Source: Desertimonas flava (lineage in GTDB: Bacteria; Actinomycetota; Acidimicrobiia; Acidimicrobiales; Ilumatobacteraceae). Taken from it: a stretch of DNA of 39,149 nt. The notes below the pieces were generated by a model that had not been told where the DNA came from, made no database searches, and saw only the letters and a program-made list of their open reading frames with translations. A program made the translations under genes and the position numbers. Below, in pieces: positions 1 through 39,149 of the stretch. The stretch's first letter is position 1, and each line of letters begins with the position of its first letter. Location of the stretch: contig NZ_QKYK01000042.1 of assembly GCF_003426815.1 (NCBI RefSeq), positions 1 to 39,149 of the forward strand, given 5' to 3'.

Positions 1-903
1 CCGGACCGGTGTGGTCGTGGGTGGTGGGGTCGTCGGGGTGGTCCCGGCGGTCGGGATGATGAGGATCTGGCCGACGCGGATGAGGTTGGCGTTCGGGAGG
101 TGGTTGGCGGCGACGATGGCGGCGACGGAGGTGCCGTAGCGCAGGGCGATGCGGTACAACGTGTCACCCGCCTGGACCACGTGGACGGTCTGGCCGGTCG
201 TCGGTGCCGCCAGGAGCTGCGACACGGTCACGAACCGGTACCCCTGCGACTCGAGGGCCGAGATGATGCCGGGCAGGGCCCCGGGCGTGCCCGGGGCGCC
301 GGCGCCGACGTGCATCAAGACGATCGCGCCCGGCACCGCCCTCGAGACGACCCGGTCGCGGATCGTCGTCGAGCTTGTTCCCTGCCAATCGGCCGTGTCG
401 ATGGTCCACATGATCGTGTGCGGGTAGCCGGCGTTTCCCACGGCCTGCAGCACCGACGAGTTGTACGCGCCTTCAGGCGGTCGGAAGAGCGGCTTCGGCG
501 CCCGGCCCGCGGCGACCGTGATCGCCGTCGCCGCTTGGGCCAGTTCGGTGGCGATCTGGGCGGCCGTCAGCTCGGTGAAGAGGCGGTGCGTGTGCGAGTG
601 GTTGCCGATCTCGTGGCCTCCCGCGACGATCGATCGCACGGCGGCGGGCGCGGTCTGGGCGGCCCGGCCGGTAACGAAGAACGTCGCTGTGACTCCCTCA
701 CCGGACAGCGCGCTGAGGATGCGTGTGACGTTGCCGGCGTCGCTCCCCATGTCGAACGTGAGTGCGACCAGCTTGGCGGGCGTCATCACACGGGACACGA
801 CGACCGACGGACTCGCCGCATGCCCGCCAAAGGGAACGAGCAGCACGACGAGCAGTGCCGACAGCACCGCAGACATCAGGCCGAGCCGGCTCGGCTTCGC
901 CAT
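1..903 (-). CDS. Secreted polysaccharide deacetylase (CE4) with C-terminal LysM domain; 3' end cut by window
   Basis: Probable cell-wall or exopolysaccharide N-deacetylase acting outside the membrane. Read on the minus strand from ATG at 903, it stays open for 301 codons to the window edge with no stop. Residues 1-30 form a signal peptide (basic MAKPSR, then a Leu/Val-rich core ending GGHAAS). The CE4 (NodB) domain follows: TFDMG at about residues 48-52, the metal-binding GHEIGNHSHTH at about 93-104, and RPPEG further on. From about residue 236 to 281 there is one LysM repeat (QAGDTLYRIALRYG, then NLIRVGQILIIP), which should bind peptidoglycan. A Thr/Pro-rich tail begins at the edge. Oddity: the usual TFDDG motif reads TFDMG, so the second Asp, normally a metal ligand, is Met. 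Related actinobacterial proteins with FDxGSDAG exist, and the later Asp may compensate. The family call is firm; the substrate is not known. Confidence 0.9.
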   Translation of the reverse strand, partial: MAKPSRLGLMSAVLSALLVVLLVPFGGHAASPSVVVSRVMTPAKLVALTFDMGSDAGNVTRILSALSGEGVTATFFVTGRAAQTAPAAVRSIVAGGHEIGNHSHTHRLFTELTAAQIATELAQAATAITVAAGRAPKPLFRPPEGAYNSSVLQAVGNAGYPHTIMWTIDTADWQGTSSTTIRDRVVSRAVPGAIVLMHVGAGAPGTPGALPGIISALESQGYRFVTVSQLLAAPTTGQTVHVVQAGDTLYRIALRYGTSVAAIVAANHLPNANLIRVGQILIIPTAGTTPTTPPPTTTPVR

Positions 904-1057
904 CACAGATCCTCGAACATGACGAGGAGGTGTGGCGCGGGCCAACGCGATTCGACGAGGTTCGTCGGCCGCCGACCGTGCCATGGGACCCTCCTCTCAT
1001 CGAGCCCTTCTCGACCCCATCATCCTTCGTCCGGGGCGGGCAGGGTAGAGCCGATGG

Positions 1058-1789
1058 TCACACTCTTGGGGACGCCTCCAGCTCGGCGAGCAACGGCTCG
1101 AGCCGGCGTCGACCCGTGGGCGTGATCGTGAGGCCACGCTCACCGGGCCGGCGTCGCTCGAGCCAGCCCAGTTCGAGGACTGAGGTGGTCAGCGCCGCAG
1201 CGACCGAACCGGCGAGGTGGAAGCGCCGCTCGGTCCAGTCGAGGCAGGTCCGTAGCTCAGGGCGTCTCGACGTTCGGACGACAGCGAGGTCGACGCCGAT
1301 CCCGGCGACCCACCGTTGCCCGGTCTCGGTGAGGCGCATGCCGTCGTCGGTGAGCTCCACGCCACCGGCCGCGACGAGTGCGTCGTGGATCCGCACGCCG
1401 AGCTCGCCGGCGAGGTGGTCGTAGCAGAGTCTCGCCGGCCGCAGCGCCCGAGCCGCGCTGCTCATGCGCATGCTGCGCACCGCAACCGGCGGGCTGATCA
1501 TGGCGAGCGCCTCGAGCGCGGTCGCCACCTCCGGGCCGGCCAGCCGGGCGTAGCGATGTCTGCCGGATGAGAGCATCGTGATCAGGCCACCGTCGGCCAG
1601 TTGTCCGAGGTGGTTGCTCGTCGCCGGTCGGCTGAGGCCGGCCACCGTGGCGAGCTCGCCAGCGGTCAGAGCACGCCCATCGAGGAGGGCGTGCAGGATG
1701 GCGGCGCGGGCCGGCTCGCCGATGAGCCGAGCGATCGCCGACACGTCGACATCGCAATCGGTGTCGCGGGGTTCGGCTGCCGACGTCAC
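1058..1789 (-). CDS. ArsR-type winged-helix transcriptional regulator
   Basis: DNA-binding regulator of 243 residues. The N-terminal third carries an ArsR-like winged helix: IARLIGEPARAAILHALLDG, then LTAGELATVAGLSRPATSNHL as the recognition helix-turn-helix, then the wing LITMLSSGRHRYARL. The C-terminal part (about 150 residues) has no metal-binding cysteine pattern that I recognise, so this looks like a small-molecule-responsive ArsR rather than a metal sensor. The frame is open further upstream, but I chose GTG at 1789 because the upstream part is Arg-rich and unlike a regulator, and because it would run over the inverted repeat and into the neighbouring gene. It is divergent from the short P450-like gene at 1855, with 65 bases between them. 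By the common pattern for divergent ArsR genes it probably controls itself and that neighbour. Confidence 0.85.
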   Translation of the reverse strand: MTSAAEPRDTDCDVDVSAIARLIGEPARAAILHALLDGRALTAGELATVAGLSRPATSNHLGQLADGGLITMLSSGRHRYARLAGPEVATALEALAMISPPVAVRSMRMSSAARALRPARLCYDHLAGELGVRIHDALVAAGGVELTDDGMRLTETGQRWVAGIGVDLAVVRTSRRPELRTCLDWTERRFHLAGSVAAALTTSVLELGWLERRRPGERGLTITPTGRRRLEPLLAELEASPRV

Positions 1790-1812
1790 GCTGGCGAGCG
1801 TAGGTCGCCGAT

Positions 1813-1832
1813 GGTTCCGGCACGCTGGAACC
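1813..1832. promoter_or_regulatory. Candidate ArsR operator (inverted repeat)
   Basis: GGTTCCGGCACGCTGGAACC is a perfect 6-bp inverted repeat (GGTTCC/GGAACC) with an 8-base spacer. It lies midway in the 65-base gap between the divergent ArsR gene (start 1789) and P450-like gene (start 1855). Size and place fit an ArsR dimer site. Binding is inferred. Confidence 0.5.
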
Positions 1833-1854
1833 GTTCGACTGGCACGCTCACGGA

Positions 1855-2598
1855 GTGTCCGATCTGAACGACCCGCTGCATGATGACGCCCTGTTCGTCC
1901 GGCCCCCAGCCGAACGAACACCGAGCGCGCTGGTCGGTACGAGTGCCGGAGACGTTCATGCCGACCTCGTGCGGTGGCACGACGGCGCGGAGCACCGAGT
2001 CCGCCGGCAACGCATCGAGCGGTTCATCCAGACGTTGAACATCCGCCGGCTCGGGGACCGGGCGATGGCAGTGGCGGCCGAATCGTCGGATCGTGACGCC
2101 GCGCCCTTCCACGTCCCGTTGCGGGTGATGGCCGAGGCGGTTGGCGTCAGTGCAGAGGATGCGGGACGCGCCGCCGCGCTGGCGGGCGCGGTGGCGCGCG
2201 GGATGGGCCCTGGCGCCTCTGGTGATCCCGGCGAGGCGGTCGACGCCGTACCGGAGCTGCTGCAACTGGTACGCGGAGACGAGACGCTCGACGCCGCCAA
2301 CCGCATCGGGTTGCTGCTACAGACGTGCGATGCCGTCGCCGATCTCGTGCGCAGCGCCTTGACTCGCCCGGGTACGACACCTCTCGGTCTCGACCAGGCT
2401 CGGCAGCTCGTGGTGACCGCGCTGCTCGACCACCCTCCGGTACGCGTCGCCCGCCGGTTCCGGGCCGACGGCGAGCTCGTCACGGTGGACATCGGCGGCC
2501 GGCCGTTCGGCGCCGGTCCGCACCGGTGCCCCGGCGAGGAGCTGGCGATCGAGCTGACGGCCGGGACGGTCGCCGGACTGAGGCGCGCCCGGTCTTGA
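1855..2598 (+). CDS. Compact cytochrome P450-like protein (247 aa) with intact heme-Cys motif
   Basis: At 247 residues it is far shorter than a normal bacterial P450 (about 400). It nevertheless keeps several P450 landmarks in order. A C-helix-like stretch, DGAEHRVRRQRIERF (about 43-57), matches the usual DGPEHxxxRR. LRVMAEAVGVSAED (about 89-102) matches the VxAxLLGVPxED region. The heme-binding loop FGAGPHRCPG near residue 222 fits FxxGxHxCxG with the Cys ligand present. Other landmarks are lost: the I-helix AGxET position reads QTCDAV, and the K-helix ExxR position reads ALLD just before HPPVRVARR. So it may bind heme but probably lacks normal monooxygenase chemistry, and could be a sensor or a degenerate enzyme. 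The GTG start at 1855 is the first in frame. It is divergent from the ArsR gene and convergent with the oxidoreductase at 2619. The frame is intact, so this is not an obvious pseudogene. Confidence 0.75.
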   Translation: MSDLNDPLHDDALFVRPPAERTPSALVGTSAGDVHADLVRWHDGAEHRVRRQRIERFIQTLNIRRLGDRAMAVAAESSDRDAAPFHVPLRVMAEAVGVSAEDAGRAAALAGAVARGMGPGASGDPGEAVDAVPELLQLVRGDETLDAANRIGLLLQTCDAVADLVRSALTRPGTTPLGLDQARQLVVTALLDHPPVRVARRFRADGELVTVDIGGRPFGAGPHRCPGEELAIELTAGTVAGLRRARS

Positions 2599-2618
2599 GC
2601 CGCGGCAACGGGTGCCGA

Positions 2619-3398
2619 TCAGCTCGCCGCGAGGTTGGCAGCGATGCGCTCGATCGCCTCGATGGGATACGGCGCCGACACGTGCAACGTGCGACGGTCC
2701 GCGCCGATCGCGACGAGCGGTACCGGGTCGCCGCCGAGTGGATGCGCGATGTCCAGCGCGTCGAACACGCTGATCTCGAACGGACGACCAGCGGCACCCT
2801 CACGGATCGCCTCGATTCGTGAGGACAGCAACGCATCGTCGCGGCCGCGTTGGAGGTTGAGACCGTCGGCATGGCTCGCCGCCAGCATTCCGGTGGCGGC
2901 GCTGCTCGCCCCGACGATGATCGGCGGGGCGTCGGGACCGTCGACCACTGCCGGGACGCCGTCGCCCCGCCAGATCGCCCGCAGCCGGTCGATCGTGGCG
3001 ACCAGCCGGGTGCGCCGCTCGGCTGCCCGCTCGAGGGATCGACCGATCGCGTCGTGCTCGGCGGCAAACGCCGTCCCCGGCGACGCGCCGGCCCCGATCC
3101 CGCAGATCACGCGACCTGGCGCCAGCGCCTGGAGGGTGTCGACGGCGCAGGCGAGCTGCGCCGGATGGCGGTTGACCATGTTGGCGACCAGCACGCCGAG
3201 GCGAACGCGGCTGGTCGACACGGCGACCGCACCGAGCACGGCGAACGGATCACGCGACCACGGCTTGCCGGCGACGAGACCGCTGAAGTGGTCGTAGGTG
3301 TACACCCCGGCGAACCCGACCCGGTCCGCCGCGACGGCGGCAGCGACCATCTCAGCAGGATCGGCACCGAACGGGGAGAGCACGAGGTCGGTGTCCAT
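2619..3398 (-). CDS. Luciferase-like (LLM class) flavin-dependent oxidoreductase
   Basis: A 259-residue TIM-barrel oxidoreductase of the bacterial luciferase-like family, which uses FMN or F420. Recognisable segments in order are AADRVGFAGVYTYDHFSG, then STSRVRLGVLVANMVNRHPAQLA, then LQALAPGRVICGIGAGAS, which is the classic strand 2-4 region of the family. The C-terminal half contains PPIIVGASSAATGMLAASHADGLN. It is rather short for the family (usually 280-350), so the last helices may be trimmed. ATG at 3398 gives MDTDLVLSPFGADP; a slightly earlier in-frame start would add seven residues. It is divergent from the carboxyltransferase gene at 3472 (73-base gap) and convergent with the P450-like gene. 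The substrate cannot be told from sequence. Confidence 0.85.
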   Translation of the reverse strand: MDTDLVLSPFGADPAEMVAAAVAADRVGFAGVYTYDHFSGLVAGKPWSRDPFAVLGAVAVSTSRVRLGVLVANMVNRHPAQLACAVDTLQALAPGRVICGIGAGASPGTAFAAEHDAIGRSLERAAERRTRLVATIDRLRAIWRGDGVPAVVDGPDAPPIIVGASSAATGMLAASHADGLNLQRGRDDALLSSRIEAIREGAAGRPFEISVFDALDIAHPLGGDPVPLVAIGADRRTLHVSAPYPIEAIERIAANLAAS

Positions 3399-3471
3399 GC
3401 GGGGCCCGAGCGTACGCACCGAGGGCGCGGTCGCGTTCGCCGAGTGCGGGTCCGCCGCCTACCGTGGCGGC

Positions 3472-4989
3472 ATGCACGAGGAGATCGCGTCGGCCGTAGC
3501 CCGGGCCGCAGAACCCGACGAGCGGGGTCTGGCCAAGTTGCGGGGCCAGAACAAGCTGACCGCACGCGAGCGCATCGATCTGTTGGTCGACCCCGGGTCG
3601 TTCGTCGAGGACGCCCTTCTCGCCAACAACCAGGCCGAAGGGCTCCCGGCCGACGGCGTGGTGACCGGGCACGGAACCATCGACGGCGTCCCGGCCGTGA
3701 TCGTCGCCAACGACCCGATGGTCAAGGCCGGCTCGTGGGGCGCCCGCACGGTGGAGAAGATGGTTCGGGCGTCCGAGGCCGCGCTCGCCGAGCAGGTCCC
3801 GATCGTCTGGCTGGTCGACTCGGCCGGAGCGCGACTCACCGACCAGGTCCAGCTGTTCCCGGGACGTCGCGGGGCCGGGCGAATCTTCTACAACCAGGTG
3901 CGCCTGTCGGGCCAGGTGCCCCAGGTGTGCTGCCTCTTCGGTCCGTCGGCGGCCGGCGGGGCGTACATCCCGTCGTTCTGCGACATCGTCTTCATGGTCG
4001 ACGGCAACGCGTCGATGTACCTCGGCTCGCCGCGCATGGCCGAGATGGTGGTGGGGGAGATCACCACGCTGGAGGAGATGGGCGGCGCCCGCATGCACGT
4101 CTCGCAGTCGGGGTGCGCCGACAATCTCGCCGCCGACGACGCCGACGCCATCGACCAGGCTCGGGCGTACCTCACGTACTTCCCGCGGACGTGGAAGGAG
4201 CAGCCGCCGGTCTACGAGGCGGCCGAGCCGGAGACCCCGCTGACGATCGACACGGTGCCGGCCGACGAACGCGTGCCGTTCGACATGCACACGGTCATCG
4301 ACGGGATCGTCGACGCCGAGAGCTTCTTCGAGATCAAGCCGCTGTTCGCCCGCGAGCTGATCGTCGGCCTGGCCCGCCTCGACGGTCATCCCGTCGGCAT
4401 CGTGGCCAACAACTCGGCGCACCTCGCCGGAACGCTGTTCGTCGACTCGGCCGACAAGGCGGCGCGCTTCATCTGGCTGTGCGACGCCTTCAACATCCCG
4501 CTCGTGTTCCTCGCCGACGTCCCCGGCTTCATGATCGGCTCGGCCGTCGAGCGCCAGGGCATCATCCGCCACGGCGCCAAGATGGTGACAGCGGTGTCGG
4601 AGGCGACGGTTCCCAAGGTGTCCGTCGTGGTCCGCAAGGCCTATGGCGCCGGGCTCTATGCGATGTCAGGTCCGGCGTTCGCGCCCGAGGCAACGATCGC
4701 CCTGCCGACCGCTCGCATCGCCGTGATGGGGCCCGAGGCCGCCGTCAACGCCGTCTTCGCCAACAAGATCGCGGCGATCGACGACGACGGTGAGCGCGAG
4801 GCGTTCGTCGCCGAGCAGCGCTCGATCTACGAGTCCGACGTCGACCTCCTGCGCCTCGCCTCGGAGCTGGTCATCGACGCGATCATCCAGCCCGAGCAGC
4901 TGCGCGCCGACCTGATCCGGCGCATCGCCAACGCCCGCAACAAGGAGCGCCACTTCGCCACCCGTCGCCACGGCGTGCCTCCGGTCTGA
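3472..4989 (+). CDS. Acyl-CoA carboxylase, carboxyltransferase (beta) subunit
   Basis: Biotin-dependent acyl-CoA carboxylase beta chain, 505 residues, the usual length. It transfers CO2 from carboxybiotin to an acyl-CoA. The N-terminal CT half has LRGQNKLTARERIDLLVDPGSF, VWLVDSAGARLTDQVQLFPG and the oxyanion-hole region CLFGPSAAGGAYIPSFCD. The C-terminal half has IVANNSAHLAGTLF, FLADVPGFMIGSAVERQG and VVRKAYGAGLYAMSG. ATG at 3472 is chosen because the coding pattern starts there; the same frame is open further upstream into the divergent gene. No biotin carboxylase or biotin-carrier partner lies in this window, so it must pair with one encoded elsewhere. The substrate (propionyl-, methylcrotonyl- or another branched acyl-CoA) is unresolved. 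An HMG-CoA lyase-like gene nearby makes a leucine- or terpenoid-type role possible. Confidence 0.93.
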   Translation: MHEEIASAVARAAEPDERGLAKLRGQNKLTARERIDLLVDPGSFVEDALLANNQAEGLPADGVVTGHGTIDGVPAVIVANDPMVKAGSWGARTVEKMVRASEAALAEQVPIVWLVDSAGARLTDQVQLFPGRRGAGRIFYNQVRLSGQVPQVCCLFGPSAAGGAYIPSFCDIVFMVDGNASMYLGSPRMAEMVVGEITTLEEMGGARMHVSQSGCADNLAADDADAIDQARAYLTYFPRTWKEQPPVYEAAEPETPLTIDTVPADERVPFDMHTVIDGIVDAESFFEIKPLFARELIVGLARLDGHPVGIVANNSAHLAGTLFVDSADKAARFIWLCDAFNIPLVFLADVPGFMIGSAVERQGIIRHGAKMVTAVSEATVPKVSVVVRKAYGAGLYAMSGPAFAPEATIALPTARIAVMGPEAAVNAVFANKIAAIDDDGEREAFVAEQRSIYESDVDLLRLASELVIDAIIQPEQLRADLIRRIANARNKERHFATRRHGVPPV

Positions 4990-5037
4990 TCCGAGGGCCC
5001 CATCCCGGCCGTGTGGCGAGCGCCGATCCCTGCGCCG

Positions 5038-5469
5038 TCAGCCCTCGCTGTCAGGCTCGGCGGCGAACGAGTGGTGCTCGTGGGCGATCAGCCAGCGGTT
5101 GTCGTGCCGGCGCAGGCCGATCGTCAAACGCAGCCGGCGGTCGGGCCGAGCGGCGTTCTCGGCCGGGGTGCCGCAGCGCAGCAGGGCCCAGGCGAACGCC
5201 ACCTCCTCACCGGCGGTGACGTCGAGCTCGAGGAGGTCGAAGGTGGCACCGCCGGCCTGCCATTCGAAGAACTGCGGCCACGTGGCCGCGTAGGCGTCAG
5301 GTCCCCGTGCGCCCTCCTGGGGCGGCGGCACGTCGAACATCACGATGTCGTCGGTGTGGTCGGCGAGGACCGTGTCGATGTCACCGTCGTGGGCCGCTCG
5401 GGCCCAACGCTCGATCAACGTACGGATCTGCGCCTCGTCGATGGACCGGTCGGTGGTGTGGGTGGGCAT
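5038..5469 (-). CDS. SnoaL/NTF2-fold small protein (DUF4440-like)
   Basis: A 143-residue protein of the nuclear-transport-factor-2 fold. It has the N-terminal helix pattern DEAQIRTLIERWARAAHDGDIDTVLADHTDDIVMFDVPPP and a later RRHDNRWLIAHEHHSF strand, as in YybH/SnoaL-like proteins. ATG at 5469 is preferred over an upstream GTG because GGAG sits a few bases before it (5473-5478, read on minus). It lies 55 bases downstream of the sigma factor gene, on the same strand, and that sigma factor also carries an NTF2-like tail. They may be co-transcribed and the two NTF2 folds may sense related ligands; this is inference. No catalytic role is claimed. Confidence 0.85.
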   Translation of the reverse strand: MPTHTTDRSIDEAQIRTLIERWARAAHDGDIDTVLADHTDDIVMFDVPPPQEGARGPDAYAATWPQFFEWQAGGATFDLLELDVTAGEEVAFAWALLRCGTPAENAARPDRRLRLTIGLRRHDNRWLIAHEHHSFAAEPDSEG

Positions 5470-5524
5470 GGACGTCTCCTCTGTTCGTGTGTCCTGCCCT
5501 GTCAACCCCGGTCGCGTACGGAAC

Positions 5525-6493
5525 TCATCGCGGCGGCGGAGAATCCCCGCGAAACGATCGGGGGAGGCCGAGATCGGCGAAGTCGCTCGAGAGGAACGAC
5601 ACGATCTCGGCGACCGATCCGTTGCGAACGGTCAGCACGTCGAGCCCCATCTGCAGGTACCGCTCTCCGTCCCACATGTACGTGGCGAACGCCGGCGCTC
5701 CGTTGGCGTCGGAGCGGACGAACCGCCAGCGGGTTCGGAGTGGCCCGTCGAGCAACCAGGCGCGAATGGCATCGCGTCCCGAGTACCACTCGGGGAGTGG
5801 TGGCATCGAGTAGCGGGCGTCCTCGGTCAGCATCGCCACGATCGCGTCGACGTCCCCCGCCTCCCACGCTGCCGCGTAGCGACGGGCGACATCGTCACGG
5901 TCGGCCGTCGACACCGGCTCGGCGTGCCGCAACGACGAGCGCTGGGCGACGCTTCGCTGCATCGCGCTGTTGACGGCCGCCACCGAGATGTCGAGCAGGT
6001 CGGCCACCTCGGCGGCCGAGTAGCCGAGCACCTCGCGCAGCACGAGCACGGCGCGCTGCTTCGGGGGCATCCGCTGCAGCGCCGCGACGAAGGCCAGTTC
6101 GATGCTCTCTCGGGCGACGAGCCGATCGGCCGGGTCGAGCCGCTCGGCGAAGGCGATCCGCGAGTCGGGCAGTGGTTCGAGCCACAGCAGCTCCTGTGCC
6201 GATTCGGCCGCAGGTGTCATCTCGGCGGGCAGCTCCCGCCGGCGCTGGTCGCGGCCGAGCACCGTGAGGCATCGGTTGGTGGCGATCCGGTACAGCCAGG
6301 CGCGAACCGAGCGCTGCTCGTCATCGAGCCTGGCCTCGAACCTCGGCCACGCCTTCCACGCCCGCACCCAGGTCTGCTGAACGATGTCCTCGGCATCGTG
6401 CAGCGACCCGAGCATGCGGTAGCAGTGGGCGACCACCTCGTCCCGGAACGGTTCGACAGTCGCCGCGAAGTCGGCGTGCCCCAGCCGCACCAC
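5525..6493 (-). CDS. SigG-like sigma-70 (ECF-type) factor with C-terminal SnoaL-like domain
   Basis: A 322-residue alternative sigma factor. Region 2 is [34 protein letters not shown] (about 8-43) followed by [17 protein letters not shown]. Region 4 is [45 protein letters not shown] (about 155-200). After residue 200 comes an NTF2/SnoaL-like domain ([28 protein letters not shown], then [16 protein letters not shown]). This layout matches the mycobacterial SigG/SigJ type, in which the tail rather than a separate anti-sigma often tunes activity. GTG at 6493 is chosen because it starts two bases after the stop of the upstream secreted-protein gene (TGATCGTGGTG), implying translational coupling. 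A second GTG follows immediately. No zinc-finger anti-sigma gene is adjacent. Confidence 0.9.
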
Positions 6494-6495
6494 GA

Positions 6496-7239
6496 TCAGG
6501 GAGCGGTGATCGTGACCTCGAAGTCCATCGTCGCCGACACCGGCTCCATGTCGAAGTCGAGCATGCTGGCCGTCTCGGGGCACCCGCTCGCCCAGGGCAG
6601 CTCCTCGTCGTCCTCGCCCGGCAGATCCCCGGAGTCCTCCTCGTCGAGGAACGTGATCGACGCGAAGTCGTACGTGAAGAGCTCCTCGGCGCGCGCCTCC
6701 AGATCGGCGAGGGCCGAATCGTCCGGCTCGGTGATGTCCGTGTCGCTCATCACCATGTCGAGGGCCCACGAGTCCTGGATCAGGAGCAGCTCGTCGTCGG
6801 TGAAGCCCATGTCACGCAGCTCCTGCACGGCGCCGGCGAGCTGGGGACCGACCATCTCGACGAGGGCGGCCGCCGCCGGATCGTCCGTGCTCACCCGGTC
6901 GAGGAGCGGCAGGAGGAACGGCGCCGAGACCCCCCAGAACGCTTCCGGACTGATCTCGGGGATCGTGTCGGCGGGGTCGGAGTCGGAGGTGCCGAAGTCC
7001 CAGTCGCCCGACGCGAACGACGAGATGAGGGCGATCCCCATCACGGTCTCCAGAGCCGCACAGTCGGCGCTGCCGTTCTCGGCGCTGGCGACGACCTCAT
7101 CGATCGTGTCGGTGTCGAGGAACCCGAGATCGTCGGGGAGCACGCCGGCGGGGGCCGCACCGGCGGAGGCGGCAAACGCCGTGACCGGCAGTGAGGCGAG
7201 GGCAACAGCGGTGAGGGTCTTCTTGCGGAGTGAAATCAC
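6496..7239 (-). CDS. Secreted acidic protein of unknown function, upstream of and coupled to sigma factor
   Basis: A 247-residue protein that I do not recognise. It starts with a signal peptide (GTG start; [29 protein letters not shown]) with a likely AxA cleavage site near residue 29. The mature part is strongly acidic, with clusters such as [23 protein letters not shown] and [15 protein letters not shown], and has two cysteines that could form a disulfide. A middle section ([35 protein letters not shown]) looks helical. The N-terminus has no lipobox Cys, so it is probably exported freely. Its stop is two bases from the sigma factor start, so the two are almost certainly one operon. It could be a target or a signal of the sigma factor. 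Acidic export proteins are also seen in salt-adapted bacteria. Confidence 0.8.
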
Positions 7240-7316
7240 GACGCAAGTTCACCATGAATGGCCCCTCGTCCACCGCCTTTATCGCCCGGTGTCCCCGGTC
7301 GGTACGGTGCACGGAC

Positions 7317-8207
7317 ATGAGCGCTGTCGTGCGGATCCGCGACGTGGCTGCCCGTGACGGGCTCCAGGGGGAGCGGCCGGTCGAGCCGGAGCGCCGGGCC
7401 GAGCTCGTCGCCGCGTTGCTCGCGGCAGGGGTCCGGGACGTCGAGGTGGCCTCGTTCGTGTCGCCGAAGGCGGTGCCGGCGATGGCGGGAGCGGCCGACG
7501 TGGCGGCGCTCGTCGCCGAGAACCTCCCGGACGACGCGACGACCTGGGCGCTCGTTCCCAACGTCAAGGGCGCCCACCTCGCCACCGCCGCCGGCTTGGG
7601 GCATCTCACCATCACGATCTCGGCGTCGCCCGCCTACAGCGAGAAGAACGTTCACATGACGGTGGCCGAGGCGCAGGGCCAGGTCGAGGCGATCCGTCAG
7701 GCGGCTCCCGACGCGGTGCTCGACGAGGTCGTCTCGTGCTGCTTCGGCTCGCCGTTCGCCGGCGAACGAGTCGGTCCGGACGATGTTCTCGCCATCGTCG
7801 ACCACGCCCGGCGGGTCGGCATCGACCGGATCACGCTCGCCGACACCACCGGAATGGCGACGCCACGCCGCATCGGTGAGGTCCTCGACGCCACCGGCAG
7901 GGACGTCGGACTGCACCTGCACGACACGCGCGGCACGGCGCTCGTCAACGCGTGGGCAGCCATCGGCCTCGGTGTGAGCCGCTTCGACACCGCGCTCGGT
8001 GGGCTCGGCGGCTCGCCGTTCGCCCCGGCCGCCGGCGGCAACCTGGCCACCGAGGACCTCGTGCTGCTGCTCGACGATGCCGGGATCGCCACCGGCATCG
8101 ACCTCGATCAGCTGCTCGCCGCCGGACCCCTCCTGGCCGAGCTCGTCGGCCACGGCCTCCCCAGCCGCGTGGCCGCCGCCGGTGGATTGACGCCACGAGC
8201 GGTGTGA
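7317..8207 (+). CDS. HMG-CoA lyase-family (HMGL-like) protein with Ser at the catalytic Cys position
   Basis: A 296-residue TIM barrel of the HMG-CoA lyase/isopropylmalate synthase family, the usual length. RDVAARDGLQGE near the N-terminus supplies the catalytic Arg-Asp pair. ITLADTTGMATP and GLHLHDTRGTALVNAWAAIGLG supply the metal-binding His-x-His. LGGLGGSPFAPAAGGNLATEDLV is the family's active-site loop. In authentic HMG-CoA lyases this loop reads GLGGCP, and the Cys is important for catalysis; here the codon is TCG (Ser). The protein may therefore be a slower lyase or act on another 3-hydroxy-acyl-CoA. ATG at 7317 is the natural start; the frame is open upstream over the divergent secreted-protein promoter. 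An acetoacetyl-CoA synthetase follows 66 bases later, a sensible partner since the lyase product is acetoacetate. Confidence 0.9.
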   Translation: MSAVVRIRDVAARDGLQGERPVEPERRAELVAALLAAGVRDVEVASFVSPKAVPAMAGAADVAALVAENLPDDATTWALVPNVKGAHLATAAGLGHLTITISASPAYSEKNVHMTVAEAQGQVEAIRQAAPDAVLDEVVSCCFGSPFAGERVGPDDVLAIVDHARRVGIDRITLADTTGMATPRRIGEVLDATGRDVGLHLHDTRGTALVNAWAAIGLGVSRFDTALGGLGGSPFAPAAGGNLATEDLVLLLDDAGIATGIDLDQLLAAGPLLAELVGHGLPSRVAAAGGLTPRAV

Positions 8208-8273
8208 CACGGGGCCCGGCCCGTAGGGGGAGCGGTCTGGCGGCGCGGGGACTTCGTGGGTTATGAAGGCCGG

Positions 8274-10229
8274 GTGACACGAGGTGAGCTGATCTGGTCC
8301 CCCGCCGACGACGCCTGGGCGAACAGCGCCATCGGACGCTTCGCCGCCTCCCGGGGACTGGGGTCGCTCGCCGAGCTCACCGACTGGTCGGTCGACGACA
8401 TCGACGGCTTCTGGGCCGCGGCGACCGAGTTCTGCGGAATGCGCTGGTTCGACCGCCCGACCGCCGTCCGGGAGGGTGACTCCATGCCCGGAGTCCGGTG
8501 GTTCCCGGGAGGCCGGCTCAACTACGCCGACCAGGCGCTGGCTGCCGCGACGTCGACCCCTGACCAGCTCGCGGTCACCGCGTACAGCCAGACCCGCGAC
8601 CGGGTCGACCTCACCTGGTCGGAGCTCGCCGACGCCGTCGCTCGTTGCGCCGCCGGCCTGCGCACGCTCGGAGTGGCCGAGGGTGACCGGGTCGTGGCCT
8701 ACGCCCCCAACATCCCCGAGACGCTCGTCGCCTTCCTGGCCACCGCCTCGCTGGGCGCCGTGTGGTCGAGCTGTGCCCCCGAGTTCGGCGTGCGGTCGGT
8801 CGCCGACCGCCTCGCCCAGATCGAACCGGTCGTGCTCGTCACCGTCGACGGCTACGGGTACGGGTCCAAGCAGATCGACCGCCGGGAACACGTCGCCGAG
8901 ATCGTTGCCGAGCTCCCGACGCTGCGGAACGTGGTCCACGTGCCCTACCTCTTCCCCGACGAGGCGCTCCCGGCGCCGGCCGGCGCCGGGGCCCCGGCGA
9001 TCGTGACGTGGGAGCAGTTGCTCGCCGAACCGGCCCCGCTCGCGGCGACGCCCATGGCCGCCGATCACCCGCTGTACGTGCTGTTCAGCTCGGGAACCAC
9101 CGGTCTGCCCAAGGCGATCGTCCACGGGCACGGCGGCATCGTCGCCGAGCACCTCAAGGTGCTCACGTTGCATCACGACATGGGTCCGGCCGACCGCTTC
9201 TTCTGGTTCACCACGACCGGCTGGATGATGTGGAACTACAACGTGTCGGGTCTCCTCGTCGGGGCCACGATCGTCCTGTTCGACGGTGATCCCGGCGCAC
9301 CGTCGCTCGACACGCTGTGGAACGTGGCCGCCGAGTCGGCGACCACCGTGTTCGGCACGTCGGCGTCGTTCGTGATGGCGTGCCGCAAGGCGGGGGTCGT
9401 CCCGCCGGCATCGCTGAAGGAGACGCTCCGCCAGGTGGGGTCCACCGGCTCGCCGCTCCCGGCCGACGGGTTCCGCTGGATCGTCGACACGCTCGGCGTC
9501 AACGTCGCGTCGATTGCCGGGGGCACCGACGTGTGCACGGCGTTCATCGGCTCGTCGGCCGTGCAGCCCGTCCGCGCCGGCGAGCTCGGCGGTCGCTTGC
9601 TCGGCTGCCGGGTCGAGGCGTTCACGCCCGAGGGGACGCCGTGTGCGGTGGGCGAGACGGGTGAGCTCGTCGTCACGGCGCCGATGCCGTCGATGCCGGT
9701 GGGGTTCTGGAACGACGCCGACGGCTCCAGGTACCGCGCCGCCTACTTCGAGGACTTCCCCGGGGTCTGGCGTCACGGCGACTGGATCACGTTCCAGGAG
9801 GACGGGTCGTGCGTGATCAGCGGCCGGTCCGACGCCACGCTGAACCGCGGTGGGGTCCGCCTCGGCACGAGCGACTTCTATGCCGTCGTCGAGGGCTTCG
9901 ACGAGATCGCCGACAGCCTCGTCGTCCACCTCGAGGACACGACGGACGCCGGCGGGCTCGGCGAGCTGGTCCTCTTCGTCACGCTCACGCCCGGGGCCGA
10001 ACTCACCGACGATCTGCGGACGGCGATCCGCAGAGCACTGGCCCGTGAGCTGTCACCTCGTCACACGCCGGATGCCATCGAGGCCGTGCCGACGATCCCG
10101 CGCACGCTCTCGGGCAAGAAGCTGGAACTGCCGGTGAAGCGCATTCTCGGCGGGGCGGACCCCGAGTCGGTGGCCTCGCGCGACTCGCTCGCCGACCCGG
10201 CCTCGCTCGACTACTTCGCCGCTCGCTGA
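8274..10229 (+). CDS. Acetoacetate--CoA ligase (acetoacetyl-CoA synthetase)
   Basis: An ANL-superfamily ligase that makes acetoacetyl-CoA from acetoacetate, ATP and CoA. It is 651 residues, close to the family's usual 650. The family-specific N-terminus is visible: WSPADDAWANSAIGRF, then FWAAATEFCGMRWFDRP. The AMP-binding loop is LFSSGTTGLPKAIVHGHGG (about 267-285). The motif TTTGWMMWNYNVSGLLVGAT is typical of acetoacetyl-CoA synthetases. SGRSDATLNRGGVRLGTSDFY lies near 518, and the A10 lysine region SGKKLELPVKR near 612. I chose GTG at 8274 with GAAGG at 8265-8269; GTG at 8256 is an alternative adding six residues. With the lyase-like gene upstream it forms an acetoacetate-handling pair. Confidence 0.93.
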   Translation: MTRGELIWSPADDAWANSAIGRFAASRGLGSLAELTDWSVDDIDGFWAAATEFCGMRWFDRPTAVREGDSMPGVRWFPGGRLNYADQALAAATSTPDQLAVTAYSQTRDRVDLTWSELADAVARCAAGLRTLGVAEGDRVVAYAPNIPETLVAFLATASLGAVWSSCAPEFGVRSVADRLAQIEPVVLVTVDGYGYGSKQIDRREHVAEIVAELPTLRNVVHVPYLFPDEALPAPAGAGAPAIVTWEQLLAEPAPLAATPMAADHPLYVLFSSGTTGLPKAIVHGHGGIVAEHLKVLTLHHDMGPADRFFWFTTTGWMMWNYNVSGLLVGATIVLFDGDPGAPSLDTLWNVAAESATTVFGTSASFVMACRKAGVVPPASLKETLRQVGSTGSPLPADGFRWIVDTLGVNVASIAGGTDVCTAFIGSSAVQPVRAGELGGRLLGCRVEAFTPEGTPCAVGETGELVVTAPMPSMPVGFWNDADGSRYRAAYFEDFPGVWRHGDWITFQEDGSCVISGRSDATLNRGGVRLGTSDFYAVVEGFDEIADSLVVHLEDTTDAGGLGELVLFVTLTPGAELTDDLRTAIRRALARELSPRHTPDAIEAVPTIPRTLSGKKLELPVKRILGGADPESVASRDSLADPASLDYFAAR

Positions 10230-10233
10230 CCGC

Positions 10234-10278
10234 TGACGGGGGAACAGATGGTGCCTGGCACCATCTGTTACCCCGTCA
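10234..10278. terminator. Long near-perfect palindrome between convergent genes, probable bidirectional terminator
   Basis: The two 22-base arms (10234-10255 and 10257-10278) pair with a single mismatch (G10242/A10270) around a one-base centre. The core is ATGGTGCCTGGCACCAT, and the outer part TGACGGGG pairs with CCCCGTCA. It lies 5 bases after the ligase stop and 10 bases before the stop of the convergent acyl-CoA dehydrogenase, the expected place for a terminator serving both strands. There is no T-run. The GGTGCCTGGCACC core resembles dispersed repeats seen in other bacterial genomes, so it may also be a repeat element. Confidence 0.7.
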
Positions 10279-10288
10279 AACGTCGGGC

Positions 10289-11536
10289 CTACGGCTTGCG
10301 GCCGAAGCCGAAGAGGTGCTTGGCCACCTTGCGCATCTGGATCTCCTCGGAGCCCTCGGTGATGCGGTAGCGGCGGTGGTGGCGGTAGATGTGCTCGAAC
10401 GGCATGTGGCGGCTGTAGCCGACGCCGCCGCACGTCTGCATCGCCCGATCGGCGGCGTCGCAGGCCAGCCGGTTGGCACGGTAGTTGCACATCGCCACGG
10501 CGTGGGTGAGCTCGAGGTGGTGCTGCTGGTCGAGGCTCCAGGCCGTCTGGCGGATGAGCTGGCGGAGCATCGCTGCTTCCGTGTGCAACTCGACGAGGGG
10601 GAACTGGATGCCCTGGTTCGTGCTGAGCGGCTTCGACCACGTGGTGCGACCGTTGGCGTACGCCACGGCCTCGTTGATGCAGAACTGCGCGGCGCCGAGC
10701 GACGACGCCGCCTGGCGGATGCGGTTCTCGTGCACGAAGTGCTGGGCGAGGTCGAGGCCGTGGTCGACGGTGCCGAACACGGCGTCGTTGCCGACGCGGA
10801 CGTCACGCAGCGTTACCTCGGCGTGGTCGGTCGGCATGTTGAACGTCCACCAGAAGAACTCGACCTTGAACCCGGGTGAGTCGGTCGGCACGAGGAACGC
10901 CGTGATACCGCCGGCCGATCCCGGCTCGCCTGACGTGCGGGCGAAGATGATGTCGTGCGTCGCGTGATGGAGGCCCGAGTTCCAGCGCTTGGCCCCGTTG
11001 ATGATCCACTCGTCGCCGTCGCGGACCGCTGTCGTCTCCATGTACGTGGCGTCGCTGCCGTGGTTGGGTTCGGTGAGGCCGAACGCAAGTCGTCGCGAGC
11101 CGTCGAGGAATCCGGGCATCCACTCGGCCTGCTGCTCCGGGGTGCCGAAGTCGCGCATCATCAGCACGGTCGGGAAGTTGCCGACGATCGACGATTCGTT
11201 CTGCAGGTCGTTGTGGAGGCCGAGGCCCTTCGTCGCCAGGTGCTCGCGGATGATCGCCATCTCGAGGTTGCTGGCGTCGCGGCCGCCGTACTCGGCGGGG
11301 AGGGCGAGGCGCAGCCAACCGGCTTCGTCGGCCTTGCGTCGCATCTGCGCCAGCAGGTCCTCCCACTCCGCCGTGGGAATGCCGCCGTTCTCGAAGTCCG
11401 TTCGGGCCCACTCGCGCCGGTGGTCGAAGAAGCGGATGTTGTCGTCGGCCTGCTCCAGCGGCTTGATCTCCCGCTCGATGAAGTCGTCGAGCTGGTCGAG
11501 CGTGGTCTGAATGTCGGCCGGGAGAGCGAAGTCCAT
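10289..11536 (-). CDS. Acyl-CoA dehydrogenase
   Basis: An FAD-dependent acyl-CoA dehydrogenase of 415 residues, normal length. It introduces the alpha-beta double bond into an acyl-CoA. Landmarks in order are LALPAEYGGRDASNLEMAIIREHLA, the FAD/substrate region LAFGLTEPNHGSDAT and EWIINGAKRWNSGLHHA, then ENRIRQAASSLGAAQFCINEAVAYANGR. The C-terminal QTCGGVGYSRHMPFEHIYR and RITEGSEEIQMRKVAKHL follow, where TEG carries the position of the catalytic Glu in medium-chain-type enzymes. ATG at 11536 is chosen because the coding pattern ends there; further upstream the frame runs into the divergent TetR gene. The promoter looks leaderless and overlaps a palindromic operator (see 11545-11574). It is divergent from the TetR regulator, which probably represses it. 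Confidence 0.93.
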   Translation of the reverse strand: MDFALPADIQTTLDQLDDFIEREIKPLEQADDNIRFFDHRREWARTDFENGGIPTAEWEDLLAQMRRKADEAGWLRLALPAEYGGRDASNLEMAIIREHLATKGLGLHNDLQNESSIVGNFPTVLMMRDFGTPEQQAEWMPGFLDGSRRLAFGLTEPNHGSDATYMETTAVRDGDEWIINGAKRWNSGLHHATHDIIFARTSGEPGSAGGITAFLVPTDSPGFKVEFFWWTFNMPTDHAEVTLRDVRVGNDAVFGTVDHGLDLAQHFVHENRIRQAASSLGAAQFCINEAVAYANGRTTWSKPLSTNQGIQFPLVELHTEAAMLRQLIRQTAWSLDQQHHLELTHAVAMCNYRANRLACDAADRAMQTCGGVGYSRHMPFEHIYRHHRRYRITEGSEEIQMRKVAKHLFGFGRKP

Positions 11537-11544
11537 CCTTGCGC

Positions 11545-11574
11545 ACCATACGGATGAAGTGACGTCGACGTCAA
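11545..11574 (-). promoter_or_regulatory. Probable leaderless promoter of the acyl-CoA dehydrogenase gene
   Basis: On the minus strand there is TTGACG (11574-11569, five of six against TTGACA), an 18-base spacer, and TATGGT (11550-11545, four of six against TATAAT). The expected transcription start would fall about two bases before the ATG at 11536, giving a leaderless message, which is common in actinobacteria. The operator 11560-11573 overlaps the -35 box and the spacer. This is a sequence-based prediction. Confidence 0.5.
11560..11573. promoter_or_regulatory. Palindromic operator, site 1
   Basis: TGACGTCGACGTCA is a perfect 14-base palindrome in the 79-base gap between the divergent acyl-CoA dehydrogenase and TetR genes. 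Near-identical sites occur at 12383-12396 (12 of 14) and 21533-21546 (13 of 14). It is the best candidate for the binding site of the adjacent TetR protein. Confidence 0.65.
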
Positions 11575-11615
11575 GGTCACGTCGAGGGTTGCCAGCGGGA
11601 CTACGATCCCGAACG

Positions 11616-12332
11616 ATGGTGGAGCCTCTCCCAACACGTGCCCGCCCGCCGAGGCGCACCGCGCCGCGTCGGACCACCCCGACCGCGGCCACGGTCGACC
11701 AGCTCACCCCTCGCGGTCTGCGCACGCGGGAGGCGATGCTCGCGGCGGCTCGTCGCGTGTTCGAACGCGACGGCTTCCTCGACGCCCGCATCACGGACAT
11801 CTCGGCCGAGGCCAACATGGCCCACGGGACGTTCTACAAGTACTTCGACTCCAAGGAGCAGGTCTTCATGGAGGTGATCGAGCGGTCGCAAGAGGAGCTC
11901 TTCGCCGAGCGGCCGAGCCGGCAATCGGCGGCCGAGACGCCGTTCGAGCGAATCCTCGAGACGAACCGGGCGTACTACGAGGCCTACCGCCGGAACCGGG
12001 CACTCAACAAGGTGCTCGAAGCTGTCGCCACCTTCGACGACACCTTGCGCCAGCAGCGTGTGGTGATCCGACGGCGGTACGTGGACCGCACCGAGAAGGC
12101 GATCCGCCGGTGGCAGGCCGAAGGGCTGGCCAGCCCTCACCTCGACCCCCACTACGCGGCCAGCTCGCTCGGATCGATGGTCGACCGCACGATCTACGTG
12201 TGGCTGGTGCTCGGGGAGGACCACGATCCCGACGTCGGCCTCGACACCCTGTCGCGCCTGTGGGTGCGGGCTCTCGGCCTGCCCGAACCCGACCCGGTGC
12301 CGCCGCGGCGGAAGCGACGACGCTCCACCTGA
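11616..12332 (+). CDS. TetR-family transcriptional regulator
   Basis: A 238-residue one-component repressor. After a Pro/Arg-rich N-terminus comes the TetR helix-turn-helix: LRTREAMLAAARRVFERDGFLDARITDISAEANMAHGTFYKYFDSKEQVFMEVI (about 34-90). The C-terminal ligand domain continues through AYYEAYRRNRALNKVLEAVATFDDTL and RRYVDRTEKAIRRWQAEGL, a pattern seen in TetR regulators of lipid and acyl-CoA catabolism. It ends with an Arg-rich tail. ATG at 11616 is chosen; the open frame upstream crosses the divergent promoter. It is divergent from the acyl-CoA dehydrogenase and sits directly upstream of the ABC-transporter operon. Palindromes of one type in its own control region and in two neighbouring ones suggest that it is the local regulator. 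The inducer is likely a CoA ester made in the pathway, by analogy with related regulators. Confidence 0.9.
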   Translation: MVEPLPTRARPPRRTAPRRTTPTAATVDQLTPRGLRTREAMLAAARRVFERDGFLDARITDISAEANMAHGTFYKYFDSKEQVFMEVIERSQEELFAERPSRQSAAETPFERILETNRAYYEAYRRNRALNKVLEAVATFDDTLRQQRVVIRRRYVDRTEKAIRRWQAEGLASPHLDPHYAASSLGSMVDRTIYVWLVLGEDHDPDVGLDTLSRLWVRALGLPEPDPVPPRRKRRRST

Positions 12333-12375
12333 GCGCCCGATCGGCGCCGTGCGAACGGGCGCCGAAGCGCTCGAC

Positions 12376-12404
12376 TTGACTGTGACGTCGCAGTCATCTT
12401 AACT
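12376..12404 (+). promoter_or_regulatory. Promoter of the transport operon with overlapping operator, site 2
   Basis: TTGACT (12376-12381, -35), a 17-base spacer, then TTAACT (12399-12404, a weaker -10). The spacer region holds TGACTGTGACGTCGCAGTCA (12377-12396), a 20-base palindrome with one mismatched pair. Its last 14 bases match site 1 at 12 of 14 positions. A repressor here would cover the -35 and spacer. It lies 70 bases before the substrate-binding protein start. Confidence 0.55.
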
Positions 12405-12473
12405 ACGGCGAGTCGCCTGGACGGGCGGCCACGAGGGGCGACGGGGGTCGCCAACACAAGGCAGGGGGATTCG

Positions 12474-13838
12474 ATGAATCAGCGCAGTGAGCAGGACGGG
12501 CTCTTCGGGCGGACGCTGTCACGACGCAACGCACTGCGGGCTCTCGGGCTCACCGGTGTTGCCGTGGCCGCAGGCGGACACCTGGCAGGTGCCGCCGGGC
12601 CAGCCCGACCGAAGCGAGCAGCCGGCCTGCGCCGGCCACGGAGCGCCGATGCCGGGGCGCAGCTCGCCGAGCTGCTCGGCATCGACCCGGCGACCGCCGG
12701 CGGCGGCGAGACGTTCAAGATGGGCGCGGTGCTGGCGATGACCGGGGCCGGCTCGTACTACGGCCAGACGATGAGCCGCGGCATCGACCTCGCCGTGGCC
12801 CACATCGCCGCCGCGGGTGGCCCGCAGTTCGAGGTGAAGTACCTCGATCACAAGTCGGGCGACGCCCAAGCCGGCGTGGATGCGATGCGTGAGCTCGGCG
12901 AAGCGGGCTATCCCGCCAAGCTGGCGTCGTACTGCGACAACCTGGGGTCGATGCTCCCGGGGACCGAGCAATACCAGTGCTTCACCCTCGACGGCGGTGG
13001 CGGAACCAGCACGTTCGCCCAGGGTAAGCCCTTCTTCTGGGGCACTCGCGCGATCACACCCAACGACGCGATCCCGGGGCTCCTCGAGTACACGAAGACC
13101 GTCCTGCCCGACGCCAAGACGCTCGGCTTCATCGGCTGGGACCTCGGCGAGCCGACGAACAGCCAGATCCGCGAGGACATCCTCGCCAAGTTCGAGGCGG
13201 CCGGCTACGAGTTCAACGGCCTGTTCGAGCTCTACCCCGTCGGCGAGTCGAACTACTCCACCCTGCTCCCGAAGATCCAGGCCAACGAGCCCGACATCCT
13301 CATCGCCTACGGCTCGGGCCAGGACCCGGGGCACTTCGCCTCGCAGTACTACGTGAGCGGCATCGAGGCCCCCTTCTTCGGCTTCGAGTTCACGCCGGAC
13401 GGCCTCAACGCCTCCAACGGCGCGTACGACGAGTACGGCTTCACCTTCGCCGCCGACTACTTCGACGAGAGCGTCGGCGTGAGCCCGCTGGCGAAGCTGT
13501 TCATCTCCGAGTACCAGGCCGCCTACGACGACGAGTTCCCCGACTTCTACGCGGCGAACTTCTACGAGAACACGCTCGTGATGTGGGAGGTGATCCGCAG
13601 GGTGATCGAAGGCGGCGGCGACTTCAACAGCGGTGCCGACCTCGACGCCGCCTTCCAGGAGAACCTGACCGCGGTCTCGGTGTACGGCGGCGACGAGTCG
13701 ACGATCGGCTCGTACACGCTCGATCCCGTGACGCACTCGGTGATCCAGCGTCCGATGGGCGTCTTCAACTACAAGGACGGTGCCGTCACGCCGTTGGCGT
13801 TCTTCGACATCGCCGCCGCCGACTTCCGGCTCGCCTGA
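12474..13838 (+). CDS. LIV-type ABC transporter substrate-binding protein with Tat signal
   Basis: A 454-residue periplasmic-binding-type protein of the branched-chain amino acid (LivK/Peripla_BP_6) family. It captures the substrate for the permeases encoded next. It starts with a twin-arginine signal (LSRRNALRALGLTGVAVAAGG), so it is exported folded. There is no lipobox Cys, which is unusual for a Gram-positive binding protein. The mature domain begins at about residue 80 with FKMGAVLAMTGAGSYYGQTMSRGIDLAVAHI and continues through KYLDHKSGDAQAGVDAMRELGEAGYPA. LPKIQANEPDILIAYGSGQDPG and YAANFYENTLVMWEVIRRVIEGGGD are typical later segments. ATG at 12474 has AGGGGG at 12463-12468. First gene of the operon, with six bases to the LivH gene. 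The ligand is not necessarily an amino acid: this family also serves aromatic and fatty-type acids, and the linked CoA ligases point that way. Confidence 0.92.
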   Translation: MNQRSEQDGLFGRTLSRRNALRALGLTGVAVAAGGHLAGAAGPARPKRAAGLRRPRSADAGAQLAELLGIDPATAGGGETFKMGAVLAMTGAGSYYGQTMSRGIDLAVAHIAAAGGPQFEVKYLDHKSGDAQAGVDAMRELGEAGYPAKLASYCDNLGSMLPGTEQYQCFTLDGGGGTSTFAQGKPFFWGTRAITPNDAIPGLLEYTKTVLPDAKTLGFIGWDLGEPTNSQIREDILAKFEAAGYEFNGLFELYPVGESNYSTLLPKIQANEPDILIAYGSGQDPGHFASQYYVSGIEAPFFGFEFTPDGLNASNGAYDEYGFTFAADYFDESVGVSPLAKLFISEYQAAYDDEFPDFYAANFYENTLVMWEVIRRVIEGGGDFNSGADLDAAFQENLTAVSVYGGDESTIGSYTLDPVTHSVIQRPMGVFNYKDGAVTPLAFFDIAAADFRLA

Positions 13839-13844
13839 TCCGAC

Positions 13845-14777
13845 GTGCTGGCGGTCAGCCTCGAACAAGCGCGGCAACTCTTTGCCTCGGGCATCGTCAA
13901 CGGTTCCGCCTACGGACTGCTCGGCGTCGCCTTCGCCCTCATCCTGGGCGTGACCGGTCGGTTCCACTTCGCGTTCGGTGCGATCTACACGCTGACCGCC
14001 TACCTGGCGTTCACGTTCGTCGATCGCGTCGGGCTCGGCTACTGGCCGGCTGTCGTCCTTGCTCTCGTGCTGATCCCGTTCGCCGGTGCGGGCGTCGAGT
14101 GGTTCGTCTACCGACCACTCGCCGTCCGCGCCGGCGGCAACGCACTGTTGGCGATCTTCGTCGCCGCCCTCGGCCTCGGCATCGCCCTGGAGAACTTCAT
14201 CCGCATCGTCTGGGGGTCGCAGACCAACGGACTTCGCGGTTGGAAGATCCGCGGCGTCGAGATCGGCGGCGCCAACCTCATCAACATCGACCTGTACGCC
14301 GTCGGCACGGCGGCCGTCCTCGTGCTGCTGCTCGCCGCCGCCCTGCGGTACACGTCCTTCGGTCGGGCGGTGAAGGCGACGCGCAGCAATCCCGACATGG
14401 CACTGCTGATCGGCATCGATCCGCGGCTCGTCTACGTCGTGGTGTTCGCCGCCAGCACGTTCCTCGCCGGTGTCGCGGCGATCTTCGCGGCGACGAAGTT
14501 CTCCGTCGAACCGTCGATGGGCTTCCGCCCCGTCGTGCTCGCCTTCGTCGTCGCCTTCTTCGGGGGGACGGCCAGCTCGCCGGTCAGGGTGTATCTCACC
14601 GGCATCGGCGTCGGTCTCATCGAGACGATGAGCTCGCTGTGGGTGTCGGTGCGGTGGACGCAGATCTCGGTCTTCGTGATCCTGCTCGTCTACCTCGTCG
14701 CCAAGTCGATCGCCGCCGGCGGCCCCCTCCGCTTCGACATCCGGCGCTTGCTGACCCGTCCGAGAGAGGCGTTGTGA
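13845..14777 (+). CDS. ABC transporter permease, LivH type
   Basis: A 310-residue integral membrane permease of the branched-chain amino acid transport family. Hydrophobic spans run through nearly all of it, starting GIVNGSAYGLLGVAFALILGVTGRFHFAFGAIY, which is the family's opening motif. Later ones include YWPAVVLALVLIPFAGAGVEWF and VYVVVFAASTFLAGVAAIFAA. The cytoplasmic EAA-like loop is RYTSFGRAVKATRSNPDMALLIGIDPRLV. GTG at 13845 is the first start after the binding-protein stop. It forms the membrane channel together with the LivM half of the protein encoded at 14893. A 115-base gap with repeat sequence separates it from that gene. Confidence 0.93.
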   Translation: MLAVSLEQARQLFASGIVNGSAYGLLGVAFALILGVTGRFHFAFGAIYTLTAYLAFTFVDRVGLGYWPAVVLALVLIPFAGAGVEWFVYRPLAVRAGGNALLAIFVAALGLGIALENFIRIVWGSQTNGLRGWKIRGVEIGGANLINIDLYAVGTAAVLVLLLAAALRYTSFGRAVKATRSNPDMALLIGIDPRLVYVVVFAASTFLAGVAAIFAATKFSVEPSMGFRPVVLAFVVAFFGGTASSPVRVYLTGIGVGLIETMSSLWVSVRWTQISVFVILLVYLVAKSIAAGGPLRFDIRRLLTRPREAL

Positions 14778-14892
14778 TCCGTCCGGATGTCAGCGAGCGA
14801 AGCGAGCGTCCTGGAGTTCGAGCGGTGAAGGCCGGCGGAGCGCTAGCGGAGCCGGCCGTTCACGCGGCCTGCGTGGCCGGAGAACGCAGCAG
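14778..14892. repeat. Repeat-rich insert inside the transport operon
   Basis: This is the only large gap in an otherwise tight operon. It holds GCGAGCGAAGCGAGC (14793-14807), whose exact reverse complement occurs at 23548-23562 in another gap. It also holds an inverted repeat with arms GGCCGGC/GCCGGCC around an inner CGCTAGCG palindrome, and then further GGCC-rich sequence. This looks like a small dispersed extragenic repeat, possibly acting as an RNA hairpin that adjusts expression of the downstream genes. No open frame of its own is convincing. Confidence 0.6.
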
Positions 14893-16647
14893 ATGAGCAT
14901 CTTCTCCAATTACGCCGATCAGGTGCTCATCTTCGGCATCCTGGCGATCTCGCTCAACCTGCTGCTCGGGTTCGCCGGCCAGGTGTCGGTGGCCCACGCA
15001 GCGTTCGCCGCGGTCGGCGGCTACTCGGTGGGATACCTCGCCTTGACCCACCACTGGAACCTGTTCTTCGGGGTGTTCGTGGGCACGCTCGTCGCCGGGC
15101 TGTTCGGGGTGGCGGTCGCCCTCCCCGCCCTGCGGCTGTCGGTCGAGTACCTCATTCTGTTGACGCTTGCCGTGTCGTCGGTGCTGCTCGGCCTGTTCCA
15201 GACGTTCCCGCAGCTGGGCGGCACCTACGGGCTGATCAACATCCCCAAGGCCTCGCTGTTCGGTTGGACGTTGGCGTCGCCGCGGGATTGGCTCCTGCCG
15301 CTGCTCGTGTTCCTCGTGCTGACGTTCGCGCTCTGCCACCGTCTCGGCGAGTCGCCGTTCGGTCGTGTGCTGCGGGGCCTCCGCGACGACCCCGAAGCGA
15401 TGCGCTCGCTCGGCAAGAACGTCGTCGCCGCCAAGATCCTCGTGTTCGGCGTGACCTGCGCCCTCGCCGGTCTCGGAGGCGGTCTGCTGGCGTCGTTCAA
15501 CTCGATCGCCACGCCCAGCCAGTTCGGCTTCGACGTGTCGCTGTCGATCTTCGCCATGGTGATCTTCGGTGGGCTGGGCAACCTCTACGGCTCGGTGCTC
15601 GGGGCAGCTACCGTCGTGCTCACCAAGCCGCTGCTCGAGTGGGCGGTGTCGCTCAGCCCGGAGACGGCCGGTCTCTGGCGCCTGACGATCTACGGCCTGC
15701 TGCTCGTCGTATTGATGCGGCTGCGGCCCGAAGGGCTGCTGCCCGAAGGCGTCAACCCGTTCCGCCCGGCCACGTGGCGACGGGCCAGCGCGATTCCCGG
15801 CGACGCCGCCACCGACAACCCGCCGGCACCGGTCCTTCGCGTCGCCGAGGAGAGCCCGGCCGGGGACACCTCGCGGTGGAAGTCGGCACCTGTCGTGCTC
15901 GACGTGAAGGGCCTGTCGAAGTCGTTCGGCGGCATCGTCGCGGCGTCGGAGCTCGACCTCGAGCTGCGCCGCGGGACCATCACCGCACTCGTCGGCCCGA
16001 ACGGCGCCGGCAAGACCACGGTGTTCAACCTGCTGACGGGGTTCATCAGACCCGACGCCGGTTCGATCCGTCTCGAGGGCCGCGAGCTCGTCGGTCGCAC
16101 GCCGAACGCGGTGGCCGGGTACGGCATGGTCCGATCGTGGCAGGACGTGCGCATCGTGCCCCGCCTCAGCTGTCGGGCCAACGTGATGCTGGGGGTGCAG
16201 CGCCAGCTGGGCGAGTCGGTGCCACGGCTGTTCACCTCGCCCGGCGCCGTTCGGGACGCCGAGGTCGCGACCCGCGAGGCGGCCGACAAGTGGCTCGAGT
16301 TCGTCGGGATGTCGGCCTTCGCCGACGTGCCCGGCGGCGCCCTGTCGTTCGGGCAGTCGAAGCTCGTCGCCCTCGCACGCGTCCTGGCGACCGAGGCGCC
16401 CGTCCTGCTCCTCGACGAACCGGCCTCGGGCATCGACACGGTCTGGGTCGACACGATGCTGTCGCTGATCGAGCAGGTGCGCGATCAGGGTCGCACGGTG
16501 TGCATCGTCGAGCACAACCTGCACGTGGTCGGCCGGCTCGCCGATCACACCTACTTCATGGAACTGGGAAGGATCACCGATCAGGGCACCCTCGATCACC
16601 TGACCGGCTCGCCGCGACTGGCGGAGGCGTACTTCGGTGTCGCCTGA
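14893..16647 (+). CDS. Fused LivM permease and LivG ATPase of a LIV-type ABC transporter
   Basis: A 584-residue fusion. Residues 1-290 are a LivM-type permease: LAISLNLLLGFAGQVSVAHAAFAAVGGYSVGYLAL near the start, SPFGRVLRGLRDDPEAMRSLGKNV as the cytoplasmic coupling loop, and FGGLGNLYGSVLGAATV. After a linker of about 45 residues, an ATPase of LivG type starts at about 335 (LDVKGLSKSFGGIVAASELDLEL). Walker A is GPNGAGKTT (about 365-373). The signature is LSFGQSKLVALARVLA, Walker B is VLLLDEPASGID, and the switch His is IVEHN. LivM-LivG fusions occur in some actinobacteria and proteobacteria; separate genes are more usual. ATG at 14893. The last 11 bases overlap the start of livF. Confidence 0.93.
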   Translation: MSIFSNYADQVLIFGILAISLNLLLGFAGQVSVAHAAFAAVGGYSVGYLALTHHWNLFFGVFVGTLVAGLFGVAVALPALRLSVEYLILLTLAVSSVLLGLFQTFPQLGGTYGLINIPKASLFGWTLASPRDWLLPLLVFLVLTFALCHRLGESPFGRVLRGLRDDPEAMRSLGKNVVAAKILVFGVTCALAGLGGGLLASFNSIATPSQFGFDVSLSIFAMVIFGGLGNLYGSVLGAATVVLTKPLLEWAVSLSPETAGLWRLTIYGLLLVVLMRLRPEGLLPEGVNPFRPATWRRASAIPGDAATDNPPAPVLRVAEESPAGDTSRWKSAPVVLDVKGLSKSFGGIVAASELDLELRRGTITALVGPNGAGKTTVFNLLTGFIRPDAGSIRLEGRELVGRTPNAVAGYGMVRSWQDVRIVPRLSCRANVMLGVQRQLGESVPRLFTSPGAVRDAEVATREAADKWLEFVGMSAFADVPGGALSFGQSKLVALARVLATEAPVLLLDEPASGIDTVWVDTMLSLIEQVRDQGRTVCIVEHNLHVVGRLADHTYFMELGRITDQGTLDHLTGSPRLAEAYFGVA

Positions 16648-17344
16648 CCTCCTGCTCGATGTCCGGGACCTGCGTTGTGCCTACGGGCGCAAGGAGGTCG
16701 TGTTCGGCGTGTCGCTCGGCGTCGGCGAGGGCGAGGTCGTGTCGCTCTTCGGCCACAACGGCGCCGGCAAGACGACGGTGATCAAGAGCGTCATCGGTGC
16801 CCTGTCGCCGCGTGCCGGCTCGGTGTTCTACGACGGGCAGGACGTCACCGGCACCTCACCTCGCGTCAACGTGCGCCGGGGAATGGCGCTCATCCCGTCC
16901 GAGCGCTTCGTCTTCGCCGACCTCACGGTGACCGACAACCTGCTGCTCGGCGCGCCGGGGGTGAGCGCCGAAGAGCGCGATCGCCGGTTGCGCTCGGTGT
17001 ACGAGCTCTTCCCCATCCTCGACGAGCGCGCCAAGCAGCTCGCCGGGACGATGTCGGGCGGTCAGCAGCGCATGGTCAGTCTCGGTCTCGCCCTGATGAC
17101 CCAGCCGCGGCTGTTGCTGCTCGACGAGCCATCGCTGGGCCTGGCTCCTGCCGTCGTCGGCTCGATCTTCGACGCCATCCGCCGCCTGGCCGACCAGGGC
17201 CTGTCGGTGCTGCTGCTCGAACAGAACGTCGGGCAGGCCCTGCGCATCTCCGACCGCGTGTCGGTCATGCGTACCGGGCGGGTGATCCTCGAGGAGACGG
17301 CGGACGAGATGCGCCAGCGTGACTCGTACTGGGACCTGTTCTGA
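16637..17344 (+). CDS. ABC transporter ATP-binding protein, LivF type
   Basis: A 235-residue ATPase, the second nucleotide-binding subunit of the LIV-type importer. Walker A is GHNGAGKTTV (about 38-47). The Q-loop region is LIPSERFVFADLTVTDNL, the signature is MSGGQQRMVSLGLALM, Walker B is LLLLDEPSLGLAP, and the switch region is LLLEQNVGQALRISDRVSVM. LivF proteins typically have LLVEQN here, which supports the subtype. GTG at 16637 overlaps the end of the LivM-LivG gene by 11 bases, implying coupled translation. The next gene starts four bases after its stop. Confidence 0.94.
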   Translation: MSPDLLLDVRDLRCAYGRKEVVFGVSLGVGEGEVVSLFGHNGAGKTTVIKSVIGALSPRAGSVFYDGQDVTGTSPRVNVRRGMALIPSERFVFADLTVTDNLLLGAPGVSAEERDRRLRSVYELFPILDERAKQLAGTMSGGQQRMVSLGLALMTQPRLLLLDEPSLGLAPAVVGSIFDAIRRLADQGLSVLLLEQNVGQALRISDRVSVMRTGRVILEETADEMRQRDSYWDLF

Positions 17345-17347
17345 GCG

Positions 17348-18343
17348 ATGCACGTCTCGTGTGCCTTCCCCACCACGATGTCGTCGCCCGACGACATCCG
17401 CGTCGCCGAAGAGATCGGCTACCACCGGGCGTGGTTGTACGACACGCCGCAGCAGAGCCCCGACGTTTGGATGTCGCTGGCGCTGGCCGCCGAGCGGACG
17501 TCGCGGATCGGACTCGGGCCCGGCGTCCTGATCCCCACGCTGCGTCATCCGATGACGAACGCCGCCGCGACGGCCGCACTCGAGGCGCTGGCGCCGGGAC
17601 GGGTGGCCGTCTCGTTCGGCACCGGGTTCACCGGCCGCCGGGCGATGGGGTACGGGGCGATCTCGTGGCGCTTCATGGTCGACTACATCGAGGCGTTTCG
17701 CTCGCTGCTGCGCGGTGAGACGATCGAGTGGGATGGCGCGCGGATGCGCATGCTCCATCCAGAGGGCAGCGGTGCCGCCCGCCCGGTCGATGTGCCGGTG
17801 CTGATCGGGGCGATCGGTCCCAAGGGACAGGACATCGCTCGGCGCCTCGGCGACGGGTTGTACGTGACGACGACGACCGGCGGGCTGGAGCCCGGCCAGT
17901 TCGACTGGGTCGCCTATCTCTACTGGGGGACGGTGCTCGGCGACGGCGAGGACGTCACCTCGTCGCCGCGGGTGCAGGCCGCCGCCGGACCGGGTGGAGC
18001 GCTGGCCTACCACGCCACCTACGAGCTGTCCGGCCCGGACGCCGTGGCCGCCATCCCCGGTGGGCCCGAGTGGCTGGCCTCGATCGGCGAGCACGACGAG
18101 GCGGAGCGGCACCTCGCCGTGCACACCGGTCACTGCATCGAACTGAACGAGGCCGACCGTGTGGCGTGGGCCGTCACCGGTGGTGCGCTGCTGCCCAGCA
18201 CCACGGTGACCGGTTCGCCGACCGAGGTGCGGCGCAAGATCGACGACCTCGGCGCCGCCGGTGTCACCGAGGTCGTCTACCAACCGAGCGGCCCGGACAT
18301 CCGCCGCGAGCTCGAAACCATGTACGCCGCCTGCACGGCCTGA
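17348..18343 (+). CDS. LLM-class flavin/F420-dependent oxidoreductase in the transport operon
   Basis: A 331-residue luciferase-like monooxygenase or F420-dependent oxidoreductase. Landmarks are IRVAEEIGYHRAWLYDTPQQSPDVWMSLALAAERTSRIGLGPGVLIPTLRHP, then LEALAPGRVAVSFGTGFTGR. A central GMP-like region follows (DVPVLIGAIGPKGQDIARRLGDGLYV), and then a C-terminal EVRRKIDDLGAAGVTEVVYQPSGPD. It starts four bases after livF and is therefore co-transcribed with the importer, which suggests that it acts on the imported compound or its CoA ester. Possible chemistry in this family includes monooxygenation, Baeyer-Villiger oxidation and F420-linked redox; the sequence does not decide between them. Confidence 0.9.
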   Translation: MHVSCAFPTTMSSPDDIRVAEEIGYHRAWLYDTPQQSPDVWMSLALAAERTSRIGLGPGVLIPTLRHPMTNAAATAALEALAPGRVAVSFGTGFTGRRAMGYGAISWRFMVDYIEAFRSLLRGETIEWDGARMRMLHPEGSGAARPVDVPVLIGAIGPKGQDIARRLGDGLYVTTTTGGLEPGQFDWVAYLYWGTVLGDGEDVTSSPRVQAAAGPGGALAYHATYELSGPDAVAAIPGGPEWLASIGEHDEAERHLAVHTGHCIELNEADRVAWAVTGGALLPSTTVTGSPTEVRRKIDDLGAAGVTEVVYQPSGPDIRRELETMYAACTA

Positions 18344-18358
18344 GAAGGAGGACCGACG

Positions 18359-19948
18359 ATGACGTCACTCGACAGCGCACGGAGCCTGGCCCACGGAGAA
18401 CAGCTGGCCCGCATCGCCCGCAAGACGCCCGACAAGATCGCCTACAAGTTCGAGCATTCGACACTGACGTTCGCCGAGCTCGACGCGCGCGTGAACCGCT
18501 TGGCCAACGCACTCGCGGCGAGAGGCATCGGTCGCGGCGACCGCGTCGCCACGCTGATGACGAACCGCCTCGAGGTGATCGAGGCCTACCTCGCGGCGGC
18601 CAAGCTCGGGGCGATCTGCGTGCCGGTGAACTTCCGCCTCGTCGCCGACGAGATCGTCTACATCCTCGGCGACTGCGGGGCCGGCGTGCTGATCGTCGAC
18701 GACGGGCTCGCCGAGACGGCCGGCGCCGCCCTGGCATCGGTCCCGAGCGTTCGGCACTGCCTCGTCACCGGCGACGGCCCGGCCGGCGACGCCGGCGAAC
18801 GCGGCGAGCGCTACGAGGACGCCCTGGCCGCCGCCGGCGCCGAAGCGCCCGACGTGATCGTCAGCCTCGACGAGCGGGCCTTCATCATGTACACGTCGGG
18901 AACGACGGGCCGGCCCAAGGGCGCTGTGCTGTCGCACGGCAACCTCCTGTTCAACACCTACAACATGATGCTGACGATGGGCATCGGCGACAACGAGGTC
19001 TGGCTGTCGGGCCTGCCGCTGTTCCACATCGGCGGACTCAACGGCATCCTGCCGTACCTCCTCACGGGGGGGACGGTCGTCCTCCTGCCGTCAGGCCAGT
19101 TCGACGCCGCCAGCACGGTCGAGATCCTCGAGCGCGAGGGCGTCACCGGCTGCTACTTCGTGCCGACGCAGTGGCAGCAGATCTGCGCCGTGCCCGGCAT
19201 CGCCGATCGCAAGTTGCAGCTGCGGCGCATCTCGTGGGGCGCGTCGGTGGCGCCGCCGTCGGTGCTCCAGGCGATGGCCGACACGTTCCCGGGCGTCCCC
19301 AACTTCAATGCCTTCGGCCAGACCGAGATGAGCTCGGTCACGTGCGTGCTGCGCGGCGAGGACGCCGTGCGCAAGATGGGGTCGGTCGGCACGCCGGTCG
19401 TCAACGTCGAGGTGCGCATCGTCGACGACGACATGAACGACGTCGGCGTCGACGAGATCGGTGAGATCGTCTACCGCGGCCCGACCGTGCTCCAGGAGTA
19501 CTGGAACAAGCCCGAGGCCACCGCCGAGGCGTTCGCCGGCGGCTGGTTCCACTCCGGCGACCTGGTTCGGCGCGATGCCGAGGGCTACATCTACGTCGTC
19601 GACCGCAAGAAGGACATGATCATCTCGGGCGGCGAGAACATCTACTGCGCCGAGGTCGAGGCCGTGATCGACGCCCACCCCGGCGTGCTCGAGGTGGCGA
19701 TCATCGGCGTCCCGCACGAGAAGTGGGTGGAGACGCCCGTCGCCGTCGTCACGCCGAGCGACCCGGCGTCACCGCCGAGCGAGGACGAGATCATCGCGTG
19801 GTGCAAGGACCGCCTGGCGTCGTACAAGAAGCCCACGGCGGTGCGGCTCATCGATGCCCTGCCGCGCAACGCGAGCGGCAAGGTGCTCAAGACCGTGCTC
19901 CGTGAGCAATACGCCGCGCCGACGGTCCCGGAGAACGCGTCGGCGTGA
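18359..19948 (+). CDS. AMP-forming acyl-CoA synthetase
   Basis: A 529-residue ANL-superfamily ligase activating a carboxylic acid to its CoA thioester. AMP-binding loop IMYTSGTTGRPKGAVLSHGN (about 177-196); A5-type NAFGQTEMSS; A7-A8 WFHSGDLVRRDAEGYIYVVDRKKDMIISGGENIYCAEVE (about 400-435); catalytic-Lys region NASGKVLKTVLRE near the C-terminus. A strong AAGGAGG (18345-18351) stands seven bases before ATG 18359, the best ribosome site in the operon. Last gene of the 12.5-19.9 kb operon, so import is likely followed directly by CoA activation. It converges with the second synthetase gene, 20 bases between stops. Chain type (fatty, aromatic or steroid side chain) is not decided by sequence. Confidence 0.93.
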   Translation: MTSLDSARSLAHGEQLARIARKTPDKIAYKFEHSTLTFAELDARVNRLANALAARGIGRGDRVATLMTNRLEVIEAYLAAAKLGAICVPVNFRLVADEIVYILGDCGAGVLIVDDGLAETAGAALASVPSVRHCLVTGDGPAGDAGERGERYEDALAAAGAEAPDVIVSLDERAFIMYTSGTTGRPKGAVLSHGNLLFNTYNMMLTMGIGDNEVWLSGLPLFHIGGLNGILPYLLTGGTVVLLPSGQFDAASTVEILEREGVTGCYFVPTQWQQICAVPGIADRKLQLRRISWGASVAPPSVLQAMADTFPGVPNFNAFGQTEMSSVTCVLRGEDAVRKMGSVGTPVVNVEVRIVDDDMNDVGVDEIGEIVYRGPTVLQEYWNKPEATAEAFAGGWFHSGDLVRRDAEGYIYVVDRKKDMIISGGENIYCAEVEAVIDAHPGVLEVAIIGVPHEKWVETPVAVVTPSDPASPPSEDEIIAWCKDRLASYKKPTAVRLIDALPRNASGKVLKTVLREQYAAPTVPENASA

Positions 19949-19968
19949 CGATCGCCCCTTCGACGATG

Positions 19969-21513
19969 TCAGCGGAGCGGGTCGCCCCACTCCGTGTGCT
20001 CCCGCAGCACCGGCTTGAGGACCTTGCCGTTGGGGTTGCGGGGGAGCGGCTCGTCGCGGAACGCCACGTACTGGGGCACCTTGAAGTCGGCGAGCAGGGT
20101 GCGGGCGAACCGGGCCACCTCGGCCGCATCCGGCGCCGCTCCGGGCGTGGGCACGATCACCGCGCCGACCTTCTCGCCCATCATCGAGTCGGGGACGCCG
20201 ACCACGGCGACCTCGAAGACATCCGGGTGCTGGGCGAGGGCGTTCTCGACCTCGACGCAGTACACGTTCTCGCCGCCGCGGTTCACCATGTCCTTCTTGC
20301 GGTCGACGATCTGCACGTACCCGTCGGCGTCGATGCGAGCCAGGTCGCCCGTGTGCAGCCAGTGGTCGACGAACGTCTCGGCCGACTGCTCGGGCTTGTT
20401 CCAGTAGCCCGCCACGACGTTCTGGCCACGGATCAACAGCTCACCGACGCCGTCGGACTCCTCGAACAGGTCGAGCTCGATGACCGGGGCGGCGAAGCCC
20501 ACGGTCTCGGGGCGGACGTCGCAGTACTCGTGGGGCAGGAACGTCGACACGGACGAGGTCTCGGTGAGGCCGAAGCCGTTGCCGAGACGGGCGTTGGGGA
20601 ACTCGGAGCGCAGCTTGGCGATCACGTCGGGCGGCATCGGTGCCCCGCCGTAGGTGAGCCAACGCACGCTCGACACGTCGGTCTCGGCGAACGCCGGCTG
20701 GCTCATCGCCAGCCAGAAGATGGCCGGGACGGACGTGAGCACGTCGATGCGCTCCTCCTCGATCGCCCGCAGGAAGCGCTGGACCTCGAACGCCGGCATG
20801 ATGACCGTCGTCCCGCCGAACCACACCGTGATCAGCAGCTGGCTGTTGAGGCCGGTGACGTGGAACAGCGGAACCGACACCAGGTTGCGGATGGCGATCT
20901 GGCGGGGGAAGTGCATGATGCGCCGGCACGTCTCGCAGTTCGCCATGAAGTTCTCGTGGCTGAGCATCGCCCCCTTGGGCCGGCCCGTCGTCCCGCTCGT
21001 GTAGCAGATGGCGGCGAGGTCGGTCGGCTCGCTCGACGCCCGGTCGACCGGGTCGCCGCTCGGCAGCGACTCGCCGGGCCGGAACACGTAGCTGGCGCCG
21101 GAGTCCTCGAGGATGTAGTCGATCTCCGGCTCGGCCAGGCGGGTGTTGACGGGCACGACGACGGCGCCGGCCAGCACGGCGCCGAAGAACGCCACCACCC
21201 ACTCGGCTCCGTTGGGCAGGATGATCGCGACCCGGTCGCCGGGCTCGATCCCGGCCGCGGCGAGACCGCCGGCGACGGCGCCCGCTTCGGCGTGCAGCTC
21301 CCCGTACGTGAGGCGCCGGCCATCCAGCTCGACGATCGCCTCGGCGTCAGGATTCGCCGTCGCTGTCGCCAGGAACATGGCGCCGATCGTCGGCGGCAGG
21401 TCGTCGTAGCGGAGGACCCCGTCGGCCCCGCGGGTGACGCCCGATTCGTCGAACGGACGCACCGCGCCGACGCGCCCTTCCTTCTGCACCTTCTGGTCAG
21501 TCGAACCTTCCAT
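19969..21513 (-). CDS. Second AMP-forming acyl-CoA synthetase
   Basis: A 514-residue ANL-superfamily ligase, only moderately like its convergent neighbour, so not a recent duplicate. AMP-binding loop ICYTSGTTGRPKGAMLSHEN (about 168-187); NGFGLTETSSVSTF as the A5 region; WLHTGDLARIDADGYVQIVDRKKDMVNRGGENVYCVEVE; final Lys in NPNGKVLKPVLRE. ATG at 21513 has a G-rich ribosome site (GGGGGGA) just upstream. Divergent from the dehydrogenase gene at 21603, with operator site 3 between them. Two synthetases within one regulon suggest either different acids or activation at two stages, for example the intact compound and a ring-opened product. That is inference. Confidence 0.93.
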   Translation of the reverse strand: MEGSTDQKVQKEGRVGAVRPFDESGVTRGADGVLRYDDLPPTIGAMFLATATANPDAEAIVELDGRRLTYGELHAEAGAVAGGLAAAGIEPGDRVAIILPNGAEWVVAFFGAVLAGAVVVPVNTRLAEPEIDYILEDSGASYVFRPGESLPSGDPVDRASSEPTDLAAICYTSGTTGRPKGAMLSHENFMANCETCRRIMHFPRQIAIRNLVSVPLFHVTGLNSQLLITVWFGGTTVIMPAFEVQRFLRAIEEERIDVLTSVPAIFWLAMSQPAFAETDVSSVRWLTYGGAPMPPDVIAKLRSEFPNARLGNGFGLTETSSVSTFLPHEYCDVRPETVGFAAPVIELDLFEESDGVGELLIRGQNVVAGYWNKPEQSAETFVDHWLHTGDLARIDADGYVQIVDRKKDMVNRGGENVYCVEVENALAQHPDVFEVAVVGVPDSMMGEKVGAVIVPTPGAAPDAAEVARFARTLLADFKVPQYVAFRDEPLPRNPNGKVLKPVLREHTEWGDPLR

Positions 21514-21532
21514 CGATCCCCCCGAGTGATGT

Positions 21533-21546
21533 TGACGTGGACGTCA
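21533..21546. promoter_or_regulatory. Palindromic operator, site 3
   Basis: TGACGTGGACGTCA differs from site 1 (11560-11573) at one position. It lies in the 89-base gap between the divergent synthetase (start 21513) and short-chain dehydrogenase (start 21603). A TTGACG -35-like box overlaps it on the plus strand, but I find no clear -10 at the right distance. Confidence 0.6.
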
Positions 21547-21602
21547 TGTTGCCCGAACTCTACTGGCGGGATCGCCGGCCAGCCCCTGTGAGAGGACGAG
21601 AA

Positions 21603-22466
21603 ATGACCACTGATCCCGACCGCCTCCTCCGGCTCGACGGCCGCGTCGCCCTGGTGACGGGCGCGTCGTACGGGCTCGGCGTGCTGTTCGCCGACGTGCT
21701 CGCTCGTGCCGGTGCCGATGTCGCCGTGATGGCCCGCAGCGCGGACAAGCTCGCCGACACGCGCAAGCTCGTCGAGGCCCACGGCCGGCGGTGCGTCGCC
21801 GTCGAAGGCGACGTCACCAGCTACGCCGACTGCGAGGCTGCGGCGGCCGCGTGCGTGAACGAGCTGGGCACCATCGACGTGCTCGTCAACAACGCCGGAT
21901 GGGCCGACGACCGGCTGATGCGCACCGAGCACGTCGACCCCGAGTCCTTCGCCCGCATGGTGCAGGTCGACCTCGTCGGGTTGTTCTACATGACCCGCGC
22001 TGCCGCACCGACGATGCTGGCCGCCGGCCGCGGCTCGATCATCAACCTCTCGTCGATCTTCGGCATGGCCGGCTCGGAGAACCGCACCGCCGGCTACTTC
22101 GCCGCCAAGGGCGGCGTGAACCAGCTGACTCGCCAGCTGGCCTGCGAGTGGGGCGATCGCAACGTGCGGGTCAACGCCCTCGCCCCCAACTTCTTCATCT
22201 CCGAGATGACGCGCACGCTCCTCGAGGACTCCGGCATGGCGACGTGGATGCGCAGCCGAACGCCGATGCGGCGTCTCGGCGAGCTCGACGAACTGGTCGG
22301 CCCGCTGCTGTTCCTCGCCAGCGACGCCTCGAGCTTCGTGACCGGCCACGTGCTCACCGTCGACGGCGGCTGGAGCGCCAGCGGAGGCTACGCCCAGTTG
22401 CCCCAGCCGTGGGACGAGTGGAACGGCGAGGCCGGCACCCCGATCGGCCCGGTCACCGTGCCGTGA
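21603..22466 (+). CDS. Short-chain dehydrogenase/reductase (SDR)
   Basis: A 287-residue classical SDR using NAD(P)H to interconvert an alcohol and a ketone, or a 3-hydroxyacyl group. TGASYGLG at residues 19-26 is the cofactor-binding glycine motif, and NNAG follows in IDVLVNNAGWAD. The catalytic residues are Ser near 150 (INLSSIFG), Tyr165 and Lys169 (YFAAK). VRVNALAPNFFISEM and FVTGHVLTVDGGWSASGG are the usual C-terminal segments. ATG at 21603 has AGAGGA just upstream; an earlier frame start would run through operator site 3. Divergent from the second synthetase and 96 bases upstream of the SMP-30-like gene, so probably an operon with it. Confidence 0.93.
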   Translation: MTTDPDRLLRLDGRVALVTGASYGLGVLFADVLARAGADVAVMARSADKLADTRKLVEAHGRRCVAVEGDVTSYADCEAAAAACVNELGTIDVLVNNAGWADDRLMRTEHVDPESFARMVQVDLVGLFYMTRAAAPTMLAAGRGSIINLSSIFGMAGSENRTAGYFAAKGGVNQLTRQLACEWGDRNVRVNALAPNFFISEMTRTLLEDSGMATWMRSRTPMRRLGELDELVGPLLFLASDASSFVTGHVLTVDGGWSASGGYAQLPQPWDEWNGEAGTPIGPVTVP

Positions 22467-22482
22467 GGCTAGACCACTAGCC
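22467..22482 (+). other. Small perfect hairpin after the SDR stop
   Basis: GGCTAGACCACTAGCC forms a 6-bp stem with a 4-base loop, directly after the SDR stop codon and before the SMP-30-like gene. There is no T-run, so it may attenuate or protect the message rather than terminate it. Confidence 0.35.
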
Positions 22483-22562
22483 CGACCAGTTCACAGCCGT
22501 CCCCGGACAGCTCTCCCGATCAACCCGACCACCACACCAGCAATCACTCAGGAGTCACCAAC

Positions 22563-23489
22563 ATGACCGAGTTCAACGAGATGGCCAACGGCCTCAGCTT
22601 CCCCGAGGGCCCGATCGCCATGGACGACGGTTCCGTGATCGTCGTCGAGATGTTCGGGCCCCGCCTCACGCGCGTCCAGCCCGACGGGACCAAGGAGACG
22701 ATCGCCGAGATCCCCGGCGGCCCCAACGGCGCGGCGATGGGCCCCAACGGTCTGGTGTACCTGGCCAACAACGGCGGCCGCTTCACCGAGCAGGACCTCG
22801 ACGGCCTCGTCTTCCCCGGGCCCACCACGCCGGAGAAGTACATCGGCGGCCGCATCCAGACCGTCGACATCTCGACCGGCGCCGTGACCGACCTCTACAC
22901 CGAGTGCAACGGCAACCCGCTGATCGCTCCGAACGACCTCGTCTTCGACGCCCACGGCGGCTTCTACTTCACCGACCACGGCAACGCCGCGTCGGAGCGG
23001 ACGATGCACTACTCGGGCATCTACTACGCCAAGAACGACGGATCGGAGATCCGCGAGATCCTCTTCCCGGTGCACGAGCCCAACGGCATCGGCCTGTCGC
23101 CCGACGGCACGGTGCTGTACTGGGCCGAGACCTGGATGGGTCGCGTCAACCGCCGCCGCATCCTCGGGCCCGGAGTACTCGAGGAGACCGGTCTCGTCGA
23201 CACGTGGCCGTGCCTGTACGGGTTCCCCGGCTTCCAGCTGCTCGACTCGCTCGGCGTCGACGCCGAGGGCAACGTCTGCGTCGCCACGCTCGTCAACGGC
23301 GGGATCACCGTGATCTCGCCCGATGGCGAGCTCGTCGAGTTCATCGAGACCGGCGACCTGTTGACGACGAACATCACGTTCGGTGGTCCCGACCTCAAGA
23401 CGGCGTACGTGACGCTGTCGACCACGGGCCGGCTGATCTCGTTCGATTACCCCCGCGGCGGCCTCGCCCTGGAACACTTGAACAAGTAG
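22563..23489 (+). CDS. SMP-30/gluconolactonase-family beta-propeller (lactonase-like)
   Basis: A 308-residue six-bladed propeller of the SMP-30/gluconolactonase/LRE family, usual length. FPEGPIAMDDGSVIVVEM at the N-terminus carries the metal-binding Glu. PNDLVFDAHGGFYFTDHGN carries the central Asn and Asp, and EPNGIGLSPDGTVLYWAET the Asn and a later blade. SLGVDAEGNVCVATLVNGGITVISPDGELVEFIETGD completes the pattern. Most members hydrolyse lactones, though some act on other esters. Start ATG 22563 with AGGAG at 22550-22554. Its place beside an SDR, acyl-CoA synthetases and an LLM oxidoreductase would suit opening a lactone in the degradation of a cyclic compound. That pathway is inference. Confidence 0.9.
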   Translation: MTEFNEMANGLSFPEGPIAMDDGSVIVVEMFGPRLTRVQPDGTKETIAEIPGGPNGAAMGPNGLVYLANNGGRFTEQDLDGLVFPGPTTPEKYIGGRIQTVDISTGAVTDLYTECNGNPLIAPNDLVFDAHGGFYFTDHGNAASERTMHYSGIYYAKNDGSEIREILFPVHEPNGIGLSPDGTVLYWAETWMGRVNRRRILGPGVLEETGLVDTWPCLYGFPGFQLLDSLGVDAEGNVCVATLVNGGITVISPDGELVEFIETGDLLTTNITFGGPDLKTAYVTLSTTGRLISFDYPRGGLALEHLNK

Positions 23490-23613
23490 TCGTCCTCGGC
23501 GAGCGTCGTCGCTTCGCTCCTCGCTCGCCTGCGGCGAGTTAGGTCGAGCTCGCTTCGCTCGCACGAAGAGCCGAAAGAGGCGGCGGCGGAGCAAGCTCCG
23601 CTCGTCGCCGCAT
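23490..23613. repeat. GC-rich intergenic repeat cluster
   Basis: The region is full of short inverted and direct repeats built on CGCTTCGCTC and GCGAGC. GCTCGCTTCGCTCGC at 23548-23562 is the exact reverse complement of 14793-14807. GCGGAGCAAGCTCCGC follows further on as a palindrome-like hairpin. I see no open frame that looks coding. Together with the hairpin and tandem repeats that follow, this makes a gene-free stretch of about 430 bases up to 23919. Confidence 0.6.
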
Positions 23614-23633
23614 CGGGGGGCTACCGCCCCCCG
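23614..23633 (+). terminator. Strong G/C hairpin, probable terminator
   Basis: CGGGGGGC and GCCCCCCG form an 8-bp perfect stem around TACC, about 125 bases after the SMP-30-like stop. It is very stable but has no T-run, as is common for actinobacterial terminators. It could equally be part of the repeat cluster. Confidence 0.5.
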
Positions 23634-23667
23634 AACCCCCCGACGGAGGTTGTACCGCGGCCCTCTC

Positions 23668-23804
23668 GCCGACCGGTCTTCAGTCCGCGTCTTCGGTGTT
23701 GCTGCGTCGACCGGCGGCCGACCGGTCTTCAGTCCGCGCCTTCGGTGTTGCTGCGTCGACCGGCGGCCGACCGGTCTTCAGTCCGCGCCTTCGGTGTTGC
23801 TGCG
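23668..23804. repeat. Three tandem copies of a 49-bp repeat
   Basis: Copies begin at 23668, 23717 and 23766 (GCCGACCGGTCTTCAGTCCG at each). They run to TTGCTGCG and are nearly identical over most of the unit. Each contains the GACCGGTC palindrome. The period is not a multiple of three, so the array cannot encode a repeated peptide. It lies before the protease gene and shows no spacer-repeat alternation of a CRISPR kind. Confidence 0.85.
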
Positions 23805-23867
23805 CCGTGTTGCCGGCGCGGGCTGGAGACTGGGGGGTGGCTCGGGGGAAGCCGAGAGTTCGCTGAG

Positions 23868-23905
23868 ACTTCGGGCGGTCGCGGGTACTTGGGGCGGTCG
23901 CGGGA
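23868..23905. repeat. 19-bp tandem duplication
   Basis: ACTTCGGGCGGTCGCGGGT (23868-23886) is followed at once by ACTTGGGGCGGTCGCGGGA (23887-23905), with two differences. It lies 15 bases before the proposed protease start and could affect its promoter or leader. Confidence 0.7.
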
Positions 23906-23919
23906 GTAGACCGGACGAC

Positions 23920-25227
23920 GTGAGTTCGTTGCCGCCACCGACGCCGCCGACGAGGCACCCGAACAGTCGGCCTCCCGTCTCCCCGCCCCGCTCCTCCGAA
24001 TCGTTCTCGGTCCCCCCGCCGCCGACCCCGCGCGTCTCTCCTCCCCATCCGCGCGGGTCGGCGGACCGGCCCGGCCGACGGCGCCGGCTGGCAATCGCCG
24101 GCGCCGCGGCCGTGGCGCTGGTCGCCGGCGGCACCGGCATCGTCGTCGGCACGACGATCGGCAACGAGGACGGTGCGGCCGTCACGTCCACGGTCGCCCC
24201 GACCTCGGTTGCCGCGTCCGAGCTCCAGCCGACATCGTACGAAGCAGCGGCCACCGGCCAGACTCCCGCCGCTGGCGATGTGTCGGCCGCTGCCCCGGCC
24301 GACGTCCACGGCGACCTGCCCGTGTACGACGTGCTGCAGACGATCGCGCCCAGCGTCGTCACCATCAGCGCCATCGTCACCAGCCAGCTCGGCACCGGCG
24401 AGTCGGTCGGAACCGGTGTGGTGGTCGCGTCGGACGGCCAGATCCTCACCAACGCCCATGTGGTCAACGGCGCAAGCGAGGTGCGCGTCCGCTTCGCCGG
24501 CGACACCGAACCGACTGCGGCGAGGGTCGTCGCCGCCGACACGGCCAACGACCTGGCCCTGCTCGAGGTCGACACCGACACCAAGCTCACGGCGGCGACG
24601 TTCGCCGACCCCGACGAGATCCGCGTCGGCGACCAGGTGATGGCGATCGGCTACGCCCTCGACCTCGACGGAGACCCCACGGTCACCACCGGCATCGTGT
24701 CGGCGCAGAACCGCACGATGCCTGCCGACGACGGCAGTGACGGCTACCTCGACGGGCTGATCCAGACCGACGCGGCGATCTCGTCGGGCAACTCCGGCGG
24801 GCCGCTCGTCAACGCCCTCGGCCAGGTGGTCGGCATCAACACGGCGGTCATCACGGGCGACGGCCAGTTCGCCGCCACCAACGTCGGCTTCGCCATCGGC
24901 TCGGCCGAGGTCCAGCGGGTCCTCGCCGAGCTCCAGAGTGGCGAAGATCGCCGGGAGGGGCTGATCGGGATCTCCACCGTCGAACGCACCGACGGGGGTC
25001 AGGGTGCGGTCGTCGCCGAGGTGTCGCCGGGCGGGCCGGCGGAGGCCGCCGGCATCCGGGTCGGCGACATCGTCGTCGGCGTGGACGGCGCGGCGGTCAC
25101 CGGCGCCGCAGGCCTCGTGGCCGCCATCCGGGACCACGCTCCCGGTGATGAGGTACCGCTCGTCATCGTGCGCGACGGCGAGGAGCTGACGGTCGCCGCC
25201 ACGCTCGCCGAACGCATCAGCAACTGA
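23920..25227 (+). CDS. Membrane-anchored HtrA-like serine protease with PDZ domain
   Basis: A 435-residue trypsin-like quality-control protease (S1C, DegP/HtrA type). The N-terminal 50 residues are Pro/Ser-rich and cytoplasmic. RRRRLAIAGAAAVALVAGGTGIVVGTTIG (about 51-79) is a single membrane anchor. After a Thr/Ala-rich linker the protease domain has its triad: His in ILTNAHVV (about 178-185), Asp in ANDLALLEVD (about 210) and Ser in SSGNSGGPLV (about 288-297). A C-terminal PDZ domain (GAVVAEVSPGGPAEAAGIRVGDIVVGVDG) follows from about 355. I chose GTG 23920 because the open frame upstream crosses out-of-frame tandem repeats that cannot be real coding. The protease acts outside the membrane. 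A metallophosphoesterase gene follows. Confidence 0.92.
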   Translation: MSSLPPPTPPTRHPNSRPPVSPPRSSESFSVPPPPTPRVSPPHPRGSADRPGRRRRLAIAGAAAVALVAGGTGIVVGTTIGNEDGAAVTSTVAPTSVAASELQPTSYEAAATGQTPAAGDVSAAAPADVHGDLPVYDVLQTIAPSVVTISAIVTSQLGTGESVGTGVVVASDGQILTNAHVVNGASEVRVRFAGDTEPTAARVVAADTANDLALLEVDTDTKLTAATFADPDEIRVGDQVMAIGYALDLDGDPTVTTGIVSAQNRTMPADDGSDGYLDGLIQTDAAISSGNSGGPLVNALGQVVGINTAVITGDGQFAATNVGFAIGSAEVQRVLAELQSGEDRREGLIGISTVERTDGGQGAVVAEVSPGGPAEAAGIRVGDIVVGVDGAAVTGAAGLVAAIRDHAPGDEVPLVIVRDGEELTVAATLAERISN

Positions 25228-25301
25228 GCCGTCGGGAGATCAGCTCCGAATTGAGCAAATCCGCGATGGCGGCTGGTGCGGCCGTACGCAAGGATGCTCC
25301 G

Positions 25302-26114
25302 GTGGCCGTGACCCGCGTCGTCCAGCTGTCCGACACTCACATCTCGGCGATGGAAGCCGTCCCCGCTTCGCTGCAGGTGTTGATCGACTGGATCGTCGCC
25401 GGGCCGCCCGACCTCGTCGTGGTGTCGGGCGACATCGTCCGCGAGGATCCCGACGACGCGGACGACCGCGAACGGGCCCGCCAGGTACTCGCCGGACTGC
25501 CCTGCCCCGTGGCCGTGATCCCGGGCAACCACGACATCGGCTTCTACGACGAGCCCGAGCTCTTCACACGGAGGCGTGACGCCTTCCTCACCACGTGGGG
25601 GGCGGACCGGTTCGAGATTCGTGTGCCGGGCTGGCAGTTGGTCGGGCTCGATGCCTACGCGCTCGGGGACCCCGAGCACGACGTGTGGGCCGCCGGCGCG
25701 CTCGACGACCGCAACAGCGTCGGCGTGTTCGTCCACCAGCCGGCCGACGGCGACCCGGACGACGGCTGGCAGATGTTCCCGGCCCCGCGCCAGCACCTGA
25801 CCGGGCTGCTCGCCGCTTCGGCGACGCTCCGGTTCGTCGCGACGGGTCATCGCCATTGCGCGGCCGTCGACGAGCGGCCGTTGCCCGGTGGTGATCCCGA
25901 GGTCGCGCGCATCTGGGCGCCGTCCACGACGTTCGTCGGGCAGGAGCCGTACCTCGGCGGCGATCCGTCTCCTGGCGCCGTCGAGTACCTCCTGGCGCAC
26001 GACGGCACGTTCACCTGGCGCTTCGTGACGTCCGCCTCCCGCACGGTCGACGTCGGAGGAGACGCTCCCTTGCCGGGACGGAGTCCCGAGGCGGCCGATT
26101 CGTTTCGGTCGTAG
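25302..26114 (+). CDS. Calcineurin-like metallophosphoesterase
   Basis: A 270-residue dinuclear-metal phosphoesterase resembling Icc/class III cyclic phosphodiesterases. Metal ligands appear in order: LSDTH (Asp11, His13), VVSGDIV near 42, GNHDIGF near 74, VHQPAD in the middle and TGHRHCAAVD near 181. The cap region is short. I prefer GTG at 25302, which has AAGGA at 25290-25294; TTG 25251 and ATG 25266 are possible earlier starts. The substrate (cyclic nucleotide or other phosphodiester) is not decided. The next gene starts ten bases after its stop and is probably co-transcribed. Confidence 0.87.
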   Translation: MAVTRVVQLSDTHISAMEAVPASLQVLIDWIVAGPPDLVVVSGDIVREDPDDADDRERARQVLAGLPCPVAVIPGNHDIGFYDEPELFTRRRDAFLTTWGADRFEIRVPGWQLVGLDAYALGDPEHDVWAAGALDDRNSVGVFVHQPADGDPDDGWQMFPAPRQHLTGLLAASATLRFVATGHRHCAAVDERPLPGGDPEVARIWAPSTTFVGQEPYLGGDPSPGAVEYLLAHDGTFTWRFVTSASRTVDVGGDAPLPGRSPEAADSFRS

Positions 26115-26124
26115 CGTTGACGGG

Positions 26125-26679
26125 ATGTTCCGACGACGCCGGTCCACGCCGCGTGACTCGCGACGCCCCGATCTCTCGACGCTGCCCCCGGCGCTGCAGC
26201 TGCCCGTCGTCAACGCTGCTCGCGCCCGCGATCAGTTCACCGCACTCGTGGCGTCCATGCCGGACGGGCCGCTGAAGGAGAGAGTGCTGGCCATGACCGG
26301 TCGCGTCGACGCGGGTGTCGACGCAGTGTGGAGAACGGCGACGAATGCAGCGGCGCTCGAACGGCAGGTCGCCATGCTCGACGCCGAGCGGGCAACGTCC
26401 GATCTCAAGAAGGTGCGGCGCGATGGTGCGCCGCCCGATGTCGTCGAGGCGATGACCCAGCGTTTCGCCACCATGCAGCGCATGCTCAACGCCGTCGAGG
26501 AGATGTACGAACGTCTCCCGGCGATCGAAGCGCGCCTGGAAGCCGCGGTCGCTCGAACGGCCGAGCTGGCACTCACCGCGCCCTCGGCTCTGGCCGAGAT
26601 CGGGGCACTAGAGGACGCCATGGACTCCGTCCGAATCGAGCTGGACGCCCTCGGCGACGCCGTGACCGAGCTCGGTTGA
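26125..26679 (+). CDS. Coiled-coil hypothetical protein
   Basis: A 184-residue protein without a family I recognise. The first 15 residues are very basic (FRRRRSTPRDSRR). Most of the remainder is predicted helical with heptad-like spacing: DAVWRTATNAAALERQVAMLDAERATSDLKKV and RMLNAVEEMYERLPAIEARLEAAVARTAEL. It has no signal peptide, no membrane span and no cysteine. It follows the metallophosphoesterase by ten bases. The codon pattern is like its neighbours, so the gene is likely real. The basic head may hold it at membrane or nucleic acid; that is a guess. Confidence 0.75.
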   Translation: MFRRRRSTPRDSRRPDLSTLPPALQLPVVNAARARDQFTALVASMPDGPLKERVLAMTGRVDAGVDAVWRTATNAAALERQVAMLDAERATSDLKKVRRDGAPPDVVEAMTQRFATMQRMLNAVEEMYERLPAIEARLEAAVARTAELALTAPSALAEIGALEDAMDSVRIELDALGDAVTELG

Positions 26680-26744
26680 GAGCGGACGCTCGGGCGACGT
26701 CGGTCGGGGATCGTCGAGGCCGCCGGAGGTCGGGATCGAAGCCG

Positions 26745-27029
26745 TCAGTCGAAGTCGAAGAGGTCCTCGAGGAAGCTGCGGCGCTTGCGTCGACGTCCAT
26801 CACGAGGCCCGTCGTCGTACGAACGATCGGGGCGGACTTCGGGTCGGTCGGCCTGAGGATGGCGCGTCTCGCCCGGGGCGACCCCACTGACGGTCGTTGC
26901 GGCCCGATCGATGATCTTGTCGAGCTCGCCGCGGTCGAGCCAGACGCCGCGGCACTGCGGGCAGAAGTCGATCTCGACGCCCTCACGGGAGGACACCGAC
27001 AACGGAGAGTCATCGATTGGGCACTTCAT
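26745..27029 (-). CDS. Small zinc-finger protein (zf-TFIIB type)
   Basis: A 94-residue member of the TFIIB-type zinc finger family of bacteria. The N-terminus is MKCPIDDSPLSV, followed by GVEIDFCPQCRGVWLDRGELDKII. Cys3, Cys23 and Cys26 are visible, while the usual second Cys of the first pair is Asp6, as often seen in this family. The charged linker leads to a conserved basic-acidic end, RRRKRRSFLEDLFDFD. ATG 27029 is chosen because the frame upstream overlaps the divergent LuxR gene. The role of this family is not settled. It is divergent from the LuxR gene (start 27094) and convergent with the coiled-coil gene. Confidence 0.88.
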   Translation of the reverse strand: MKCPIDDSPLSVSSREGVEIDFCPQCRGVWLDRGELDKIIDRAATTVSGVAPGETRHPQADRPEVRPDRSYDDGPRDGRRRKRRSFLEDLFDFD

Positions 27030-27093
27030 CGCGGCAGCGTATCGGCGAGCAACTCCAGGGGCCGGGGCCCTTGCACCATCTACGCTGGCCGCC

Positions 27094-29994
27094 GTGGGTC
27101 TGGGTCCGGCGTCCGCGTCCGAAGCGCTGCTCGAGCGTGATGCCGAGCAGGACGCACTCTTCTCCGTGCTCGACACCGCGGCCAAGGGAGCGGGAGGCAC
27201 CATCGCGGTGGTGGGACCGGCCGGTATCGGCAAGACCCGTCTCCTCGACGCCGCCCGCCGGCACGCGACCGTCGACGGGCACACCGTGGCCTCGGCGCGA
27301 GGCGGGAGCCTCGAGATTGATCTCGCCTACGGCGGTGTGCGCCAGCTGCTGGAGCCGCTCGTGCGCGCGGCCGAGTCCCCGGACCGGCTCCTGGTCGGAG
27401 CGGCCGGACCGGCGGCAGCCGTGGTGTCCGGCACCCCCGGCCTCGACGATGCCGACGCCGGGCCCGGAGCCGTGCTCCATGGGCTCTACTGGCTCACCGT
27501 CGCCCTTGCCGAACGGCAACCGCTCGTGCTGCTGTGCGACGACGTCCATTGGTTCGACGCCGCGTCGCTGCGCTTCCTCGCCTACCTCGCTCACCGCGTC
27601 GGCGAGCTGCCTGTCGCCATCGTGATCGGCTCGCGGCCCGCCGAGCCGGGGCCCTCCGGCGAGTTGCTGCAGCGTCTGCTCGACTATCCGGGCATCGTCC
27701 GCCTCCGCCCACAGCCGCTCAGCCGTGATGCGGTCGGCGACCTCGTCCGTCGATCGCTCCCCGGTCGGCCCACCGAGTCGTTCTGCGCCGCTGTCGCCGA
27801 GGTGAGCCGGGGCAATCCGTTCCTCGTCGGCGAGCTCGTCCGGGCCGCCGGCGACGACCTCCCCAGTGGTGACGGACAGCCCATCGTCTCGGTCTCCGCT
27901 GATCGCCTCGCTGCCGTCGACATCGACGACACCGTGCTCGCCCGCATCGGGAGGTTGTCGCCCGCAGCCGTCGAGGTGGCCACGGCCGTGGCCGTGCTCG
28001 GGAGCGACGCCCACCTCCGTCACGTCGCCGCGCTGGCCGCCATGACCATCGACGAGGCGGGCCTGGTGGCCGACGAACTGCTCCGCGCCGACATCCTCGG
28101 ATCCGGCCGGCCCTTGGAGTTCGTCCATCCGCTCGTCGCATCCGCGGTCGCCGGTCGGCTTCTCCCCGGGGAGCGCTCGGCCCGGCACCGTCGGGCCCTC
28201 GCCGTGCTGCAGTCCGAGGACGTGCCGCCCGATCGGTTGGCGCCCCACCTGATGGCGATGGAGCCGGGCGCCGATCCTCAGGTGGTGGACACCCTGCTCA
28301 CGTCGGCGAGCACGGCGCTGCGGACCGGCGCGACGGAGCAGGCGATCGCCCAGCTCCAGCGGGCCCTCGCGGAACCGCCGCCGGCGGCACGGCGTCTCGA
28401 GATCGTGCTGCGGCTCGGTGTCGCCGAGTCACTGGTGAACGATCCGGCGGCGATCGATCATCTCGGTGAGGCGATCGAGCAGATCGACGACGTCGGGTTC
28501 CGGCTCACGCTGGCGATGGCCCGAGCGACGACGATGACGATGGCCGGCCGGTGGGCCGACGGCATGGCGGTGCTCCACGAGTTCGACGGTGTGGTCGACG
28601 GTGACGAGATCCTGTCGGCTCGCCGGCGGGCGGGGCTCGCCATCGCCAGCACGGTTGGCCGCATTCCCGCCGCCGAGCTCGACCGGCTACTCGGCGCGCT
28701 CATCGAGGCCGTCCCCGCCGGTAGCCACCTCGCCGCGTCGGCCCCGGCCGAAGTGCTCGCCGCACGCGCCTACGCCGGGGGCATCCGCGGTGAACAGGCC
28801 GATCTCGTCGCCGGGTTCGCACAGCGAGCCCTCGACGCGATCGATCATCGCGATCCGTCGGTTCCGCTGTGGTTCCACCTCGCCGCGGCGGCGCTCACGA
28901 TGGCCGATCGCGACGAGGCCGCCGCTGCGGCCATCGAGCAGCGGCTCACCGCGGCGCGCCGCGAGGGGGCGCCGACGCAGGTGAGCGTGATGTTGTTCCA
29001 GCGCAGCGTCATCGCCTTCCGAACGGGAGAGCTCGATGACGCCGAGGCCGACGCACGCGCCGCCCTCGAACTGTGCGCGGACTATCGGCTCGACTTCCTC
29101 GTCACGGCGCCACTGTCGGTTCTCGTCGACGTCCTGCGGGAGCGCGACGAGCTGGCCACGGCCGACGAGGTGCTCGCCGCCCACGGCTACGACGTCGCCG
29201 TCCGGCGAGACGGGACCGGTGACGATCGCTTCAGCCCCGAGTCGACGTGCCAGTTCGACCTCCTGTTCCTGTTCGCGCGGGGCCGGCTGCGCGGCGCGCA
29301 ACAGCGCTGGGACGAGGCGATGGCCGACCTCGATCTGGGGTGGGAGCTGGCCCAGCGCTCGGGGTGCGTCGGCCCGGGGTTCGTCGCGTGGCAGGCGAAC
29401 CGGGCGCACGGCCGCGTGCTGGCGGGCGAGCCGGGCGACGCGGCACGCTTCAGCGTGGAGGCCCGCGACGCCTCAGTCGCCTTCGGAGGGCCGCGTGCCC
29501 TGGCCGAGGCGGAACGGTCGATGGTGATGGCGGGCGCGGCGACGGGGGACGAAGCGTCCCGCCTGCTCGCCGATGCGATGGAGACGTTCCGCCGCCTCCG
29601 CGCCCCGCTCGAAGAAGCCCGCACCGCGGCGACGATCGCCTACGCGGTCGGCGTGGCGGGAACCGCCCAGGAGATCGAGGCGCTGGGCCGGGCCTTGTGG
29701 CTCGCCGAAAAGAGCGGGGCCGTGCGCCTCGCGGCGCTGTTCCGGAGCCGGCAGAAGCTCCTCGGGGCCGGACGGACCCGCTACCGGCCGGTGAACGGCG
29801 TCGCCTCCCTGACGGCCAGCGAGTACCGCGTCGCCGTGTTGGCCGCCAGCGGCAAGACCAACAAGGAAGTGGCCCAGGAGCTCTACGTGACGGTCAAGAC
29901 CGTCGAGACGCACCTTGCCCGGTCGTTCCAGAAGCTCGGCGTGACCGGCCGCTCCGAGTTGGCCGGCGCCCTGGTGGAGCCGGGCGCCGCCTGA
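27094..29994 (+). CDS. Large ATP-binding LuxR-family (LAL) transcriptional regulator
   Basis: A 966-residue regulator with an N-terminal AAA/STAND-type ATPase, a long helical middle and a C-terminal LuxR helix-turn-helix. Walker A is VGPAGIGKTRLL (about 40-50), Walker B is LVLLCDDVHWFD (about 145-155), and later VSRGNPFLVGELV is typical of the family. The middle of about 600 residues is Ala-rich, helical repeat-like sequence. The DNA-binding end is LTASEYRVAVLAASGKTNKEVAQELYVTVKTVETHLARSFQKLGV (about 906-950). GTG 27094 follows GGCCGCC, and the upstream open frame overlaps the divergent gene. It sits 24 bases before the SLC13 permease gene, so it may regulate uptake of that substrate. Confidence 0.92.
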   Translation: MGLGPASASEALLERDAEQDALFSVLDTAAKGAGGTIAVVGPAGIGKTRLLDAARRHATVDGHTVASARGGSLEIDLAYGGVRQLLEPLVRAAESPDRLLVGAAGPAAAVVSGTPGLDDADAGPGAVLHGLYWLTVALAERQPLVLLCDDVHWFDAASLRFLAYLAHRVGELPVAIVIGSRPAEPGPSGELLQRLLDYPGIVRLRPQPLSRDAVGDLVRRSLPGRPTESFCAAVAEVSRGNPFLVGELVRAAGDDLPSGDGQPIVSVSADRLAAVDIDDTVLARIGRLSPAAVEVATAVAVLGSDAHLRHVAALAAMTIDEAGLVADELLRADILGSGRPLEFVHPLVASAVAGRLLPGERSARHRRALAVLQSEDVPPDRLAPHLMAMEPGADPQVVDTLLTSASTALRTGATEQAIAQLQRALAEPPPAARRLEIVLRLGVAESLVNDPAAIDHLGEAIEQIDDVGFRLTLAMARATTMTMAGRWADGMAVLHEFDGVVDGDEILSARRRAGLAIASTVGRIPAAELDRLLGALIEAVPAGSHLAASAPAEVLAARAYAGGIRGEQADLVAGFAQRALDAIDHRDPSVPLWFHLAAAALTMADRDEAAAAAIEQRLTAARREGAPTQVSVMLFQRSVIAFRTGELDDAEADARAALELCADYRLDFLVTAPLSVLVDVLRERDELATADEVLAAHGYDVAVRRDGTGDDRFSPESTCQFDLLFLFARGRLRGAQQRWDEAMADLDLGWELAQRSGCVGPGFVAWQANRAHGRVLAGEPGDAARFSVEARDASVAFGGPRALAEAERSMVMAGAATGDEASRLLADAMETFRRLRAPLEEARTAATIAYAVGVAGTAQEIEALGRALWLAEKSGAVRLAALFRSRQKLLGAGRTRYRPVNGVASLTASEYRVAVLAASGKTNKEVAQELYVTVKTVETHLARSFQKLGVTGRSELAGALVEPGAA

Positions 29995-30018
29995 CACGGC
30001 AGGGCATGCGGGGCACCG

Positions 30019-31587
30019 ATGAGCGACTCGACGACCACGTTCGTCATCCTCGGCGCCACCGTCGTGGTGTTCATGGTGAACCGCGTGCCGGTCGTCGTCG
30101 TCTCCGTCGGCTCCGCGCTGTTGCTCTGGGCGACCGACGTCATCTCGCTCGACGAGGCGACGGCCGGGTTCGGCGATCCGACGGTGCTGTTCATCGCCGC
30201 TCTGTTCGTCGTCTGCGAGGCTCTCGACTCGACCGGTGTGACGGCATGGGTCGGTCAGCAGCTGCTCGACCGGGCGGGAACCGGGCGATCCCGGGTGCTG
30301 GTCGTGACGATGATCGGCTGCGCCCTGGCCACGGCGCTGATCACCGCCAACGCTGCTGTCGCCGTGCTCGTGCCGATCGTCGTGATGATCGCCGCCCGCG
30401 TCGGCCAGCAGCCGTCCCAGATGCTGGTGCCGCTGGCGTTCGCCGCCCATGCCGGGTCGCTGCTCGCGCTGACGGGGCGGCCGGCGAACGTGATCGTGTC
30501 CGACGCCGCCGAGGACGCCGGAGCGGGGAGCTTCGGCTTCTTCGAGTTCGCTGCCGTCGGGTTCCCCCTGCTGCTCGGGACCGTCGCGATCTGTGTCGTG
30601 CTCGGCCGGCAGCTCCTGCCCGCCCGCCCGGACACCGCTGCCGCGCCGACCGACGTCGGCGAGCTCGACATGACGCTGCGGCGCCACTACCGGATCGACG
30701 GTGCCGACGCCACCCCGCTGTTCGATCGCACGTACGGGGCCGCCGAGTTCGTCGTCGCCCCGCGGTCGTCCCTGATCGGCGTGCGCACCGAGGCGGGCCG
30801 GCCGAACCCGAGCGGCGAGCTGGAGATCATCGCCATCGTGCGGGGGGCCCACCCCCGACACGGGCCGACCCGGCTCGAGGCGGGCGATACCCTGCTCGTT
30901 CGCGGGACGTGGAAGGCACTGTCGTGGCACGCCGGCGACAGCGACGTGCGGGTGGTCGACTCGCCCGACCTCGTGCGCCGCCAGGCGGTGCCCCTCGGAG
31001 TCGGTGCCGTCGAGGCCATCGCCGTGCTCACCGCGATGGTGGTGGTGCTCGCAACCGACCTCGCGCCCCCTGCCGTCGCCGCCCTCGCAGCAGCTGGGCT
31101 CGTCGTGCTCCTCGGTGTGGTGCCGGTCGAGCGGGCGTTCGCGTCGATCAACTGGACGACCGTCGTTCTCGTGGCGGGCATGATCCCGCTGGCCGGGGCG
31201 ATCGGGACGAGCGGAGCGGGCGAGGTGCTCGCCGGCCGCATCGTCGACCTCGTCGGTGGGGCGGGGCCACACGTGCTGCTGATCGTCCTGTTCGTCGTCG
31301 CCGCCGGCCTCGGGCAGTTCATCAGCAACACGGCCACCACATTGCTCGTCATTCCCATCGCTCTCGCCGCCGCGGCCGAGCTCGACGTCGCCGTGGCGCC
31401 GGTGCTGATGAGCATCAACGTCGCCACGGCCGCTGCCTTGCTCACGCCGATCGCCACGCCGGCGAACCTGATGGTGATGGAACCGGGTGGGTACCGCTTC
31501 CACGACTACTGGAAGCTCGGAGTGGTGGTGATGGCCTGGTATTTCGTCGTCGCCACGCTGCTCGTCCCCGTGATCTGGAGATTGTGA
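30019..31587 (+). CDS. SLC13/DASS-type permease with a cytoplasmic TrkA_C-like domain
   Basis: A 522-residue membrane transporter of the divalent-anion/sodium symporter superfamily. Spans come in two halves, joined by a hydrophilic middle (about 210-315) resembling a TrkA_C regulatory domain (GAAEFVVAPRSSLIGVRTEAG, then LEAGDTLLVRGTWKAL). The transport motifs are TANAAVAVLVPIV in the first half and FISNTATTLLVIPIAL in the second, the latter matching the SNT substrate/sodium motif. Only one TrkA_C copy is obvious; many relatives have two. ATG 30019 follows the LuxR gene by 24 bases. The substrate could be sulfate, a dicarboxylate or another anion. Convergent with the ECF sigma gene (10-base gap). 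Confidence 0.88.
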   Translation: MSDSTTTFVILGATVVVFMVNRVPVVVVSVGSALLLWATDVISLDEATAGFGDPTVLFIAALFVVCEALDSTGVTAWVGQQLLDRAGTGRSRVLVVTMIGCALATALITANAAVAVLVPIVVMIAARVGQQPSQMLVPLAFAAHAGSLLALTGRPANVIVSDAAEDAGAGSFGFFEFAAVGFPLLLGTVAICVVLGRQLLPARPDTAAAPTDVGELDMTLRRHYRIDGADATPLFDRTYGAAEFVVAPRSSLIGVRTEAGRPNPSGELEIIAIVRGAHPRHGPTRLEAGDTLLVRGTWKALSWHAGDSDVRVVDSPDLVRRQAVPLGVGAVEAIAVLTAMVVVLATDLAPPAVAALAAAGLVVLLGVVPVERAFASINWTTVVLVAGMIPLAGAIGTSGAGEVLAGRIVDLVGGAGPHVLLIVLFVVAAGLGQFISNTATTLLVIPIALAAAAELDVAVAPVLMSINVATAAALLTPIATPANLMVMEPGGYRFHDYWKLGVVVMAWYFVVATLLVPVIWRL

Positions 31588-31597
31588 CGTCCGACCG

Positions 31598-32446
31598 TCA
31601 GGCGATCTCCCGCTCGCCCGAACGGTGGGACGTGCGGCTCGGCCGGAACAGCTCGGCAACCGGCGCGCCGGCGAACCGTGACGACGGGGCGAACTCCGTG
31701 TGGAGGTACCCCTGGGCGTCGCGACACGACGGGCACCCGTCGGTGTGGCGATCCAGCGAGCTCTGCTGCGGCCTCGACAGCTCCGTGACCACCCGACGGG
31801 CGACCAGGTCGAGCGCCTCGTGGCACTGCGGGCTCGCGGTCGGTGGCAGGTGTGACCGGACGAACGCCACGCGCAACGCCTCCCGGGCCCGCATGGCCAT
31901 CGAGGCCACGGCGGCGGGACTGATCCCGAAGCTCGTCGAGAGCTGCCCGTAGTCGGCGCCGGCCACCGCGGTGGCCCACAACAGCTGCTGCCAGCGGGCG
32001 GGGAGCGACGTGAGCGCGTCGACCGCGATCGACGGGGTCAGGTCGTCGTCGGGCCCGGGGACCGAGTGGTCCTGCTGTGTCTCGTCGATCGGTGCGGTCG
32101 GATGTGAGCGTGTCGTGGCATTCACGGTGACCGAGCGGACGACCGTGAACAGGTAGGGACGGAACCCATGTCGCGGGCCCAAGCCCCGGCTGATGGCGTC
32201 GAGCGTCTTGCGCACCGCCTCGGCGAGCACGTCGTCTGCCAGGTCGGGCCGGCGGTGACGGCGGCAGAGCGACTCGGCGTAACGGAGCGCGTCGGCGCGG
32301 TGCCGGCGGTAGAGCTCGGCGAAGGCGTCGGGGTCGCCGGCGCGTGTCCACGCGAGCAGGGTGTCGTCATGGGCGCGCTGTCGTCGCACTCGGATGCGTC
32401 GTGGTTCGCGAGCGGGTCGCGGTGTCGGGGGGTGGTGCATGGTCAC
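31598..32446 (-). CDS. ECF sigma factor with C-terminal zinc-binding anti-sigma-like domain
   Basis: A 282-residue sigma-70 ECF protein. Region 2 is DDTLLAWTRAGDPDAFAELYRRHRADALRYAESLCRRH (about 27-64) and PYLFTVVRSVTVNATTR. Region 4 is LTSLPARWQQLLWATAVAGADYGQLSTSFGISPAAVASMAMRAREALR (about 145-192). After it, residues 205-250 carry an HxxxCxxC motif (HTDGCPSC) preceded by CHEALDL, the ZAS signature normally found in separate anti-sigma factors. So sigma and a zinc-binding regulator are fused in one chain. It starts at GTG 32446, with ATG six bases later as the alternative. No other anti-sigma gene is adjacent. Regulation may be through redox or zinc state; that is inference. Confidence 0.87.
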   Translation of the reverse strand: MTMHHPPTPRPAREPRRIRVRRQRAHDDTLLAWTRAGDPDAFAELYRRHRADALRYAESLCRRHRRPDLADDVLAEAVRKTLDAISRGLGPRHGFRPYLFTVVRSVTVNATTRSHPTAPIDETQQDHSVPGPDDDLTPSIAVDALTSLPARWQQLLWATAVAGADYGQLSTSFGISPAAVASMAMRAREALRVAFVRSHLPPTASPQCHEALDLVARRVVTELSRPQQSSLDRHTDGCPSCRDAQGYLHTEFAPSSRFAGAPVAELFRPSRTSHRSGEREIA

Positions 32447-32840
32447 CGTTCACCTCGTTCGTCGGGGGACGGAGGTGGGAAGCCGTGCCCTCACCCGCAG
32501 GTGACGCCGTTGGAGCGGGCCGGAGATCGCCAGTCCGCTCCGGGTTGCGGTCACGGTCCGCAACGGCCACCCCGTTGGCGAGCGGCTCGCGCGCCAGAGC
32601 GGTCGCGTCGTCCCTGCATCGAAGCGGTGCGCTCGAGTGTGGCTTTAGGACCGCCGCGCAGACGGGACGTGGTGACCGCGAGGGGGTGGGCGCGCGGCGA
32701 CGAGAAAACCACCCTCTCGGTTCGGTCGGTCCCACCCTGGTGGCAGTCCACTAGGGTCAGTCAGTCGCGGTGGTGCGACGAGTCGTCGGGAACGGCGTCG
32801 TGGGCATGTGGGCCGCAGTGCCCGGAACAGAGGAGATCGC
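32447..32840. other. Gene-free divergent control region
   Basis: A 394-base gap between the ECF sigma gene and the LuxR gene, which read outward. It holds two adjacent inverted repeats: GGAGCGG (32512-32518) with CCGCTCC (32535-32541), and GTTGCGG (32544-32550) with CCGCAAC (32558-32564). I find no coding frame with a believable product. I saw no clear ECF-type GGAAC...CGTC pair at the right spacing. Promoters for both genes probably lie here. Confidence 0.5.
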
Positions 32841-35405
32841 TTGGTCGGTGAGCGCGTGGGTGGAACGCGAGGATTTCGGGTGCCGCCTCCGCCGCGGCAT
32901 CCGGTCGTACGGTCTCGACTCGTCGAGCGGCTCGACAGCGTCGTCTCGACACGGCTGCTGACCCTGACCGGTCCGGCGGGATCGGGGAAGACCGCAGTCG
33001 CCGGCCAGTGGTGCCGTGACCGCGCCGCCGTGCCCGTGGCGTGGGTGACGGCGACGGGCTCGGACGTCGGCCATCTCGCGGACCGCGTCGCCGACGCGAT
33101 CGGCAACATCGGCGCCGCCGCTGAGCGGACGTCGCCGCCGGATGATCGCGTCGCACTCGATCGGCTGCGCGCAGTCGCCGCGGACACACGCCAATGCGTC
33201 GTCGTGGTCGACCTGGGGCCACACGTCCCGTCCGAACGGGAGATCATCGACGTGTTCTCAACCCTCGAGGACACTCCGGCGTGCGGGGTCCACATCCTGG
33301 GGATCGGGCGCGCACCGCTCAGCCGGGAACTGGCCGCGATGTGGCTGGACGGCAGGGTCGAACACATTGGCGCCGACGATCTCGTGCTCGACATCGGCGA
33401 GGTCGCGGACGTCGTCGGTGCGTACGCGGGTGTCGAGCTCGCCACGGACGTCGCCGCCGACCTCACGACGCGTCTCGACGGCTGGATGGCCGGCGCTGTG
33501 TTCGTCGGGCTGGCCCGGTTCCCCCGCCCCGCCGACGCCCAGACGATGGTCGCCGCGGCATGGGACGCCATCGAGTCCTATCTGCTGGGCCAGGTCGTCA
33601 ACCATCTGCCCGAGGATCTCCGCGCGTTCCTCGTCGAGACGGCGTGTGTGAGCGAGATCACCGCCGAGCTCGCCGACACGATCACCGGGCGCCACGACGG
33701 TCGGCAGCTGTTGCGCTCGGCGCGTGCCGCCGGCCTCCCGGTCGTCCACGATCGCCCCGCCCTGCGCCTCATCGCGCCGCTCCGTACGGTGCTCGACGAC
33801 ATCGCGGCGATCATCGAGCCCGCCGAGCGGGTGAAGCGGCTCCAGCTCGCCGTCGAGTGGTACCGGGCGCGTGAGATGGCGGTGGAGGTCGCCGAGTGCT
33901 ACCTGCGCCTGGGCGACTGGGAGAGCGTCATCGACTCGGTGCTGGTCAACGTCAAGTCGATCATCGAGCATCAGCAGTTCGACCGCGTGGCGGCGATCGC
34001 ATCGCGAGCGCCGGCCAATCTGATCGCCGGGAAGAACTACCGGCCGATCTCGTTGGCCGCCCTGCTGCTGTGGGACGGGCGCATCGCCGCCATGCACGAC
34101 CTCCTTCACGCCTACCAAGGATCGCTGTCGCCCGTCTGGAAGGCGATGGCCGACCTCCTACGGTCGGGCGCGACGAGCTGGGCAGGCGACCAGGGCCCGC
34201 CGATCGCCGCCGCCGGCCGAGCGCTCGAGACGTTCGAGACGCTCCTCGACGAGGATCCGCAGCGACCGGTCCGGGACGGGATCGACGTCATCGCCATGGC
34301 CGTGCTCGCCCGGGCGTCGCTCCTGCTCGCCCGGGCGTACAACGGGGATTGGCGAAGCGGCCGTGACCAGCTCGTCGATCTCCCCGCCGAGATCGACAGG
34401 CGCCTGCTCCAGGTGCATCAACTGCGCGTCCGGGGTGCGAGGGCGACGTTCCTCGCCTTTGCCGGCGAAGCCGACGGCGCCGTCGCCGAGGCTCGGACCG
34501 CGTGGGCGGCCGCCGCCCAGATCGGGCGCACGCGGCACCAGATGATGGGAGACGCCTGCTGGGCGCTCGCCGAAGGACTGCGCCTCCGGGCGGAGTTCGA
34601 CGAGGCGGACACACCGCTCGCTCTGGCGCGCGACCTGGCGATGGGCAACGGGCGGCGCAACCTGATCGCGGCCGCAGTGTCCACCCGAGCCCATCTGCTC
34701 CTGGACCTCCATCGCGTCGACGAGGCGTCAGCGGTGCTGGCGAGCCACGTCGTGGCCGATCATCGCCTCCCGGTGACGGTCGCCGGCCATCTCGCCGCGG
34801 CCAAGGCGCGCGTCGCGTTGGCCGCGTCGGCGCCGCGCCGCGCGCTCGATGCGCTGGCGGACGTCACGCCGACGTCGATGACCGCGGCCGTCGCCGTTGC
34901 TGCGCAGCTGATGCTGGGTGAGCTCGGCGCCGCTCGGCAGATCGTCGCGGACTGGCCGATCGAGGACATCGTGGCCTCACATGTCCGCCGCGCGTTGAGT
35001 GCGGCCGCCGTGGACGAGGCCGCGGCGTCGCCGCGGGCCGCACGCACTCGGTTGCTCGACGCGATGGCGTTGGCCGCCCCGCGCCGGCTCGTGCAGCCGT
35101 TCGCCGAATCCGCCCACCTCGTCAGACGCCTCGTGCGACCCACCGACGCGCGCGACGAGCGAATGCGAGCGTTCGTCGACGCCGTCTTCGTGCGGATCGG
35201 GGTCGCCGCGCCGCAGACCGATGCGCTGTCGACCCGCGAGATCGAGGTCCTCGCGCTGCTGGAGCGCGGCCTGTCGGTCCCGGCGATCGCCAAGCAGCTG
35301 TTCCTGTCGCCGAACACCGTGAAGTTCCACGTCAAGGCCATCTACCGCAAGCTCGGGGTGGGCTCTCGGGACGAGGCCGTCAGGGTGTGGGGCGGGACGG
35401 CCTAG
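32841..35405 (+). CDS. MalT-like ATPase-LuxR transcriptional regulator
   Basis: An 854-residue regulator of the STAND-LuxR type. RLVERLDSVVSTRLLTLTGPAGSGKTAVAGQW carries Walker A (GPAGSGKT, about 44-51), and QCVVVVDLG near 120 is the Walker B-like strand. The winged-helix-like region VVNHLPEDLRAFLVETACVSEITAELAD, typical of MalT-type proteins, follows near 250. A long helical repeat section comes next, and the LuxR helix-turn-helix LSTREIEVLALLERGLSVPAIAKQLFLSPNTVKFHVKAIYRKLGV ends it (about 797-841). I prefer TTG 32841 because AGGAG stands at 32831-32835; GTG 32808 is an earlier alternative. It lies immediately upstream of the large surface-protein gene and may control it. It is not a near copy of the LuxR protein at 27094. 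Confidence 0.9.
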   Translation: MVGERVGGTRGFRVPPPPRHPVVRSRLVERLDSVVSTRLLTLTGPAGSGKTAVAGQWCRDRAAVPVAWVTATGSDVGHLADRVADAIGNIGAAAERTSPPDDRVALDRLRAVAADTRQCVVVVDLGPHVPSEREIIDVFSTLEDTPACGVHILGIGRAPLSRELAAMWLDGRVEHIGADDLVLDIGEVADVVGAYAGVELATDVAADLTTRLDGWMAGAVFVGLARFPRPADAQTMVAAAWDAIESYLLGQVVNHLPEDLRAFLVETACVSEITAELADTITGRHDGRQLLRSARAAGLPVVHDRPALRLIAPLRTVLDDIAAIIEPAERVKRLQLAVEWYRAREMAVEVAECYLRLGDWESVIDSVLVNVKSIIEHQQFDRVAAIASRAPANLIAGKNYRPISLAALLLWDGRIAAMHDLLHAYQGSLSPVWKAMADLLRSGATSWAGDQGPPIAAAGRALETFETLLDEDPQRPVRDGIDVIAMAVLARASLLLARAYNGDWRSGRDQLVDLPAEIDRRLLQVHQLRVRGARATFLAFAGEADGAVAEARTAWAAAAQIGRTRHQMMGDACWALAEGLRLRAEFDEADTPLALARDLAMGNGRRNLIAAAVSTRAHLLLDLHRVDEASAVLASHVVADHRLPVTVAGHLAAAKARVALAASAPRRALDALADVTPTSMTAAVAVAAQLMLGELGAARQIVADWPIEDIVASHVRRALSAAAVDEAAASPRAARTRLLDAMALAAPRRLVQPFAESAHLVRRLVRPTDARDERMRAFVDAVFVRIGVAAPQTDALSTREIEVLALLERGLSVPAIAKQLFLSPNTVKFHVKAIYRKLGVGSRDEAVRVWGGTA

Positions 35406-35419
35406 CCGCGGCGACGAAA

Positions 35420-35460
35420 AACCCGCCGCCCGCCGACATTCGGCCGACAGCCGTCGGGTT
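35420..35460 (+). promoter_or_regulatory. Possible structured leader or terminator before the surface-protein gene
   Basis: AACCCG (35420-35425) pairs with CGGGTT (35455-35460). Inside, GCCGA (35432-35436) pairs with TCGGC (35440-35444) around CAT. The element lies 15 bases after the LuxR stop and 65 bases before the next start. It could end the LuxR message or fold in the next gene's leader. It matches no riboswitch class that I know. Confidence 0.35.
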
Positions 35461-35525
35461 GTACCGGTCGAAGAAGGCCAGGCGACCGCCGCGCTGGCCG
35501 TGGGCATCAAAGGGTTGGCAAGCAG

Positions 35526-38500
35526 ATGAAGGCTCTGTGGAAGAAGCGCGCCCCGGCGCGCCGTCGCTCCGTCGTGGCAGCCGGCTTGGCCGTCAGCGCC
35601 GTGCTGTCGGTACTCGTCATCGAACCGGTCAGCGTGTCGGCGACACCACCGCCGGACGCACCGGCGCCGCCCGACACGCCACCGCCCGATACGCCACCGC
35701 CGGACACGGCAGCGCCGCCGACGGTCACGACGGCGCCGCCCGACACCACGCCGGAGCCGACCGAACCGTCCACCACCGTCGCCGCGCCCACGACGCTGGC
35801 GCCGGAGCCGACGACGACGCCGGCGCCGAGCACGGTGCCCTCGTCGGAGCCCGAGGCGCCGACCGACACCACGCTTCCCGAGGACACGGTTCCCGAGGAC
35901 ACCACGCCGGCGGAGTCCACCACCACCACCAGCGTGCCCGACGGTCCGCAGCCGATCACCGTCGGGCCGAGCCCGTTCGCGGTCGGGGCCGACGTCGTGT
36001 CGGGCCTGCCCGGGACTCCCCAGCCGCCGAACGTCGTGTGGCACGAGGACTTCGAAGCGCCCCAAGGCACGTCGCCCATCTCCGTTGCCGACTATGCGGG
36101 CGCGGACGGGACCCGCTACGCCGCGTCGGGCGCCGATCCGGCGACCTGTGCCGGCCTGGTGCTCGGCTTCGGCGACGCCGCGCCGTCGGACGCCTGCGAC
36201 TGGTCGGGCTTCCAGACGCTCACGGACGCGCTCGGTCAGTGGGGCGGATCGGCGGCCCCGCAGACGAACCACGCCGTCACGTCACTCGGCGGCATCGCCA
36301 CCGAGTCGGTGATCCCCGTCGTCCCCGGTCACGTGTACACCATCGCCGTCGACACCGCGTTCGCCGGGTGTTCGGTGGCCCAGCCCAAGGTCGAGCTGCG
36401 CGTCGGCGGTACCGCGGTGTCCGCGGCGCCGATCGATCTGTGCGCGGCCCCCGATCTGGTGGCAGGCGACGTGGTGATGCGAACCGCGGTCGGTGACGCC
36501 CCCGTGCTCATGACCGACGACTCGACGTCGGTCAGCGTCGGCATCGTCGACGCCGCGGGCGCGATCGGCGCCCTGGACAACGTCCGCCTCATCGACGTGA
36601 CCCCGCAGCTCGACACCGAGCTCGAGGTCGCCGAGGTGGTCGATATTCCCGAGGAGCAGACCGAGTCGGGTGCGACTGCCGAAGCCGATACCGAGGCGGA
36701 TGGCGCGGTCGGCACGACCGCCGAGCTCACCTTCACGGTGACCAACACACTCGAGCTGGCGGCCAAGCCCGCCTTCTCGTTCACCACCAACCTGCCCGAC
36801 GGTCTGGTTATCGCCGACGACCCGGCAGTGGCCGGTGACTGCGCCGGCGCCGACGTGGTCGCCGAGCCCGGATCGTCGACGATCGAGCTCGCCGGCGAGC
36901 TCCAGGACGGCGTCGCCTCGTGCGAGGTGACGCTGGCCGTCGCCTCGGTCGACGCCGGCGCCTATGCCCTCGGCGCCGACGACCTCGACGACCTCGTCGG
37001 CGTCCGCCCTCCCGCAGGCGCGGCCGCCGCGGACGACATGGTGATTGCCGCCGCGGCCGACATCGGCATCTTCGCCGTGCCGGCATGGGAGTGCTCGGCA
37101 GACTCACCGGCCCTCCTGTTCCAGGGCGGGCAGATCTACCGGATCAATCTCGCCGGCGAAGAGTTCCCGATCACGCCGACCACCATGCGGGTGAACGCGG
37201 TGGGCCTCAACATCATCGACGGCGCGGTCTACGGATGGTCACCACCGAACGACCAGGTCGCCCGCGTCGGTGTCGACGGGAGCGGCGAGCTCCTCGGGGT
37301 GCCGGCCGGCATGACGGCGGCCGACATCGCCGACGGATTCGTGATCGGCGACGTCGACGACAACGGTCATCTCTGGTTGCTGTCCGGCGACGACCGGTGG
37401 TACCAGATCGATGCGATCACCAACACGCTGCTCGCCAGCGGTACTGCGCCATTGGGAGACGAGTACACGAGCGGAGCGGACTGGGTGTATCTCCCGGGGA
37501 CGAACGCGCTGTGGCGCGTCGTGTCCAACGGCGGTGCGTCGTGGCTCACCAGCTTCGATCGAACGTCTCACACCTGGACGACGCCGACGTTCCTCGGCGA
37601 CCTCGGTGGACCCGGGAGCAACAACAACACGGGGGCCGTGTTCGCCGACCCGAACGGGTTCATCTACGCCTCCTACAACAACACCGGCGAGATCTGGCGG
37701 ATTCACGTGGCGAGCTCGACGGCGGCCCGGTTCGCCTACGGTCCCTCCTCCACCGGTAACGACGGCGCTCGTTGTCCGTCGCCCGTGTTCACCGATTTCG
37801 GTGACGCCCCGGCGCCGTACCCGACGACGCTCGCCGCCGACGGCCCCCGTCACGGCATCCCCGGCTACGACCCGGCGTCGGGAACCGCCTCGCTGATGCT
37901 CGGGTCTCGCATCGACTCCGAAGCCGACGGGATCCCGACGGCCGCCGCCGACGGCGACGACACCTCCCAGGTCGACGACGAGGACGGGCCGGCCGCGGCG
38001 ATCTCCGGACTGCCCGGCCAGCCGATCACGACACGGGTGACGGTGACCAACAACAGCGGGGGCAACGCCACGGTGGCGGCGTGGCTCGACCGCGACGGCA
38101 ACGGCGCCTTCGACGACGGTCCCCCGACGACGATCGTCGTGGGGCCGGGCACGTTCCCGTACGACATCACCTTGCCGTCGGTCACCGCTGCGTCCGGGCA
38201 GACCTACGCTCGGTTCCGGGCGTTCCCGGCCAACACCCCTGCGGAGCGGATCGCTCCTGTCGGGCTGGCGGCCGGCGGTGAGGTCGAGGACCACCAGGTG
38301 CGTATCGCGTCGACGACGTTCGACAAGCAGCTCGACGACGTCGTCGCCAACGGCGACGGCACGTACGACGTCGTGTACCGGCTCACCGTCTCTCAGACGG
38401 GCGCCGCCGACACCTACACCCTGACCGACACGTTCACGTTCGGCGCCGGGGCGACGGTCTCCGGGCCCCCAGTGGTCTCGGCTCCCGGCGTGACGCTCAA

Positions 38501-39149
38501 CCCGGGGTTCAACGGCACGACCGACACGACGATCGCGTCCGACGTGCCGATCGCCGGCGGCGCCACGCACCAATACCTGGTTACGGCCACGGTGCGCCTC
38601 GACCCGGCCACCATGACGTTCCAGAGTTCCGACTGCACCATGCAGGACGGCGAGTCGGGGACCGGGCTGCGCAACGAGGCGACGATCACGTCGACGGGCG
38701 GGCGGCTCTCGGATGCGGCCTGCGAGGCGATGCCGGGGTCGCCGACGGTCGCCAAGTCGGTGACGTCGGGTCCGACGGCTGTCGGTGGCGGCGTGTACGA
38801 GGTGGTGTACACGCTCGCCGTGTCCAACGCCTCGTCCACCGCCGGGACCTACGACCTGGCCGACACGTTGCGGTTCGGTTCGCCGGTGACGGTGACCAGT
38901 GCGACGGTGGCGGCGGTGACCGGTGGAATCACGCCGAACCCAGCGTGGAACGGCCGCACGACGACGGGGATCGTGACGAACCAGGCGATCGCCCCCGGGT
39001 CGGCGGCGGGGCCGGCGGTGCACACGTACCGGGTGACGGTGCGGTTCACCGTGAACGCCGATGCGGTGACGTTCGCCAACTCCGACTGCAGCCTGACCAC
39101 CGGTGAGACGGGGACGGGTCTGTTGAACTCGTCGAGCGTCGGGGTCAAC
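35526..39149 (+). CDS. Very large secreted multi-domain surface protein; 3' end cut by window
   Basis: Open from ATG 35526 to the window edge, at least 1208 residues. The first 14 residues are basic, then a hydrophobic signal (SVVAAGLAVSAVLSVLVIEPVSVSAT). A Pro/Thr/Glu-rich stalk follows to about residue 140 (many PPDTPP and TTT runs). Next come a globular section with several Cys (about 165-360), a conserved-repeat-type immunoglobulin-like domain (FTVTNTLELAAKPAFSFTTNLPDG, about 400-500) and a propeller-like stretch (QIYRINLAGE ... YASYNNTGEIWRIHV, about 530-745). A GEVED-type domain follows (FGDAPAPYPTT at about 756, DRDGNGAFDDG, GEVEDHQV near 920). From about 933 there are two tandem repeats of about 143 residues (each with xYxVVYxLxVS ... 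SDCxxxxGExGTGLxN). Likely an adhesin or surface-layer protein. ATG lies 10 bases after GGGTTGG; no strong AGGAGG is visible. Confidence 0.88.
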   Translation, partial: MKALWKKRAPARRRSVVAAGLAVSAVLSVLVIEPVSVSATPPPDAPAPPDTPPPDTPPPDTAAPPTVTTAPPDTTPEPTEPSTTVAAPTTLAPEPTTTPAPSTVPSSEPEAPTDTTLPEDTVPEDTTPAESTTTTSVPDGPQPITVGPSPFAVGADVVSGLPGTPQPPNVVWHEDFEAPQGTSPISVADYAGADGTRYAASGADPATCAGLVLGFGDAAPSDACDWSGFQTLTDALGQWGGSAAPQTNHAVTSLGGIATESVIPVVPGHVYTIAVDTAFAGCSVAQPKVELRVGGTAVSAAPIDLCAAPDLVAGDVVMRTAVGDAPVLMTDDSTSVSVGIVDAAGAIGALDNVRLIDVTPQLDTELEVAEVVDIPEEQTESGATAEADTEADGAVGTTAELTFTVTNTLELAAKPAFSFTTNLPDGLVIADDPAVAGDCAGADVVAEPGSSTIELAGELQDGVASCEVTLAVASVDAGAYALGADDLDDLVGVRPPAGAAAADDMVIAAAADIGIFAVPAWECSADSPALLFQGGQIYRINLAGEEFPITPTTMRVNAVGLNIIDGAVYGWSPPNDQVARVGVDGSGELLGVPAGMTAADIADGFVIGDVDDNGHLWLLSGDDRWYQIDAITNTLLASGTAPLGDEYTSGADWVYLPGTNALWRVVSNGGASWLTSFDRTSHTWTTPTFLGDLGGPGSNNNTGAVFADPNGFIYASYNNTGEIWRIHVASSTAARFAYGPSSTGNDGARCPSPVFTDFGDAPAPYPTTLAADGPRHGIPGYDPASGTASLMLGSRIDSEADGIPTAAADGDDTSQVDDEDGPAAAISGLPGQPITTRVTVTNNSGGNATVAAWLDRDGNGAFDDGPPTTIVVGPGTFPYDITLPSVTAASGQTYARFRAFPANTPAERIAPVGLAAGGEVEDHQVRIASTTFDKQLDDVVANGDGTYDVVYRLTVSQTGAADTYTLTDTFTFGAGATVSGPPVVSAPGVTLNPGFNGTTDTTIASDVPIAGGATHQYLVTATVRLDPATMTFQSSDCTMQDGESGTGLRNEATITSTGGRLSDAACEAMPGSPTVAKSVTSGPTAVGGGVYEVVYTLAVSNASSTAGTYDLADTLRFGSPVTVTSATVAAVTGGITPNPAWNGRTTTGIVTNQAIAPGSAAGPAVHTYRVTVRFTVNADAVTFANSDCSLTTGETGTGLLNSSSVGVN

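Follow-up and report, generated by a model that had tools for sequence, protein, structure and literature searches.

A palindromic repeat occurs in three control regions of the window, by which we mean the whole 39,149-nucleotide stretch of Desertimonas flava DNA analysed here. We consider it most likely, judging from the sequence, that the repeat is the operator of a local TetR/EthR-type regulator, which would govern its own gene, an acyl-CoA dehydrogenase gene, a Liv-type transport operon and a group of genes for a synthetase, a short-chain dehydrogenase (SDR) and a lactonase (Table 1). In related bacteria the core of the repeat, TGAC-N6-GTCA, likewise heads matching genes, so that the repressor encoded nearby very probably docks there. 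What can be read from the DNA itself is the presence and location of the three sites, and the fact that the core turns up in other genomes in the company of matching genes and relatives of the TetR gene. The repeat thereby becomes a regulon that can be tested: its operator is defined, a candidate regulator can be named and its targets recur in relatives. It also limits where to look for the substrate of this uncharacterised route of uptake and catabolism.

Placement and form of the three sites

The initial annotation had described a 14-mer repeated in three control regions, and both the repeat and its placement were borne out: the copies at A, C and B carry zero, one and two changes, respectively, and all three are intergenic as judged from open reading frames, the sequence and codon-based gene calls. 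Site A lies in a gap of only 79 bp between the divergent dehydrogenase and TetR genes, with the TetR start taken as the ATG at 11616. An overlap with a -35 box had been proposed for two of the sites. Such an overlap was called at A only: a sigma-70-like promoter that would drive the dehydrogenase gene (TTGACG-18-TATGGT, minus strand 11574-11545; the scanned region, 11500-12480, also holds B) has as its -35-like hexamer the TTGACG of candidate operator A, whereas no overlap was called around C. All three copies exhibit a third half-site, TGAY, at a distance of exactly 6 bp beyond the 14-mer (TGAC at A, read on the minus strand, and at B; TGAT at C), and in two of the three sites a second palindrome is found at an offset of 6 bp when at most one mismatch per half is allowed. 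At B, a 20-bp dyad is a better description than a degraded 14-mer.

The regulon had further been put at ten genes: the grouping is supported by the comparisons below, although the count comes to eleven once the TetR gene is included, and co-orientation is the only ground for including the distal part of the transport operon. The SMP-30 protein gives a full-length match to a solved beta-propeller lactonase (7ris, E 8.6e-92), and it is from this match, combined with the CoA synthetases, the dehydrogenase and the Liv-type importer, that we guess at a lactone or hydroxy acid as the substrate of the pathway.

Table 1. Genes and candidate operators of the predicted regulon, with positions in the window
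Feature	Position	Strand	Remarks
Acyl-CoA dehydrogenase	10289..11536	-	predicted target of operator A
Candidate operator A	11560..11579	-	TGACCTTGACGTCGACGTCA; 14-mer core 11560-11573; acyl-CoA dehydrogenase/TetR divergent gap
TetR-family regulator, EthR-like C-terminal domain	11616..12332	+	proposed repressor; start uncertain, codon model prefers 11757
Candidate operator B	12377..12396	+	TGACTGTGACGTCGCAGTCA; 20-bp dyad; 14-mer 12383-12396; weakest of three
Liv-type substrate-binding protein (Peripla_BP_6)	12474..13838	+	transport operon gene 1, predicted target of operator B
LivH-type permease	13845..14777	+	
LivM-type permease fused to LivG-type ATPase	14893..16647	+	
LivF-type ATPase	16637..17344	+	
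Luciferase-like (F420-type) oxidoreductase	17348..18343	+	distal, co-oriented
FadD5-like acyl-CoA synthetase	18359..19948	+	distal, co-oriented
Second acyl-CoA synthetase	19969..21513	-	predicted target of operator C
Candidate operator C	21527..21546	+	TGATGTTGACGTGGACGTCA; 14-mer 21533-21546; divergent acyl-CoA synthetase / SDR-SMP-30 gap
Short-chain dehydrogenase (SDR)	21603..22466	+	predicted target of operator C
SMP-30-type beta-propeller lactonase	22563..23489	+	3' of SDR

The 14-mer carries little weight by itself. Exact copies number three in the 6.22-Mb genome, and the two besides that of the window (on contigs C20 and C23) lie inside genes, as judged from the reading frames in the sequence; for this reason the exact 14-mer was rejected as evidence. 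With at most one mismatch to TGACGTNGACGTCA the genome holds 34 places, of which 29 are coding, one overlaps the end of a ribosomal L11 gene and four are intergenic: A, C, a gap on contig C45 upstream of another acyl-CoA dehydrogenase gene and a gap between an old-yellow-enzyme (OYE) and a MerR gene. The suggestion that genomic matches to the 14-mer should cluster beside acyl-CoA genes is borne out in part, by three of the four intergenic places (A, C and C45) but not by the OYE/MerR pair. For the longer pattern TGAYNNTGACGTNNNNGTCA there are exactly three perfect matches in the genome, namely A, B and C, but as the pattern was drawn from these sites it describes rather than tests them. Measured against a 20-mer of full symmetry, the best places in the genome, with one mismatch each, are A, B and the OYE/MerR site, while site C has three mismatches and does not stand out from a background of 92 matches across the genome. 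Among the 23 loci of the 20-mer that were read, 18 are coding, one overlaps a gene end and four are intergenic (A, B, C and OYE/MerR).

Such counts are what one would point to if the repeat had arisen by chance, or simply reflected GC-rich composition and the presence of TTGAC -35 boxes: words of the GACGTC type are common, the 14-mer pattern has 501 forward matches with up to two mismatches, and most of the near-exact places (29/34) are coding. We set aside a reversed-pattern control (38/52 vs 501/490), since reversal alters the CpG content. Chance nevertheless appears extremely unlikely to us, as a -35 effect needs no mirrored GTCA 6 bp away, the intergenic enrichment seen in other genomes is limited to TGAC with an N6 spacer, and the enriched sites there precede matching genes.

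Recurrence of the core beside related regulators

With the core defined from the window as TGAC-N6-GTCA, we then looked for it around the TetR relatives of seven further genomes of the same family, a family in which a TetR match at an E-value of 1e-20 is present in 33 of 221 genomes, that of Desertimonas flava included. Over 14 loci from these seven genomes, 14 core sites fell into 27,474 bp of intergenic sequence as against 4 in 213,565 bp of coding sequence; inclusion of L175 and L176, neither of which holds a site, gives 14 sites in 30,493 bp and 4 in 244,311 bp, respectively, for all 16 fetched loci. The coding and intergenic fractions were separated by gene calls from a codon model built for this analysis, and one of the sites counted as coding (L172) overlaps a TetR stop codon. 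The enrichment is specific to both half-site and spacer: over the same 14 loci, none of the 23 other half-site orders was comparable (the nearest, TCGA, had 8 intergenic and 22 coding sites), nor was any of 14 other spacers, none of which gave more than two intergenic sites. This intergenic recurrence beside TetR relatives and homologs of the window genes lends support to the TetR-centred regulon that had been claimed. The best-matching neighbours are the binding protein (69-72% identity), permeases and ATPases (63-76%), synthetase (66-67%), SDR (76%), SMP-30 protein (73%), FadD5 (63%) and dehydrogenase (62-65%). The neighbours of a second TetR locus in one of these genomes (G209:C32) are weaker homologs (39-48%), and no site was found there.

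Individual loci display different arrangements of the same gene kinds. In G208, the identical 14-mer TGACGTCGACGTCA heads an operon of the order cyclase-TetR-SBP-permeases-ATPase. In G206, the transport/synthetase/SDR/SMP-30 cluster sits on contig C101, a whole contig of 15.7 kb, with two intergenic sites, one before the SBP operon and one before the SMP-30 gene, plus one exact site inside the synthetase gene; no TetR relative was found on this contig, where a loose search gave fragmentary matches only. The transport operons of G206, G208 and G126 are each headed by a site, with a longer operon in G208 and G126. On a gene-by-gene basis, the site accompanies 2 of 19 SMP-30 loci (G206 and G208) and stands, in exact form, directly upstream in 1 of 11 SBP loci (G206), while SBP loci of 50-56% identity showed no site in the stretches read.

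In order to score the window sites, a matrix was built from 15 sites of relatives, with no window sequence included (training scores 18.3-28.4). The three highest scores in the window are those of C (25.9), A (22.9) and B (13.6), followed by 12.6 for the next position; in 40 simulated windows the best score averaged 11.3, with a maximum of 24.2. Coding matches reach 18.6 in 119 kb of other stretches from the same genome, a background that is overstated as these stretches were mostly chosen for pattern matches. The two intergenic sites of G206 C101, which lie outside the training set, scored 23.7 and 26.7. By the matrix, then, A and C are strong candidates and B is a weak one: its score lies below those of all 15 training sites (minimum 18.3) and below coding matches elsewhere in its own genome. 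This low score, together with a break in B of the inner R..Y preference that is present in 15/15 training sites, would suit a model in which only A and C are operators, with B a chance resemblance and the transport operon controlled otherwise. We regard this as unlikely. B is intergenic, precedes the first ATG of the transport operon by 77 bp, forms a 20-bp dyad in which 9 of 10 pairs match and is among the three matches in the genome within one mismatch of the symmetric 20-mer, and a site stands at the head of the transport operons of G206, G208 and G126. Given its matrix score, the candidacy of B thus depends on its position, its dyad and the sites that head related operons.

Elsewhere in the genome, the site upstream of the other acyl-CoA dehydrogenase gene (C45:69583, TGACTTCGACGTCA) scores 17.9, which is below the training minimum, and is a possible extra target of the regulon. 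C6:88553 was rejected as a further target: it is more likely a MerR operator, as MerR_1 adjoins. No exact site was found in the 17 and 13 kb read around the weaker TetR paralogs on C12 and C19, and a search of the Desertimonas flava genome for a cyclase target gave no PF04199 match.

The dehydrogenase beside site A requires separate treatment. In the tree, the window dehydrogenase and the TetR-adjoining dehydrogenases of G206, G208, G209 and G111 (62-65%) fall into different starred clades: the latter group with a paralog on contig C23 of Desertimonas flava itself, whereas the window enzyme sits in a widespread group of 83-87% identity. The TetR-adjoining dehydrogenases of the relatives were hence rejected as orthologs of that in the window. 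Within the group of the window enzyme, 29 loci (83-86%) showed no site in the 300 bp upstream, one of them (L215) with 23 bp of upstream sequence; locus L201 had 8 bp. The difference in subgroup and these 29 site-free loci indicate that the dehydrogenase target is not conserved gene for gene; as read from the sequences, TetR, operator and a dehydrogenase are again found together elsewhere, but the dehydrogenase is another one.

Beyond the family, 68 of the 80 loci returned by a collection search were examined, and the motif was present near the TetR match in 11 of them; one of the loci, L070, is apparently the same contig as G209:C9 (the lengths are equal and the sites match) and is therefore not independent. 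The four matches with the best E-values, from Nocardia, Rhodococcus and two Aldersonia (44-52%), have TGACTTGACAGTCATGTCA upstream of TetR, in which one N6 palindrome is shifted by 5 bp against another; the second palindrome is present at this offset in 4/4 of these Nocardia-type sites. Such sites have low scores on the family matrix (8.6 and 11.7), which points to different inner bases. Aldersonia sp. NBC_00410 holds a second perfect copy of TGACTTGACAGTCATGTCA in the gap that precedes paired genes for a cyclase and an acyl-CoA synthetase. Both of these gene kinds are also found with the family relatives.

No single operator emerged for all TetR homologs that share the recognition helix: the exact motif is absent near the gene in 57 of the 68 loci, and no clear shared alternative palindrome was seen upstream of 55 of the 68 TetR loci in a listing judged by eye. 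Among the ten family TetR relatives in the tree, four have the motif within 300 bp upstream. The third half-site was rejected as a general feature, with a second palindrome at offset 6 in 1 of 15 family sites (one of the two L121 sites was left out of this count). The offset of 5 or 6 bp between palindromes provides a natural series in which to ask how two dimers of a TetR-type protein would be packed together on the DNA.

The regulator and the predicted mode of control

The regulator matches TetR_N (46.3 bits, cut-off 24) and EthR_C (31.7 bits, cut-off 27), and its model is all-helical with a mean pLDDT of 81 and matches TetR-family structures: EthR is both the top fold match and the best match among solved sequences, with Bacillus FadR among the next fold matches. 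Of the 18 NCBIfam models listed, the regulator reached the cut-off of none, including those for the equivalogs FadR of the Bacillus type (52.1, cut-off 200), the ScbR-type autoregulator receptor (65.6, cut-off 150) and the cholesterol regulator KstR (24.2, cut-off 280), as well as the RutR model (26.8, cut-off 368). In the tree it groups with the homologs from Nocardia, Rhodococcus and Aldersonia (SH-aLRT 83, not starred), and no supported clade unites it with the other TetRs of the family. According to one study, a TetR-family gene less than 200 bp from a divergent neighbour is likely to repress that neighbour (PMC3511530), a rule that the 79-bp gap with palindromic site A fits.

We propose that a dimer of the regulator recognises TGAC-N6-GTCA and that, owing to the third half-site 6 bp outside each window site, a second, offset dimer may also bind there. 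Situated on or near the promoters, the regulator would repress its own gene and the divergent acyl-CoA dehydrogenase gene via A, the Liv-type operon with the luciferase-like oxidoreductase and the FadD5-like synthetase via B, and the synthetase gene together with the divergent SDR/lactonase genes via C; as the -35 hexamer of the dehydrogenase promoter lies inside operator A, promoter blocking would be the simplest account. The regulator would then be released by a compound of the pathway, probably the acid or lactone taken up or the corresponding CoA ester, and uptake, CoA activation and oxidation would be switched on together. Binding, repression, ligand and the extent of the operons are parts of this model that we infer.

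The sites could also be real operators that are bound by another regulator encoded elsewhere, for example of the MerR or GntR type. That TetR binds the sites is itself a prediction, and a similar dyad, TTACATTGACGTCAAGGTCA, stands in the OYE/MerR gap of the same genome. We hold such a regulator to be quite unlikely, given that TetR relatives have the motif nearby in a variety of gene neighbourhoods, those in Nocardia, Rhodococcus and Aldersonia included, and that the 29 close homologs of the dehydrogenase read elsewhere in the family are site-free, though some of those genomes hold distant kin of the TetR gene.

Returning to control by the local TetR/EthR-type regulator, a broader reading can be put forward tentatively and with some doubt: that the system is an undescribed actinobacterial regulon for a lactone or cyclic acid, comprising TetR, acyl-CoA dehydrogenase, CoA synthetases, Liv-type transporter, SDR and lactonase, with a cyclase-type hydrolase in relatives. 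In its own lineage the regulator might bind as a dimer of dimers to two overlapping TGAC-N6-GTCA palindromes, with half-site and spacer fixed and the offset varying between 5 bp (Nocardia-type) and 6 bp (here), and the dehydrogenase slot beside the operator might have been refilled from another subgroup.

Comparison with known systems

The window regulator most closely recalls EthR from Mycobacterium tuberculosis, through its EthR_C domain and as the best match in structure and sequence, although the identity between the two is only about 22%. The partner gene of EthR encodes a monooxygenase, unlike the dehydrogenase, transporter and lactonase that are the partners in the predicted window regulon. 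The gap between EthR and its neighbour is similarly short, at 75 bp (PMC3511530), compared with 79 bp here.

RutR from E. coli differs from the window system in that it serves pyrimidine metabolism. Its half-site is of the TTGACCA type, which would give the TGAC-N6-GTCA geometry. The limited open-access literature searched yielded no paper with this TTGACCA-type string, nor one with the operator sequence of the window. RutR is described as a TetR-related regulator of a catabolic operon with a palindrome of ~16 bp (PMC10891134). FadP and PsrA are given as TetR-family regulators of fatty acid degradation (PMC5343134); these two and FadR from Bacillus differ from the window system in their gene set.

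With regard to the overlapping palindromes, DarR from Rhodococcus and Mycobacterium is described as having a 20-bp operator made up of overlapping palindromes, in which three of four motifs are good and two dimers are bound (PMC10636190). The window sites are alike in having three of four good half-sites (with TGAT in C), whereas DarR differs in its unrelated operator sequence and its cyclic-nucleotide ligands. Dimer-of-dimers binding is known as a class among TetR-family regulators, as stated in PMC4150764, and for the window sites binding of two dimers, as in the class of QacR, CprB and DarR, is no more than suggested by the arrangement of half-sites. Overall, the system appears to be a local regulon that is new in itself but built on a very common type of switch.

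Additional operator-like sites in the D. flava genome

In the same assembly as the window, a further acyl-CoA dehydrogenase gene has TGACTTCGACGTCA (L256:2001-2014, corresponding to C45:69583-69596) in its upstream gap; the site scores 17.9 with the matrix built from 15 sites of relatives, and this gap is a possible extra target of the TetR regulator. In the case of the dyad TTACATTGACGTCAAGGTCA (L024:1501-1520, C6:88553-88572), which is flanked by the genes for an old yellow enzyme and a MerR protein, we predict a MerR operator, its likeness to the TetR operator probably being due to chance.

Motif arrangement in relatives

Within 39 kb of G208, another genome of the family (L162, L163), we found two TetR relatives together with two almost identical dehydrogenase copies and five exact matches to TGAC-N6-GTCA, four of them intergenic, which together suggest that the circuit has been duplicated. 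Distant Streptomyces relatives of TetR (L120, L121 and L122; 32-35%) each display two such sites upstream of the TetR match, and of those analysed (five of the six sites, one L121 site being left out), four carry an additional, perfectly matching half-site at offset 6 (6 bp outside the core 14-mer).

Gene content of the cluster and its counterparts

A putative cyclase gene (PF04199) accompanies TetR or its operator at six loci in relatives, and a search for PF04199 in the window's own genome gave no match.

Features at related loci and at the C45 site
Feature	Coordinates	Strand	Setting
Putative cyclase (PF04199)	L161:1132-2049		
Putative cyclase (PF04199)	L164:17701-18618		
Putative cyclase (PF04199)	L162:17512-18507		
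Putative cyclase (PF04199)	L167:16633-17604		
Putative cyclase (PF04199)	L171:3908-4915		
Putative cyclase (PF04199)	L125:16166-17071		
Luciferase-like monooxygenase	L239:10865-11920 (G206:C101)		within G206 cluster
Acyl-CoA dehydrogenase	L256:544-1881	minus	next to C45 site

Directly adjoining the window cluster is a third synthetase-like gene (8256-10229; ACAS_N and AMP-binding). Within the transport operon, a LivM-type permease and a LivG-type ATPase are fused in a single 584-aa protein (14893-16647), and this fusion is also found in the homologs from G206, G208 and G126 (595-597 aa). The G206 cluster further shares a luciferase-like monooxygenase with the window transport operon.
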